Part shown: positions 1 to 53,830 of the stretch, piece by piece | Numbering within the stretch: the stretch's first letter is position 1 | Layout of the letters: each line of letters starts with the position of its first letter | From: Williamsia faeni | GTDB taxonomy: Bacteria; Actinomycetota; Actinomycetes; Mycobacteriales; Mycobacteriaceae | Length of the DNA stretch: 53,830 bases | Assembly: GCA_003202005.1 (NCBI GenBank) | Contig: QJJF01000016.1 | Location: forward strand, 1-53,830 | Direction of reading: 5' to 3' | Program-made: the position numbers and the translations under genes | The notes under the pieces: generated by a model | The model's database searches: none | Seen by the model: the letters and a program-made list of their open reading frames with translations, nothing else | What the model was told of the DNA's origin: nothing

Positions 1-1007
1 AAGTCTTCTTCCCAGAAGGGGCTGACGTGGATGCTCTTCTTGATGGCAGCCACCGGATCCTGCATGCCGAAGCCCTCAGGAGCCTTCTTGTACACGTCGG
101 CCAGTGTCTGCAGCACGTGCGGCAACCAGCTGGCACCGTTCTCGATGACGGCGATGCGCAGCTCCGGGAAACGGAACAGGGCGCCGTGGCAAACCCACGA
201 AGCAACCGTGTCCTGGATCGGACGCCATTCGCTGACCATGCGGAACGCGTTGGTCACGAACGGGAGCATCTCGTCGCTGGTGCCTTCCCAGTCCTGGTTG
301 TACCGCGCGTAACCGCTGTCGGACGAATGCTGGGTGACCAGCACGTCGAGCTCGACAACGCGCTTCCAGAACGGGTCGAACTCGGGCAGGGCAAACGACC
401 GCGGGCCCTTGTATCCGGGGACCGGAGCGGGGCGGACCAGGATGGCCTTGGCGCCACGCTCGACACACCACTCGAGTTCCTTGATGGCCTCTTCGACGAT
501 CGGCAAGCTGATCACCGGGACGGTGAAGATGCGATCCTCGTAGTTGAAGCCCCAGGTCTCGTACAGCCACTGGTTGAGCGAGTGGACCACGGCGTGGATT
601 AGTTCCGGGTTGTCACTCATGCGCTCCTCGATGAGGCTCGCGAGCGTGGGGAACATCAGGGTGCGGTCGATCTGCAGCTCATCCATGAGCTTGAGACGCG
701 CAGCAGGCTCGCGGAAGGCGGCAGGTGCCTTGATCGGCTTGCCGAAGATCTCGCGCTTGCTCTTGCCTTCGGGGTTGCCGTTCTTGAAGTAATCCTCCAT
801 GGCACCCGGGCGAGCGACGACGTCAAACGTCGGGTTCGGGATGTATTCGCTGATCTGACCCCGGATGGCGATCTTTGTGCGGCCATTGACCTGGACGTAC
901 TGGATCGCATTCTTGTACTTCTCCGGAAGGAACTTGGTCAGCGCCTCCTGGGTCTCGTACAGGTGGTTGTCCGCGTCGAACAACGGATACGGCAATGCTT
1001 CGGGCAT
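1..1007 (-). CDS. Amidohydrolase (amidohydrolase_2 family), 3' end outside window
   Basis: A reading frame without stop runs from the ATG at 1007 to the window edge, so the C-terminus is missing. The start is chosen because GGAGG lies about 8 bases upstream; an in-frame ATG at 1019 overlaps that site and is less likely. The N-terminus reads FDADNHLYE, the metal-binding-type opening of ACMSD-like amidohydrolases. Later segments (VTQHSSDSGY, VIENGASWLP) also fit that family, which hydrolyses or decarboxylates ring compounds in a TIM barrel. It follows the acyl-CoA ligase on the same strand after 38 bases, so the two are probably co-transcribed. A second family member lies at 10604-11872. The substrate is unknown. 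Confidence 0.85.
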   Translation of the reverse strand, partial: MPEALPYPLFDADNHLYETQEALTKFLPEKYKNAIQYVQVNGRTKIAIRGQISEYIPNPTFDVVARPGAMEDYFKNGNPEGKSKREIFGKPIKAPAAFREPAARLKLMDELQIDRTLMFPTLASLIEERMSDNPELIHAVVHSLNQWLYETWGFNYEDRIFTVPVISLPIVEEAIKELEWCVERGAKAILVRPAPVPGYKGPRSFALPEFDPFWKRVVELDVLVTQHSSDSGYARYNQDWEGTSDEMLPFVTNAFRMVSEWRPIQDTVASWVCHGALFRFPELRIAVIENGASWLPHVLQTLADVYKKAPEGFGMQDPVAAIKKSIHVSPFWEED

Positions 1008-1027
1008 GAGATCCTCCATTTCCTTTA

Positions 1028-1044
1028 GTGAGAACCATATTCTC
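1028..1044. promoter_or_regulatory. Candidate operator, inverted repeat GAGAA-N5-TTCTC
   Basis: The gap between the ligase stop and the amidohydrolase start holds GTGAGAACCATATTCTC, with perfect 5-base arms. A related sequence, GTGAGAATAT on the minus strand, sits at 2675-2690 in the ligase/crotonase divergent promoter. The TetR regulator at 3625-4245 is the obvious candidate binder. This rests on two sites only. Confidence 0.3.
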
Positions 1045-1045
1045 T

Positions 1046-2581
1046 TTACACGGATGTCGCAATATCCTTGCGAACCTGAAACTTCTGTACTTTCCCGCTC
1101 GCAGTCCGCGGGAACTCGTCGACCTGATGCAATTCCTCGGGCCACTTCTGCTTGGCCAGGCCGATCCGATCGCAGTGTGCCCTGACTTCGTCCATCGTGG
1201 GCATGGAATGGCCGGAATGGAGACGAAGGACCCCGGCGGCATGCTCGCCGAGGCGGGCATCGGGGGCGGCGACCACCACCGCTTCGGCGACTGCGGGCAT
1301 GCCCATCAGGACCTCCTCGACCTCGAGTGCGCTGATGTTCTCGCCACCGCGAATGATGAAGTCCGCCTTGCGATCTGTGATGGTGAGATAACCGTCGTCA
1401 TCGATCACGCCGACGTCGCCCGTGCGATACCAGCCCTCGGAATCGAAGCTGCGTTCGGTCAGTTCCGGGTCGGTGTAGCCGATGCAGAGGTCGGGTCCGC
1501 GACTGAAGATCTCGCCGTCCTCACCGAGCCGGACCTCGACGCCCGGCAAGACATTTCCGTCGGTGAACAGACGCTTGTCGATGGGGGCGTTGTACATCGA
1601 GCCGACGATCGAGGGATGCTCGGTGCTCCCATACGAGCGGAACACCGTGATGCCGAGATCTTCGAGTCGCGTGGTGACCGCCGCGGGAACTGACGACCCA
1701 CCCAAGCCGGCGTACTTCATGAAGGGCAGGTACTCGTCGGTGAAGTCGGGGTGGTCGATCAGGCTCGTGACGAAGTAGGTGGCACCGCCGCCGACGGTCA
1801 GGCCCTCCGTCTTCATCAGATGCATGGACTGCGCCGGGTCCCACACGTCGGTGAGGTTGATGGGACTGCCGTCGAGGACCGGGATGAGGAAGGCGTTGAC
1901 CATCCCGATGAAGTGCCCGACCGGGGCGGCGGTGAGCTGGCTCCCGCGGTCGGGCGGGTACCACGCGCCGAGCTGCCGGGTCTCGAAACCGAGGGTGCGA
2001 TGACTGTGGATCACACCCTTGGGCGAGCTGGTGGTTCCCGAGGTGAACGCGATCAGTGCCGGTAGCGCGGCATCGGTCTCGATGATCCCGGACATCGGTT
2101 CGTCGGCGAGGAGATCGTCGAAGTTGCGGCCGACCACACCCACGATCGGCACGTCGGCACTGAGCTCGGGGGAGTACTCGAGGCGACCGAACTTCTCCGT
2201 GGCGATGAACACCTTCGGCTTGATCGCGCCGAGGATGTAGCCCACTTCTTTGCGTCCATAGAAGTGGACGATCGGCACGACCGTGGCGCCGAGGAATGAC
2301 GACGCCCAGAACGTTGCGGCGGCCTCCATCCAGTTGGGCAGCTGAAAAGCGACGATGTCGCCTGGGCCCACGCCGCGGTCCCGGAGGCCGGCAGCAAGTC
2401 GCCTGGCAACGAGTTCGACGTCGGAGAAGGTGCCTGACCAGGGGCGGATCGATGAATGGATGCGGAATTCGACATCGGGTGCGGCGGTCAGTCCCGCCGC
2501 CAGCAGTTCGCCGATGGTCTCGTCGGTCCACCAGCCCTGTTGCTCATATCTGGCCACCAGGTCAGCGGGGATGGTTCGCAT
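1046..2581 (-). CDS. Acyl-CoA synthetase (AMP-dependent, FadD/cyclohexanecarboxylate-CoA ligase type)
   Basis: This 511-aa full-length member of the ANL superfamily should activate a carboxylic acid to its CoA thioester through an acyl-adenylate. The phosphate-binding loop TSGTTSSPKG is at residues 180-189. The adenine-binding segment YGSTEHPS is near 315. The YRTGDVG and DRKADFIIRGGENIS core motifs are near 387-415, and the C-terminal catalytic lysine motif ASGKVQKF is close to the end. It is divergent from the crotonase at 2729 and upstream of the amidohydrolase at 1007, which suggests a small CoA-dependent degradation operon. The shared 147-base promoter region holds a candidate operator. 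The acid substrate cannot be read from the sequence. Confidence 0.93.
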   Translation of the reverse strand: MRTIPADLVARYEQQGWWTDETIGELLAAGLTAAPDVEFRIHSSIRPWSGTFSDVELVARRLAAGLRDRGVGPGDIVAFQLPNWMEAAATFWASSFLGATVVPIVHFYGRKEVGYILGAIKPKVFIATEKFGRLEYSPELSADVPIVGVVGRNFDDLLADEPMSGIIETDAALPALIAFTSGTTSSPKGVIHSHRTLGFETRQLGAWYPPDRGSQLTAAPVGHFIGMVNAFLIPVLDGSPINLTDVWDPAQSMHLMKTEGLTVGGGATYFVTSLIDHPDFTDEYLPFMKYAGLGGSSVPAAVTTRLEDLGITVFRSYGSTEHPSIVGSMYNAPIDKRLFTDGNVLPGVEVRLGEDGEIFSRGPDLCIGYTDPELTERSFDSEGWYRTGDVGVIDDDGYLTITDRKADFIIRGGENISALEVEEVLMGMPAVAEAVVVAAPDARLGEHAAGVLRLHSGHSMPTMDEVRAHCDRIGLAKQKWPEELHQVDEFPRTASGKVQKFQVRKDIATSV

Positions 2582-2674
2582 GTCGACAACTCCAATACAG
2601 CTCTGGCTCTGAACCCGGGGTCCGCGGCGACGACCGGGATGACGCCCGATCGAGGGTGTCCCCGGTCAACTATG

Positions 2675-2690
2675 GTGATGATATTCTCAC
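2675..2690. promoter_or_regulatory. Candidate operator in ligase/crotonase divergent promoter
   Basis: GTGATGATATTCTCAC has 4-base inverted arms (GTGA/TCAC). Its minus-strand form GTGAGAATAT resembles the inverted repeat at 1028-1044. It lies between two divergent genes of one cluster that also contains a TetR gene. Weak, pattern-based call. Confidence 0.28.
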
Positions 2691-2728
2691 AACTGAAGAA
2701 TGCCAATCTCATTGATGGAGAATCTCCC

Positions 2729-3445
2729 ATGGTTGAACTTGAACTCGACGAAGGCCTGGCGGTCATCACGATCAATCGCCACGAGGCCCGGAACGCAATT
2801 GCGCCCGAAACCATGGATCAGCTCGAGACCGCGCTGGACGAGGCCAAAGGTGCTCAGGCGCTGGTCATCAAGGGTGCCGGCGACAAGGCGTTTGTCTCCG
2901 GCGGAGATCTGAAACAACTCAGCGCGCTGCGGACCATCGAAGAGGCCGAGGCGATGGCCCGTCGGATGCGGGGGATCTGTGACCAGATCGCCGCATTCCC
3001 GGCGCCGGTCGTCGCGGCGATGAACGGGCACGCACTCGGCGGCGGAGCCGAGGTGGCCGTTGCTGCTGACATCCGCGTCGCTGCCGACGACATCAAAATC
3101 GGCTTCAACCAGGTCACACTGGCAATCATGCCGGCGTGGGGTGGAGCCGAGCGGCTCGCTGCGCTGGTCGGTAAGAGCCGGGCGCTGCTGCTCGCCGGCG
3201 GTGGCGCGCTTGTCGGTGCTGCCGAGGCCGAGCGGCTCGGACTTGTCGACAAGGTGCTGCCCCGGGCCTCGTTCGAAGAGGGCTGGAAGGCCGTGGCCAG
3301 GTCGCTGGCCAACAATTCGTCCGGCGACATCAAGCGCGTGATCGGCGGCGCGACCCCCGATGAGGCGGTCGCCGCATTCGCACGTCTGTGGGTTGCCGAC
3401 GAGCACTGGGCGGCAGCTGATCGGGTGATGAACCGAAAGCGCTGA
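2729..3445 (+). CDS. Crotonase / enoyl-CoA hydratase family protein lacking both usual glutamates
   Basis: This is 238 aa from the ATG at 2729, which has GGAG at 2717-2720; the longer upstream frame has no family similarity. The crotonase fold is shown by SGGDLKQL (58-65) and the oxyanion-hole segment NGHALGGGAEVAVAADIRVA (99-118). By alignment from memory with rat crotonase, the first catalytic Glu position holds Gln (FNQVTLAIMP, residue 128) and the second lies in SRALLL with no Glu. Hydratase activity is therefore doubtful; another crotonase-type reaction is possible. It is divergent from the acyl-CoA ligase and followed by a hairpin and a TetR gene. Confidence 0.88.
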   Translation: MVELELDEGLAVITINRHEARNAIAPETMDQLETALDEAKGAQALVIKGAGDKAFVSGGDLKQLSALRTIEEAEAMARRMRGICDQIAAFPAPVVAAMNGHALGGGAEVAVAADIRVAADDIKIGFNQVTLAIMPAWGGAERLAALVGKSRALLLAGGGALVGAAEAERLGLVDKVLPRASFEEGWKAVARSLANNSSGDIKRVIGGATPDEAVAAFARLWVADEHWAAADRVMNRKR

Positions 3446-3466
3446 TCCATCATCTGAAGACCGGCT

Positions 3467-3504
3467 CGAAACGGCCGCCCGGGACACCCTGGGTGGCCGT
3501 TTCG
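3467..3504 (+). terminator. Hairpin terminator after the crotonase gene
   Basis: Perfect 10-base arms CGAAACGGCC (3467-3476) and GGCCGTTTCG (3495-3504) surround an 18-base loop, followed by GCTTTCC. It lies 21 bases after the crotonase stop. Confidence 0.6.
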
Positions 3505-3624
3505 GCTTTCCGGAAGACCCGCTGCTAGGCATTTGCACAGCATCCGCCATCATTGTGGATATCGGCGCGCTAACATGTCGTGAGCCAGAGCGGCTGTCAT
3601 CCATCGATGCGGAGGTCGAACTCG

Positions 3625-4245
3625 ATGTCCACGCCCCGCAGACTCGGCGCACCGGACGCCAAGAATCGTGCGGTGCTGCTCGCTGCCGCCGAGCGTGTGA
3701 TGTTGGAGAACGGCTATGCCGCGGTGAGTTCGCGGCGGGTGGCCGACGAAGCCGGTCTCAAACCTCAGCTCGTCCACTACTACTTCCGCACCATGGACGA
3801 ATTGTTCCTGGAGTTGTTCCGGCGCCGGGCCGAGCAGGGCCTCGAGGTGCAGGCCTTGGCGCTCAAATCAGAGCAGCCGTTGTGGGCGCTGTGGGCTTTC
3901 AGCACAGATCCGGCGGGTGCGATTTTCACGATGGAGTTCATCGCGCTGTCGAACCATCGCAAAGAACTTCGTGCCGAGATCGTGCGGATCTCCGAACAGT
4001 TCCGCGTCGAGGCGAGCGCCGGTATCGAAGACGTCCTCCGGCGATACGGAGTCGATCTCGATCAGATGCCGGCCGTGGCGGCGATTGTATTGATGACCAG
4101 CATCTCGCGCGTTGTGGTCATGGAAGACACTCTCGGCGTCCGGGAAGGGCATGCCGAGATGATCAAGGTGGTCGAGGACTACCTACGCCAACTCGAGGGT
4201 GAACCCGGTCCCGAGCTGCTGGAGGCCCTGCAGCACCGTCGGTGA
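3625..4245 (+). CDS. TetR/AcrR family transcriptional regulator
   Basis: This is 206 aa from the ATG at 3625, preceded by GGAGG at 3611-3615; an upstream in-frame ATG lacks such a site. The N-terminal helix-turn-helix is seen in AVSSRRVADEAGLKPQLVHY followed by YFRTMDELFLELF, a typical TetR recognition helix with the Y-F anchor. The C-terminal ligand domain is not diagnostic. It is the only regulator in the ligase/crotonase/amidohydrolase cluster and probably controls it, with an acyl-CoA or related acid as possible ligand (inference). Candidate operators are at 1028-1044 and 2675-2690. Confidence 0.9.
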   Translation: MSTPRRLGAPDAKNRAVLLAAAERVMLENGYAAVSSRRVADEAGLKPQLVHYYFRTMDELFLELFRRRAEQGLEVQALALKSEQPLWALWAFSTDPAGAIFTMEFIALSNHRKELRAEIVRISEQFRVEASAGIEDVLRRYGVDLDQMPAVAAIVLMTSISRVVVMEDTLGVREGHAEMIKVVEDYLRQLEGEPGPELLEALQHRR

Positions 4246-4257
4246 CGGTGCAGCGGT

Positions 4258-4518
4258 TCAGGCGACTGCCTTGAGGCTGTCGTCGTTGACGAACACCAGG
4301 CTGCCGTCGTTCAGCAGAACGGCAAAGCGCTTCGGGCTGACCTGGAGGCCGTCACCGAGGTCGACGGTGGCCTCGGGAAGTACGCCGAAGTCCTCGACGA
4401 TGGTGCCCTCACGAGTGTTGTCGTCTGCGGTGACCTGGACCGCAGTTCCGACGCTGAATGCGTCAGATGCTGCAGGAGCATCCTTCTCGGCAGCCGATTG
4501 TTTATTTCGCATGCTCAC
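4258..4518 (-). CDS. Small conserved-type hypothetical protein
   Basis: This 86-aa frame starts at ATG 4518; an in-frame ATG at 4512 is an alternative. After a polar N-terminus the protein is rich in short beta-prone stretches (GTAVQVTADD, REGTIVEDFG, QVSPKRFAVLL, GSLVFVNDDSL). That looks like a small SH3/KOW-like beta barrel, but I recognise no family. It is convergent with the TetR gene, whose stop is 13 bases away. No signal peptide or membrane segment is seen. Function unknown. Confidence 0.65.
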   Translation of the reverse strand: MSMRNKQSAAEKDAPAASDAFSVGTAVQVTADDNTREGTIVEDFGVLPEATVDLGDGLQVSPKRFAVLLNDGSLVFVNDDSLKAVA

Positions 4519-4584
4519 ATTAGATCAGTAGATTGCCGCTTTTGGTACGCCGGAGTTGCTGAAGTGAATGTCCGGTATTGACGA

Positions 4585-4608
4585 GTATTCGAATACACAA
4601 CGTGTATT
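4585..4608. promoter_or_regulatory. Overlapping palindromes upstream of the kdp remnant
   Basis: GTATTCGAATAC (4585-4596) is a perfect 12-base palindrome. It overlaps a second inverted repeat, AATACAC-N3-GTGTATT (4592-4608). A TTGACG hexamer is at 4578-4583. The element sits in the 246-base gap between the small minus-strand gene and the kdpF frame and could be the old kdp promoter/operator. Binder unknown. Confidence 0.35.
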
Positions 4609-4764
4609 TGCTCTGCCGATCGTGTCGAGGTCGCAGGCGCAAAGATCTCGTATAGATCGCGCGAACCCGCGTATGAAGGCCATCAACGACGGGTCCGATG
4701 TGCTTGTTTGCGCCGCGTGCATATGCGCGTTGGTGTTGCGTGCCGTCGCAGCGAGATCTCGCAA

Positions 4765-4959
4765 ATGACCGCCGACGGAGTGATCAATGCGGTGCTGCTG
4801 ATCCTCGCCGCCGTTGTGGCGCGATATCTCTGTGCAGCCCTGGTGTTTCCTGAAAGGTTCGTAGAGGCGGGAGTTCCTCGTTGGCCGCAGAGCTTCAGAT
4901 CGGGTGAGACTCATTGCGCTGCTTGCCTGTTCGATCACTCGGCGGTCATCTCATCATGA
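4765..4959 (+). pseudogene. kdpF: kdpF, read-through/decayed remnant at the start of the kdp locus
   Basis: From ATG 4765 the first 32 residues form one hydrophobic helix ending YLCAALVFPERF. This closely matches the KdpF pattern (LFAALLFPEKF in M. tuberculosis, from memory), where the protein ends. KdpF is the tiny membrane subunit that stabilises the KdpFABC potassium-transporting ATPase. Here the frame does not stop after PERF. The sequence reads TTC GTA G, as if one extra base precedes the stop, and runs on for 32 unrelated residues. No kdpA or kdpB sequence follows. It is therefore a leftover of the operon head, 340 bases upstream of kdpD. Confidence 0.72.
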
Positions 4960-5001
4960 ACTCGATGTCGGTATGGATTCGGCAAGGTGTGGTAACTCCA
5001 G

Positions 5002-5094
5002 GTGCCCGGGGCAGCCCGGCTCTTGGGACAGCCGACCGTGAATGCGCTGGGTGTCAACATCGGCCTGGGGCTGACGGCTCCGGGCTGCGACTAA
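5002..5094 (+). pseudogene. kdpC: Probable kdpC 3' end remnant
   Basis: In one frame ending at TAA 5092-5094 the sequence reads LLGQPTVNALGVNIGLGL and a few more residues. This resembles the conserved KdpC C-terminus (LGxxxVNVLxLNLAL). An in-frame TAA lies just upstream of 5002, so only the last 30 or so codons remain. It ends 10 bases before kdpD, where kdpC normally sits. The match is short, so this call rests on motif plus position. Together with kdpF it implies that most of kdpF-kdpA-kdpB-kdpC was deleted. Confidence 0.5.
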
Positions 5095-5104
5095 GATCGC
5101 TGCA

Positions 5105-7639
5105 GTGACCGCCGGTGCAGAGGGCAGGGGACGACTCGAGGTATTCCTCGGTTGCGCACCCGGCGTGGGCAAGACCTACGAGATGTTGGCCCAGGCGCAC
5201 ACGATGCTGGCCGATGGGGTTGACGTTGTGGTCGGTGTGGTCGAATCCCACGGCCGATCGATCACGGCCGCCATGATCGACGGTCTCGAGGTCATCGACC
5301 GGGCCAGGGTCGACTACCGCGGAACCCTGTTGGACGAGATGGATCTCGATGCCGTCCTGACGCGCCGGCCGCAGGTGGTCCTGGTGGACGAACTGGCCCA
5401 CACCAATGCGGCGGGGTCACGAAATCCGAAGCGGTGGCAGGACATCGATGAACTCCGCGACGCGGGTATCGATGTGATGTCCACGATCAACATCCAGCAT
5501 CTGGAAAGCCTCAACGACGTTGTTCAGGAAATCACCGGAATCGTTCAGCGTGAAACGGTGCCGGACGATGTGGTGCGCTCTGCCGACGAGATCGAACTGG
5601 TGGACATCGCGCCGCAGGCTCTGCGCCAACGACTTTCGGCGGGCAAGGTCTATCCGGGAGACCGCGTGGGAGGTGCCCTCGCCAACTACTTCCGACAGGG
5701 AAACCTCACCGCGCTCCGTGAACTGGCTTTGCTGTGGCTGGCCGATCAGGTCGACGACAACCTCGCCGACTACCGCGCCGCCCACGAGATCACGGACACC
5801 TGGGAGGCCCGTGAACGAGTGGTGGTCGCGATCACCGGAGGCCCGGAATCGGCGACCCTCCTGCGACGGGCGAGCCGCATCGCATCACGATCGAGTGCCG
5901 AACTCGTTGTGGTTCATATTGTTCGCGATGACGGGTTGACCGATCCGGCGATGGTGGACCTGGCAAAGCTCACCGAACTGGCCAAGGGGTTCGGAGCCCA
6001 GATGCACTCCATCGTCGGCGACGACGTCCCTGCCACACTGCTCGAGTTCGCTCGTGGGGTCAACGCCACGCAGCTGGTCCTGGGCACCTCGAGGCGGTCC
6101 CGATGGCAGCGGATTCTGGACGAAGGTGTCGGCTCCGCCGTCGTGCAGCGGTCCGGCAAGATCGATGTCCACATGGTCACCCACGAGGAGACCAAGGCGC
6201 GGAACGTCCTCGACATCAGGAACACTCGGTTTCATCGCCCCCTGAGCTGGGTGTGTGCAGTGGTCGTCCCCGTGGTGGCGGCAGGCATTCTGATGGCGCT
6301 CGACCCGTGGCTGGGCATCGCCAGTCAGTCGGCACTGCTCTTTGTGGTTGTCCTCGCGGTGTCGATGCTCGGCGGGATCGGGCCGGCGGCGTTGTCGGCG
6401 ATCGTTTCGGGGCTGCTCCTGAATTTTCTCTTCACGTCGCCGCGGTACACCTTCACCATCAATGAGACCGACAATGCGATCACCATCATCGTGATGCTGG
6501 TGATCGCGATAGCCGTTGCAGTGCTGGTGGATTCGGCGACCGTACGACGCGTGCAGGCACAGCGGGCCGCCCGGGACGCGGAGCTGCTGGCGATCTTCGC
6601 AGGGGCAGTTCTCAGCGGTGAAGATATCGAAGGGTTGTTGCGGATCGTGCAGACGACATATGACCAGAGCGCGGTCTCGGTGGTTCGGATCGCGCACCGC
6701 GAGCCGAACGTCGTCGAGGGTTCGGTCGGGGACGATCCGCCTGCGGATGCCGAACATGCGGACACGGTCTGCGAGGTGCCCGGAGGTGACTTCGCGATGC
6801 TGTTGCGCGGACCCAAACTCGGTGGCCGCGATCGCCGGGTGCTGGTCGCCGTGGCAAACCAGGCCGCGGGTGTTGTCCAACGACGAAAGTTGGCCGCGCA
6901 AGCTGCCGAAGCGCGGGCACTGGCGGAAACCGATCAGTTGAGGCGGGCGCTGCTGTCTGCGGTCAGTCACGACCTGCGGACGCCGCTGGCCGCGGTGAAG
7001 GCATCGGTGTCGAGCCTGCGGGGAACCGATGTCGTGTTCTCGCCGCAGGACACCGCGGAGTTGCTGGCGACCATCGAAGAATCCACCGACCATCTGACCG
7101 CGCTGGTGGGTAACCTTCTCGATTCGTCACGGCTGGCCGCCGGGGTGGTGCGCCCGGACCTGCAGATGGTCTACCTGAATGAGGTCGTCAGTCGCGCGAC
7201 GGTGGGCATCGCGCGATTTGATCCGGTCGCCGCGGAACGCGTCGAGCTCGACATCGATCCGGTCCTCCTCTATGCCGATGCCGGGCTCCTCGAGCGGGTG
7301 CTCGCCAATCTCATCGACAACGCGCTTCGGCACAGCGGCGACTCGATGCCCGTGCAGGTGCGGGCGAGGCTGACCTCCGACGATCCTCCGCGGTGTTCCA
7401 TCGCGGTTGTCGATCATGGTCCCGGTGTACCGGTCGAGGTGCGGCCGAAGATGTTCACCGCGTTCCAGCGCCTGGGTGACGAAAACACCGTGGACGGCGT
7501 CGGTCTGGGGCTGTCGGTGGCGCAAGGATTCGTGCGGGCGATGAACGGGGTCATCACTCCGTCGGAGTCTCCCGGTGGTGGCCTGACGATGGCATTCGAT
7601 CTGCCGCTCGGCCCGCCGACGGGGGAACCCGATGCCTGA
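5105..7639 (+). CDS. kdpD: Sensor histidine kinase KdpD
   Basis: This 844-aa protein has a GTG start and the usual KdpD architecture. The N-terminal KdpD domain carries Walker A GCAPGVGKTY (16-25) and VLVDELAHT (92-100). A Usp-like domain spans about 235-365 and four transmembrane helices lie around 375-480. A GAF-like segment follows. The kinase core has the H-box SAVSHDLRTPLAAV (His about 622), the N-box NLIDNALRHS and the G-boxes DHGPGVP and GVGLGLS. KdpD normally senses potassium limitation or ionic stress and phosphorylates KdpE to induce kdpFABC. It overlaps kdpE by 8 bases. The oddity is that its target operon is missing just upstream, so it is intact but orphaned. Confidence 0.96.
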   Translation: MTAGAEGRGRLEVFLGCAPGVGKTYEMLAQAHTMLADGVDVVVGVVESHGRSITAAMIDGLEVIDRARVDYRGTLLDEMDLDAVLTRRPQVVLVDELAHTNAAGSRNPKRWQDIDELRDAGIDVMSTINIQHLESLNDVVQEITGIVQRETVPDDVVRSADEIELVDIAPQALRQRLSAGKVYPGDRVGGALANYFRQGNLTALRELALLWLADQVDDNLADYRAAHEITDTWEARERVVVAITGGPESATLLRRASRIASRSSAELVVVHIVRDDGLTDPAMVDLAKLTELAKGFGAQMHSIVGDDVPATLLEFARGVNATQLVLGTSRRSRWQRILDEGVGSAVVQRSGKIDVHMVTHEETKARNVLDIRNTRFHRPLSWVCAVVVPVVAAGILMALDPWLGIASQSALLFVVVLAVSMLGGIGPAALSAIVSGLLLNFLFTSPRYTFTINETDNAITIIVMLVIAIAVAVLVDSATVRRVQAQRAARDAELLAIFAGAVLSGEDIEGLLRIVQTTYDQSAVSVVRIAHREPNVVEGSVGDDPPADAEHADTVCEVPGGDFAMLLRGPKLGGRDRRVLVAVANQAAGVVQRRKLAAQAAEARALAETDQLRRALLSAVSHDLRTPLAAVKASVSSLRGTDVVFSPQDTAELLATIEESTDHLTALVGNLLDSSRLAAGVVRPDLQMVYLNEVVSRATVGIARFDPVAAERVELDIDPVLLYADAGLLERVLANLIDNALRHSGDSMPVQVRARLTSDDPPRCSIAVVDHGPGVPVEVRPKMFTAFQRLGDENTVDGVGLGLSVAQGFVRAMNGVITPSESPGGGLTMAFDLPLGPPTGEPDA

Positions 7640-8321
7640 AAAAATTCGGGTCCTCGTAGTCGATGACGAGCCCCAGATCCTGCGCGCGTTGCGGATCAAC
7701 CTCAACGCGCGGGGCTTCGATGTGACGACGGCGTCGAGCGGGGCGGGTGCGCTGACGGCGGCGGGCAAGACGAACCCGCATGTCATCGTTCTCGACCTCG
7801 GGCTACCTGACATCGACGGATTCACTGTGCTGGCCGGACTGCGTGGGTGGACCAATGTTCCGGTGATCGTGCTCTCGGCCCGAGTCGATTCGTCGGACAA
7901 AGTGCAGGCACTCGACGCCGGTGCCGACGATTACGTGACGAAACCATTCGGGATGGAAGAGTTCTTGGCCAGGCTGCGAGCTGCGGTGCGACGCGGGAGC
8001 GCGAGCACCGACGAGGCACTTCCGGTGGTTCAGACCGATGCCTTCACCGTGGACCTCGGGGCCAAGCAGGTGATCCGCGACGGTGAACCGGTGCATCTGA
8101 CTCCCACCGAGTGGGGCGTTCTCGAGATGCTCGTGCGGCACGAAGGAAAACTCGTCAGCCAGCGCGACATCCTCAACCACGTGTGGGGACCGACGTACGG
8201 CGCTCAGTCGAACTATCTGCGCGTGTATCTGGCGAGCCTGAGGCGCAAGCTCGAACCTGACCCAACCCGTCCACGCCATCTCCTGACCGAGGCCGGTATG
8301 GGATATCGCTTCGTCGGATAG
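7632..8321 (+). CDS. kdpE: Response regulator KdpE (OmpR/PhoB family)
   Basis: This 229-aa protein has a receiver domain with the acidic pocket VVDDEP (9-14), phospho-acceptor Asp near 55 in VIVLDLGLPD, and the conserved Lys in YVTKPFG. A winged-helix domain follows (TPTEWGVLEMLVRHEGKLVS, then SNYLRVYLASLRRKLE), typical of OmpR/PhoB DNA binding. Its ATG overlaps the kdpD 3' end, so translation is coupled. It would normally activate kdpFABC. With that operon lost here, it may act on other promoters or be on the way to decay, although the reading frame is intact. Confidence 0.95.
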   Translation: MPEKIRVLVVDDEPQILRALRINLNARGFDVTTASSGAGALTAAGKTNPHVIVLDLGLPDIDGFTVLAGLRGWTNVPVIVLSARVDSSDKVQALDAGADDYVTKPFGMEEFLARLRAAVRRGSASTDEALPVVQTDAFTVDLGAKQVIRDGEPVHLTPTEWGVLEMLVRHEGKLVSQRDILNHVWGPTYGAQSNYLRVYLASLRRKLEPDPTRPRHLLTEAGMGYRFVG

Positions 8322-8753
8322 GTTTCATTACCGACCGAGTTATTTGTTGGTTGCAATTCCTGGTTGTTAATTCCTTTACCTGCCCAAAAGGGCAGGTGGG
8401 CATTTGTCGACAATTGTTCGTTGTTTCCATTGGGAAACACGGATGAAACTTTGCGAGTGCTCGCTTTTAATTTAAGGACTCGGTGTCCGTTGCTGGTTCT
8501 GCAAAGCAACGCGCTTCACCTGTTCGTATTACACCGCAGGTCAGCGGAGTGTCCGTCGAACCTTGCGCGCCCGGTACAGCCGGTTTGCTGAAATTAATTC
8601 CCTCGTGGGAGTTTTACTCCGAACAGCCGATTTCATATATGTTTATGAAGATTCGTACCCGGGTATGAGTTGTTGTGCGGCGATCGTCTTCACTTTGTGA
8701 CTAGGATCAAAACTGCTCTAGTGGAAGGTGGGCGAGGATGGCGGCCAGTCGGC
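8322..8753. other. AT-richer intergenic region after kdpE
   Basis: This stretch of about 430 bases has no recognisable gene. It is visibly richer in A/T than its surroundings. It contains a perfect hairpin with 8-base arms ACCTGCCC (8378-8385) and GGGCAGGT (8390-8397) around AAAA, which may end the kdpDE transcript. The promoter of the following hypothetical gene should lie in its right part. Confidence 0.5.
8378..8397. terminator. Short perfect hairpin downstream of kdpE
   Basis: Arms ACCTGCCC and GGGCAGGT are separated by an AAAA loop, 57 bases after the kdpE stop. There is no clear T-run, so termination is possible but not certain. Confidence 0.4.
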
Positions 8754-9296
8754 ATGATGAACCTCAACTTGTTATTGAACGTGGGGGCAAATTGTCACAG
8801 AGAGTGGATGGGCGCAGTGCAGCAATCAGGAGCTGAAACGACGACGTTGCTCGCCACTCTTCGGCGCTGGCAGGACGCCCAATGTACGGACGGCGTCTAC
8901 TGGTGCGCGGCATGGCTGTACTCCTGTGGAGATCCCATCGCCAATGACCTCCTCGATGACTTGGCGCGGGACGAGAGTCTGGAAGTCGACCACATCGAAA
9001 CGGTCCTACCCCGATTGGCGCGCTGCCGATTCCAGGATCTTGTCGAGTGGTGCCTGCACACCGCCACCCGCCTGGACGGATCGCTGACGACGGATCCGGG
9101 CCGGTGGTTGCCCGACCTGAACCGCAGTCTCGACGACGGTGTCCTGACGTTGGCCGTGGCGCTACACCGCGTGGTACTCGCCGACATGTGGTTGATGACG
9201 TGTTCGGACACAACTCTGAGCGACAACGCCGCGGTGATCCGGGCGTACCAGGTCAGGCGGCAATCGGTGCTGGCAGCTGCCGCCCAGCGGAACTGA
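8754..9296 (+). CDS. Hypothetical protein
   Basis: The protein is about 180 aa from the ATG pair at 8754/8757. The open frame extends upstream to a TTG at 8670 and a GTG at 8721, and no start has a convincing ribosome site. It is predicted soluble and mostly helical, rich in Trp, Cys and Asp (WCAAWLYSCGDP, CLHTATRLDGS, HRVVLADMWLMTCSD). I recognise no domain, signal peptide or membrane helix. It is flanked by kdpE and a PPOX-family gene, neither of which suggests a role. Codon use is typical for the window, which supports a real gene. Confidence 0.6.
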   Translation: MMNLNLLLNVGANCHREWMGAVQQSGAETTTLLATLRRWQDAQCTDGVYWCAAWLYSCGDPIANDLLDDLARDESLEVDHIETVLPRLARCRFQDLVEWCLHTATRLDGSLTTDPGRWLPDLNRSLDDGVLTLAVALHRVVLADMWLMTCSDTTLSDNAAVIRAYQVRRQSVLAAAAQRN

Positions 9297-9321
9297 TCTG
9301 ACCCCGGACCGACCCCGGCAT

Positions 9322-9341
9322 CAAACAAACTGGTTTGTTCG
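9322..9341. promoter_or_regulatory. TetR-type operator upstream of the PPOX-family gene
   Basis: AACAAAC-TG-GTTTGTT (9324-9339) is a perfect palindrome of 7-base arms. The 20 bases 9322-9341 match 10474-10493, in front of the TetR gene, at 19 of 20 positions. That makes a shared operator very likely. It lies 22 bases before the ATG at 9363. Confidence 0.75.
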
Positions 9342-9362
9342 CTATCTGCTAGCGTGGTCGCC

Positions 9363-9875
9363 ATGCCCGAATCAGCAGACGAATCTACCGTCGACCAGAA
9401 CGTTCAGAGTGCCGAGTTGCGCCCACAGAAACGCGGTCTTCGCATCGCTATGACACCTGCGGAGCGCGACGAGTTCTTGGCCGCACAACGTACCTGCCGA
9501 GTTGCCACCACCGGTGTGGACGGTGCGCCGCATCTGTCGGCGCTCTGGTTCGTCTGGGACGGAGATGTGTTGTGGCTCAACTCGATTGTGAAGAGTCAGC
9601 GCGGGACCGATGTGTCCCGCGATGCTCGGGTATCGGTACTGATCGACGCCGGCGAGGGTTTCACGGACCTGGCCGGCGTCGAGATCAGAGGGCGTGCCGA
9701 GTGGGTTGGCGAGGTGCCGCGGACAGGCGAGCCCAATGACGAACTGGTGGCTCCCGAAACGGCGTTCGGCAACAAGTACGCGGGCGGTCGGTTTGGTTAC
9801 GACGGCCGGCACGCGTGGCTGAAGGTTGTCCCGGAGAAGATCGTCAGTTGGGATTTCAGCAAGAACAAGCGCTGA
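9363..9875 (+). CDS. Pyridoxamine 5'-phosphate oxidase / F420-binding split-barrel family protein
   Basis: The protein is 170 aa. ATG 9363 is chosen over GTG 9354, as it lies just after the operator. After a polar N-terminus, the split-barrel flavin-binding core is seen in TCRVATTGVDGAPHLSALWF (near residues 45-65) followed by VSRDARVSVLIDAG and GVEIRGRAEW. These fit PPOX-class or F420H2-dependent reductases, which are common in actinobacteria. The TetR at 9897-10454 is convergent, and its own promoter carries the same operator, so it probably represses this gene. Cofactor (FMN, F420 or heme) and substrate are not readable from sequence. Confidence 0.85.
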   Translation: MPESADESTVDQNVQSAELRPQKRGLRIAMTPAERDEFLAAQRTCRVATTGVDGAPHLSALWFVWDGDVLWLNSIVKSQRGTDVSRDARVSVLIDAGEGFTDLAGVEIRGRAEWVGEVPRTGEPNDELVAPETAFGNKYAGGRFGYDGRHAWLKVVPEKIVSWDFSKNKR

Positions 9876-9896
9876 GGTCCGGGGTACGCGAGTGAT

Positions 9897-10454
9897 TCAG
9901 GCCGCGGGACCGATGATGCGGCGGACTGCTTCCTCGACATCGGCCCTGCGGTCACCGGCGGTCCTACCTCGCACGGGCAGTGTTGCCGCCCAGAAGGTCG
10001 CCACTGAATGGATCAGCTGGAGTAACTCACGCGGATTCCATCGCGTATCTACTGTGCCGGCGGCCTGCGCGCGCCGGACGGCCTCACCCTTTTCCTGTTC
10101 GAGCAGGACCACGGCGTCGACATGTGCTGTTGCGCACTGTTCTTCGAGCTGCATCCAGGCCAGCATGCGGACCTGATCGGGGTGTTCGAGAAAGTGCTCG
10201 TACAGCCGGCCCGCGTAGGCGACGAGGTCATCGTTGTCGATCGGGATCGACGACGTGCCTTCCCGGACACCTTCCCGAATGGCCTCATCGAACAGGACTT
10301 CTTTGCTGCCGAAGTACGCGTAAAGGCGTTCCTTGCTCGCTCCTGCACTTTTCGCGATGCGGTCGATACGGGCGCCATTGATTCCGTACTGCGCAAACTC
10401 TGCCCGCGCTGCTTCCAGGACACGAGCCCTCGCATCTTCCGCTGATCGCCGCAT
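9897..10454 (-). CDS. TetR/AcrR family regulator, likely autoregulated
   Basis: This 185-aa protein has an N-terminal helix-turn-helix, GARIDRIAKSAGASKERLYA followed by YFGSKEVLFDEAI, typical of TetR proteins. The C-terminal half (LLQLIHSVATFWAATLPV) resembles TetR_C ligand domains. Twenty bases upstream of its start lies a 20-base sequence (10474-10493) that recurs at 9322-9341 before the PPOX-family gene. The expected circuit is repression of itself and of that gene, relieved by an unknown ligand. The two genes are convergent, 21 bases apart. Confidence 0.9.
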   Translation of the reverse strand: MRRSAEDARARVLEAARAEFAQYGINGARIDRIAKSAGASKERLYAYFGSKEVLFDEAIREGVREGTSSIPIDNDDLVAYAGRLYEHFLEHPDQVRMLAWMQLEEQCATAHVDAVVLLEQEKGEAVRRAQAAGTVDTRWNPRELLQLIHSVATFWAATLPVRGRTAGDRRADVEEAVRRIIGPAA

Positions 10455-10473
10455 TCAGGAAGTGTACCGCTCG

Positions 10474-10493
10474 CAAACGAACTGGTTTGTTCG
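10474..10493. promoter_or_regulatory. TetR autoregulatory operator
   Basis: This site reads CAAACGAACTGGTTTGTTCG and differs at one base from 9322-9341. It sits just upstream of the minus-strand TetR start at 10454, where bound repressor would block its own promoter. Confidence 0.72.
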
Positions 10494-10524
10494 CGTGGCT
10501 CAACCTGCATCAGGTGAATCGAAG

Positions 10525-10558
10525 CCGGTCGGTGGCTGCAGTAGCAGCCACCGACCGG
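10525..10558 (-). terminator. Strong hairpin terminator downstream of the amidohydrolase
   Basis: Perfect 15-base arms CCGGTCGGTGGCTGC (10525-10539) and GCAGCCACCGACCGG (10544-10558) enclose a 4-base loop. It lies about 45 bases past the stop of the minus-strand amidohydrolase. Confidence 0.65.
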
Positions 10559-10603
10559 TGCGATCTGGCGCCGGTGGTGAACCGGCGAGTATTCGGGCGG
10601 CGA

Positions 10604-11872
10604 TCAGGCCTGCCCGGTCACCAGATGTTTCTGCGCGTAGAGCTTGGCCCACTCGGCGCGCGGACGAATTGAGACATCGACGTCGGTTGCGGTGGCCCGC
10701 AATGCGCCGACGGTCGCGTCCTCTCGCTTGGTCTTCGCGAACGGATCCCACCCGAAGTGGCGGCACGAGTTCTCGAAGGTGATCTTGTTGATGTCGCTGT
10801 CGCTGGCGCCCACAGCGGTCAGCTCGCCGTACACGCTCTCGGCGGCATCGGGGAAGAAGCAGTCCGAATGCGGGAAGTCGCATTCCCAAGCGATGATGTC
10901 GATGCCGATCTCGTGCCGCAACTTCAGGGCGGTCGGATCGGTGACGTAACACGCGAGGGAATGCTCCTTGAATACTTCACTCGGCAGCTTGCCGCCAAAA
11001 TCGCGCTGCAGCCAACGCTGATTGGTGTAGTGCCGGTCGCAGCGGTCGAGGTAGAACGGAATCCAGCCGATACCGCCCTCGGAGAACGCGAACTTGAGGT
11101 CGGGGAACGAACGCATCGCCGGACCCCAGAGCAGGTCTTGGGCGGCGATGGCGGAGATCTGGGTGGCCAGGACGATCAAGTTGTCGACCGGAGCGTCGGG
11201 TGCCATCGAGATCGCCCCGAATCCCGATCCGATGTGGAGGCACATGACCACGTTCTCGTCCGAGAGCGTCTGGAACACCGGGCCCCAGTAGTCGATGTCG
11301 TGATAGCTGGGGAGACCTTCGAGGTGCGGGATCTCGGGCATGGTGACGGCATGGCAGCCTTTGGCCGCCACGCGCTTGATCTCGGCGACCATGGCCTCCG
11401 GACTCCAGGTGGGCAAAAGAGCCAGCGGCAGGAACCGGTCGGGGTACGCGGCGCACCACTCGTCGATGTGCCAGTCGTTGTATGCCCGGACCATCACGAT
11501 CGTCACTTCGGCCTGATGCTGATTGAGGTGGCGCGCGGAAAAGCCGGTGAAGGTGGGGAAGCACATCGAAGCGAGGATGCCGTTGCGGCTCATGTCGCGG
11601 ACGCGCTCGTGCACGTCGTACACCCCGGGGCGCATCTCGGCGAACCGCGCGGGATCGCGACCCCACTCCTCGGCCGGCCACGAAACGACGGCGTTGAGCC
11701 CGCTGACACCGGTGGGTTTGCCCTGATAGACCCACTGATCGACGCCCTTGTCGGTCACGATCACCCGGGGCGCCTCATCGACGTATTTGGCCGGGACATG
11801 ATTCAGGAACATGTCGGGCGGCTCGACAACGTGGTCGTCGATGCTGACCAGGATCAGGTCTTCGACATTCAT
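10604..11872 (-). CDS. Amidohydrolase (amidohydrolase_2 / ACMSD-like)
   Basis: The protein is 422 aa from ATG 11872, which has AGGAG about 8 bases upstream; the open frame reaches 11986 but that part overlaps the AraC promoter. The opening VSIDDHVVEPPDMF has the metal-binding D-x-H pattern. Later come CLHIGSGFG, FAFSEGGIGWIPFYLDR and WECDFPHSD, the usual order in ACMSD-like TIM-barrel enzymes. Family members decarboxylate or hydrolyse aromatic or lactone-type substrates. The gene is divergent from an AraC regulator (61-base gap), which is its likely activator, and is closed by a strong hairpin at 10525-10558. It is related to the partial gene at 1-1007 but not adjacent. Confidence 0.88.
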   Translation of the reverse strand: MNVEDLILVSIDDHVVEPPDMFLNHVPAKYVDEAPRVIVTDKGVDQWVYQGKPTGVSGLNAVVSWPAEEWGRDPARFAEMRPGVYDVHERVRDMSRNGILASMCFPTFTGFSARHLNQHQAEVTIVMVRAYNDWHIDEWCAAYPDRFLPLALLPTWSPEAMVAEIKRVAAKGCHAVTMPEIPHLEGLPSYHDIDYWGPVFQTLSDENVVMCLHIGSGFGAISMAPDAPVDNLIVLATQISAIAAQDLLWGPAMRSFPDLKFAFSEGGIGWIPFYLDRCDRHYTNQRWLQRDFGGKLPSEVFKEHSLACYVTDPTALKLRHEIGIDIIAWECDFPHSDCFFPDAAESVYGELTAVGASDSDINKITFENSCRHFGWDPFAKTKREDATVGALRATATDVDVSIRPRAEWAKLYAQKHLVTGQA

Positions 11873-11933
11873 TAAAAACTCCTCGAAGTGCGGTAGGTCA
11901 CGTGGGCTCTCACTATGTGTACCCTTCATAACC

Positions 11934-12758
11934 ATGACCGACTCCACACATTCGGCCATGCCTCGTGCAGAAGCGGCCAATGTCAAGCGCCTACGCCGTA
12001 GCGCCGTGGTGAGCGCCGGCAGCCACCTCTACGAGGGGGAACGGCTGGTGACCGGATGGCACCATCACGACGAGCATCAGATGGAGTACGCGGTCGGTGG
12101 CGTGGTGGAGGTCGAGACCGCGTCTGCGCACTACCTTCTTCCTCCCCAACGGGCCGTGTGGATCCCGGCCGGGCTGCGACACCAGGCCACGATGAACTCG
12201 AATGTGCAGTCGATCGCGGTGATGTTCGATCCGGAACTCGTGCCGTATGAGGGTCGGAGTGCGGCGATACTCAGCGTCTCGCCATTGATCCGGGAGATGA
12301 TCGTTTATGCGCAGCGTTGGCCGATCAACCGGCTGAGGAGCGACTCCGAAGCCGATAGCTTCTTCGCCACCCTCGGCAACCTGCTGCTCGAGGCGATCGC
12401 AAGCGGTGGTGCAACACTCAGTCTGCCCACCTCGGATAATTCGGTGATCGCGGACGCCATGGCGTTCACCAAGGAAAACCTGCAGTCGGTCGGGATCTCG
12501 GATGTCGCCCGGGCGGTGTCGGTGTCGGAGCGCACCCTGCGCCGCATGTTCCACGAGGAGGTCGGATCGTCGTGGCGTACCTATCTCCTGCGGGCGCGCA
12601 TGTTGAAAGCGATGGCGCTGCTGGCTTCTCCGGATCAATCAGTCCAGGAAACGGCTCGCGTAGTGGGTTTCCAAAACGCCAGTTCGTTCGCCAGGGCATT
12701 CACCGACTACTGGGGGCAGACACCGTCGTCATGCCGTCAAAGCAGCCCAGGTCTGTGA
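11934..12758 (+). CDS. AraC family transcriptional regulator
   Basis: The protein is 274 aa from ATG 11934. The N-terminal part is a cupin-like sensor domain: WHHHDEHQMEYAVGG resembles the H-x-H sugar/acid-binding strand, followed by LLPPQRAVWIPAGLRHQ. The C-terminal double helix-turn-helix is ISDVARAVSVSERTLRRMFH and ARVVGFQNASSFARAFTDYW. This layout matches AraC proteins with an AraC_binding cupin. It is divergent from the amidohydrolase at 11872 and probably regulates it. A diverged copy of its DNA-binding part lies at 13871-14142, immediately after a tRNA-Pro fragment. Confidence 0.92.
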   Translation: MTDSTHSAMPRAEAANVKRLRRSAVVSAGSHLYEGERLVTGWHHHDEHQMEYAVGGVVEVETASAHYLLPPQRAVWIPAGLRHQATMNSNVQSIAVMFDPELVPYEGRSAAILSVSPLIREMIVYAQRWPINRLRSDSEADSFFATLGNLLLEAIASGGATLSLPTSDNSVIADAMAFTKENLQSVGISDVARAVSVSERTLRRMFHEEVGSSWRTYLLRARMLKAMALLASPDQSVQETARVVGFQNASSFARAFTDYWGQTPSSCRQSSPGL

Positions 12759-12774
12759 CCGGAGCGCGCGGTGA

Positions 12775-12840
12775 CCTACGAAACGAGGAAATCCCGGTCC
12801 GCATTTCTGCGAACCGGGATCTCACTGCTTGTGTCTCAAC
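12775..12840. repeat. tRNA-Pro downstream repeat, copy A (terminator part only)
   Basis: These 66 bases match 18298-18363 with a few substitutions and start the same way as the 13727 copy. They contain the hairpin TCCCGGTCCGCA/TGCGAACCGGGA (12792-12819) and end at TCTCAAC, before the tRNA part of the other copies. It sits between the convergent AraC and SDR genes and can serve both as terminator. It is the shortest of three copies. Confidence 0.8.
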
Positions 12841-12843
12841 TGC

Positions 12844-13647
12844 TCACAGCGTCGCGAAGACCCCGCCGTCGACCGCGAGGTCGGTGCCCGTGATGAACCC
12901 CGACTCCGGCCCGACCAGGAACGCCACGGCTGCGGCAATGTCTTCGGGCGTGCCGAACCGTCCGGTGCCGCTGAGCTCCATGCGCTCACGCATGCTGTCG
13001 CCCCCTTTGCTCTCCAGCTCGAGAAGTGCCATCGGGGTGATGATGACACCGGGGCTGATGGAGTTGACCCGCGCGCCGCGCCGACCCCAGGTAATGGATG
13101 CGTCCCGGACGCGCAGTTGGTTGCCTCGCTTCGAGACGCCGTAGGCGACAACCGTCGCGGGTATGTCCGCGAGTGCCGGGATGGCGAGAAGGTCCTCGGT
13201 CGGTGTCGATCGCAGCAGCGTCTCCAGCTCCGGCGCCACCGGGATACGGTGGCCGGCCATCGAAGCGATGAACACACCGGCACCGCCCGGCGCGATGACC
13301 TCGCCGAAGGCATCGCTGACCAGCGCCGCGCCGAGTAGGTTGACTTTCAGGATTGTCTCGATGTCGGCCTGCGACGGCGAGAGTCCGGCGGTGTGAACGA
13401 CGGCGGTCACCTGCCCGAGATCTGCGGCGGTCTTCGCCAGCGTGCGTACCGATTCTGCATCCGATATGTCGACGGCGTGCGGTACGACGACATGGCCGAC
13501 TTGGCGCAGCGACTCGGCCACCGGGTCGAGACGATTCGAATCGTGATCGGCGATGACGATCGTGGAACCGGGGCCCAGGCGCCGGGCAATGGCGAGTCCC
13601 ATCCCCCCGGTGCCGGTGATGACGGTGACACGGGGATCTGAACGCAT
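12844..13647 (-). CDS. Short-chain dehydrogenase/reductase (SDR)
   Basis: This 267-aa protein has an N-terminal Rossmann motif TGTGGMG (14-20), close to the classical TGxxxGxG. It has DISDAESV for cofactor contact, VVHTAGLS in place of NNAG, and the active-site pair Tyr-Lys in YGVSK (near 167-171). The C-terminus GTDLAVDGGV is typical of classical SDRs. It should oxidise or reduce an alcohol/ketone with NAD(P)(H). It lies alone between repeat copies A and B, and its stop is 4 bases from copy A. An Asp at the end of strand 2 (VIADHD) favours NAD(H). Confidence 0.9.
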   Translation of the reverse strand: MRSDPRVTVITGTGGMGLAIARRLGPGSTIVIADHDSNRLDPVAESLRQVGHVVVPHAVDISDAESVRTLAKTAADLGQVTAVVHTAGLSPSQADIETILKVNLLGAALVSDAFGEVIAPGGAGVFIASMAGHRIPVAPELETLLRSTPTEDLLAIPALADIPATVVAYGVSKRGNQLRVRDASITWGRRGARVNSISPGVIITPMALLELESKGGDSMRERMELSGTGRFGTPEDIAAAVAFLVGPESGFITGTDLAVDGGVFATL

Positions 13648-13726
13648 AGAGGGATATTCGCGCCCGTCCGCTCGTCTGTCAATTCCCCAAGAGTCACCTC
13701 GTCGGCCGCTTATCGAGGCAACCCCG

Positions 13727-13870
13727 GAAACGAGGAAACCCCGGTTCGCATTTCTGCGGACCGGGGTCTCACTGCTTGTGTCTCAACCAACACATCTTGC
13801 AAGACCGATCGAAATCGGTCTTTCTGTCGGGGTGTCGGGATTCGAACCCACGACCTCTTCGTCTCGAACG
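13727..13870. repeat. tRNA-Pro 3'-half direct repeat, copy B (left boundary of island)
   Basis: The 144 bases align without gaps to 18303-18446, with about three mismatches, at an offset of exactly 4,576 bases. They contain the terminator hairpin (13739-13766), the second hairpin AAGACCGAT/ATCGGTCTT and, at 13827-13870, the 3' half of a tRNA-Pro gene from the anticodon loop to the discriminator base. The fragment's anticodon position is altered and it lacks a 5' half, so it is not a functional tRNA. A break inside the anticodon loop is the classic outcome of tyrosine-recombinase integration. Confidence 0.85.
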
Positions 13871-14142
13871 GCTCCTTCGAGGAGGTCAGTCAAGCGGTCT
13901 GTGTCTCCGAGCGCACGCTCCGACGCCTCTTTCATCAAGAAACTGGCTCGTCGTGGCGTACGTATCTCTTACACGCACGCATGCTGCGGGCCATGGCACT
14001 CCTGGCGTCACCCGAGCAGTCGGTTCAAGAGACGTCCCGAGTTGTCGGCTTCGAGAACGTCAGTTCGTTTGCCAGGGCATTTGCGGACTACAGCGGTCAC
14101 CCCCGTCGGCCTACCGACGCCGCGGCGCGGAGGTTGCCCTGA
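13871..14142 (+). pseudogene. AraC family regulator, C-terminal fragment
   Basis: From 13879 one frame reads EEVSQAVCVSERTLRRLFHQ, then GSSWRTYLLHARML and SRVVGFENVSSFARAFADY, ending at TGA 14140-14142. This is the DNA-binding part of an AraC protein, clearly paralogous (about three quarters identical) to residues 180-265 of the regulator at 11934-12758. There is no start and no sensor domain; the frame begins right at the tRNA-fragment junction (13870/13871). It was truncated by the event that created the island boundary. Confidence 0.82.
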
Positions 14143-14187
14143 CATTCTCATGTGTCGAGTGCCGACACTGTTACTCGGGCGCACAGC

Positions 14188-14216
14188 AAAGACGGGCGCC
14201 ACAGGCCCCCGTCTTT
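14188..14216. terminator. Hairpin terminator downstream of the small repeat-peptide gene
   Basis: Arms AAAGACGGG (14188-14196) and CCCGTCTTT (14208-14216) can end transcription in either direction. They lie between the AraC fragment and the stop of the minus-strand gene at 14267. Confidence 0.6.
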
Positions 14217-14266
14217 GCCGTCGCGGATCGTGGCGGCCACCACGGGCGCGGATCTATGTGGTTTTG

Positions 14267-14473
14267 TCAGTCGTCGGTCTCTTCCTCGACACCCAGGGTT
14301 TCTGCTCCCGGAGTGGCGGGGGCCAACACAGCATCGTCAGTGCTCGCGGTGCCGTCAGCTACGTCAGACTGTGCGTCCGGTGAGCCCAAGGTTTCAGCTC
14401 CAGGTGTTGCCGACGTGCGTACCTCGCTGTCGGCTTCTTCAGTTCGGACTGCTGGTGGTTCTTGGGAAGCCAT
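14267..14473 (-). CDS. Small acidic protein with repeated nonapeptide ATPGAETLG
   Basis: The protein is 68 aa from ATG 14473, with AGAGG 7 bases upstream. The frame is open further upstream, but the ribosome site supports this start. It is highly acidic (about 17 Asp/Glu) and lacks Cys, Lys and aromatic residues. The nonapeptide ATPGAETLG occurs twice, encoded at 14384-14410 and 14291-14317 (near residues 22-30 and 53-61). The two copies use different synonymous codons at 6 of 9 positions. That supports real coding and selection on the peptide. It could be an intrinsically disordered linker-type protein or a multi-core precursor peptide, but no modification enzyme is adjacent. I recognise no family. 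Confidence 0.6.
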   Translation of the reverse strand: MASQEPPAVRTEEADSEVRTSATPGAETLGSPDAQSDVADGTASTDDAVLAPATPGAETLGVEEETDD

Positions 14474-15114
14474 CGTGTACCTCTCATGATGCTGGTTGGG
14501 CAGTTCGAGACTGCTTCTCCGTCCACAGAAGGATGCGGACTGAATTGCGATACCCAGAATTGGTAGTGTCGAAACTCCCGAGTCTCTGTGGTCGAGATGC
14601 GCCGCCACCCACGGCAATTCCCGATCCCTTGCCGGTTGCGCGAGATTCTGTGGAGCTGTCAAACCTGTACCCGTCCAGTCGATCTCGAACTTCGCAGCAT
14701 TGTAAATCCGTTCGCAAGTACCTCGCCGAGTTGTCTTCCTGCGCGGCAATCGGTAAGCGCGGGCCAGTGGCGTTGGATTGGCACAGCGGGAGCCGTTCGG
14801 CGCTTGTTGATCGTGATCTGTCGGTCCAACCTCAACCAGTCGGTGCACGGGCAACGCGAGTTCGGTTATGTGCAAACATGACACGGCATCACCCGAAGTT
14901 GAAGTGGCCGGACATGCCGGAGTTCCTGTTGTCGCCGAGGGTGACAGGAGCGATGCGCAGTTACGATTCGGTCTGTCTGTCAACCCCTATGGGGTCAACG
15001 ATCTCGTTGGTATCGTCCATCCAAGGCGCTCGGCGATGTCCACATCGTGTGTCGAGATGTGGACACCGCTTGAGTCGATGATGCGTCGCTCTCCTCGGAA
15101 GAGTTGGCAGGAGC
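14474..15114. other. 641-base region without a recognisable gene, inside the island
   Basis: Several open frames exist on both strands but none has a family motif, a good ribosome site or window-like codon use. The stretch is somewhat less GC-rich than the flanks. It must contain the promoter of the small acidic gene at its left end. Confidence 0.5.
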
Positions 15115-16212
15115 CTAGATTCGTGGCGGCGGAGCTCCCTTGACGTCAAGGCCGGCGAGTTGGCTGCTCGGATAGGGTCGCCATTGCCGGATCAGGGTTC
15201 CGCCGAATCCATTTGTGAGTGTTTTCTTGCGGCCGTCCTTGTAGGTGAACGTGCCGACGATTTCTTCCCAGTCCAACAGGATCGTTGGGGAGTCCGGGAC
15301 GTCGCGGATGCCGCTGGCGGGGAAGGCGCTGACGGCAGTCGCGCCGATCTCCAAGACGCCGGCCTCAGTCTGCGCGGTCATTGTGTAGCGGGTGGGGATG
15401 AAGACGCCGCTGGATTCGAAGTATGCCCAGTCGTGGTGGGTAATTTCGAAGTCGGCTTCCGGAATGTATTGCTGCTCCTCGGTGAGATAGAGCGACATGT
15501 CCTTGTGCTGGCTGATCTTCATCTCGTCGAGCGCGCCGGACATCTCGTCGAAGTGGAACCACAGCCAGTCATGCCAGCCACCGACCTCGGCCGGGCAGGT
15601 GTCCACGGCGTAGTAGCGTTCACGCACGGCTGCGCCCTTGAATGTGATTGTCCGGTCCTCGAGCGAGAGCGTGCCTTCGACGGTTCCCGGCCAGAAGTAG
15701 CCGTAGGCAATGCAGTGCGGAGTGTAGGTCTGCGCCGTTTCCTTGCCGTACCAGGTTGGGAATCCGGTGCCGGTGTGGACCCATTCCCCAGAAATTCCGG
15801 AGGCCTCGTCGGAGACGGTGTAGTGCCACGTTTTGTCGCCGGGCCGGCATTCGATATTGAAGTCGCCCATGTTCACCCACACGTGGTCGTCGGCGATCTT
15901 GGAAGTGAGGGCTCCGCGCGGGTGGTAATGCCAGTCTGTCGATGTAGCCGGCGGGAAGTCGGCCACCTTATATACCGACCCCGGCGGCGAAACGACCTGT
16001 CCTTTCTCGGATCGCACCGACATCGCCCAGAAGTCGACATTGCCCCATGCCTCACGCAAAGACATGGCGCCGATGTTGAACCAATAGTGCTTACCGTCGT
16101 CGCCGATGACGCTGGCAACGAGCGCCCAGTCCAATTGAGCTGTGTCGCGGGACTCTTCGGGAAATCCGTGGGCCTCTACTTCGAGGGTCACCGCAGGGTC
16201 GCTTACAAGCAT
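15115..16212 (-). CDS. CrtC/AttH-like (hydroxyneurosporene synthase-like) lipocalin-fold protein
   Basis: The protein is 365 aa from ATG 16212, which has AGGAGA a few bases upstream; the frame stays open to 17127 by chance over the next gene. It is rich in Trp, Tyr and paired acidic/aromatic strands (HYWFNIGAMSLREAWGNVDF, YGYFWPGTVEGTLSL, GGWHDWLWFHFDEMSG). That is the style of the CrtC/AttH double-lipocalin group, which includes carotenoid hydratases and many uncharacterised actinobacterial proteins. There is no signal peptide. It follows the DapB-like reductase by 20 bases, so the two form an operon, divergent from a TetR. A role in converting a hydrophobic terpenoid or steroid-like compound is plausible but unproven. 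Confidence 0.6.
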   Translation of the reverse strand: MLVSDPAVTLEVEAHGFPEESRDTAQLDWALVASVIGDDGKHYWFNIGAMSLREAWGNVDFWAMSVRSEKGQVVSPPGSVYKVADFPPATSTDWHYHPRGALTSKIADDHVWVNMGDFNIECRPGDKTWHYTVSDEASGISGEWVHTGTGFPTWYGKETAQTYTPHCIAYGYFWPGTVEGTLSLEDRTITFKGAAVRERYYAVDTCPAEVGGWHDWLWFHFDEMSGALDEMKISQHKDMSLYLTEEQQYIPEADFEITHHDWAYFESSGVFIPTRYTMTAQTEAGVLEIGATAVSAFPASGIRDVPDSPTILLDWEEIVGTFTYKDGRKKTLTNGFGGTLIRQWRPYPSSQLAGLDVKGAPPPRI

Positions 16213-16232
16213 ATCGTTGTATCTCCTTGGAA

Positions 16233-17297
16233 CTATTGAAGTTGCGAGACAATTTGAGGCAATGAAAAGGTGGACAGGATCCCCGGTGGCGCCTCGCACA
16301 CGTTGGGCACGGCGTTGATCGGGCGGTTGGCGTTGCCGTATCCGGCGCGGGTCCCGTCTTCGGGCGTCGGCCACGCGAAGCGGATGGAGACGTCCAGCGG
16401 TAGGTCCCCGGCGACGCGGATCCGCCACCCCTGTCCGGCGAAGGGGATTTCCCAAGCTGGCTTGAGATCCGTTGTCAGGTACCAGGTTGGGATGAACTGC
16501 ATGAGCGGTTGACCGGCGCGAATTCCAGTGATCTCGATCCGCCATGCGGCCAAGGTTCCGGCCTCGATCGTGCCGACCGGCGTCTCGACCGATTTGGTTG
16601 CCGTCGCCACCTCGCTCTTCACCTCGACATCGTCGAACTCCAACGACAAGGCGTCTGCGAGCCGACGAAGTGACGCCCCGTACGCCACGCCGGCGGCTCG
16701 GCCTACGCTGTTGACGTCGACGGCGGCCAGTTCTGCTCCGAAACCCAAGAGCTTGAACATCTCCGGCGAGTTGCGGTCCGACATGTCGGCGTACTCCTCG
16801 ATCCGGTAGCAGTCCAGTCGCCGCTCGATCGAGGTCAGCACCATCGGAAGCGATTCGGTCACAAAACCGGGGCTCGGCCCCGAGCTGTAGATTGACGCGC
16901 GACCGCGCTGACAGGCCTCCTCGATCCGCTGCCGCACCTGCGGATCCAGGGTCTGGGGGTCGTGGAAGTGCTCCAGCAAGGTTGAGATGTTGATTCCTGC
17001 CTCCAGCAACCGGCAGATGTCGTCGAAGTCGGGCCCCGCGGGCATATACACAACACAGTCCGGCTTGGCCGCGATGATGTCGTCGATGTTTGTGGTGGCT
17101 ATGACCGCAGTAGGTCCGGTTCCGCACAATTCCCCGGCGTCCCGCCCCGCTTTCGCATCGGAGTACACCCGTGCGCCGACCAGCTCGAATGTCGGGTGCT
17201 CAATCAGGGCTCGTAGGGCAGGCATCCCGCTGTGGCCTGTGCCCCATTGCGCAACCCGATAGCGCTTTTCGGTTGCAATCACACCGTCGTCAGGCAT
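16233..17297 (-). CDS. DapB-like NAD(P)-dependent oxidoreductase (dihydrodipicolinate reductase-like)
   Basis: The protein is 354 aa from ATG 17297, which has AAGGAG about 7 bases upstream. The N-terminal Rossmann fold YRVAQWGTGHSGMPALRAL (near 13-31) has the GxGxxG-type turn of DapB_N proteins. The middle contains AKPDCVVYMP and FVTESLPMVLTS; the C-terminal half is the unrelated domain of the 2,4-diaminopentanoate-dehydrogenase-like family often annotated dihydrodipicolinate reductase in mycobacteria. It is not the lysine-pathway DapB. It heads a two-gene operon with the CrtC-like gene. The divergent TetR and two tandem operators (17319-17362) sit in its promoter. Confidence 0.82.
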   Translation of the reverse strand: MPDDGVIATEKRYRVAQWGTGHSGMPALRALIEHPTFELVGARVYSDAKAGRDAGELCGTGPTAVIATTNIDDIIAAKPDCVVYMPAGPDFDDICRLLEAGINISTLLEHFHDPQTLDPQVRQRIEEACQRGRASIYSSGPSPGFVTESLPMVLTSIERRLDCYRIEEYADMSDRNSPEMFKLLGFGAELAAVDVNSVGRAAGVAYGASLRRLADALSLEFDDVEVKSEVATATKSVETPVGTIEAGTLAAWRIEITGIRAGQPLMQFIPTWYLTTDLKPAWEIPFAGQGWRIRVAGDLPLDVSIRFAWPTPEDGTRAGYGNANRPINAVPNVCEAPPGILSTFSLPQIVSQLQ

Positions 17298-17318
17298 CCA
17301 TGGACTCCTTCGCATCTG

Positions 17319-17362
17319 TTAGCCGATCGGCTTAAAAGTGACCTTAGCCGTTCGGCTTAAAA
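17319..17362. promoter_or_regulatory. Tandem TetR operators, TTAGCCG(A/T)TCGGCTTAAAA x2
   Basis: Two 19-base copies at 17319-17337 and 17344-17362 differ at one central base and are spaced 25 bases apart. Each holds the near-perfect palindrome AGCCGATCGGCT or AGCCGTTCGGCT. They fill the divergent gap between the DapB-like gene (start 17297) and the TetR gene (start 17392). Binding would block both promoters. Confidence 0.85.
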
Positions 17363-17391
17363 TGTCAATGGCTGTCCGCTAGCATTGCAGA

Positions 17392-17982
17392 GTGACTTCC
17401 GTAGAACCTGTGGCCAACCGGCTGCGGTCCACACCGCGCAATAGCGCGGAGATCCGCATCCTGGCCGCTGCGCTCGACCTGTTCGCCGAGCACGGTGTCA
17501 GCGGGACGTCATTGCAGATGATCGCGGACGCCGTCGGCGTGGCGAAAGCCGCTGTCTACTACCGATTCAAGACCAAGGACGACATCGTCATCGCCGTCAC
17601 CGAGATGCAGCTGGCCGGGCTTGAGGAGGCACTGGAATCCGCGGAGGCCGACGGAAACCGCGCGCGGGCACGCGAACTGCTACTCGCCCGGGTCATTGAA
17701 CTGGCCGTCGAGAACCGCCGCATGGTCGGCATCCTGCAGTTCGATCCGGTCGTCATTCGATTCCTCGGCGAGCACGCCCCCTTCCAGGAGTTCCTGGAAC
17801 GTCTTCACAGTGCGCTGATCGGTGACGAAACGGGTCCGAAGGCCCTACTGCGCGCTGCGATGTTGCGTGGGGCCATTGGTAGTGCTGTTATGCATCCGCT
17901 GGTCGCTGACCTCGACGACGACATACTTCGCCGTGAGCTACTGGACCTGGCTAGGCACTTGATCGACCTCCCGATCAAATAG
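17392..17982 (+). CDS. TetR/AcrR family regulator of the island operon
   Basis: This 196-aa protein has a GTG start. The N-terminal DNA-binding domain includes ILAAALDLFAEHGVSGTSLQ and IADAVGVAKAAVYYRFKTKD, a textbook TetR helix-turn-helix. The C-terminal part resembles TetR proteins that bind hydrophobic ligands in catabolic clusters. It is divergent from the DapB-like/CrtC-like operon. The intergenic region has two near-identical palindromes spaced 25 bases apart, the expected target. It is the third TetR in the window and shares no operator sequence with the other two. Confidence 0.92.
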   Translation: MTSVEPVANRLRSTPRNSAEIRILAAALDLFAEHGVSGTSLQMIADAVGVAKAAVYYRFKTKDDIVIAVTEMQLAGLEEALESAEADGNRARARELLLARVIELAVENRRMVGILQFDPVVIRFLGEHAPFQEFLERLHSALIGDETGPKALLRAAMLRGAIGSAVMHPLVADLDDDILRRELLDLARHLIDLPIK

Positions 17983-18099
17983 GGATTTGTGAGGCCCGCG
18001 CAAATGCATCAACTCACCGCCGTGTCATGGTGTGAATGACCGGACCTCACGGCTACCTGGACGCAGGACGTTCCGAGTAGGGACGGTCGTCGGTGATCC

Positions 18100-18268
18100 C
18101 TACCGTTTGACGAGCGGATGTGGAACTTTGATGCTGCGCGCGCGCAGCCATTCGTCGAGTGCTTTGGCCTGCGAATCCAGCCGTAGTGTCGAGGTGGCGC
18201 CGGTCCCGAGCAATCCTCGGAGGACGAAGTTGATCGCGCCGATCGGCGTGAAAATTCTCGGGCATTAA
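18100..18268 (-). pseudogene. C-terminal remnant, AtuA/DUF1446-like
   Basis: On the minus strand one frame ends INFVLRGLLGTGATSTLRLD and then ALDEWLRARSIKVPHPLVKR before TAG at 18100-18102. It has the look of the C-terminal end of acyclic terpene utilisation AtuA/DUF1446 proteins (NFVL..LLGGG...LR.D..GK). The similarity stops near 18268, about 30 bases before the direct repeat, with no start codon. I regard it as a gene cut off when the island formed. The family is from memory. Confidence 0.45.
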
Positions 18269-18302
18269 ACGCCGGAAGCCCGCAGGAACCAGGAAGCCCT
18301 AC

Positions 18303-18446
18303 GAAACGAGGAAACCCCGGTTCGCATTTCTGCGGACCGGGGCCTCACTGCTTGTGTCTCAACCAACACATCTTGCAAGACCGATCGAAATCGGTCTTTC
18401 TGTCGGGGTGGCGGGATTCGAACCCACGACCTCTTCGTCCCGAACG
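18303..18446. repeat. tRNA-Pro 3'-half direct repeat, copy C (within the intact tRNA locus)
   Basis: This is the right partner of 13727-13870 (offset 4,576 bases). Here the sequence continues into the complete tRNA-Pro gene, so this copy is the native locus and copy B the duplicated end. Confidence 0.85.
18315..18342 (-). terminator. Hairpin downstream of tRNA-Pro
   Basis: Arms CCCCGGTTCGCA (18315-18326) and TGCGGACCGGGG (18331-18342) pair with one G-T wobble. A second perfect hairpin, AAGACCGAT-CGAA-ATCGGTCTT, lies at 18377-18398, closer to the tRNA 3' end. Both are repeated at copy B. Confidence 0.6.
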
Positions 18447-18476
18447 AAGCACGCTACCAAGCTGCGCCACACCCCG
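18403..18476 (-). tRNA. tRNA-Pro (anticodon CGG)
   Basis: The 74-base gene folds as a full cloverleaf. The acceptor stem is CGGGGTG (5' end at 18476) with CACCCCG at 18404-18410. The D-arm is GCGC-AGCTTGGTA-GCGT and the anticodon arm is CTTCG-TTCGGGA-CGAAG with CGG at positions 34-36. The variable loop is AGGTC and the T-arm is GTGGG-TTCGAAT-CCCGC. The discriminator base is A and CCA is not encoded. Its 3' half is duplicated at 13827-13870. Confidence 0.95.
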
Positions 18477-18542
18477 TGATCAATCAGCCTGCGATAGCTT
18501 ACCGCAGTCCGCCCGAGGCATTAAATCGCCTGGTCAGAGGCA

Positions 18543-19538
18543 TCAATTGGCCTCGGCGCTGATCGGTGGGAGTGACCCTTCGTGGTCGAAATCGGAGTCG
18601 TCGTCAGAGACCGGGGTGAGCGTCAGCAGCGATGCCTCGGGACGGCAGCAGAAGCGGGCGGGAGCGTACGGGGAGGTACCCAATCCGGCGCTCACATGCA
18701 GGCGCATCGAGGCACCCCAGGCGGACGGTCCCTTGACCCTCGATCGGTCGAGATGGCAGTTGGTCACCAGCGCACCGTAGAACGGCAGGCAGAGCTGGCC
18801 GCCGTGGGTGTGGCCGGCCATCACGAGGTCATAGCCGTCGTCGGCGAACCGGTCGAGGACGCGGGGTTCGGGGGAGTGGGTCAGCCCGAGTCGTAGGTGT
18901 GCGAGTGGGTTGGGCCGTCCCTCGATGGTCTCGTAGCGGTCGCGTCCGATATGTGGATCGTCGACGCCGGCGGCGGCCACCCTGACCCCGGCGACCTCGA
19001 GTTCGCGGACCGAGTGGGTGGCGTCGAGCCAGCCGCGCTCGGTGAACGCAGCTCGCAGATCCTGCCAGGGCAGGGGCTCACCATGGGACCGCTTGTGGTT
19101 CTTCTTGAAGTACTTGAGCGGGTTCTTGGCCGTCGGCCCGAAGTAGTCGTTGGAGCCGAAAACGAACAATCCCGGCACCGACAGCAGCCCCCCGAGAGCC
19201 TGGACCACCGCGGGCACCGCCGCCGGGTGAGCCAGGTTGTCGCCGGTGTTGATCACCAGGTCGGGTGCCAGGCCGGCGAGTTCCTGAACCCAGGCCTGCT
19301 TGAGGCGCTGGCCGGGCATCATGTGCAGATCGCTGATGTGCAGAACCCGCAGCGGTGTGGCGCCGGGCTCGAGAACGGGCAGCGTCTGATGGCGTAGCGC
19401 AAAAGCATTGCGCTCCACCAGAGTTGCGTAGGCGAGGCCGGCAGCGCCGGCGGCGACAGTGCCGAGAGCGAGCTGCTGCAGTGTCGGTCGTGAAACCTGA
19501 TTCGCGCGCCGAGCAGCGCCATGTAGTCCCTGAATCAT
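18543..19538 (-). CDS. Metallophosphoesterase (Rv3683-like)
   Basis: The protein is 331 aa from ATG 19538; the open frame continues over the YqeY gene on the other strand by chance. An N-terminal hydrophobic stretch (LALGTVAAGAAGLAYATLV) suggests a signal anchor. Calcineurin-like motifs are all present: HISDLHMMPG, INTGDNLAHP, VFGSNDYFG (GN[HD] variant with Asp), LTHSPEP and MAGHTHGGQL. It should be a two-metal phosphoesterase at the membrane. From memory the M. tuberculosis homologue Rv3683 lies beside ponA2, as here, apart from the YqeY gene between them. It starts the conserved core block and ends 66 bases from the tRNA-Pro gene. Confidence 0.92.
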   Translation of the reverse strand: MIQGLHGAARRANQVSRPTLQQLALGTVAAGAAGLAYATLVERNAFALRHQTLPVLEPGATPLRVLHISDLHMMPGQRLKQAWVQELAGLAPDLVINTGDNLAHPAAVPAVVQALGGLLSVPGLFVFGSNDYFGPTAKNPLKYFKKNHKRSHGEPLPWQDLRAAFTERGWLDATHSVRELEVAGVRVAAAGVDDPHIGRDRYETIEGRPNPLAHLRLGLTHSPEPRVLDRFADDGYDLVMAGHTHGGQLCLPFYGALVTNCHLDRSRVKGPSAWGASMRLHVSAGLGTSPYAPARFCCRPEASLLTLTPVSDDDSDFDHEGSLPPISAEAN

Positions 19539-19640
19539 TGCCCCAGGATACGCGTCGTGCTCGGTGCTGCGGGTTTCTTGCCCTCTGCGCGCGGAGAAAG
19601 GGTTGGGAACCGGACACCCCGTCGGCGTAGCTTTGACGTC

Positions 19641-20108
19641 ATGTCGACCATCAAGGAGCAGATCCGCGCCGATCTGACCACTGCCATGAAAGCCAAGGAA
19701 ACGCTTGTCACCGGAACGCTGCGGATGGTCCTCGCCGCGATCGGTGCCGAAGAGGTCTCCGGCAAGGCGGCGCGTGAGTTGACCGACGACGACGTCCTCA
19801 AAATACTCGCCCGCGAAAGCAAGAAGCGGGCTGAGGCGGCGTCGATCTTCGCCGAGAATGACCGCGAGGAATTGGCCGCCAAAGAGCGCGCCGAAGGCGA
19901 GATCATTGCTCGCTACCTGCCGAGCCAGCTCGATGACGCCGAACTCGCCGCCGTGGTCGACCAGGCCTATGCGGCAGTCGCCGAACAGACCGGTGCCGAG
20001 CCGACGATGAAGCAGATGGGCCAGATCATGGGGCAGGTCACCGCACTTGCCGCCGGTCGGGCCGACGGCAAGCGCCTGTCGGCCGCGGTCCGCACGCGAC
20101 TTCAGTAG
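19641..20108 (+). CDS. GatB/YqeY domain protein
   Basis: The protein is 155 aa from ATG 19641; earlier in-frame ATGs lie in the metallophosphoesterase promoter. It is a mostly helical, charged, soluble protein (DDVLKILARESKKRAEAASI, ERAEGEIIARYLPSQLDD, then MKQMGQIMGQVTALAAGRAD). This is the YqeY family pattern, which is related to the C-terminal tRNA-binding domain of GatB. It may help tRNA-dependent amidation, but its exact role is unsettled. It is divergent from the metallophosphoesterase gene and convergent with the PBP gene (19 bases). Confidence 0.92.
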   Translation: MSTIKEQIRADLTTAMKAKETLVTGTLRMVLAAIGAEEVSGKAARELTDDDVLKILARESKKRAEAASIFAENDREELAAKERAEGEIIARYLPSQLDDAELAAVVDQAYAAVAEQTGAEPTMKQMGQIMGQVTALAAGRADGKRLSAAVRTRLQ

Positions 20109-20127
20109 TCGAGGGGTTGGTCCCCTA

Positions 20128-21486
20128 TTACCCGGCCGGTATCTCGATCGGGCCGATCCCCGGGACGGTGATCGTTGTGGGCGGAGCGGGTGCGCGAGCC
20201 GTCGGCTGTTGCTGCACCCGTCCGGTACTGACGTAGATGGTGATGGTGCTGCCCGCGATCGCGCTGCCCTCCGGGCTCGTCGAGACGACAGTGCCCACGG
20301 CCTGAGCGCTTTCGGTCTCGGCCTGGGCGACCCGGAATCCGGCGGCCTCGAGCCGGCTGGTCGCCGCACTCGCGGTCATCCCGGCCACACTCGGCACCGC
20401 GGTGCCGCCGACTCCGGCGACGTAGGCCGGATCATTGGGCGGCAGCGCGGTCGGCCCGAAGTTGTTGGCGATCGGAAGCATCGCGTTGAACCAGGTCCGC
20501 GCCGGCTCGCTACCGCCGTACAGGGTTCCGGAGCTGCACTGGCGAAGTGGGCCCGAGCAGAGTTCGGACGGCGTCGGCGAGTCGTTGTAGGTGTAGGCCG
20601 CTGCGGCAAAATTGTTGGTGAACCCGATGAAGCCCGACGAACGGTGAGCTTCGGTGGTACCCGTCTTGCTGGCCAGCGGTAGGCTCCAGCCGACGGAACC
20701 GGCTGCGCCCGCGGCGGTGCCCGCGCCACGATCGTCGGCGCTCATCGCGTTGGCGAGGGTATCCGCAAGTCCCGGCTCCACGACCTTTTCGCACTGCGGC
20801 CGATCGAAGGCGACTTCCTGGACGGCGGGGGCGCCATTGGCGTCTATGACCTCGTTGCCGTAACGGTCCCGCTTGGGCTGGGTGATCGAGGCAATCGGAT
20901 TCGGCGGGCACCAGACGCCGTGCGACGCGAGCGTGGCGCCGACGTTCGACAACTCCAGGGCGTTGACCGCGGTCGGTCCAAGAGTGAACGACCCGAGGTT
21001 GCTCTGCTTGAAGTAGTCCGCGAGGCTCTGCTCACCATCACCGGAGCTGCCGGGGCTGGCGTACGACCGCATTCCCAACCGCACCGCCATATCGACTGCC
21101 GGTGCCACACCGACATCCTTGAGCAGTTTCACGAACGCGGTGTTGGGTGACTGTGCGAGCGCATCGGTCACCGACATCCGCGCCGGGTACTTGCCGTCGT
21201 TCTTGACGCAGTAGGTCGCTGGTGGGCAACCGTTGGCGCCATCGCTGCTACCCATGCCCTGCGCCTGGAAGGTCGGCGGGACCGCCAGCGACGATCCGGC
21301 GCCGAGTCCGTTTTCCATGGCTGCGGCGACTGTGAAGATCTTGAAGATCGATCCGGCACCGTCTCCGACCATCGAGAACGGTTGCGGCTGGACGGTCTGG
21401 TTCAGGTTCTGATCGAGCCCGTAGACGCGGCTCGACGCCATCGCCATGATGTCGTGCGACTCGTTGCCGGGTTTGATCACACTCAT
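20128..21486 (-). pseudogene. ponA2: PonA2-like penicillin-binding protein, N-terminus deleted (transpeptidase + PASTA remain)
   Basis: The remaining 452 codons, counted from an internal ATG at 21486, contain a complete transpeptidase domain: SIFK (nucleophile Ser46), SPN in ALAQSPNTAF, and KTG in ASKTGTTEAH. A C-terminal PASTA domain follows (VPSVAGMTASAATSRLEAAG). Full PonA2 proteins have about 800 residues, with a cytoplasmic tail, a membrane helix and a GT51 glycosyltransferase domain. All of that is absent. Similarity to PBPs begins at about 21486, where whiB4 sequence starts on the other strand. Without a membrane anchor or export signal the product is unlikely to work. ponA2 and whiB4 are normally divergent neighbours. 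Confidence 0.8.
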
Positions 21487-21769
21487 CACACGACTGGCCT
21501 GGGTGGCCAGGGCACGTTGCCGCGAGGTCGATCCCGACCAACTGTTTGTCCGCGGCGCTGCACAGCGCAAGGCAGCAACCATCTGTCGACACTGCCCGGT
21601 GCAGCTCGAATGCGGTGCAGATGCACTCGACAACCACGTCGAGTTCGGTGTGTGGGGCGGGATGACCGAGCGTCAGCGTCGAGCACTCTTGCGGCAACAT
21701 CCCGAGGTCACCTCGTGGAGCACCTTCTTCGAAACTCAGCGCAGGCGTCAGGTTGTGGGCGTCGGCTAG
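21446..21769 (+). CDS. whiB4: WhiB4-like iron-sulfur regulator, 5' end replaced
   Basis: WhiB homology starts at RLAWVARARCREVDPD (about 21491). It continues through ICRHCPVQLEC and the signature turn GVWGGMTERQRRALLRQHPE. All four cluster cysteines are present (C in ARC, CRHC, LEC). M. tuberculosis WhiB4 (118 aa, from memory) has about 30 residues before this point. Here they are replaced by residues read from the antisense of the PBP gene, with ATG at 21446 as the first usable start. WhiB4 binds an oxygen-sensitive 4Fe-4S cluster and controls oxidative-stress genes. The core is intact, but the native promoter and N-terminus are gone. Confidence 0.8.
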   Translation: MMSCDSLPGLITLITRLAWVARARCREVDPDQLFVRGAAQRKAATICRHCPVQLECGADALDNHVEFGVWGGMTERQRRALLRQHPEVTSWSTFFETQRRRQVVGVG

Positions 21770-21783
21770 ATCCGACAAACCGA

Positions 21784-21820
21784 ACATGAAGAGGCGGCCA
21801 GGTGGCCGCCTTCTTCATGT
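21784..21820. terminator. Bidirectional terminator between whiB4 and the ATPase operon
   Basis: An extended stem has outer arms ACATGAAG (21784-21791) and CTTCATGT (21813-21820) and inner arms GGCGGCC (21793-21799) and GGCCGCC (21804-21810). It sits exactly between two convergent genes. Confidence 0.75.
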
Positions 21821-21822
21821 GT

Positions 21823-22917
21823 TCAGCCCTTGCTGGTGATCTGCTCGGCCACAGCGCGCAACGCCGTCATATCCGCGACCTCGAAGGGCAACGACGGAAC
21901 GCCCACGATCGGGACCGTCGGATGCGACGTCGTAAAGCTGTGCAGCAGATGCAGTTCCCGTTTGCCGGTAGTTGCCCGCTCGGCGTGAATCGTCAGAATC
22001 GCCTTCGTCAGCGGATCGTCGATCTGCCCGGCGGTGGCCTCGGCGGTCGATCCGCTGATGCCGGTGAGATTCGGATGGGTCCGGTTGAGGATCAGTCCGG
22101 CCAGCGGCATCTTCTCTCCGGATAAACGGTCGACGAAAAACGCCGCTTCGCGCAATGCGTCCGGTTCAGGCGAGGCGACCACCGCGAACTTGGTGCCCGG
22201 TTGCTTGAGCAACGTGTACGTCTTGTTGGCACGTTCCCGGAAGCTACCGAACATCGTGTCGAGTGACTGCACGAATACCGACACGTCGCGCAGCGTTTCG
22301 CCGCCGACGATCGTCGAGACGCCCTTCATCGCCAGGCTCACGGCGCCGGTGACCACGCGGCCCACACCACGTCCACCGCCGACGAGCACCTTCATCAGGC
22401 GGCCTTCGAGGAATGAGCCGAGTCGCTGGGGTGCGTCGAGGAAGTCCAGGGCGTTGCGAGAGGGCGGGGTGTCGACCACCACGAGATCCCAATCATCCTG
22501 CGACAGAAGCTGCCCCAACTTCTCCATCGCCATGTACTCCTGTGTTCCGGAGAACGAGCTCGCGACGGTCTGGTAGAAGGAGTTGTTCATGATCGCCGCG
22601 GCCTTGTCGGGCGGTGAGTACTGCGTGACCATCTCGTCGAAGGTCCGCCGCATATCGAGCATCATCGCGTCGAGCGTTCCGTCGCCGTCGATCTTCACCG
22701 GCTGCGGGCTGTTGGTCAGCTCGTTCATCCCCAGCGACTGCGCCAGGCGCTTGGCCGGGTCGATGGTCAGGACGACCACTTTGCGGCCCCGTTCGGCAGC
22801 CCAGACAGCCATCGCGGCTGCGGTGGTGGTCTTACCGACTCCGCCCGCACCGCAGCAGATGACCACTTTGGTGGCCGGATCCGACAGGATCGAACCCATC
22901 TTCAGGTCGATAGGCAT
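21823..22917 (-). CDS. ArsA/Get3-like ATPase, second of a pair (Rv3680-like)
   Basis: This 364-aa P-loop ATPase of the SIMIBI class has Walker [16 protein letters not shown] with the deviant signature lysine (near 24-38). Switch regions are [12 protein letters not shown] and [15 protein letters not shown]. Its start ATG overlaps the stop TGA of the upstream ATPase by one base, so the two are coupled. From memory, the M. tuberculosis pair Rv3679/Rv3680 forms a heteromeric complex resembling Get3/ArsA and affects glycerol/nitric-oxide-related tolerance rather than arsenite export. No arsenite-binding cysteine cluster is evident here. Confidence 0.92.
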
Positions 22918-23963
22918 CAGGCACCAGCTTTCTGCAGGATCTCGGACAGGTCATAGAGACCGCCGAGGTCGATGCCGTCATCGAATGTCGGCAGCTGCAA
23001 CTTGTCCTTGTGTAACGACTCCAGCTCGGTGCCGGCCTCGAGTTGGGCCTGCACGCGGCTGGCGTGCTCGATGGTCTCGGTCAGCAGGCCCTCGAAGTCG
23101 GCTTCGGTGATGGCCAGACCCGCGGCGTCGAGCTGGGCCCGTAGCGCCGCGGCATCGATGACACCGTCGGCGATGTCCGCAATCGTGTCGGCCGGCAGAT
23201 GCTCCGGCGACACCTTGTTGATGATCAGTGAGCCGATCGTCAGGTCTTTGCCCTCGAGTTCGTTGACCGCCTCGATGGTCTCCTGAATCGGCATCGCCTC
23301 GAGCAGGGTCACCAGATGCACCACGGTGTCACTCGAGTGCAGCAGCTTCACCACCCCGTCACTCTGATTGCGCAACGGACCGGTTTTGGTCAGATCCGCC
23401 ATCGCCTTGGTGACATCGAGGAAGTTGCCGATACGGCCGGTCGGCGGTGAATCGACGACCACCGCGTCGTAGACCCGGTTCCCCTTCTTGTCCGTCCGGA
23501 CGACACATTCCTTGATCTTTCCCGTCACCAAAACGTCGCGAAGCCCCGGCGCGACGGTGGTGACAAAATCGATCGCCCCGATCCGGCGCATGGCGCGGCC
23601 GGCGAATCCGAGGTTGTAGAACATGTCGAGATATTCGAGTAGTGCATGTTCGATGTCGATGGCGAGCGCCGACACCTGGCCGCCGCCCTCCGCTGTGGCC
23701 ACTTTGGTCTCGGTCGGTGCAAGCGGTGGAACATCGAATATCTGCGCGATGCCCTGCCGCCCCTCGCATTCCACGAGAAGCACTTTCTTACCCTCGGCCG
23801 CAAGAGCCAACGCGAGCGCAGCCGCGATGGTCGTCTTACCGGTCCCACCCTTACCTGACACGAAATGAAGCCGTGCCTTCCTGGCCGCTTCAGGCCAGTG
23901 ATAACCCTGCGGTTGTTCTGACGTCACTGGCTCACCATATCCACCAGGGGTACTGATCGACAT
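22917..23963 (-). CDS. ArsA/Get3-like ATPase, first of a pair (Rv3679-like)
   Basis: The protein is 348 aa from ATG 23963, which has GGAAG upstream; the open frame extends to 24101 without support. Walker A is [20 protein letters not shown], containing the KGGTGKTT deviant P-loop, followed by [13 protein letters not shown] and [16 protein letters not shown]. The proline pair in SPPTGR matches Get3/ArsA switch loops. It is the upstream partner of the overlapping ATPase gene and divergent from a 54-aa conserved gene at 24071. The two proteins probably form a heterodimer at the membrane or in the cytosol. Confidence 0.92.
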
Positions 23964-24070
23964 GTCCCAGCGGACTTCCTGTCCGCTATTCGAGGCTTTT
24001 CCGACGTCCACCCGGACGACTGATCGCGGTCGCCCCTGGCATGCGGATATGCAGCCGATAGGCTGGGCAC

Positions 24071-24235
24071 ATGAGTGAGCCAACTGCCTGGGAATACGCA
24101 ACCGTTCCGCTTCTGACCCACGCCACCAAACAAATCCTCGACCAGTGGGGTGCCGACGGCTGGGAGCTGGTCAGCGTCCTCCCCGGTCCCACCGGCGAAC
24201 AGCACGTCGCCTACCTCAAGCGCGCGAAAGGCTGA
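24071..24235 (+). CDS. Small DUF4177-type protein (Rv3678A-like)
   Basis: This is a 54-aa frame starting at ATG 24071. Its C-terminal half, WGADGWELVSVLPGPTGEQH, is the GWELVSV signature of DUF4177-like small proteins, followed by VAYLKRAKG. Size and position (between the ATPase pair and the RidA-like gene) match M. tuberculosis Rv3678A from memory. The RidA-like gene begins 7 bases after its stop, so the two are an operon. Function unknown. Confidence 0.88.
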   Translation: MSEPTAWEYATVPLLTHATKQILDQWGADGWELVSVLPGPTGEQHVAYLKRAKG

Positions 24236-24242
24236 TCTGCAC

Positions 24243-24707
24243 ATGACCTGGTCGGAGCGACTGACTGAACTGAACATCGTGCTCCCCAAGGTGGTAGCAC
24301 CTCTGGCCGCATACGTACCGGCCGTGCAGACCGGCAATCTGGTCTACACATCAGGCCAGCTGCCGATACACGGTGGCGAGCTGACCGAGCACGGCAAGGT
24401 GTCCGAGGGTGCCGAAGGTGTGGTCCGGCCTGACGCTGCTGCTGCCGCCGCGCGGATCTGCGCACTGAACGCGCTGGCCGCGATCGACGCGCTGGTGGGC
24501 ATCGACTCGATCAAGCGGATCGTCAAGGTGGTCGGGTTCGTGGCATCGGCACCCGGGTTCACCGGACAGCCGGCCGTCATCAACGGTGCCTCGAATCTGC
24601 TCGGTGAGATCTTCGGTGAAGCCGGAGCTCATGCCCGGTCAGCGGTGGGTGTTGCCGAACTGCCGCTCGGTGCGCCGGTTGAGGTCGAACTCATCGTCGA
24701 GGTCTGA
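24243..24707 (+). CDS. RidA/YjgF-family protein (Rv3678c-like)
   Basis: The protein is 154 aa from ATG 24243, 7 bases after the small gene. It has the Rid fold with LVYTSGQLP (near 33-41), the helix AAAAAARICALNALAAIDAL, and a C-terminal VGVAELPLGAPVEVELIVEV strand pair. The deaminating RidA subgroup has an invariant Arg in the sheet before that end. Here HARSAVGV places an Arg close by, so 2-aminoacrylate/imine deaminase activity is possible. Many actinobacterial members of this longer group are uncharacterised. Its last 17 bases overlap the hypB 3' end (convergent). Confidence 0.88.
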   Translation: MTWSERLTELNIVLPKVVAPLAAYVPAVQTGNLVYTSGQLPIHGGELTEHGKVSEGAEGVVRPDAAAAAARICALNALAAIDALVGIDSIKRIVKVVGFVASAPGFTGQPAVINGASNLLGEIFGEAGAHARSAVGVAELPLGAPVEVELIVEV

Positions 24708-25455
24708 CCACCGCGGTATCGACCCAGCTGTACCACTGCTCCAAGCCTTCACCGGTCCGCGCGCTCACGGGAATCACGTGGGCGCGCGGATTCGTTTCGG
24801 CGATCGTGTCCAGAAACTGCTGCAGCTCGACGTCCAGATGCGGCAACAGGTCGATCTTGTTGAGCAGCACCACATGTACCCGGCTGAACATCAGCGGGTA
24901 CTTCAGTGGCTTGTCTTCGCCCTCGGTCACCGAATAGACCATCACGCGGGCGTGCTCGCCGACATCGAACTCGGCCGGGCACACCAGGTTTCCGACATTC
25001 TCGATGAACACCAGGTCGAGTGTGCCCAGATCGAGACCCTGGAGTGCGCGGTTGACCATCGGCGCGTCCAGGTGACATTCGCCGCCGAATCCGTTGGCGG
25101 TGTTGATGAGTGAGACCTGCGCGCCCTTGTCCTCGAGGCGCGCGGCGTCCAGGTCCGTCGCGATGTCGCCTTCGATGACGCCGATCCGAAGGGTCGGTCT
25201 CAGTGCGTCGAGTGTCGCCGACAGGATTGAGGTCTTCCCGGATCCCGGCGAACTCATCAGATTGACTGCAGGCACCCCGGCGGCGTCGAATGCGCCGCGG
25301 TTGAGGTCGGCCCGGACGTCGTTCTCGGTGAAGATGGCCTCGAGGATCTCGACCCGCTGCGACCTGGTGTCGTAGCCGCTGTGGTCACCATGGCTGTGCG
25401 TGGTGCCGTCGGCATGGGTGTGTGTTGTGTCGTCGTGACGATGGAATCGACCCAT
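24691..25455 (-). CDS. hypB: HypB-type GTPase (nickel insertion accessory protein)
   Basis: The protein is 254 aa from ATG 25455 (25464 is an equally open start). The N-terminus is a His-rich metal-binding tail (HRHDDTTHTHADGTTHSHGD). The G1 loop is NLMSSPGSGKTS, followed by IEGDIATDLDA, FIENVGNLVCPAEFDVGE and LLNKIDLLPHLD. These are HypB features rather than UreG (which lacks ENVGNLVCP). HypB hydrolyses GTP to load nickel into NiFe hydrogenase with HypA. No hydrogenase, hypA or other hyp gene is in this window. It interrupts the order known from M. tuberculosis between the RidA-like and MBL genes, together with the following catabolic genes. Confidence 0.9.
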   Translation of the reverse strand: MGRFHRHDDTTHTHADGTTHSHGDHSGYDTRSQRVEILEAIFTENDVRADLNRGAFDAAGVPAVNLMSSPGSGKTSILSATLDALRPTLRIGVIEGDIATDLDAARLEDKGAQVSLINTANGFGGECHLDAPMVNRALQGLDLGTLDLVFIENVGNLVCPAEFDVGEHARVMVYSVTEGEDKPLKYPLMFSRVHVVLLNKIDLLPHLDVELQQFLDTIAETNPRAHVIPVSARTGEGLEQWYSWVDTAVVRPRR

Positions 25456-25540
25456 ACCGCCCATGGTAGGTCGTGTGAGCTGGGTAATAGGCTTGCAGAC
25501 AGGTCCACCCAAGAAGCAGGCCATCACACAAGGAGTATCG

Positions 25541-26716
25541 GTGATCGATCCGGCGGAGCGATGGGCCCGCAGCGGGATGGCCCATCTGACCGGCGATCCC
25601 GACGGTCCACCCGACTTCAGCCGGGCGGGCATCCTGGCGATGGCCGACGAGGTCGCCGAGCCCTTCGATGTCCGGGTCGACGACCTCCTGGCGGGCAGGT
25701 CGTCGCTGATGGGGACCAGTCGCCAGGGTCGGATATCGGCGGGCGGGGCGACCCGGCTGATCCGGTGCAGCGACACCTGGGCCGCATTTTCCCTCGCGCG
25801 CGCCACGGACATCGTCTCACTGGGTGCGTTGCTGAGTACCGACGACATCATCGATGACCCCTGGTCGACGCTGGAGGTCGCGGCCCGGACCTGGGTGGCC
25901 GACGAACTCGTCGAACGTGCGCAGATGCTCGAGATCCCGGCCGCGGTCCTGGGGTCGGTGACCGCGCCACCGGTGGAGATCACGCCGTGCTGGGAGAGGT
26001 CGCGGCCGCGTTCAGTCGACAACAATCTGTTGGTGGTCGACCTCTCCGCGATGTGGGCCGGCCCGTTGTGCGGGCAGCTTCTCGGAACCCTCGGGGCGAC
26101 TGTGATCAAGGTGGAGAGTCCGGGCCGTCCCGATGGCGCCCGCGCGGGGAACCAGGATTTCTTCCGCTGGATGAACGGCGCAAAACTGCTGTTCCCGGCC
26201 GAGATCACCGGTCACAACACCGAACTGGCGGATCTGCTAGATGTCGCGGACGTGGTGATCGAGGCATCCCGGCCGCGTGCGCTGGAGTCAGCCGGGCTCG
26301 ATGCGACGACGAGGGCACCCGGGCGGGGGAGGGTCTGGGTTCGGATCACCGGCTACGGCACCGCCCATGACATGCGCAACCGCGTGGCGTTCGGAGACGA
26401 CGCGGCAGTCGCCGGTGGTCTTGTCGGTCAGGGCAGTGGTGGTCCGGTGTTCTGCGGCGACGCCGTCGCCGATCCCCTGTCCGGTCTCGAGGCCGCTCGC
26501 GCGGTGGTCGATTCACTGGGTCGGGGTGGCGGGGAACTCATCGACGTGGTGATGTCGGGGGTGGCCGCGAAATATGCTGCAGTGCAAACCGTTCCATCCA
26601 GAAGTGACCATGTGGCGGTCGCCGCCCGGATGCCTCCGATCGCAGAGCCCTCCGGCTACCCGGTCGATGCGCAGTGGGTGGCCGAGCTGATCGAGAGTCG
26701 GCGGAGCGCATGCTGA
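25541..26716 (+). CDS. CoA-transferase family III (CaiB/BaiF-like)
   Basis: The protein is 391 aa from GTG 25541, which has AAGGAG just upstream; the open frame to 25463 would overlap the hypB promoter. The class III signature is VDLSAMWAGPLCGQLLGTLG followed by ATVIKVESPGRPDG (near 170-205). The first 165 residues precede this core and resemble the N-terminal extension of some actinobacterial family members. Such enzymes move CoA between carboxylic acids. It overlaps the amidohydrolase gene by 7 bases and leads the 25.5-29 kb operon. The usual catalytic Asp cannot be placed with certainty. Confidence 0.85.
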   Translation: MIDPAERWARSGMAHLTGDPDGPPDFSRAGILAMADEVAEPFDVRVDDLLAGRSSLMGTSRQGRISAGGATRLIRCSDTWAAFSLARATDIVSLGALLSTDDIIDDPWSTLEVAARTWVADELVERAQMLEIPAAVLGSVTAPPVEITPCWERSRPRSVDNNLLVVDLSAMWAGPLCGQLLGTLGATVIKVESPGRPDGARAGNQDFFRWMNGAKLLFPAEITGHNTELADLLDVADVVIEASRPRALESAGLDATTRAPGRGRVWVRITGYGTAHDMRNRVAFGDDAAVAGGLVGQGSGGPVFCGDAVADPLSGLEAARAVVDSLGRGGGELIDVVMSGVAAKYAAVQTVPSRSDHVAVAARMPPIAEPSGYPVDAQWVAELIESRRSAC

Positions 26717-28050
26717 TCATCAACGCGCGGCGGCTCACCGGGCAACCTGTCGCATTGCGAACAGTGGGTGAGCGGATCGCGGACGTGGGAGCGGATCTGG
26801 TTGCGGTACCGGGAGAAACGGTCATCGATGCCAGGGGCGGAACCCTGATCCCGGGCCTGTGGGATCACCACATCCATCTGCGGGCCACGGTCGCGGCCGC
26901 CGCGTCGATCAGGGTCGGACCCCCGCAAGTCCACACGCCGGAGGGATTCCGGGCCGCACTGGCTGCAGCGACGCCACAGCCGGACGGCTGGATCCGCGCG
27001 GTCGGCTACCACAACAGTGTCGCCGGTGAGCTGAACCGGTATGCCCTCGATGCGGTGGTTGCTCACGTGCCCTTACGAATTCAGCATCGCAGCGGTGCGA
27101 TGTGGTTAGTGAACTCGGCCGGTCTGGCGGTTCTCGGGCAGCCCGACCATCCCACCGGGCAGCTCTTTCGGCAGGATGCTCAGGTGGCAGCGGCAACCAC
27201 CGGACATGCCACCGACTTCGGTCCACTCAGTGCTCGTCTGAGTAAATACGGCGTCACCGGTGTCACCGAGGCCACCCCGAATCTGGCTGCTGCTGATCTG
27301 GATTCGCTGGACGATGCCGTCGGTGGTGGGCAGATCCGACAGCGGGTCCTGGTGATGTCCGCTGATTCGGGCCGCGACCATCCGCATCTCGTGTTCGGGC
27401 CCGTCAAACGCATTCTCGACGACGACACCCTCGATCTCGACGCGTTGACGGAATGGATTGCCGCAGTGCATCACCGCGGTACCGCGGTGGCCCTGCACTG
27501 CGTCACCGTGGTGCAGTTGGTGGTCGCGACCACCGCCCTGCGGACCGTCGGCGTGCACACCGGCGACCGTATCGAACACGCGGCAGTGGTCCCGCAGTCG
27601 ATGATTTCAGACCTCGTCGAACTCGGCATCACCGTGGTGACACAACCGAACTTCGTGGCCGAACGCGGCGACGAGTACCTCCAGGATGTTCCGGCCTCCG
27701 AACACGAAGAACTCTGGCGGCTGCGGAGTTTGCAGTGCGCTGGTGTGCCCGTTGCCGGTAGCACCGATGCCCCCTTCGGTGATCTCGACCCCTGGGCGGC
27801 AATACGTGCAGCGCGCGATCGCCGGACAGCGAGCGGATCGGAGATCTCCGTCTCGGAACAAGTTTCCGATGCCGCTGCGGTAACGCTGTTCCTGGGTGGG
27901 CCAGGGGCTCCGGGAAGATCGCGGGAGCTGACGACCGGATCAGCAGCCGACCTGTGTCTGCTCTCTGAACCACCCGAGGTGGTTCTGCGGGAGCTGGACG
28001 GAGAACTTGTGGCCGCCACCGTGATCGGCGGACAGTTGATGGACCGATGA
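26710..28050 (+). CDS. Metal-dependent amidohydrolase (Amidohydro_3 / YtcJ-like)
   Basis: The protein is 446 aa from ATG 26710 inside the CoA-transferase 3' end. The N-terminal small beta domain leads into VIDARGGTLIPGLWDHHIHL (near 38-57), with the H-x-H metal motif. Later motifs are TGVTEATPN, VALHCVTVVQL, GDRIEHAAVVP and AGSTDAPFGDLDPW, matching YtcJ-type exoenzymes that hydrolyse C-N bonds of amides or N-acyl compounds. It is coupled to the CoA-transferase and followed after 10 bases by an LLM oxidoreductase. Substrate unknown. Confidence 0.88.
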   Translation: MLIINARRLTGQPVALRTVGERIADVGADLVAVPGETVIDARGGTLIPGLWDHHIHLRATVAAAASIRVGPPQVHTPEGFRAALAAATPQPDGWIRAVGYHNSVAGELNRYALDAVVAHVPLRIQHRSGAMWLVNSAGLAVLGQPDHPTGQLFRQDAQVAAATTGHATDFGPLSARLSKYGVTGVTEATPNLAAADLDSLDDAVGGGQIRQRVLVMSADSGRDHPHLVFGPVKRILDDDTLDLDALTEWIAAVHHRGTAVALHCVTVVQLVVATTALRTVGVHTGDRIEHAAVVPQSMISDLVELGITVVTQPNFVAERGDEYLQDVPASEHEELWRLRSLQCAGVPVAGSTDAPFGDLDPWAAIRAARDRRTASGSEISVSEQVSDAAAVTLFLGGPGAPGRSRELTTGSAADLCLLSEPPEVVLRELDGELVAATVIGGQLMDR

Positions 28051-28060
28051 GGAGTGTTCG

Positions 28061-28960
28061 ATGACAGATGTGCCGCAGTTCGGAATCTTCGTCCCCCAGC
28101 TGGGAATGGAAGCAGGCGCCGTGATCGCCGCCGCGCAAGGTGCCGAGCGGGCCGGGTTCGATTCGTTCTGGCTGATGGATCACCTGTTCGCGCCCGGCGT
28201 ACCGACCATGGACGCGCTGGAGAGCTGGACTCTCCTGTCGGCGATCGCCGCGACCACGTCCGACATCCGGCTCGGACATCTGGTGGTGTGCAACCCACTT
28301 CGCCATCCGGCGGTACTGGCCAAGATGGCGGCCACCGTCGATCGGATCTCGGGAGGCCGGCTTGATCTGGGTCTGGGCTGGGGTTCGATCGAGGCCGAGC
28401 TCGAGATGTTCGGCATCGAACACGGGTCGCGGAAAGAACGTGCGCAGCAACTGGGTGAGACCGTCGAGATCCTTCGGCTGATGTTCTCCGGCGAACCGTT
28501 CGACTACCAGGGCAAGCACTTTCAGTTGTCGGGTGCCTACGGCAGGCCGACGCCCGTGCAAGCCGCCATTCCGATCCACATCGGTGGAGCCGGCAAACAG
28601 CTGACGATGCCATTGGTTGCCGAGTATGCAGACTGGTGGAACTGCGTGGGAGGCGCGCGTGATCAGCTCGACGAACTGCGCCCACTGAGCGGAAGTGCCC
28701 GCCTGTCGGTGCAGTACGCGGTGGGCGTTGTCACCGATGAGTCGCTGCGCGCCAAGGTGATCGAGCGGACCGTCCGCCGACTGCCCGAATCCGGCTGGGG
28801 TAAGGCACTGGTCGGCACACCCGACGAGCTGGTCGAGATGTTCCGGGCCGAGATCGCACGCGGCGTGGAGTTGTGCATCGTCCGCCTCCACGACCTCGCC
28901 GACCCGGCGACCATCAAGACCTTCGGACGCGACGTGATCGCCCCGATTCTGGAGCGTTGA
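28061..28960 (+). CDS. LLM-class flavin/F420-dependent oxidoreductase
   Basis: This 299-aa protein has an AGGAG ribosome site. It is a bacterial luciferase-like TIM barrel: FGIFVPQLGMEAGAVIAAAQ, then FDSFWLMDHLFAPGVPTMDA, IRLGHLVVCNPLRHPAVLAK and ISGGRLDLGLGWGSIEAELE. The DHLF and GWG segments are typical of the F420-dependent group common in actinobacteria. It is the last gene of the operon starting at 25541 and ends about 20 bases before the 21-bp repeat array. Cofactor choice (FMN or F420) is inferred, not shown. Confidence 0.92.
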   Translation: MTDVPQFGIFVPQLGMEAGAVIAAAQGAERAGFDSFWLMDHLFAPGVPTMDALESWTLLSAIAATTSDIRLGHLVVCNPLRHPAVLAKMAATVDRISGGRLDLGLGWGSIEAELEMFGIEHGSRKERAQQLGETVEILRLMFSGEPFDYQGKHFQLSGAYGRPTPVQAAIPIHIGGAGKQLTMPLVAEYADWWNCVGGARDQLDELRPLSGSARLSVQYAVGVVTDESLRAKVIERTVRRLPESGWGKALVGTPDELVEMFRAEIARGVELCIVRLHDLADPATIKTFGRDVIAPILER

Positions 28961-28980
28961 TTGCTTGTGCGGTAGCCGAT

Positions 28981-29169
28981 TTCGGCACACTCGGCGGCGA
29001 TTTTGGCACGCTCGACGGTCGGTTCGGCACGCTCGACGGTGGTCCCGGTCGAGCGTGCCGAACGGTCCGTCGAGCGTGCCCATCGGTCCGCCGAGCGTGC
29101 CCATCCGTCCGTCGAGCGTGCCCATCGGACCGCCGAGCGTGCCCATCCGTCCGTCGAGTGTGCCTTTGT
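28981..29169. repeat. 21-bp repeat array with internal inversion
   Basis: Nine units of 21 bases fill the gap between two convergent genes. Three on the left (28981, 29002, 29023) read GGCACGCTCGACGG-like. Six on the right (29044, 29065, 29086, 29107, 29128, 29149) are the reverse complement, CCGTCGAGCGTGCC-like. At the switch point the arms GTTCGGCACGCTCGAC (29022-29037) and GTCGAGCGTGCCGAAC (29048-29063) give a perfect 16-base stem with a 10-base loop. It can act as a bidirectional terminator. The units are imperfect and carry no spacers, so this is not CRISPR. Confidence 0.9.
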
Positions 29170-29188
29170 TGCTCGTGTCTGGCAGGCG

Positions 29189-30175
29189 CTACGTCGTCAG
29201 GGCGGTGAACTTCCAGTCGAGGACCGGAGTCGTGGTTCCGTCCACCGCAACAACATCGGCGAGAGACCGCAGCTTCAGCAGGGTTCCACCGACAGTGAGG
29301 GATTCGGCAGATTCCACCTCCAGGCGACTGGTGATCGTGTCGCCCTCGTGCACCGGACCGACATGGTCGCAGGACTGCCAACCCAGAACCGTCACCAGAT
29401 TCGGCAACGCCCGGTTGGCCTGTGACAGCGCGATGCCGATTGTGTGACCGCCGTAGACCAGTCGCTCGCCACTGATCCGCGCATCATGGTGGGTCGCAGC
29501 GATATTGAGGGTGAGCCGGGCCAACTCGGGGGCGCTCGACACCACATCGGCACTGGATTCGAAGACGGTGCCGGCGGCCGGAATGTGCTGCGACGTGGGT
29601 AGTGCGGCCAGATTCCAGTCGGCCGGGACCTCGAATGCCGGTTCGTCGGCAGGTCCGATCGCGGAGAGATCGTCGGCCGCCGGCGGGCGGTTCTGCGCCG
29701 GCGACTCGGACAGCGGGATCATCGCGCACCGGTAGAAGTCGAGGATCTTGTTTCCCTCGGAGTCGGTGGTCTCCATGCGCAGAGCTGCAAGGCCAGTGGG
29801 CCGGCGTCCCGGTTTGACCGAATTCGCCCGCAATCCAACAACTTCGGTGCGGGTGTACAGGGTGTCGCCGATATGGGGGAAGCGATGAAATCGAAGTCCG
29901 CGGTAGAAGAGGTTGGCCTTCACGTGGTGGGTGGCCAGCGTCGACTGGCCGATCGCGACGTCGCAGACAAGACCGGGATGGGCCAGGGCGGTCGGACGAC
30001 CGGTCACGGCCTGGGACAGGTGTGCGTCCAGGGACAGGCGCATGCGGTCCCCGAGGATCGACTGATGCACCGCGGCGGCACCTTCGGTCAGGGTCATCGA
30101 CGGGGCGGTGTCGAAGACCTGACCCACCTCGAGTTCGTCGAAGTACGGTCCGCCGACGGATACCGGGTCAGACAT
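29189..30175 (-). CDS. MaoC-type double-hotdog hydratase (mesaconyl-CoA hydratase-like)
   Basis: This 328-aa protein contains two hotdog domains. The N-terminal one is FDELEVGQVFDTAPSMTLTE, then LAHPGLVCDVAIGQSTLATH. The C-terminal one has the hydratase-2-like segment RISGERLVYGGHTIGIALSQ, then VTVLGWQSCDHVGPVHEGDT. Length and two-domain layout match mesaconyl-CoA hydratase/beta-methylmalyl-CoA dehydratase (Mch). Its start overlaps the 3' end of the CitE-like gene by 8 bases, which supports a joint hydration-then-cleavage reaction. The identity of the acyl-CoA is inferred. Confidence 0.85.
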   Translation of the reverse strand: MSDPVSVGGPYFDELEVGQVFDTAPSMTLTEGAAAVHQSILGDRMRLSLDAHLSQAVTGRPTALAHPGLVCDVAIGQSTLATHHVKANLFYRGLRFHRFPHIGDTLYTRTEVVGLRANSVKPGRRPTGLAALRMETTDSEGNKILDFYRCAMIPLSESPAQNRPPAADDLSAIGPADEPAFEVPADWNLAALPTSQHIPAAGTVFESSADVVSSAPELARLTLNIAATHHDARISGERLVYGGHTIGIALSQANRALPNLVTVLGWQSCDHVGPVHEGDTITSRLEVESAESLTVGGTLLKLRSLADVVAVDGTTTPVLDWKFTALTT

Positions 30176-31022
30176 CTGCTTTCTCCTCTACTTTGGCCAG
30201 CGTGCGCCGTGCGGACACGGCAACTGCCTCGTCGAGCATCTGCCCGTCGAGTTGAGCGGCTCCCGCGCCTTGTGAAGCGGCTTCCTCGAGTGCGGCCAAG
30301 ATGCGCCGGGCGCGATCGACAGCCTCAGTCGACGGCGTGAATTCGGCTGTCACAAAATCGATTTGACGTGGATGAATCACCCATTTGCCATCGAATCCGA
30401 GCTCGCGCACCCATCGCGTCGCGAACCGGAACTCGTCGTCGTCGGCGGTTCCGAGATGTGGTCCGTCGATCGCGGCGATACCTGCGGTCCGGGCGGCGAT
30501 CAGCACCCGGTCCTGAATCGCCGCCCACCGCTGCGGTGGTAGACCCGGCTCGCGGCCGAGTTCGGCCCCGAGGTCGGCGTAACCGATGATCAGGCCGTCC
30601 AATTCGTCGACGGCACCACAGATGTCGTCGAGAGCGGTGAGGCCGCTAGGGGTTTCGATCAGGGCCTGGAGTGTCGCGCCGTGCCCGGCGAGCCCGGCGG
30701 CGGCGATCTCGAGGTCTGCGGGGCGGTTGACCTTGGGTACCACCACACTCGACAGACCTGATCCGGTTTGCGCCAGCGCTGCCAGATCGGCAGCGGCCCA
30801 CGGTGAATCGATGCTGTTGATGCGAACCGCGATGGTGGTTCCGGGGGCAGGTGCGATCGAGTTGATGGCCTCGACCACCAGGGCCCGGGCATCGTCCTTG
30901 TTGGCGGGTATGACGGCGTCTTCGAGGTCGAGGACGACCTCGTCGGCTCCGGCCTGCAAAGCCTTGGTCAACTTGCGCCGGTCGGATCCCGGCGCCACGA
31001 GTACAGATCGTCGGCGACTCAT
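30168..31022 (-). CDS. CitE-like CoA-ester lyase (HpcH/HpaI aldolase family)
   Basis: The protein is 284 aa from ATG 31022 with a GAAGGGA ribosome site. Motifs are RSVLVAPGSDRRKL, ADEVVLDLEDAVIP, AVRINSIDSPW, LIETPSGL (Mg-binding Glu) and IIGYADLGAELG with the second acidic ligand. These place it with malyl-, citramalyl- and beta-methylmalyl-CoA lyases (CitE/Mcl). It should cleave a beta-hydroxyacyl-CoA into a 2-oxoacid and an acyl-CoA. It is the first gene of a pair with the Mch-like hydratase and divergent from an acyl-CoA dehydrogenase. Confidence 0.9.
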   Translation of the reverse strand: MSRRRSVLVAPGSDRRKLTKALQAGADEVVLDLEDAVIPANKDDARALVVEAINSIAPAPGTTIAVRINSIDSPWAAADLAALAQTGSGLSSVVVPKVNRPADLEIAAAGLAGHGATLQALIETPSGLTALDDICGAVDELDGLIIGYADLGAELGREPGLPPQRWAAIQDRVLIAARTAGIAAIDGPHLGTADDDEFRFATRWVRELGFDGKWVIHPRQIDFVTAEFTPSTEAVDRARRILAALEEAASQGAGAAQLDGQMLDEAVAVSARRTLAKVEEKADV

Positions 31023-31197
31023 CGCATCCCTTCGAGGTCGGTCGAGCTCGTATGTACGGCCAAATCATGGTCGCCGATGTTTGCTGATGTCAAGGTGTTG
31101 GCGCACGCGGTCTCAGGTCTCACCACCTGTAGGTTGACAGCCGGCCCACCGAGCGGCGAATATGGCCGTACAAAGTTTTGCTGCCGTGGAGGATGTC

Positions 31198-32352
31198 ATG
31201 AGCTACAACTTGAACGACGAAGAATCGATGCTGGTGAAGACGGTGCGTGACTTTGTCGACCGCGAGGTGAAGCCCTCAGTGCGGGAGGTCGAGAAGGCCA
31301 ACGAGTACCCCGACAAGTGGATCGACCAGATGAAGCAGATCGGGATCTACGGTCTGGCGATCGATGACGAGTTCGGCGGCTCGCCGGTCTCGATGCCCTG
31401 CTACGTCGCGGTCACCGAGGAACTGTCCCGCGGCTGGATGAGCCTGGCCGGTGCGATGGGTGGCCACACTGTTGTCGCCAAACTCATCACGATGTTCGGG
31501 ACCGACGAGCAGAAGCAGAAGTACCTTCCCGTGATGGCAACCGGCGAGATGCGCGCGACCATGGCACTGACCGAACCGGGCGGCGGCTCTGATCTGCAGG
31601 CGCTGACCACCACGGCGAAAACCGATGGTGATGACCTGGTCATCAACGGTGCCAAGACCTGGATCAGCAATGCTCGGCGATCCGGTCTGATCGCACTGCT
31701 CTGCAAGACCGACCCGGCAGCCACCCCGCGTCACGCCGGTATCTCGATCGTGCTGGTCGAGCATGGTCCGGGCCTGACGATCTCGCGAGATCTGCCCAAG
31801 CTGGGCTACAAGGGTGTGGAATCCTGCGAGCTCTCCTTCGACAACTACCGCATCTCGCAGTCGGCGATCCTGGGTGGCACACCGGGTAAGGGCTTTCCAC
31901 AGATGATGAAAGGCCTGGAGACCGGACGTATTCAGGTCGCCTCGCGTGCACTCGGCGTGGCAACCGCGGCACTCGAAGACGCCCTGGCCTATGCGCAGCA
32001 GCGGGAGAGTTTCGGTAAGCCGATCTGGAAGCACCAGTCGATCGGAAACTACCTGGCCGACATGGCTACCAAGCTGACCGCTGCCCGGCAGCTCACCCGC
32101 TATGCCGCGGAGAAGTTCGACTCGGGCGAGCGTTGCGACATGGAAGCCGGGATGGCCAAGCTGTTCGCCTCCGAGGTCGCGATGGAGATCGCCCTCAACG
32201 CGGTCCGGATCCACGGTGGCTACGGTTACTCCACCGAATACGATGTCGAACGCTACTTCCGGGATGCGCCGCTGATGATCGTCGGTGAGGGCACCAACGA
32301 GATCCAGCGCAATGTCATTGCCGGACAACTGGTATCCCGCGGCGGCCTGTAG
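31198..32352 (+). CDS. Acyl-CoA dehydrogenase
   Basis: The protein is 384 aa from ATG 31198 with GGAGG upstream; the frame start at 31162 has no such site. It has the family signatures MALTEPGGGSDLQALTTTAK (FAD/substrate contact), RISQSAILGG, YAQQRESFGKPIWKHQSI and VRIHGGYGYSTEYDVER. The catalytic Glu lies in the C-terminal VGEGTNEIQRN. The product is a flavoprotein that makes an alpha,beta-double bond in an acyl-CoA and passes electrons to ETF. It is followed after 15 bases by a GntR regulator and divergent from the CitE/Mch pair. Confidence 0.95.
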   Translation: MSYNLNDEESMLVKTVRDFVDREVKPSVREVEKANEYPDKWIDQMKQIGIYGLAIDDEFGGSPVSMPCYVAVTEELSRGWMSLAGAMGGHTVVAKLITMFGTDEQKQKYLPVMATGEMRATMALTEPGGGSDLQALTTTAKTDGDDLVINGAKTWISNARRSGLIALLCKTDPAATPRHAGISIVLVEHGPGLTISRDLPKLGYKGVESCELSFDNYRISQSAILGGTPGKGFPQMMKGLETGRIQVASRALGVATAALEDALAYAQQRESFGKPIWKHQSIGNYLADMATKLTAARQLTRYAAEKFDSGERCDMEAGMAKLFASEVAMEIALNAVRIHGGYGYSTEYDVERYFRDAPLMIVGEGTNEIQRNVIAGQLVSRGGL

Positions 32353-32367
32353 AAGGATTTGGGGACC

Positions 32368-33114
32368 ATGGCGGGGAAGCGGAACGAGTCCGAACCGGCC
32401 TATGCGCTGCTGGCCAGGCAACTGCGCCAGGACATCGCTGCCGGACGCTACGACAACGGCGCCCGCCTGCCCACCGAGTCCGAGTTGTCGGAGCGCTACG
32501 AGGTCAGCCGCCAGACCGTCCGCCGCGCGTTCGTGGATCTGGTGGCGGCCGGCACTGTGTATCGGGTGCCGGGCCGGGGGACGTTCGTCAACGAATCCGG
32601 TGGTCGCTACTTGCGCCAGCAGGGGTCGATCGAGGACCTCATGAACCTCTCGCACGACACCACGATGGAAGTTGTGCAGCAGTTGCGACGTCGCGTCGAC
32701 GTCGAGGCCGCCGGTCGTCTGCGCCTCGACAGCGACGTCGTGTACACAGTGGTCTTCCGGCGGATCCACGACGGGATCCCGTTTGTGCTGACCACCGTCC
32801 ACCTGCCGGAAGACGTCGCGCGGCTGATCATCGATGCGCCGGAGATGGCGCAGGGCGCGGTCAGCACGTACACGGTGATCGGGCTCCTCGAACGGCATCT
32901 GTCGACGCCGATCGCCGAGGCGGCGCAATCGATCACCGTCGACCAGGCCGATGACCTCGACGTCGTCCATCTGAACTGCGAACCGGGCCGGCCGGTGCTC
33001 CGGATCGACCGGCTGTACACCGACAGCAACGGGGTGATCAGCGAATTGTCGGTCAGCCACTTCCTGCCCGAGCACTACACCTACCGCGTCACGCTCTATC
33101 GCGATCGCGGGTGA
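32368..33114 (+). CDS. GntR/HutC-family regulator (UTRA domain)
   Basis: The protein is 248 aa from ATG 32368. The N-terminal winged helix is YALLARQLRQDIAAGRYDNG, then LPTESELSERYEVSRQTVRR and GTVYRVPGRGTFV. The C-terminal UTRA ligand domain includes DLDVVHLNCEPGRPVLRIDR and ELSVSHFLPEHYTYRV. HutC-type proteins sense small carboxylic or amino-type effectors. It is the only regulator in the 24.7-33.1 kb CoA-catabolism block and follows the acyl-CoA dehydrogenase closely, so it likely controls that block. I could not identify an operator. Confidence 0.92.
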   Translation: MAGKRNESEPAYALLARQLRQDIAAGRYDNGARLPTESELSERYEVSRQTVRRAFVDLVAAGTVYRVPGRGTFVNESGGRYLRQQGSIEDLMNLSHDTTMEVVQQLRRRVDVEAAGRLRLDSDVVYTVVFRRIHDGIPFVLTTVHLPEDVARLIIDAPEMAQGAVSTYTVIGLLERHLSTPIAEAAQSITVDQADDLDVVHLNCEPGRPVLRIDRLYTDSNGVISELSVSHFLPEHYTYRVTLYRDRG

Positions 33115-33148
33115 GCTGCGTCATGCCGCGGACGTTAGCCTGGGTCGC

Positions 33149-33955
33149 ATGAGTGAATTGCAGCATCCTGCATATCGTGAGGTTCGCCCGGTGACCGACT
33201 TCGCGTCGGTGCTGTTATGTGCCAATCCCGGGATGATGACCCTGGACGGCACCAACACCTGGATCTTGCGCGCCCCCGGACATCCGGATTGTGTGGTCGT
33301 CGACCCCGGGCCCAAAGGCAAGAAAAAGCATGTGAAAGCCGTTGCTGCGCAGGGCAACGTGGTGTTGGGTCTGATCACCCACCGGCACTACGACCACACC
33401 GGTGCCATCAAGGATTTCCGGAAGCAGACCGGTGCACCGGTCCGTGCCCGCAGCGCCGAGTACACCCGCGGGGCCTCGATCCTCGCGGACCGGGAGGTCA
33501 TCGAGGCCGCCGGCCTGAAGATCACCGTGCTGTACACCCCGGGGCATACGGGGGACTCGGTCAGTTTTCTCGCCGAGTTCGACGGTCGGCGCGCGATGCT
33601 GACCGGTGACACCATCCTGGGTGGTGGTACGACGGTTCTCGATCCGAAGGACGGATCGTTGCGCGACTACATGAACTCACTCAACCGGCTCATCGTCGAG
33701 GGCGACGATTGTGCGATGTTGCCCGGTCACGGTCCCGACCACGCCGAGCTGATTCCGGTCGCCCGCTACTACAAAGCCCATCGCGAACAGCGCATCGATC
33801 AGGTACGGGCGGCCCTCGCCGACCTCGGGGTGAGTGCGAAAGACGCCAAACCTGGCAAGATCGTCAAAAAAGTGTATGCCGACGTCGACAAGAAGCTCTG
33901 GCCGGCGGCGAAGATGTCCGTCAAAACCCAGCTGGCCTACCTGGCCGACAAGTAG
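33149..33955 (+). CDS. Metallo-beta-lactamase-fold hydrolase (Rv3677c-like)
   Basis: This 268-aa protein has the MBL metal motif THRHYDHTG (H-x-H-x-D-H, near 77-85), TPGHTGDSVSF for the third His, MLTGDTILGGG for the bridging Asp, and LPGHGPDH for the last His. The C-terminal Lys-rich extension fits the LACTB2-like RNase/hydrolase group. The neighbour crp is convergent, with a strong terminator between, as in mycobacteria (Rv3677c/Rv3676, from memory). The substrate is unknown; hydrolysis of RNA or thioesters are both possible. Confidence 0.9.
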   Translation: MSELQHPAYREVRPVTDFASVLLCANPGMMTLDGTNTWILRAPGHPDCVVVDPGPKGKKKHVKAVAAQGNVVLGLITHRHYDHTGAIKDFRKQTGAPVRARSAEYTRGASILADREVIEAAGLKITVLYTPGHTGDSVSFLAEFDGRRAMLTGDTILGGGTTVLDPKDGSLRDYMNSLNRLIVEGDDCAMLPGHGPDHAELIPVARYYKAHREQRIDQVRAALADLGVSAKDAKPGKIVKKVYADVDKKLWPAAKMSVKTQLAYLADK

Positions 33956-33973
33956 CCGCGCCGACGCATCAAA

Positions 33974-34012
33974 AAAGCCGCTCCACCCGCAGAACGCGGA
34001 TGGAGCGGCTTT
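33974..34012. terminator. Bidirectional terminator between the MBL gene and crp
   Basis: Perfect arms AAAGCCGCTCCA (33974-33985) and TGGAGCGGCTTT (34001-34012) are flanked by an A-run on the left and T's on the right. It can end both convergent genes. Confidence 0.85.
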
Positions 34013-34027
34013 GTGTCGTTGTGTGCG

Positions 34028-34702
34028 TCAGCGAGCGCGGCGGGCCAGGCGCTCGGAGTCGGCGATCAGGACGCTCTTGCCCTCGAGACGGAGCCAGCCA
34101 CGCTGCGCGAAGTCGGCCAGTGCCTTGTTCACGGTTTCGCGGGAGGCGCCCACCAGCTGGGCGATCTCTTCCTGGGTGAGATCGTGGGTGACGCGCAGCG
34201 CGCCGGCCTCCTGGGTACCGAACCGCTGGGCCAGCTGCAGCAGCTGCTTGGCCACGCGTCCGGGAACGTCGGTGAAGATCAGGTCGGCGAGGTTGTTGTT
34301 CGTGCGGCGCAGGCGACGGGCCAGCACCCGCAGGAGCTGCTCGGCGATCTCGGGGCGGTCGGCGATCCATGAGCGCAGGGCTTCACGGTCCATCGACACC
34401 GCGCGGACTTCGGTGACGGTCGTTGCCGACGACGTCCGGGGTCCGGGGTCGAAGATCGAGAGCTCACCGAACATGTCCGACGGGCCCATGATCGTGAGCA
34501 GGTTTTCGCGGCCATCCACCGACTTACGGCCGAGCTTCACCTTGCCGGACAAGACGATGTAGAGCCGATCTCCGGGCTCGCCCTCGTTGAAGATGATGTG
34601 GCCGCGTGGGAAATCAACCGGCTGAAGCTGATTGGTCAGTGCCGCGACGGCGGTCGGTTCGACCCCTTGAAAAATGCCCGCCCGCGCGAGTACTTCCTCC
34701 AC
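34028..34702 (-). CDS. crp: Crp/GlxR-type cAMP receptor regulator
   Basis: This 224-aa protein has an N-terminal cyclic-nucleotide fold with [20 protein letters not shown] and [20 protein letters not shown], covering the phosphate-binding cassette (GELS...RTSSA) that contacts cAMP. The C-terminal HTH_Crp is [20 protein letters not shown], then [19 protein letters not shown]. Length and synteny match M. tuberculosis Crp (Rv3676) and corynebacterial GlxR, global regulators of carbon and respiration genes. An obvious regulon member nearby would be acs, but I did not find a clean TGTGA-N6-TCACA site in its promoter. Confidence 0.95.
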
Positions 34703-34867
34703 TTAAGCCCCTTCCTGAGGGTCCAGCCAGACCACGTTGAAACCTGAGAGTGCGCACACGGTTGGTGTTGTTGTGTTCGTCACCCGTCAAGCAGTCTACG
34801 GGTATGGACGCGAAATGCTGGTTGTTACCCCAACTAACGCCGACGGCCTGTCGCGACTCGAGCCGGT

Positions 34868-35119
34868 TTACTGGGTGACACGGATCGAATCGCCGGTTTC
34901 TGAGTTCGCGGGCGACCGCCGATCGCGAAATTCGTCGAGTGCGGCGGGAAAACCGTGCGTGGCCAGGGTGTCCAGTTGTTCGGGCTGCGCCGACTCCAGG
35001 AACTCCTCGACGTGTTCACCGCGAACGTTGAGACGTTCGAGCCGGCTCTCGAGTCGCTCCATCGCCAGAGCGAAGAGCATGAGAGCAGCCGGGAACAGAA
35101 GTACAGCGAGTCCGTGCAT
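34868..35119 (-). CDS. Small membrane-anchored protein (Rv3675-like position)
   Basis: The protein is 83 aa. The N-terminus is a hydrophobic helix (MHGLAVLLFPAALMLFALAM), followed by a charged amphipathic stretch ERLESRLERLNVRGEHVEEF and a soluble tail. It is probably a single-pass membrane protein with a coiled-coil-like segment. It lies between crp and nth, where M. tuberculosis has the small membrane gene Rv3675 (from memory). Function unknown. Confidence 0.7.
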   Translation of the reverse strand: MHGLAVLLFPAALMLFALAMERLESRLERLNVRGEHVEEFLESAQPEQLDTLATHGFPAALDEFRDRRSPANSETGDSIRVTQ

Positions 35120-35273
35120 GGGGTGTAGTTAACACACCGAAGGTCTCAGAACAGACACAATCACCGCGCGACCGGCTGCGGAGAGCTGGTCGGAGGCGGA
35201 AATCGACCCGTCGACGGTGACGGAGCCCGACCGTGAAACCAGGGCATGTCGGGACGCACCGTACTCTGAATTG

Positions 35274-36044
35274 GTGAGTTCGAAGGCAGGGGTCAAACGC
35301 GCCAAGACCGCGGCGCAGCGCGGCACCGAGACCCGCACAGGTCTGGTGCGACGCGCGCGTCGGATGGATCGCACCCTGCAGACCGCATTTCCGCACGTCT
35401 ACTGCGAACTCGACTTCACCACGCCGCTGGAGTTGTCGGTGGCCACCATCCTGTCGGCGCAGTGCACCGACGTACGTGTGAACCTGACAACCCCGGCCCT
35501 GTTCAGTCGCTACCGCACTGCCGAGGACTACGCCGGTGCCGATCGCACCGAACTCGAAGAGATGATCCGATCGACGGGTTTCTACCGGAACAAGGCCAAC
35601 TCGATCATCGGACTCGGTCAGGCATTGGTCGAGCGCTTCGACGGGGAGGTTCCGTCGAATCTGCGTGACCTGGTGTCACTGCCCGGATTCGGCCGTAAAA
35701 CCGCCAACGTCGTCCTCGGCAATGCCTTCGGTGTGCCCGGGATCACGGTCGACACCCACTTCGGCCGGCTCGCGGCGCGCTGGAAGTGGACCGACGAGAC
35801 CGATCCGGTCAAGATCGAGCACGCCGTCGGTGAGCTCATCGAACGCAAGAACTGGACCGACCTGTCGCATCGCGTGATCTTCCACGGCCGCCGCGTCTGC
35901 CACTCACGCAAACCCGCCTGCGGAGTGTGCGTGCTTGCGTCCGACTGTCCCTCGTATGGTCTGGGACCCACGGACAAGGCCGAGGCCGCAGTTTTGGTGA
36001 AGGGACCCGAGACCGACCACCTACTTGCACTGGCAGGTCTGTAG
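35274..36044 (+). CDS. nth: Endonuclease III (DNA glycosylase/AP lyase)
   Basis: The protein is 256 aa from GTG 35274; the frame is also open from GTG 35217, but the shorter form fits family length better. The helix-hairpin-helix is [20 protein letters not shown] with the catalytic Lys in GRKTA, and the catalytic Asp is in [10 protein letters not shown]. The C-terminal 4Fe-4S loop has the exact C-x6-C-x2-C-x5-C spacing ([17 protein letters not shown]). It excises oxidised pyrimidines in base-excision repair. It heads a tight operon with the TlpA-like, NUDIX and MarP genes, as in mycobacteria. Confidence 0.96.
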
Positions 36045-36047
36045 TCG

Positions 36048-36776
36048 ATGTCTGATTCACCCGATCCGGGCGAGGCCCGGACAACTGAGCGGTCGCGGTT
36101 TGCTTTGTCGACGTCTGCGCGATGGACGCTGGCTGCCCTGATCGTCGTGATGGCACTGATCGTTGCCATCTGGCCGCGGTCGTCACCGGATCCCGCGCCT
36201 GCGCCCACCGGGGCGTCGACGAACAGTACGAGCAGGCTACCCGGTCTGCAGGCAAGTGTGTCCGATGACGACATGATCAAGGCCCGGGAGAAGGCCGGGT
36301 TGCAACCCTGCCCGGCCGAGCCCGGTCCGGCACCGGAGAACTCGGCACTCAAAGGTGTGTTGGTGCCGTGCCTGGCAGACGGATCGACCGTCGACCTCGG
36401 AGCCGCGACCGCGGGTACACCGATGCTGGTGAACGTGTGGGCGCACTGGTGTGGTCCCTGCCGGGCCGAACTCCCGGTGATCGCCGACTACGCCGAGCAG
36501 GCCGGAGACCGGATCCGGGTACTGACCGTCCAGGGCAAAGAAGGGTCGGAGAACGTCTTCCTCTCCCTCAACCTGCTCGCCGAAATCGGTGTCAACCTAC
36601 CGACCGTGGTCGATCCGGATGCGAAAATTGCTGCTGCCCTGGGGATTCCGCGGGTTTATCCGGCCACTGTTCTGGTGCGGGCGGACGGGACGGTCGCCGC
36701 GGTGCTGCCCACCGTCTTCGATTCCGTCGACGAGGTCTCCGCGGCCGTCGACAAATACCTGGGCGCAGCCACGTGA
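36048..36776 (+). CDS. TlpA-like membrane thioredoxin (Rv3673c-like)
   Basis: This 242-aa protein has one N-terminal membrane helix (LAALIVVMALIVAIW, near 27-41), followed by a Pro/Ser-rich linker. The extracytoplasmic thioredoxin fold has the active site WAHWCGPCRAELPVI, i.e. WCGPC, near 137. The cis-proline region is GIPRVYPATVLVRADG. It probably reduces or isomerises disulfides, or serves cytochrome maturation, outside the membrane. It starts 3 bases after nth and overlaps the NUDIX gene by 4 bases. Confidence 0.93.
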   Translation: MSDSPDPGEARTTERSRFALSTSARWTLAALIVVMALIVAIWPRSSPDPAPAPTGASTNSTSRLPGLQASVSDDDMIKAREKAGLQPCPAEPGPAPENSALKGVLVPCLADGSTVDLGAATAGTPMLVNVWAHWCGPCRAELPVIADYAEQAGDRIRVLTVQGKEGSENVFLSLNLLAEIGVNLPTVVDPDAKIAAALGIPRVYPATVLVRADGTVAAVLPTVFDSVDEVSAAVDKYLGAAT

Positions 36777-37507
36777 CCCGGGTTCTGGTGCCGACCGGAT
36801 CGGTCCCACCGTGGATGCGTGCGCTGACCGCAAACCTTGCCGGCGTCACGCAGTCGGTCGAAGATCGCGGCGGCATGACCGCACGACTGCTGCGTTCGGT
36901 GATGCCCGCCACCCGTCCCGCCGCGGTGCTGGTCCTGATCAGCGGCGACTGGAACGGTGACCCCACCCATCACGGCGGTGTCCCCGCCGATGCCACGGTG
37001 CTCCTGACCCAGCGCGCCAGCAGCCTGCGTAATCACGGCGGCCAAATCGCCTTTCCCGGTGGTACCCGCGATCCCGGCGACGACTTCCCGTTGGGCACTG
37101 CGATGCGCGAGGCCGAAGAAGAGACCGGACTCGATCCTTCAGGCGTCAGCCAATTGGCCTTACTCGACAAGTTCCCGGTTCCACCATCGGGCTTCGAGGT
37201 GTCGCCGGTGATCGCCTACTGGACCGAACTCTCCGAGGTCGGTGTGGTCGATACCGGCGAGACCTCCAGGGTGGTTCGGGTGCCGCTGCGCGATTTGATC
37301 GATCCGCACAACAGGATTCAGGTCGAGCGGATGATCGCCGGGACCCGGGCCTATCAGGCTCCGGCGTTCTGCGTCGACGGCATGCTCGTCTGGGGTTTCA
37401 CCGGTGGCCTGCTGGCCGCGATCATCGAGGCGGCCGGCTGGGAGATCCCGTGGGACAAATCAGACGTCCGTGACCTCGAAGAGGAGCTCGCCAAGGTGGG
37501 TCAGTGA
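36773..37507 (+). CDS. NUDIX hydrolase, CoA pyrophosphatase type (Rv3672c-like)
   Basis: The protein is 244 aa from GTG 36773, which overlaps the preceding stop (GTGA). The CoA-ase signature upstream of the box is LLTQRASSLRNHGGQIAFPG. The Nudix box follows: GTRDPGDDFPLGTAMREAEE plus ETGLD, with the REAEEETG metal-binding core. One acidic box position is Asp rather than Glu. It should cleave CoA or acyl-CoA into 3',5'-ADP and phosphopantetheine, fitting the CoA-heavy neighbourhood, although this gene belongs to the conserved nth-marP operon. Confidence 0.9.
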   Translation: MTRVLVPTGSVPPWMRALTANLAGVTQSVEDRGGMTARLLRSVMPATRPAAVLVLISGDWNGDPTHHGGVPADATVLLTQRASSLRNHGGQIAFPGGTRDPGDDFPLGTAMREAEEETGLDPSGVSQLALLDKFPVPPSGFEVSPVIAYWTELSEVGVVDTGETSRVVRVPLRDLIDPHNRIQVERMIAGTRAYQAPAFCVDGMLVWGFTGGLLAAIIEAAGWEIPWDKSDVRDLEEELAKVGQ

Positions 37508-38706
37508 TGAGCGGATCCGCCTGGGTCGATGTGATCGTCATCGGCGTTGCCTTGCTGGCCGCCGCCTCGGGATACCGCCAGGGTGCGATGTCGTCGGCGA
37601 TGGCGTTCATCGGTGTCCTGCTGGGCGCGGCGGCCGGGGTGCTGCTGGCGCCGCACCTGATCCGCAACATCGAAGACCAGCGCTGGCGCCTGATAGCGGG
37701 TGTCCTGCTGCTGGTCGCGCTGGTGATCGTCGGCGAGATCTCGGGGATGGTTCTGGGACGGGCCGCCCGCAGCGGCATCAGGACGCTGTCGCTGCGACGA
37801 ATCGATTCGGTCATCGGGTCGCTGCTGCAGGCGGTTGCGGTCCTGCTGGCCGCCTGGATTCTGGCCACCCCGATCAGCACGTCGGCGCAACCGGAGATCG
37901 CGGCTGCGGTCGGGGACTCCAAGGTCATCGAGGAGATCAACGATATCGCGCCGCCGTGGTTGCAGCGGGCGCCGCGCGAGTTCTGGGACATGTTCGACAG
38001 TTCGGGGCTCAAAGAGGCCATCGGACGGTACGGCCGGACACCGATCACCAGTGTTGATCCGCCCGATCCGGCGTTGCTCGACCAGCCCATCGTCGAACAG
38101 GTCCGCGGCAGTGTCGTCAAGGTCGAGGGCATCGCGGAGATCTGCGGGCAGGCGCTCGAAGGCAGTGGTTTCGTGGTCTCGCCCGAGCGGGTGATGACCA
38201 ACGCACACGTAGTTGCGGGTACCAACACGCTCCAGGTGACGGCGTCCGATGACACCTTCGACGCGACGGTTGTCTACTTCGATCCACTCACCGACATCGC
38301 GGTTCTCGATGTCCCCGGACTGAAGGCGCCGGCGATGCGGTTCGCGGACGAGTTGGCCGAGACCGGAACGGATGCCATCGCACTCGGATATCCCGAAGGT
38401 GGACCGTTCAATGCCAGCGCCGAGCGGGTCCGTGAGGTCGTCCAGCTGCGCGGTCCGGGTATCTATCCGACCACGTCGGTCACTCGCGAGGTGTACACCG
38501 TGCGCGGTTCGATCCGGCAGGGCAATTCGGGCGGACCGCTGATCAATGCGGATGGCGAGGTGCTCGGTGTGGTGTTCGGAGCCGCCGAGGACCCGACGGC
38601 CGAGACCGGTTTTGTGCTGACCGCGGATCAGGTCAAACCCGGCTTGGCGGAATCGGAACGCCTCGGCGCCGCGGTCGACACCCAGTCCTGCGTCCACGCG
38701 TCCTGA
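37504..38706 (+). CDS. marP: Membrane serine protease MarP
   Basis: The protein is 400 aa from ATG 37504 (ATG 37507 also possible), overlapping the NUDIX gene by 4 bases. Four N-terminal membrane helices (CvpA-like; for example VDVIVIGVALLAAASGYRQG) are followed by a periplasmic trypsin-like domain. The catalytic triad is His in MTNAHVVAG, Asp in LTDIAVLD and Ser in RQGNSGGPLIN. M. tuberculosis MarP (Rv3671c) is needed for acid and oxidative stress survival through cell-wall hydrolase processing. The same role is likely here. It is the last gene of the nth operon. Confidence 0.95.
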   Translation: MMSGSAWVDVIVIGVALLAAASGYRQGAMSSAMAFIGVLLGAAAGVLLAPHLIRNIEDQRWRLIAGVLLLVALVIVGEISGMVLGRAARSGIRTLSLRRIDSVIGSLLQAVAVLLAAWILATPISTSAQPEIAAAVGDSKVIEEINDIAPPWLQRAPREFWDMFDSSGLKEAIGRYGRTPITSVDPPDPALLDQPIVEQVRGSVVKVEGIAEICGQALEGSGFVVSPERVMTNAHVVAGTNTLQVTASDDTFDATVVYFDPLTDIAVLDVPGLKAPAMRFADELAETGTDAIALGYPEGGPFNASAERVREVVQLRGPGIYPTTSVTREVYTVRGSIRQGNSGGPLINADGEVLGVVFGAAEDPTAETGFVLTADQVKPGLAESERLGAAVDTQSCVHAS

Positions 38707-38726
38707 AGGGTCGTACGCAGCACGGG

Positions 38727-39653
38727 TCAGTTCGCGGCGAACTTGATCAGCCGGTGATTGACGTCGTCGGGTTGTTCCTGATGTGAATAGTGCCCCGCGT
38801 CGGGGATCTCGGTCAGTTCCAGCTTCGACGACCATCGGGCGCTCGCCTCGAGGGTCGATCGCTGGATGTAGTTGTCGACTTCACCCCGGATCGCGAGCGC
38901 CGGGATGTGCAGGCGCTTGTCCATGAGTTCGAGAAATTTGCTGCCGTCGGGACGGAACTGGGACCGGAAAGCCCACCGCTGGTATTCGAGGCTGCAATGG
39001 GCGACGCCCGGAATCTGAATCGCAGAGCGGTTCCGGCGGGCGGTGTCGGAGAAGTCATCGGTGTCCAGCCATGCCGGACCGGAGTGCGCGCGAAGGAGCA
39101 TTTCGGCCATCACGCCGTCGTCCTCGGTGAGGGCCCGCTCGGCGGTCCGGGGGATCTGGGCCTTGAGGAAGCCTTTGAGGAACGTCTTGCGCTGGTTCGA
39201 TTCGCGCAGCGCGGCCGTCTTGAGAGCCTGGGGATGTGGGGAGGAGATCACCGCCATGGACCGGACCGACCGGGGATGCAGGGTGGCCGTCGCCCAGCAG
39301 ACCAGGCCACCGTCGGCATGGCCCACCAGGGTGGCCTCGGTGTGGCCGAGCGCCCGGATCAGGCCGTCGGTGTCACCGGCGAGGGTCCAGCCGTCGTAGC
39401 CGCGGGGAGGTTTGTCGCTGTCGCCGTAGCCGCGCAGGTCCACGGCCACCGCCCGGTAGCCCGCCTCGGTGAACGCCTTCAGTTGGTGTCGCCAACTCCA
39501 CCAGAACTCGCCGAAGCCGTGCATGAAGAGAACCAGTGGCCGGTCGGGGCGCGGTGGCTCGACCTCGACCGCGTGTAACCGGACGCCGTTGGCCCGGACA
39601 TCGACGTGGTGCCAGCCCGTGAACCGAACGGACGACGGATCAGGGGCGGGCAA
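38727..39653 (-). CDS. Alpha/beta-hydrolase, epoxide hydrolase type (EphE-like)
   Basis: The 308-aa protein has the oxyanion segment FMHGFGEFWWSWRHQ and the nucleophile elbow GHADGG (near 116-121). An Asp nucleophile is diagnostic for epoxide hydrolases and dehalogenases rather than esterases. The catalytic His is in IPDAGHYSHQEQPDDV. The cap-domain aromatic residues include W and Y pairs. In M. tuberculosis the gene beside marP is ephE (Rv3670), same order and orientation. It probably opens lipid epoxides. It follows the Rv3669-like gene by 3 bases on the same strand. Confidence 0.9.
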   Translation of the reverse strand: MPAPDPSSVRFTGWHHVDVRANGVRLHAVEVEPPRPDRPLVLFMHGFGEFWWSWRHQLKAFTEAGYRAVAVDLRGYGDSDKPPRGYDGWTLAGDTDGLIRALGHTEATLVGHADGGLVCWATATLHPRSVRSMAVISSPHPQALKTAALRESNQRKTFLKGFLKAQIPRTAERALTEDDGVMAEMLLRAHSGPAWLDTDDFSDTARRNRSAIQIPGVAHCSLEYQRWAFRSQFRPDGSKFLELMDKRLHIPALAIRGEVDNYIQRSTLEASARWSSKLELTEIPDAGHYSHQEQPDDVNHRLIKFAAN

Positions 39654-39656
39654 ACG

Positions 39657-40172
39657 TCAGCCTTTGTAGGGCTGGCTCGACTTGCGCAGGTCGGCGCCGG
39701 GCCGGACCTGTGCGTCGTCGTGTCCGCCAGGCAGCACATCAGAGAGGTGATGGACGGAATCGATGGTCTTCGTGGGTCCGGTCATCCGCTTGAACACCCT
39801 GTAGCCGATGAGCCCGGTGATGATCGCGGCGACGAGCAGGATCAGGAAGACGATGCCGAACGCGGCCCACCGCGGCAGCCACTCGGAGAGCAGTTCGCCG
39901 AGGAACCAGAAGAAGAACAGGCTGGCGTAGAGCGCGACTGTGAGCGCCACGAGGATCAGGCCCGCGCCGACGGCTGCCTTCTTGGCCTCAGTCGTCAGTT
40001 CGGCCTTCGCCAGCGCGACTTCGGCGCGGAACAGCGTCGACAGGTGAGCCGTGGCATCTCTCACCAGCGTGCCGATACTCGGATCACCGCCGGGGCGCGC
40101 CTTGGGGTCGGACAACGGGATCGACGAGACGTTCGGCGGTACATCTCCCGAGGTGCGGTCGTCCAGCGTCAC
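39657..40172 (-). CDS. Phage-holin-like/Rv3669-type membrane protein
   Basis: The protein is 171 aa from GTG 40172, which has a strong GGAGGAG site 5 bases upstream; the frame begins earlier at a TTG that would place that site inside the gene. A soluble N-terminus (TLVRDATAHLSTLFRAEVAL) precedes two membrane helices (AGLILVALTVALYASLFFFW; AAFGIVFLILLVAAIITGLI). A Lys/Arg-rich tail follows. It matches the actinobacterial phage-holin-family (Rv3669) proteins. Role unknown, possibly in membrane or cell-wall stress. It is co-transcribed with the epoxide hydrolase. Confidence 0.85.
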   Translation of the reverse strand: MTLDDRTSGDVPPNVSSIPLSDPKARPGGDPSIGTLVRDATAHLSTLFRAEVALAKAELTTEAKKAAVGAGLILVALTVALYASLFFFWFLGELLSEWLPRWAAFGIVFLILLVAAIITGLIGYRVFKRMTGPTKTIDSVHHLSDVLPGGHDDAQVRPGADLRKSSQPYKG

Positions 40173-40367
40173 TGCTACTCCTCCATCTTCGGACAAGCGC
40201 CCGAGCCCACCCGGACGCTTGATCTTTCTTCTCGCCGGGGTTTGTAGAACCCTTATGTTGCCATGCCAGGATTGATCTCAGGCTCATCGGACCGTTCTCG
40301 CGCGAGTGGTCGAATCATGTGACCGACTCACCACTCGCCGGGAATGAATGCCCTACGAAAGGCGAAC

Positions 40368-40871
40368 ATGCCCGCGTACCCGCTCGAACCGTTTGCTCTC
40401 GACTTCTTCGACATCGCGCCCGTCACCCATCGTTTCTCGGTCAACCTGCCGGTCAGCCCCGCAACGGCGTGGTCCGAGCTGACCCGGCAGAACACCCTCG
40501 ACTGGTGCCGGATCATCAAATCGATCACCTTCACGTCCCCGGCGCCCTATGGGGTCGGAACCACGCGGGCGGCCGAATTGGCACCCGGATATGTGAAATT
40601 GTCGGAGAAATTCTTCTGCTGGGATGAGGATCCCGACGCTGGTAGATACCGCAATGCCTTTTATGTCGAGCAAGCCAACGTGCCGGGTCTCAAGGCGTTC
40701 GGGGAACTCACCGAGGTCGAACCCGCACCGATCGGCTGCCGATTCACCTGGTCGTTCGCCATCGAACTCGCGGGGGTGATGGCCAAGACCTCGAAATTTG
40801 CGAATCCGGTCTCCGCAAAGACGTTCGCCACCATCGAGACCGACACGGTCAAGCACTTCTCGAAGTTCTGA
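40368..40871 (+). CDS. SRPBCC-fold protein (polyketide cyclase/dehydrase-like)
   Basis: The protein is 167 aa from ATG 40368, which has AAAGG upstream; ATG 40344 is an alternative. The START/Bet v1-like fold is suggested by HRFSVNLPVSPATAWSELTR at the N-terminus, VGTTRAAELAPG in the middle and the long C-terminal helix ANPVSAKTFATIETDTVKHF. Such proteins bind hydrophobic ligands. No catalytic residues are assignable. It is convergent with the response-regulator gene 13 bases away. Function unknown. Confidence 0.75.
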   Translation: MPAYPLEPFALDFFDIAPVTHRFSVNLPVSPATAWSELTRQNTLDWCRIIKSITFTSPAPYGVGTTRAAELAPGYVKLSEKFFCWDEDPDAGRYRNAFYVEQANVPGLKAFGELTEVEPAPIGCRFTWSFAIELAGVMAKTSKFANPVSAKTFATIETDTVKHFSKF

Positions 40872-40884
40872 AGCCGAGTCTTGA

Positions 40885-41559
40885 TCAGCGGGCGCGTGGG
40901 CTGACCACGCCGTGGTCGAACGCGTAGACCACGGCTGCGGCGCGGTCGCGGACACCGAGTTTGTGGAAGATGTTGCCGACGTGGCTTTTGACGGTGACCA
41001 CGGAGATCACCAGTTCGGCGGCGATCTCGTCATTCGACAGTCCGCGGCCGATGAGGCCGAGGACCGCTGCTTCGCGTGATGTCAGGCGGTCCAGTGAGGG
41101 GTTGCCGGTGGCCGGTCCCGGTGCGGCCCGGTAGGTGTCGAGCACCCGTGCGGTGATCGCCGGGTCGAGTACGGCTTCGCCCTCGGCGACGATGCGTACC
41201 GCCCGGATCAACTCCTCGGCGGGCGAATCCTTCAACACGAATCCGGCCGCACCGGCGCGCAGTGCATCCGACAACAACTCCTCGTCCCGAAACGTGGTGA
41301 GGACCAGCACCGGTGGTGGACCGACGGTTGCGGCCAGTCGCCGGGTCGCGGTCATACCGCTGACCCGCTTCATCCGCAGGTCCATCACGACCACATCGGG
41401 CCGGAGGTCGGCCACTGCCTCGACGACCTCGTCACCGTCGGAGCACTCGCCGATCACTTCGAATCCGTCCTTGCGGCGCAGGATCCGTCGCAGGCCGGAT
41501 CGGATGAGGTCCTGATCGTCCACCAGGAGGACGCGTATCCGCGCCGCGTCACCGGTCAC
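40885..41559 (-). CDS. NarL/FixJ-type response regulator
   Basis: This 224-aa protein has a receiver domain with LLVDDQ at the N-terminus, phospho-acceptor Asp in PDVVVMDLRMKRV (near 60), VLTTF and the Lys in GFVLKDSPAEEL. The C-terminal LuxR helix-turn-helix is LTSREAAVLGLIGRGLSNDE, then IAAELVISVVTVKSHVGNIF. It overlaps the kinase gene by 4 bases. The pair is a classical actinobacterial two-component system of the DegU/NarL type. Targets unknown. Confidence 0.94.
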   Translation of the reverse strand: MTGDAARIRVLLVDDQDLIRSGLRRILRRKDGFEVIGECSDGDEVVEAVADLRPDVVVMDLRMKRVSGMTATRRLAATVGPPPVLVLTTFRDEELLSDALRAGAAGFVLKDSPAEELIRAVRIVAEGEAVLDPAITARVLDTYRAAPGPATGNPSLDRLTSREAAVLGLIGRGLSNDEIAAELVISVVTVKSHVGNIFHKLGVRDRAAAVVYAFDHGVVSPRAR

Positions 41560-42737
41560 CGGGCACCGTCGCGTGCCAGGTCGGTGCCGGTCGAGAACGG
41601 CAGCACGGCGTTGACCTCCCAGATGTCCTGGTTGGGTGCAGCATGAAATCGCCCACCCAGATGCTCTGTCCGCGAACGCATTCCGCTCAGACCGGAGCCG
41701 CCGGGCCGGCGGCGGGTATCGGGAGCGACCTTGTTGCGCACGCTGATCTGCAGGCTTCCCGCCGAATCGGGACCCACCTCGACGTCGACCGCCGCGCCAG
41801 GGGCGTGCTTCGACGCGTTGGTCAGCGATTCCTGAACGATGCGGAACGTCGCGAGTTCGGTGGCGCTCGTCGGTGATCCACCGGGGTTGTCGTAGCGGAA
41901 CCGGACGTCCTGTCCGGCGCGCTGGAATGACGAGACGAGTTCGTGGAGATCGTTCAATCCCGGTGTCGGACTGGCTGGTTCGGCGTCAGCGCGCAGCAAC
42001 TCGATGGTCTGGCGGATGTCGGCCATGGCCGCGCGGCCCTGCTGCTCTGCGTCGAGCAATGCCGCGACGGCGTCCGCGGTGTCGTTGTCCTCCTGTAACG
42101 CTCGCCGGGCACCGGTCACGTTCAGGAGCACGATGCTGAGGGAGTGTGCGATCACGTCGTGCACCTCGGTGGCGAGGGTGACACGGTCGAGTTGGAGCCG
42201 GGCCACCCGGGCCTGACGCTCCCGCACCAGCAATGCCAACTGCATTTGCAGCAGATGTCCGACCGCCACACCGAAACACAGCATCGCAGCGATCAGCCAT
42301 CCCTGTTCCACCGCTCCGATCGCGATTCCGTAGACGAGCACGCCGACGGTCATGACCATGTTGAAGGTGGTTTGCTTCCAGGTGCTGACCGCAGCATCGG
42401 TGGTGATGCCGAGAACAAGCAATAGGGTCGCGGCGTCGGCGTATGTCGGGAGCTGCCAAAAGAGGATCACCGAGATCACGGTGGCAATGACGAGCGCCGG
42501 GGTGAACAGGGCTCGCTTCGTGACGAAGAGGCACGCGATGTGTGGAGCCGCGGCGAAACCGAACGCCATGGCCAGGATGATCCACTCCCAACCCGATGGG
42601 TGCTCGAGCACTCGTTGCACTGTCGCAAGGGCCGCGGTGAGCAGGATCGCGCCGTCGGCGATGACCATGTAGTACCAGGGGTACTGGTACCCCATCAGCG
42701 CGAAGGCGCGTGCATAGCGTGAAGTCAACCACCGCAT
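41556..42737 (-). CDS. Sensor histidine kinase (HisKA_3 / NarL-partner type)
   Basis: This 393-aa protein has an N-terminal half with about five membrane helices (YYMVIADGAILLTAALATVQ, WIILAMAFGFAAAPHIACLF, ALVIATVISVILFWQ and others) and little outside the membrane, so it may sense membrane state. The dimerisation/phosphoacceptor motif is TEVHDVIAHSLSIVLLNVTG. The ATPase has the N-box LTNASKHAPG and the G-box PGGSGLSGMRSRTEHLGG. It is coupled to the response regulator at 40885. Signal unknown. Confidence 0.93.
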   Translation of the reverse strand: MRWLTSRYARAFALMGYQYPWYYMVIADGAILLTAALATVQRVLEHPSGWEWIILAMAFGFAAAPHIACLFVTKRALFTPALVIATVISVILFWQLPTYADAATLLLVLGITTDAAVSTWKQTTFNMVMTVGVLVYGIAIGAVEQGWLIAAMLCFGVAVGHLLQMQLALLVRERQARVARLQLDRVTLATEVHDVIAHSLSIVLLNVTGARRALQEDNDTADAVAALLDAEQQGRAAMADIRQTIELLRADAEPASPTPGLNDLHELVSSFQRAGQDVRFRYDNPGGSPTSATELATFRIVQESLTNASKHAPGAAVDVEVGPDSAGSLQISVRNKVAPDTRRRPGGSGLSGMRSRTEHLGGRFHAAPNQDIWEVNAVLPFSTGTDLARDGAR

Positions 42738-43087
42738 TGGCCGATTTTATCGGTTGGCGTCGGTGAAAACCTCCGTCCTGGGGAGGATCCTGCGCACCTG
42801 CGGCGGTCGCCGGCCGCGCCGAACCCCACGTCGCCCCGGTCCAGGTACTGCACCTGCAGGAATTGAGTAGTCCGCTACTGATGCCCTACGCGGGCGGGGG
42901 TCATAGCTTGAAAATGCGAACCGATGACAACCGATTTGGTTTCCGGGGGAGGACGCTCCGCACCCGCGGTGGTAGGGGAAGAAGATCCTCCCGGAGGTGG
43001 GTGACCTGCGGCTTTGTCGTCAATAGCGTTCTTGCTACCCCATCGGCGTTCCAGCAGGCGCCGAAAGAACCCCCGAGGAGAGCGGCG
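42738..43087. other. 350-base gap upstream of the small membrane gene
   Basis: I see no gene here. It contains the promoter of the histidine kinase at its left end and of the small plus-strand gene at its right. A short inverted repeat AGTAG-N5-CTACT lies in its middle (about 42866-42880). Nothing else is recognisable. Confidence 0.4.
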
Positions 43088-43315
43088 ATGTTCTGGATCC
43101 TGGTGTGCGTGGGTGTTGTGGTGATCTCGACGTGGATGCCCAAAGGCGGCGACGGGCTGGACTTCCGGGGGCGCGAAGTTCGCGCTGCGCTCGCGAGGCG
43201 TGAGGCGCAGGAGGTGGCACAGATGCACAGAATCCGGCGGGCCCGGCGCCGTCGCGACCTGGCTGATTCGCTGCGGCGGGCCCGGACGACAACACACGCC
43301 GTCGCCCGGGCCTGA
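43088..43315 (+). CDS. Small membrane protein, hypothetical
   Basis: The protein is 75 aa from ATG 43088, with GAGGAG about 9 bases upstream; the frame is open further upstream without support. The first 16 residues form a membrane helix (MFWILVCVGVVVISTW). The rest is strongly basic (RRARRRRDLADSLRRARTTT) and therefore cytoplasmic, possibly contacting nucleic acid or lipid head groups. It is convergent with acs (15 bases). No family recognised. Confidence 0.65.
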   Translation: MFWILVCVGVVVISTWMPKGGDGLDFRGREVRAALARREAQEVAQMHRIRRARRRRDLADSLRRARTTTHAVARA

Positions 43316-43330
43316 GCAGCTGAGGAACTC

Positions 43331-45274
<1,944 letters not shown>

Positions 45275-45408
45275 TATTTCCCTTTCGCTCTGGGTGGTCC
45301 GCGCGCCGACCTCACCGGTGATGCGGGCGTGATCGGCTACCACTGTGTTGTGCACCACATCATGTCTCCGGCATCATCAACTGACATAGCCCCGAAAGTG
45401 GATATTGC

Positions 45409-46257
45409 ATGAGCGTTGACAACACGGTCCTCCGCCCCAGCGATCACGAGCTGGTGCGGGCTACCAGCGCGCGCTTTCGCAAGGTGACCGGTACGCCGGT
45501 GGTCTTTGCGGGGCTGCGTGATCAGGACGCGATCGCGGTGACGGCGTCGGTCGGGCACATGACCCCGGCCCTGCGCACCATCCGCGTGACCCCTCAGCGA
45601 GGTCTCGGCGGACTCATCTGGCTGAACAAACGCGCGATCCTGGTGCGCGACTACGGCTCGGCTGACGAGATCACGCACGATTTCGACGACCAGATCCTCG
45701 GCGAGGGGATCACCGACCTGGCGGCCGCACCGATTGTGGTGGACGGGTCGGTGCGCGGTCTGCTGTATGCCGGATGGCGTGGTCAGGGCCCGCTGGGCGA
45801 CGACGTGGTGCAGGCGTTGACCGTCGAAGCCGGCCGGGTGGCGACTGAGCTGCGGACGCGCGACGAGGTGGACCGCCGGGTTGCCGCCATGACCGCCCGC
45901 ACCCAGGCCGAACAGGCGGAGGCGTCGGCGCTCGATTGGATGAACGAGCTGCGTGACATCGCCACGGTGTCGTCCGACGATGATTCTCGTCGCCGGATCC
46001 TGGAGCTCGTGGACCAGATTGCCGGGGGCAAGCAGCGCGGGGCCGAGCCGTCGATCCCGCTGACCCCTCGTCAGCTGGAGGTGTTGTCGCTGGTGGCGAT
46101 GGGTTTCGGTAATCGGGTGGTGGCCGACCGGTTGGGGCTGACGGTGGACACGGTGAAGACGTACCTGCGTGCCGCGATGGTCCGCCTCGGTGCCCACAAC
46201 CGGCACGAGGCAGTGGTGAAGGCGCGTGGCGCGGGCCACGCCCTTGAGCTGCCCTGA
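45409..46257 (+). CDS. GAF-LuxR transcriptional regulator, probable acs regulator
   Basis: The 282-aa protein has an N-terminal GAF-like sensor (VTGTPVVFAGLRDQDAIAVT, then GEGITDLAAAPIVVDGSVRG), a charged helical linker and a C-terminal LuxR helix-turn-helix: LTPRQLEVLSLVAMGFGNRV, then VADRLGLTVDTVKTYLRAAM. There is no receiver Asp, so it is not a standard response regulator. The divergent position to acs suggests control of acetate activation, as for related GAF-LuxR proteins in actinobacteria. This is inferred from layout only. Confidence 0.88.
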   Translation: MSVDNTVLRPSDHELVRATSARFRKVTGTPVVFAGLRDQDAIAVTASVGHMTPALRTIRVTPQRGLGGLIWLNKRAILVRDYGSADEITHDFDDQILGEGITDLAAAPIVVDGSVRGLLYAGWRGQGPLGDDVVQALTVEAGRVATELRTRDEVDRRVAAMTARTQAEQAEASALDWMNELRDIATVSSDDDSRRRILELVDQIAGGKQRGAEPSIPLTPRQLEVLSLVAMGFGNRVVADRLGLTVDTVKTYLRAAMVRLGAHNRHEAVVKARGAGHALELP

Positions 46258-46359
46258 CCACGCTGCTCTGACTGAGCTGTGCTGACTCAGCTGCTCTGAC
46301 GACCGGGGGAGATGTACTGATTCCGGCCGGATAGTAGTTGCCGCGTACGCTGACCTGTC

Positions 46360-47115
46360 GTGACCGATCCGCTGGCTCCCCTGTTCGAGATGCCGGGTGT
46401 CGCCGCGGCCGCCGACCGTGCGCGCGATGCGCTGGCCGCCGCACACCGGCACCCCGCCAACCTGCGTGGATGGGATAAGACAGCCACCGAGGCGTCGTGG
46501 CGGGCCGGACGGTCATCGGCCGCAATCGATGGCGGCAGCGTTGAACTCGTCCGCGATGGCGACTTCGACGATCCGGTACTGGCGGGTGCGATGCGGGTGG
46601 CACAGGCGCTCGACGGCGATTCGTTGCCGCAGATGGTCGGTGTCTGGACACGTGCGCCTTTGCAGACGCTGGCGCGCCTTCACGTGCTGGCGGCCGCGGA
46701 CATCACCGATGACCAGCAGCTCCTGGGCCGTCCGCGCGCCGACGCCGAACTCGGGCAGCGACTGGACCTTCTTGCCCAATTGATCACCGGTGCCACCAAA
46801 GCGCCGGCGCCGGTCCTGGCGGCCGTCGTGCATGCCGAGTTGCTGTCGCTCGAACCTTTCCGACACGCCAACGGGGTGGTGGCCCGGGCGGCGTCGCGGC
46901 TGATCTGTGCGAGCACCGGACTCGATCCGCACAATCTCGGAGTCCCCGAGGTGACGTGGTTCAAGCGGGTTTCCGAATACCGCGACTTGTCGAACGGGTT
47001 CGGTGCCGGTGATCCCGAGGCGATCCGCCGGTGGCTGATGCTCAGCTGTGAAGCGCTGGAAGCTGGTGCCGCAGAAGCGATGTCGATCGCAGAAGCCGCG
47101 CGCCCGCGCAAATAG
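46360..47115 (+). CDS. Degenerate Fic-fold protein (Rv3662c-like)
   Basis: The protein is 251 aa. It carries SSAAIDGG (52-59), resembling the SSxIEGN-type inhibitory/N-terminal helix of Fic proteins. Further on, EPFRHANGVVAR (165-176) aligns with the Fic core HPFxxGNGRxxR. Catalytic His is Glu, the first Gly is Ala and the first Arg is Val, so AMP transfer is unlikely. The family is widespread in mycobacteria under the label conserved hypothetical. It might retain nucleotide or protein binding. It is convergent with the HAD gene, with the Ms1-like RNA between. Confidence 0.7.
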   Translation: MTDPLAPLFEMPGVAAAADRARDALAAAHRHPANLRGWDKTATEASWRAGRSSAAIDGGSVELVRDGDFDDPVLAGAMRVAQALDGDSLPQMVGVWTRAPLQTLARLHVLAAADITDDQQLLGRPRADAELGQRLDLLAQLITGATKAPAPVLAAVVHAELLSLEPFRHANGVVARAASRLICASTGLDPHNLGVPEVTWFKRVSEYRDLSNGFGAGDPEAIRRWLMLSCEALEAGAAEAMSIAEAARPRK

Positions 47116-47133
47116 GGGTCCGGACAACGCACT

Positions 47134-47443
47134 GCGGGCGGCTCTCAGGCCCGACGTTCTTTGAGAACGTGGGGCCAGATCGCCGCCCGCTAGCACGGAT
47201 CCGAGTTACCAAGCGTGCTTTGGTGGTTGTGTGGGATGACCTAGGCGAAGTTGTTCGGCGCTGTGTCCACATGCGCTCCCACCCAAAGGAACTCACCTGA
47301 ACTCGGCGCGAATCTCGCAGGTCCACTACCTGTTGCCTCCCGCGGCGTGCTGCGCGTGGGTGCTCGACATCCGTGCTGGGAGTGCGCGGTCAGGAGTCCG
47401 TTCCTTCTCTTCCGGTCCGAACTTGGCGTTCCGCGCTTTCCGT
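47134..47443 (-). ncRNA. Candidate Ms1/MTS2823 (RNA polymerase-binding 6S-like) RNA
   Basis: Between the Fic-like and HAD genes there is a 468-base gap with no gene, exactly where M. tuberculosis carries MTS2823 (between Rv3661 and Rv3662c, from memory). On the minus strand a promoter TTGATG (47478-47473), 17-base spacer, TAGAAA (47455-47450) would start transcription near 47443. The transcript would end at a large three-tier hairpin: GCGGGCGGC/GCCGCCCGC, GGCCC/GGGCC and ACGTTCT/AGAACGT (47134-47190). Predicted length is about 255-310 bases, matching the roughly 300-base Ms1. Ms1 binds core RNA polymerase in stationary phase. Primary sequence was not compared. Confidence 0.62.
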
Positions 47444-47583
47444 AACTACTTTCTACACCGTGACCACGGTCACATCAAGGGTTCTCCGGCCTCGAATTCA
47501 GAATAGTTTCGTCCGTTGCGACTGAACATATTTCGTGTAGTGTGCCGCCAACTTTCGCGTCCGTGCACCGAGGTGTTCCGCGC

Positions 47584-48420
47584 TCAGTGGCGCTTGCGAT
47601 GCAGGATCGTATAGGTGAGTGCGCCGGCCACCACGGCACTCAAACCGACTGCGGCAGAGGCGGTTACCGTTGGCGACGGGGTCGACGGGAGGCGATCGCG
47701 GAGCGAGACGGGCTTGGTGAACGACAACATCGGCCAACCGCGCTCGCCGGCCTCGCGCCGCAGGTTGCGATCGGGATTGATGACGGTCGGATGACCGACG
47801 GCACTGAGCATCGGCAGGTCGGTTATCGAATCGGAATATGCGAAGCATTGGGATAGGTCGTAGCCGACCGATCGGGCGATGTCATTCATCGCCACCACCT
47901 TCTCCTCGCCGTAACAGTAGAAGTCCATCACCCCGGCGTATTTGCCGTCGGCGACCTTCATCCTGCTGGCCATCGAATAGTCGGCGCCCAGCATCTCGCC
48001 GATGGGTTCGACGATCTCGGCGCCCGACGCCGACACGATCACCACGTCGTGACCACGTGCCTTGTGCCCCGCGATGAGGTCGGCGGCCTCCGCGAAAACC
48101 AGAGGGTGGACGATGTCCTGCAGCGTCTCGCGGACGATCGAGGAGACCTGTTCGACGTCCCATCCGGTGCACATCTCGGTGACGTGCTTGCGCATCCGCT
48201 CGACCTGGTCGTGGTCGGCCGCCGAGAGCAGGAACATGAACTGTGCGTACGACGACTTGAGGACCGAACGCCGGTTGATCAGGCCCTGGTCGAAGAACGG
48301 GCGCGAAAAAGCGAGTGAACTGGACTTGGCGATGATCGTCTTGTCGAGGTCGAAGAAAGCTGCGATCGGTGCGCCGGTCGAGGGTTGTGATCCATCGTCG
48401 GCCGGCCGGAATGCTGTCAC
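47584..48420 (-). CDS. HAD-superfamily phosphatase, SerB/PSP-like (Rv3661-like)
   Basis: The protein is 278 aa from GTG 48420, the likeliest start; the frame continues upstream over the 6C RNA by chance. HAD motif I is AAFFDLDKTIIAKSSSLAFS (D-x-D-x-T variant DLDKT), motif II is VVIVSASG, motif III is the Lys in the YGEEKVVAMND region and motif IV is AYSDSITDLPMLSAVG. A C-terminal hydrophobic helix (AAVGLSAVVAGALTYTIL) anchors it in the membrane. It belongs to the HAD-IB group of small-molecule phosphatases. Synteny with Rv3661 fits. Substrate unknown. Confidence 0.9.
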   Translation of the reverse strand: MTAFRPADDGSQPSTGAPIAAFFDLDKTIIAKSSSLAFSRPFFDQGLINRRSVLKSSYAQFMFLLSAADHDQVERMRKHVTEMCTGWDVEQVSSIVRETLQDIVHPLVFAEAADLIAGHKARGHDVVIVSASGAEIVEPIGEMLGADYSMASRMKVADGKYAGVMDFYCYGEEKVVAMNDIARSVGYDLSQCFAYSDSITDLPMLSAVGHPTVINPDRNLRREAGERGWPMLSFTKPVSLRDRLPSTPSPTVTASAAVGLSAVVAGALTYTILHRKRH

Positions 48421-48565
48421 CCGTCGAGGGTACGTCCAGGGCGGGGGCGAGGGAAGATTCAGTTGTTTGGAGTACACCGATCGACGTCTGGGTTCGCTTG
48501 GAGACACCAGGTAAGGCCAATGGTTGAAGTTGCAATCAATCGTGGAATTTTGTGTATAGTCGTGT

Positions 48566-48670
48566 TTACCCGGACTAGATCCGGGGCTTTCAGCCCGACC
48601 CCCCGGGGCTGAACGCGACGACCCTGGCCTCCTCCCCCCCTGGCCGGGGTCGTCCCCATTTCTGGGTGTT
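48566..48670 (+). ncRNA. 6C RNA (B11-type small RNA)
   Basis: Two stem-loops carry runs of six or more cytosines in their loops, the defining feature of the actinobacterial 6C motif. Stem 1 is CAGCCC (48591-48596)/GGGCTG (48606-48611) with CCCCCC in the loop. Stem 2 is GACGACCCTGGCC (48617-48629)/GGCCGGGGTCGTC (48642-48654) with seven C's. A -10 box TATAGT at 48555-48560 gives a start near 48567. M. tuberculosis 6C RNA B11 lies between Rv3660c and Rv3661 (from memory), the same two genes. B11-type RNAs pair by their C-loops with G-rich mRNA sites and affect division and cell-shape genes. Confidence 0.88.
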
Positions 48671-48823
48671 TCGGCATTTGAGCCACACTCTCGCGACATT
48701 CGTCTACCAGGGGTTTCGTGCACTGCCAGGGCAGTTGTCCACAGTCCCGGTGCCGACTAACAACCATTGCTGAACCCGGTGATTTCGGGCGATACCCGGG
48801 TACACCGGCCGCCACAGTGAGGC

Positions 48824-49891
48824 ATGACCGAAACTCCCCGGGTGCTCGCGATGGTGTCACCGGACCTATCCGATGATGTCGAGCGGGTCGCGGCAGCATC
48901 CGGCTATCAGATGATGCGTGCACGTCCCGATCACTGCCGCCGGGAGTGGGCAGAGGCGACTGCCGTACTCGTCGACGCCTCCACCGTCGATGAGACGCTC
49001 GCGGCCGGTTTGCCCCGCCGCAACGGGCTGATGGTTGTCGGTGTCACCGGGGATGGACCGAACATGTGGCGAAGCGCGCTGGCGCTCGGCGCCGGTCACG
49101 GATTTGTACTGCCGGACGACGAACATGCGGTGGTCCAGGCCTTGTCGAGGATCCGCCGACCCACTGGCCCCGAAGGGATCGCCATCGCGGTGATCGCCGG
49201 ACACGGCGGCGCCGGCGCGTCCACACTCGCCGCGGGCATAGGGTTGGTCGCCTGCGAGCGCGGCCACGGCGGCTTGCTACTCGACCTCGACGAGCTCGGT
49301 GGCGGCCAGGACCTGCTGCTCGGTGTCGAGGATCATCCCGGATTGCGTTGGCAGGAACTGACATTGGAGGGTGGGCAAGTTGTTGCCGAATCCCTTCACA
49401 CCGCCTTGCCGCATGCGCGGGGAGGCCTGGCCGTCCTGGCCGGTCGCCGCGGCGCACCCGCTCCGGTCCGGCCCGAAGCGGCACTCGCCGCGATCGATGC
49501 CGCGCGAGGCAATGGCGACGTGGTGATCGTCGATGTGCCCCGTCGCGGTGATGACGTGGTCTCGGCTGTGGTCGAGGCGGCAGACCTCGTCGTGCTGGTC
49601 TGCGGTGCCACTGTCCGGGCATGCGCCGCCGGACGCGAGATGGCGTCGCGTCTGAGTGCTCGTGCCGGTCGGGTGGAAGTGGTGGTCCGTGGACCGTCGC
49701 CGGGTGGGCTTCGCGCCGGCCAGGTGGCGCAGGTTCTCGGATTGCCACTACTCACGGCCACGCGGCCCGATTCCCGGCTCGCCCGCGACCTCGAGTCGGG
49801 CGGACTCTTATTGGCGCGGCGGTCACCGCTCCGTCGTTGCGCGGTCGCGGTTCTGGATCGCGCGGAGGTACTGCGGGGGTCGGGGCGATGA
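48824..49891 (+). CDS. ssd: Septum-site/CpaE-like ATPase (Ssd, Rv3660c-like)
   Basis: The protein is 355 aa. The N-terminal receiver-like domain lacks a clear phospho-Asp. The MinD/ParA-type ATPase domain has the deviant Walker A IAGHGGAGASTLAAGI, with Ser after Ala in place of the usual GKT. That suggests weak or no ATP hydrolysis. VVIVDVPRRGDD is the Walker B/switch region. It leads the Tad operon and overlaps the tadA start by 4 bases. From memory, M. tuberculosis Ssd affects septum formation; in Tad systems the equivalent TadZ/CpaE places the pilus machine. Confidence 0.9.
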   Translation: MTETPRVLAMVSPDLSDDVERVAAASGYQMMRARPDHCRREWAEATAVLVDASTVDETLAAGLPRRNGLMVVGVTGDGPNMWRSALALGAGHGFVLPDDEHAVVQALSRIRRPTGPEGIAIAVIAGHGGAGASTLAAGIGLVACERGHGGLLLDLDELGGGQDLLLGVEDHPGLRWQELTLEGGQVVAESLHTALPHARGGLAVLAGRRGAPAPVRPEAALAAIDAARGNGDVVIVDVPRRGDDVVSAVVEAADLVVLVCGATVRACAAGREMASRLSARAGRVEVVVRGPSPGGLRAGQVAQVLGLPLLTATRPDSRLARDLESGGLLLARRSPLRRCAVAVLDRAEVLRGSGR

Positions 49892-51084
49892 ATGATCCGA
49901 CTGCGTCGACGGCGTCCAACCGCAACCAACTGCTGACGCGGGTACGCGAGCGACTGGCGGCAACCGCACAGGATCCGACACCCGAGGTGATGGCCGCCGT
50001 CGTGCGTGCCGAAGCCGGTGGGGTACTCGGCGACACTGATCTACTCGACGCGCTCCGATTTCTGCAGACCGAACTCGTCGGCGCCGGCCGCCTCGAGGAT
50101 CTGCTGGCCGGGCCGGGCGTCAACGACATCCTGGTGGTCGGCCCGCGGGCGGTCTGGGTCGACCAGGGACGCGGACTTCGGTTGTCGGACATCGAGTTCG
50201 AGGATGATGACGCGGTCCGGCGACTGGCCATGCGGTTGGCACTGGCCGCCGGCAAGCGACTCGATGATGCCCAGCCCTGGGTTGATGGCCAGCTGTCCGG
50301 GCTCGGTCGGCGGGGGTACAGCGTCCGACTGCACGCGGTCATCCCGCCGATCGCCGTCGACGGGACGTGTCTGTCGCTGCGGGTCCTGCGGCCGGCAACG
50401 CAGAATCTCGGCGCACTGGTGTCGTCCGGTGCCATCGTCCCCGAGGCGGCGACACTTCTGGAAACGATCATCGATGCCCGTCTCGCCTTTCTGGTCGTCG
50501 GTGGGACCGGTGCCGGAAAGACCACTCTTTTGTCAGCGTTGCTCGGGCGGGTCGATCCGTCCGAACGCATCCTCTGCGTCGAAGATGCCGTGGAGCTCGC
50601 ACCGCAGCATCCCCATGTCGTGCGACTGGTGGCCCGCACCCCCAATGTTGAAGGGGCAGGCGAGGTCCCGGTCCGGGCGCTGGTGCGCCAAGCGCTCCGA
50701 ATGAGACCGGACCGGATCGTGGTCGGTGAGGTACGCGGTGCCGAGGTCGTGGATCTGCTGACCGCGATGAACACCGGTCACGACGGTGGTGCCGGCACAT
50801 TGCACGCAAACTCGACCGCCGAGGTACCGGCCCGGATGGAAGCCCTCGCCGCACTCGGCGGCATGGACCGTCCCGCACTGCACAGCCAGCTCGCGGCCGC
50901 AATCTCGGTGGTGATCGGGGTGTTCCGCGATTCGAACGGCGATCGGGGTGTCGGCGAGATCGGGATTCTGCGGCGCGGTGCCGACGGTCTGGTGAACGTT
51001 GATGCGGTCTGGCGTCGCCGCGGCGGGTTCACCCCTGCCGCCGCGGACCTGGCCGCACTCCTTGCCGGCAGGCTCGTCCGGTGA
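49888..51084 (+). CDS. Tad/CpaF secretion ATPase (Rv3659c-like)
   Basis: The protein is 398 aa from ATG 49888 (ATGA overlap). It is a hexameric secretion ATPase of the GspE/VirB11 family: Walker A VVGGTGAGKTTLLSALLGRV, the Asp box ILCVEDAVELAPQHPH, Walker B MRPDRIVVGEVRGAEVVDLL and the His box HDGGAGTLHANS. It powers assembly or retraction of the Flp-type pilus with the two TadB/TadC membrane proteins that follow. All catalytic motifs are intact. Confidence 0.95.
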   Translation: MNDPTASTASNRNQLLTRVRERLAATAQDPTPEVMAAVVRAEAGGVLGDTDLLDALRFLQTELVGAGRLEDLLAGPGVNDILVVGPRAVWVDQGRGLRLSDIEFEDDDAVRRLAMRLALAAGKRLDDAQPWVDGQLSGLGRRGYSVRLHAVIPPIAVDGTCLSLRVLRPATQNLGALVSSGAIVPEAATLLETIIDARLAFLVVGGTGAGKTTLLSALLGRVDPSERILCVEDAVELAPQHPHVVRLVARTPNVEGAGEVPVRALVRQALRMRPDRIVVGEVRGAEVVDLLTAMNTGHDGGAGTLHANSTAEVPARMEALAALGGMDRPALHSQLAAAISVVIGVFRDSNGDRGVGEIGILRRGADGLVNVDAVWRRRGGFTPAAADLAALLAGRLVR

Positions 51085-51890
51085 GCGCGATCCTCGCGGC
51101 GGTGGCATTGATGGTTCTGCTCTGGCCCCGGACCCGCGCACAGACCAGGAGCCTTGCCTTGAACGTTTCGGTCGGAGATCGACCGCCGCGGTCGGCCGAT
51201 GACCTTGTTGCAGCTGCGGTGGTCGGGCTTCCGGTTGCAGTGCTGGTGATCGTCGGGATGTCCGCCGGCATCGCCGCATCCATGGCCTCGGGGATGGCCT
51301 ATCTGCTGTATCGCGGAAGACGTCGGGAACGGGATGTGGCAGACGAACTGGCCGCGCTCCTGGCAGCGCTCGAGGTGATGATTGCCGAATTGCGCGTGGG
51401 TGCTCATCCCGCACACGCGTGCCGGCAAGCGGCCGAGGATGCCGGAGGACCGCGGCGATCGGCGGTGGCCGAGACGCTGTCGATGATGGCCGGGCGGTCC
51501 ACACTGGGGGGAGATGTCGCAGGCGGGATCGAGAAGGCGGACGTTCGTGATCCACAGGCCTGGTCCCGGATGGCCGTGGCCTGGCGGACCGCCGAACAAT
51601 ACGGGTTGCCCATCGCTGAACTGCTGACATCGGTTCGATCAGACCTGCTCGCGCGCAGCCGATTCCGTGAGCGGACACGGGCGGCACTGGCCGGCGCCAA
51701 AGCTACCGCGATGGTGCTGGCTCTGCTCCCGGTTTTGGGTATCGGGCTCGGGCAGGCGATCGGAGCATCGCCGCTGACTGTCCTGCTCGGGGGAGGACTC
51801 GGAGGCATTCTCCTGGTTGTCGGTGTCGCGCTGGTGTGTGCTGGCTTGTTGTGGTCGAGGCGAATCGTCGGAAAGGTTCTCGGGTCATGA
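51081..51890 (+). CDS. TadB-like pilus assembly membrane protein (Rv3658c-like)
   Basis: The protein is 269 aa, overlapping tadA by 4 bases. Two N-terminal membrane helices (ILAAVALMVLLWP; VVGLPVAVLVIVGMSAGIAA) precede a cytosolic T2SSF helical domain (LLAALEVMIAELRVGAHPAH, ...WRTAEQYGLPIAELLTSV). Two C-terminal helices follow (MVLALLPVLGIGLGQAIGAS; GGILLVVGVALVCAGLLW). This is the standard TadB/GspF layout. It forms the inner-membrane platform with TadC. Confidence 0.9.
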   Translation: MSAILAAVALMVLLWPRTRAQTRSLALNVSVGDRPPRSADDLVAAAVVGLPVAVLVIVGMSAGIAASMASGMAYLLYRGRRRERDVADELAALLAALEVMIAELRVGAHPAHACRQAAEDAGGPRRSAVAETLSMMAGRSTLGGDVAGGIEKADVRDPQAWSRMAVAWRTAEQYGLPIAELLTSVRSDLLARSRFRERTRAALAGAKATAMVLALLPVLGIGLGQAIGASPLTVLLGGGLGGILLVVGVALVCAGLLWSRRIVGKVLGS

Positions 51891-52489
51891 CGGGCTGGAT
51901 GGTGGCAGCTCTGACGGGCGCGGCGGCCATTCTTCTGTGGCCCAAACCCGAGTGGATCACGTATCGGGTTCTTGGCCCGCCGGTCCGGCGTGAACGGAAT
52001 CGTGATCCGCGCTGGCTCGGCGTGAAGCCCCGGGCCGACGATCCGTTCGCCGCGGCAGCCGGCTACGACCTGTTTGCGGTCTGCCTGCGCGCGGGCCTGC
52101 CAGTCGGCATGGCCGCACGGGTGGTCTCGGAATCGGCACCACCGGCACTCGCCCGCACCCTCGCGCAGGCTGCCGACCTGTTGTCGCTGGGTGCCGACCC
52201 GGCTCAGGCCTGGGCAGTTCCCGATTCCGCAGATCCTTCCGCGCAGGCGCTGGCTTCGATGGCCCGGCGGTCAGCGAGGGCCGGGTCGTCGCCGGTACGT
52301 GGGCTCGCCGAATTGGCGGAGAGCCGAAGAGGTGAGGCGCAGGACCGGGCCGCCGCGGCAGCCGAGCGCGCTGGGGTGGCGATCAGTGGACCACTGGGTT
52401 TGTGCTTCCTCCCTGCGTTTGTGTGTTTGGGGATAGTGCCGGTGGTCATCGGGCTGGCCGGGCCGGTCTTCGGTGGCGGGCTGATGTGA
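51887..52489 (+). CDS. TadC-like pilus assembly membrane protein (Rv3657c-like)
   Basis: The protein is 200 aa from ATG 51887 (overlap with tadB). One N-terminal membrane helix precedes a T2SSF-like helical repeat (YDLFAVCLRAGLPVGMAARV; ARRSARAGSSPVRGLAELAE) and a C-terminal helix FLPAFVCLGIVPVVIGLAGP. It is shorter than proteobacterial TadC, as usual in this actinobacterial locus. It is partner of the TadB-like protein. The pilin gene follows after 45 bases. Confidence 0.85.
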   Translation: MTGWMVAALTGAAAILLWPKPEWITYRVLGPPVRRERNRDPRWLGVKPRADDPFAAAAGYDLFAVCLRAGLPVGMAARVVSESAPPALARTLAQAADLLSLGADPAQAWAVPDSADPSAQALASMARRSARAGSSPVRGLAELAESRRGEAQDRAAAAAERAGVAISGPLGLCFLPAFVCLGIVPVVIGLAGPVFGGGLM

Positions 52490-52534
52490 GACCTGCCGCG
52501 GAGAATCCGCGGCACGGATAGGGGAGGAAACGAA

Positions 52535-52741
52535 ATGATCAACAGAATGATTCGCGAGGTCAAGGTACGGACTGCACTGCTGATGACCGATGACAGCGGC
52601 ATGAGTACGGCCGAATATGCGATCGGAACCATCGCGGCGGCAGCTTTTGGGGCGATCCTCTACACAGTGGTGACCGGCGATAACATCGTGACTGCGCTGA
52701 CGGGGATCATCAACAAGGCGCTCCAAACCACGGTCGGCTGA
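52535..52741 (+). CDS. Flp-type pilin (DUF4244, Rv3656c-like)
   Basis: This 68-aa protein has GAGGAAA just upstream. After a basic leader comes GMSTAEYAIGTIAAAAFGAI: a Gly-x-Ser-Thr-x-Glu-Tyr prepilin cleavage-like site followed by a hydrophobic helix, the mark of Flp/Tad pilins. The Glu-Tyr pair at mature positions 5-6 fits. It is the likely major subunit of the pilus. No prepilin peptidase gene is in the window; it must be elsewhere. Confidence 0.9.
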   Translation: MINRMIREVKVRTALLMTDDSGMSTAEYAIGTIAAAAFGAILYTVVTGDNIVTALTGIINKALQTTVG

Positions 52742-52744
52742 TCC

Positions 52745-53101
52745 ATGCGACGGCGGGGATTGCCGGCCGATGACCGGGGGATGGTGACGATCGAGGCGGC
52801 GTTTGCGATTGCCTCGATCGTCGCGGTGGTGGTGATCTCCGTGGTCGGGGTGGTTGCGGTGGCCGCACATATCCGCTGCATCGATGCCGCGCGCGAGGTT
52901 GCACGCATTGCAGCGCAAGGAGATTCGGTCAGGGCCCGGGATGTGGGCAGGCAAGTGGCTCCGCGAGGTGCCACGGTGACCCTGCGCGCCGAAGGGACGG
53001 TGGTGGAGGCCCGGGTGCGGGTGTCGGTGCCGTTGTTGACGATGCTCGACGTGAGTGCCACGGCAGTGGCGGCACTAGAGCCCGTCGGTGCGGATCAATG
53101 A
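52745..53101 (+). CDS. TadE-like minor pilin (Rv3655c-like)
   Basis: The protein is 118 aa, 3 bases after the pilin gene. DRGMVTIEAAFAIASIVAVV is a TadE-type start: Gly before the cleavage site, Glu at mature position 5, then a membrane helix. The mature part (RCIDAAREVARIAAQGD) is typical of TadE/TadF pseudopilins. It overlaps the next gene by 4 bases. Confidence 0.88.
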   Translation: MRRRGLPADDRGMVTIEAAFAIASIVAVVVISVVGVVAVAAHIRCIDAAREVARIAAQGDSVRARDVGRQVAPRGATVTLRAEGTVVEARVRVSVPLLTMLDVSATAVAALEPVGADQ

Positions 53102-53457
53102 ACTTACTCCGCGACGACCGTGGATCGGCGACCGTTGTCGGGGCCATGGTCATCTCCGGCCTGATTGCTGTGGTTCTACTGATTATCTATGTGGGAGCGG
53201 CTATTTCGGCTCGTCACCAGACCCAGTCGGCGGCTGACCTCGCTGCGCTGGCCGCAGCGCAGCGCCTGGTGATGGGTGAATCCGATCCATGTGGGGCAGC
53301 CCGAGACATCGCAACCCGGATGTCCGCATCGGTGAAAGAGTGCCGGGTCCTGGGCGGTGACGTTGTGGTCACCGCCCAGGTCGCAGGGGAAATCGGCGCC
53401 TTGGGACTCCGGACGTCACGCGCTACCGCCCGTGCCGGACCGTCGGAACCGGGATGA
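53098..53457 (+). CDS. TadG/Rv3654c-like secreted pseudopilin-type protein
   Basis: This 119-aa protein begins MNLLRDDRGSATVVGAMVIS, followed by a membrane helix (GLIAVVLLIIYVGAAIS) and RHQTQSAADLAALAAAQRLV. That is the TadG/Rv3654c helix-plus-Ala-rich pattern. Two cysteines (SDPCGAARD; KECRVLG) may form a disulfide outside. It is the last gene of the Tad operon. In M. tuberculosis Rv3654c has been reported as secreted. Confidence 0.85.
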   Translation: MNLLRDDRGSATVVGAMVISGLIAVVLLIIYVGAAISARHQTQSAADLAALAAAQRLVMGESDPCGAARDIATRMSASVKECRVLGGDVVVTAQVAGEIGALGLRTSRATARAGPSEPG

Positions 53458-53830
53458 AGGTGGAGCAGTGCATTCCAGGGTGACTATTGCTTCGCCCGGT
53501 CCAGTGGCCACGGTCACAGGAAGGAGGTGCCGTGGCTACGGAGGCACCAGATACCGCTGGCCTGCAGTGATGTGAATGAAAACCCGCGCAGACCAGGCGA
53601 TTTGACGGTGGGTGTGGTGTTCCCGTAACTTTTGTCGAGTCAGCGAGTGAGGCACCGGAGAGCAAGAGTCCGGGGCCGGTAACACCGACAGGGATTCTTT
53701 CCTTGAAGGAACAACGTTGACCGCCCAAGTTTTGAATCAGATCCGCTTTCGAGTGGGGTGTTTCAGCGCGGGTGGTGACGGACCGCGAAGGCGGCGAGTT
53801 GCGGGCCGGATGTGAGTCGGGTAAGCTTGA
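53458..53830. other. 373-base right-end region, no gene recognised
   Basis: A promoter-like pair, TTGACG (53602-53607), 18-base spacer, TAACTT (53626-53631), is followed by about 90 bases with GC-rich pairing potential (CCGG elements near 53650-53690). A ribosome-site-like AAGGA then precedes a TTG codon at about 53717. The short frame after that TTG stops within 30 codons. This may be a structured leader for something beyond the window, but I cannot name it. Confidence 0.35.

Follow-up and report, generated by a model that had tools for sequence, protein, structure and literature searches.

In Escherichia coli, residues R193, R200 and T215 of the response regulator KdpE have been assigned roles in DNA contact (PMC3264566), and another study, which defines the Walker A and Walker B motifs of KdpD, describes that they are used together with the TGES motif of KdpB in the inhibition of KdpB (PMC11018627). 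The latter study also offers a precedent in the strain LB2003, where kdpDE acts on a pump that is produced separately. For paralogous two-component systems in general, the usual argument is that they face pressure for specificity (PMC9765234). In the window analyzed here (the whole stretch of 53,830 nucleotides, contig C16 of the Williamsia faeni genome) lies a kdp locus that, together with an operon on another contig (C11), forms a pair in which two diverged KdpDE copies appear to have their partner faces and their operator in common, one of them without a pump of its own. The C16 locus probably constitutes the remains of an anciently diverged second kdpFABCDE operon, whose pump has eroded and whose autoregulated KdpDE would still serve the C11 pump in trans.

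Taking an intact kdpA, kdpB and kdpC on site as the mark of a functional pump, none of the three was found at the C16 locus, which holds fragments only (Table 1). The kdpF frame, ending in ...YLCAALVFPERF, has its stop displaced by one base, as a sequence-only reading of this DNA had noticed. It matches kdpF of C11 and of seven of the eight Williamsia relatives in blastn searches (it was missed in G008), and reaches a Pfam KdpF E value of 0.0043 with 17.4 bits, under the curated cut-off of 21.2. The kdpC-like tail proposed in the same reading is likewise confirmed by its 71-73% identity to the 3' ends of kdpC in C11 and in clade 1 (E 4e-9 to 3e-11). The approximately 140 bases separating these remnants had been regarded as unrelated sequence, an interpretation of 4866-5011 that is ruled out by the fragment matches and the chain score, as most of this stretch is kdp sequence as well, from the beginning of kdpA, from within kdpB and from the beginning of kdpC. 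The kdpA remnant is 68-74% identical to clade 1 and C11, its single matches being weak (E 0.03-1.5), and the kdpB mid-gene remnant displays 75-80% identity to C11, G002, G003 and G007 (blastn, E 4e-6 to 2e-4), 68% to G001 over a longer stretch (E 5e-4) and weak matches (E 1.5) to the four clade-2 genomes. An extra match to the middle of kdpC at 4994-5019 was weak and is not claimed. Against shuffles, the chain for 4866-5011 attains z values of 9.2-10.1 with G003, C11 and G001; with clade 2 (G004) the value is 3.0, and 0.8 for 4905-4955.

Table 1. Features of the kdp locus on C16, with positions in the window.
Feature	Position	Strand	Basis or remark
Retained kdp promoter block	4636..4689	+	Aligned to promoters of four clade-1 relatives and the intact C11 operon
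KdpE-box candidate AAAGATCTCGTATAGAT	4641..4657	+	Two 6-bp half-sites, 5 bp spacing; genome scan
Small membrane ORF, C-terminal remnant	4724..4768	+	Alignment and translations; intact ORF precedes kdpF in complete operons
kdpF remnant, stop out of frame	4765..4860	+	Frame, Pfam, blastn
kdpA remnant, first 12 codons, start codon lost	4869..4904	+	Collinear with the beginning of kdpA in clade 1 and in C11
kdpB mid-gene remnant	4904..4936	+	VRLIALLACSI vs [VI]KLIALL[VI]CLI; blastn
Possible late-kdpB remnant	4938..4951	+	Shares 14 identical bp with kdpB of C11; E 1.5, alone not significant
kdpC start remnant (MNSMSVWIRQGVV)	4956..4994	+	E 0.004 to 1.5 vs C11 and clade 1
kdpC tail remnant	5017..5094	+	Stop TAA 5092-5094
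kdpD, 844 aa, intact	5105..7639	+	Pfam KdpD 314.8 bits; Usp, DUF4118, HisKA, HATPase
kdpE, 229 aa, intact	7632..8321	+	Response_reg and Trans_reg_C; best PDB match KdpE 4kny, E 1.8e-66

The kdpF, kdpA, kdpB and kdpC fragments stand in operon order. For an order control, the reference was divided into blocks whose order was randomized 20 times. With G003 and G001, 4866-5011 scored above the best of these shuffles, whereas with C11 its score was only level with the best one, as was that of 4905-4955, taken by itself, in all three; because of this outcome, the operon order of the fragments is less strongly supported than their kdp content. Upstream of them, the promoter block is 79% and 81% identical to the promoters of G001 and G002, respectively (blastn, E 9.6e-6 and 2.8e-6), and both the N-terminus of the small ORF and the leader are absent between promoter and kdpF, a loss that may bear on the stability of the transcript and on kdpD translation. 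As a separate observation, 54 out of 59 kdp loci from actinobacteria have an overlapping frame for a membrane microprotein, apparently unnamed, in front of kdpF. At C16, the leader and the pump genes, about 4.7 kb in all, have shrunk to some 460 bp, apparently through four or more deletions and additional small shifts.

The loss of kdpFABC supposed in the sequence-only reading does not extend to the genome, since a genome-wide search found an intact kdpFABCDE operon on C11, with KdpA (E 2.3e-210), KdpC (E 9.4e-54), a second KdpD, and open frames for kdpB and kdpE. The KdpB of this operon has TGES, and family searches for KdpA and KdpC in the same genome gave matches on C11 only. The description of KdpDE as an orphan sensor consequently applies to the locus, where kdpDE lies beside a kdpFABC scar, and not to the genome as a whole.

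The C16 kdpD and kdpE genes are full-length and overlapping, as had been claimed, with no frameshift or stop in about 3.2 kb. KdpD carries the N-terminal domain PF02702 (314.8 bits versus a cut-off of 26.1) with Walker A (G-X5-GKT) and a D-E Walker B, followed by Usp, the DUF4118 membrane part, HisKA with its H-box and HATPase; its score against the NCBIfam equivalog PRK10490 is 503.5 bits, under the cut-off of 1123 of a model that is possibly just narrow. KdpE combines a receiver with an OmpR-type winged helix and is nearest to KdpE, the equivalog PRK10529 being its best NCBIfam match, yet with 254.6 bits against a cut-off of 325. Between the C16 and C11 copies, 69/72 residues of the DHp region and 108/117 of the receiver are identical, as are 97/147 of the KdpD ATP-binding domain and 68/92 of the KdpE DNA-binding domain.

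The candidate KdpE box was searched for in this genome and in eight relatives with a 17-bp pattern allowing up to 2 mismatches, a pattern derived from the very sites that the scan recovers. Exactly two sites were retrieved in the W. faeni genome, one in each of the C16 and C11 kdp promoters, and a reversed-pattern control gave 0 matches; at 2 mismatches the pattern has six non-kdp matches across five of the eight relatives, so its specificity is imperfect. By alignment, the clade-2 box agrees with the footprinted KdpE site of Mycobacterium smegmatis at 16 of 22 bases. Taken alone, the C16 and C11 boxes gave no significant match to that site, and the best 22-bp match of the C16 promoter to it falls outside the box and is reached by 12 of 300 shuffles. 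Because the direct match failed, the link of the box to the M. smegmatis site goes only through the clade-2 alignment.

Regarding its origin, the C16 copy groups with clade 1, though only at bootstrap 81-88 and SH-aLRT 78-86, and forcing it together with the C11 copy yields a p-AU of 0.0215, in a test chosen after the first trees had been inspected. A recent in-genome duplication of the C11 operon is not supported, as in these trees the two copies are not each other's closest relatives; the second copy would come either from an old duplication or from transfer. Neither kdp locus was found syntenic in the relatives: the genes flanking C16 and C11 have no match at E <=1e-10 in the 19-kb kdp loci of the eight relatives, except for a paralogous response regulator, and the C16 locus does not occupy the genus position defined by the kdp flanking genes of those relatives. 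In this genome the clade-2 kdp site is empty and the flanks of the clade-1 site give minor matches only. In both G007 and G003, relatives of the TetR gene (at 3580) and of the amidohydrolase gene (at 10604) share a contig, at a distance of 38-40 kb from each other, which indicates that the region has been rearranged.

According to the explanation that we favor, the pump genes of the second operon would have eroded stepwise through several deletions, with the kdp promoter, its KdpE box and the kdpDE pair persisting intact. The retained KdpD-KdpE would then sense low K+ and activate both its own promoter and that of the C11 kdpFABCDE operon, and the N-domain of C16 KdpD may additionally act on C11 KdpB. 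The pair would amount to additional dosage of one and the same sensor, without rewiring. We infer here the expression, cross-phosphorylation, cross-activation and selective benefit of C16 KdpDE. More tentatively, it could be proposed that selection dropped the paralogous pump and kept the promoter and the uninsulated KdpDE as a sensor-only locus that tunes both the transcription of the C11 pump and its post-translational inhibition. It is on the whole unlikely that the locus is a dying remnant, in which the pump was lost fairly recently and kdpDE stays open for lack of time, devoid of any selected function. In agreement with that possibility, the differences of the remnants to G001 by codon position (13/13/29, compared with 14/7/29 for C11 and G001) are mostly at third positions, which puts most of the divergence before the decay and makes the decay young relative to divergence. 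Furthermore, a search of the eight relatives from the same genus gave no second KdpD: seven have a single full match, and in G005 the one match is divided between two frames. Pairwise dN/dS values of C16 pairs are low (0.10-0.15 for KdpD and 0.05-0.09 for KdpE, with synonymous sites near saturation) and would mostly reflect the period preceding the loss of the pump. The recent deletion suggested by the sequence-only reading is thus sustained in part, by the same codon pattern, but the pieces imply at least three gaps plus the deletion of the leader. Lack of time, however, does not readily account for kdpDE being undamaged next to such a reduced leader and pump, nor for the promoter box being likewise kept. 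Changes at genus-invariant residues are in excess in the pump remnants (9/52) and not in KdpDE (24/725; Fisher p 1.5e-4), and in a control against the eight relatives over matching pump segments C11 deviates at 5/57 positions and C16 at 13/57.

The other two possibilities raised in the sequence-only reading fare worse. The redirection of an orphan KdpDE to non-kdp targets would fit with a pair freed from its own pump, with the divergence between its KdpE DNA-binding domain and the C11 one (24/92 positions), and with pumpless orphan kdpD genes that may exist elsewhere (no KdpA match in four of ten genomes with a detached kdpD, assembly completeness not being given). Nonetheless, we regard such rewiring as improbable. 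The C16 DNA-binding domain is nearer to the kdp-linked KdpE of G007 (81/92) than the C11 domain is (72/92), arguing for no drift from kdp duty, and the presumed equivalents of E. coli R193, R200 and T215 in the recognition helix and wing are kept in the alignment to 4kny, under an assumed numbering offset of 2 (227-aa chain versus 225-aa native protein). Besides, the only box sites of this genome at up to 2 mismatches are those of the two kdp promoters, in a scan that weaker sites would escape. Even in a draft genome of 44 contigs, it is extremely improbable that kdpA and kdpB were collapsed or dropped by the assembly between 4860 and 5002: the scar pieces are 68-78%, not about 100%, identical to C11 and hence are not copies of it, several joins occur in operon order, otherwise invariant residues are changed, and the scar is internal to a 53.8 kb contig, whose end is about 4.7 kb away, in a genome estimated to be 99.99% complete with 0.31% contamination.

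The C16 locus shows that pump loss need not entail sensor loss, so that kdpD counts are a poor proxy for the Kdp pump. It reflects mostly ordinary gene decay, and the sensor left behind may now work for the C11 pump. With two diverged KdpDE copies, one of them deprived of its pump, the C16/C11 pair offers a natural experiment on whether a surplus sensor is retained for dosage or merely decaying. A detached kdpD is not rare: among 80 kdpD loci from actinobacteria, 10 lack any intact kdpA, kdpB or kdpC in the 10 kb upstream; kdpE adjoins kdpD in eight of these ten, and KdpA is found elsewhere in six of the ten genomes. Unlike C16, these loci do not display a comparable multi-gene scar: in L109 (Streptomyces sp. 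MspMP-M5) a part of kdpA, 63-66 aa long, remains some 2.4 kb upstream, and tblastn at E up to 0.01 detected no kdpA, kdpB or kdpC fragments at any of the nine others. In the literature library that was searched, exact phrases for orphan kdpDE and kdp pseudogenes gave no match. Like the canonical KdpDE of E. coli and M. smegmatis, the C16 pair has the full domain set, from Walker A/B and H-box to receiver and winged helix, its overlapping genes lie 3' of kdpC, and its box matches the 6-5-6 direct-repeat layout of the E. coli KdpE site (PMC3264566); unlike them, its own kdpFABC is in fragments, and the only intact pump found is unlinked, in a paralogous operon. Two diverged kdp loci per genome have also been described for Staphylococcus aureus, with KdpD2 in SCCmec II strains, and for Synechocystis 6714 (PMC4686210, PMC4060947), the functionality of the second S. 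aureus system being called not clear by its authors. Those second loci are described with a transporter, whereas that of C16 has kept its promoter and sensors only.

Contrary to the sequence-only reading, which held that kdpFABC had been lost, whole-genome analysis of the Williamsia faeni assembly (5.52 Mb, 44 contigs, estimated completeness 99.99%) located kdpF, kdpA, kdpB and kdpC, followed by a paralogous kdpDE, on another contig, C11. In this stretch, kdpA, kdpB, kdpC, kdpD and kdpE are open frames and kdpF stands ahead of kdpA. The single KdpA match of the genome lies there (C11:101064-102707, E 2.3e-210), as does the single KdpC match (E 9.4e-54), and the KdpD domain has two matches, one on C11 and one in the window. 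What precedes the window kdpDE is, almost certainly, a decayed second kdp operon (Table), whose pieces were identified against the operons of C11 and of eight Williamsia relatives and stand in operon order. These relatives form clade 1 (G001, G002, G003, G007) and clade 2 (G004, G005, G006, G008).

Table. Remnants of the second kdp operon in the window (piece, coordinates, strand, remark)
Promoter block	4636-4689	+	alignment to operon promoters
End of small ORF (C-terminal remnant) ahead of kdpF	4724-4768	+	
kdpF remnant	4765-4860	+	stop out of frame by one base
kdpA start, first 12 codons	4869-4904	+	weak alone, E 0.03-1.5
Mid-kdpB piece	4904-4936	+	
Late-kdpB piece, possible	4938-4951	+	weak
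kdpC start	4956-4994	+	weak alone, E 0.004-1.5 in C11 and clade 1
kdpC tail	5017-5094	+	

Comparison with these operons bore out the two remnants noticed earlier, the kdpF frame that lost its stop by a one-base shift and the kdpC tail; in the former, invariant residues are changed, one being now an arginine within the membrane segment. The bases between both remnants are not unrelated sequence, as had been proposed, but hold a kdpA start, a kdpB piece and a kdpC start. This was evaluated for 4866-5011 by an alignment allowing jumps, with 100 dinucleotide shuffles per reference and unrelated window sequence as control. Scores of 45, 49 and 51 were obtained against G003, C11 and G001, respectively. 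The shuffles averaged 21-22, with top scores of 28-32 (z 9.2-10.1), and the unrelated sequence scored 22; the clade-2 reference G004 gave 29 (z 3.0). Shuffling the reference blocks 20 times yielded maxima of 44, 49 and 47 in the same order of references. Therefore, the kdp content of this segment is strongly supported and the operon order of its pieces moderately so, some of the pieces being weak singly but not when taken together. The set of pieces kept implies a leader deletion plus at least three losses within kdpA-kdpC rather than a single clean deletion.

The sensor genes, which the earlier reading had called full-length, are intact, with full Pfam domain sets in KdpD (KdpD, Usp, DUF4118, HisKA and HATPase) and KdpE (receiver and winged helix). 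At genus-invariant residues, judged on C11 and seven relatives for KdpD (the split G005 gene was left out) and on C11 and eight relatives for KdpE, the window proteins deviate at 22/563 and 2/162 positions (24/725 jointly), versus 9 of 52 invariant positions in the pump remnants (Fisher p 1.5e-4; invariance judged here on C11 and all eight relatives, excluding start codons). In a control employing invariants of the relatives only, C11 deviated at 5/57 positions in the pump segments, 35/598 in KdpD and 15/177 in KdpE, and the window at 13/57, 30/598 and 5/177. Therefore, within one locus the pump remnants have been released from constraint and the sensors have not. In pairs that include a window protein, dN/dS is low (KdpD 0.10-0.15, KdpE 0.05-0.09) and like that of intact copies, with synonymous sites near saturation; most of the time behind these values predates pump loss, as 29 of the 55 differences between the remnants and G001 are still at third codon positions. 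Judged by sequence, the window KdpDE is live-looking. In G005:C5 (locus L122), kdpD is split in two overlapping frames and the adjoining 1205-aa gene is split too, base-calling errors in the assembly being one explanation. The KdpD proteins of G008 and G004 share 98% identity.

A candidate KdpE operator, AAAGATYTCGTAWAGAT, is found in the aligned promoters and consists of two 6-bp half-sites spaced by 5 bp, the layout reported for the E. coli KdpE site (PMC3264566). The nine Williamsia genomes were scanned for it with up to two mismatches, using the reversed pattern as control. In W. faeni exactly two matches appeared, at the kdp promoters of C11 and of the window; since the pattern was built from kdp promoters, the informative part is that this genome has no other match. 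One box is present at kdp in 4/4 clade-1 genomes (0-1 mismatch), and none at kdp in clade 2 within two mismatches. Six matches away from kdp, all with two mismatches, occur in five relatives (two in G003, one each in G001, G005, G007 and G008) and count against the specificity of the box; the reversed pattern gave zero matches in all nine genomes. Compared with the footprinted 22-bp KdpE site of M. smegmatis (PMC5401905), the aligned clade-2 box agrees at 16/22 bases, which 0-1 of 300 shuffles reach, and the window, C11 and clade-1 boxes show no match of their own.

The window KdpDE probably still functions in trans, to judge from the features it shares with the C11 system. On the partner faces the two copies are identical at 69/72 residues of the DHp region and 108/117 of the receiver, against 97/147 in the ATP-binding domain and 68/92 in the KdpE DNA-binding domain; to the latter domain of the kdp-linked G007 protein, the window copy is identical at 81/92 and the C11 copy at 72/92. 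Both KdpE copies keep the equivalents of E. coli R193, R200 and T215, assuming a numbering offset of 2. Window KdpD also keeps the G-X5-GKT and D-E motifs and C11 KdpB contains TGES, the parts by means of which E. coli KdpD is reported to inhibit KdpB (PMC11018627). The adenine-coordinating tryptophan described there is replaced by tyrosine in 12/12 aligned KdpD rows. According to the same source, a separately produced pump was phosphorylated in an E. coli strain lacking kdpFABC and expressing kdpDE, which is a precedent for such action.

The small ORF whose C-terminal remnant opens the decayed coding region is conserved ahead of kdpF elsewhere. An ORF of ~27-30 aa (start codons uncertain) with a single membrane helix ends in a 4-nt overlap on the kdpF start in 54/59 actinobacterial loci with readable kdpF (among them L035, L048 and L104; L037, with no kdpF recognised, was left out). 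At L073 it lies 52 nt away, and L079, counted as lacking it, has a similar ORF further upstream. The consensus of its last 27 codons in 55 loci is MADLAYVVLTIAVFAVLALVVRGVERL. Differences at codon positions 1/2/3 (679/355/1288 in 187 close pairs, which are not independent) show a coding substitution pattern. Four examples were searched against NCBIfam, where no model matched, and against Pfam, where none reached a cut-off; the ORF is possibly an unrecognised Kdp-associated microprotein. The 120-bp 5' leader reported before kdpF in M. smegmatis (PMC5401905) could have room for it. The record title of locus L038 (NZ_JNYV01000001.1, Kitasatospora arboriphila NRRL B-24581) looks misassigned.

The second copy may have arisen by old duplication or by transfer. 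The window kdpDE is grouped with clade 1 with C11 outside (bootstrap 81-88, SH-aLRT 78-86), and holding both W. faeni copies together is disfavoured (p-AU 0.0215, in a test chosen after the first trees had been seen). An rpoB tree without outgroup resolves three lineages, namely W. faeni and the two clades. Within Williamsia the kdp operon seems to change place, because nine genomes hold it at four different positions (clade 1, clade 2, C11 and the window contig C16); in W. faeni the site that it occupies in clade 2, the W. muralis group, is empty (C2:118719-118795). Several rearrangement breakpoints surround the scar (window 3580-18350). Relatives of the TetR gene (3580) and the amidohydrolase gene (10604) share one contig in both G007 and G003, where 38-40 kb separate them, and another G007 contig matches the window from ~18.3 kb onward.

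Detached kdpD genes are not restricted to this genome. A survey took in 80 kdpD loci, all from named genomes; at 20 of them one or more of KdpA, KdpB and KdpC had no match. Ten of the 20 have 10 kb of sequence upstream of kdpD and no intact pump gene in the locus, and the remaining ten are situated at or close to a contig end, with no more than 2.4 kb of sequence ahead of kdpD. kdpE adjoins kdpD at 8/10 detached loci, and KdpA was found elsewhere in 6/10 of their genomes, with no match in the other four, for which assembly completeness is not given. An apparent parallel to the window scar is provided by Streptomyces sp. MspMP-M5 (L109), where a kdpA fragment of 63-66 aa (7379-7573) precedes a detached kdpD by ~2.4 kb and two full KdpA matches exist elsewhere in the genome. 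Two kdp operons in a single genome have been reported in S. aureus and Synechocystis (PMC4686210, PMC4060947). Therefore, since detached kdpD loci and double kdp operons exist elsewhere, the kind is already known, and the new detail is how finely the scar has been preserved in a genome that also has a paralogous, intact pump.
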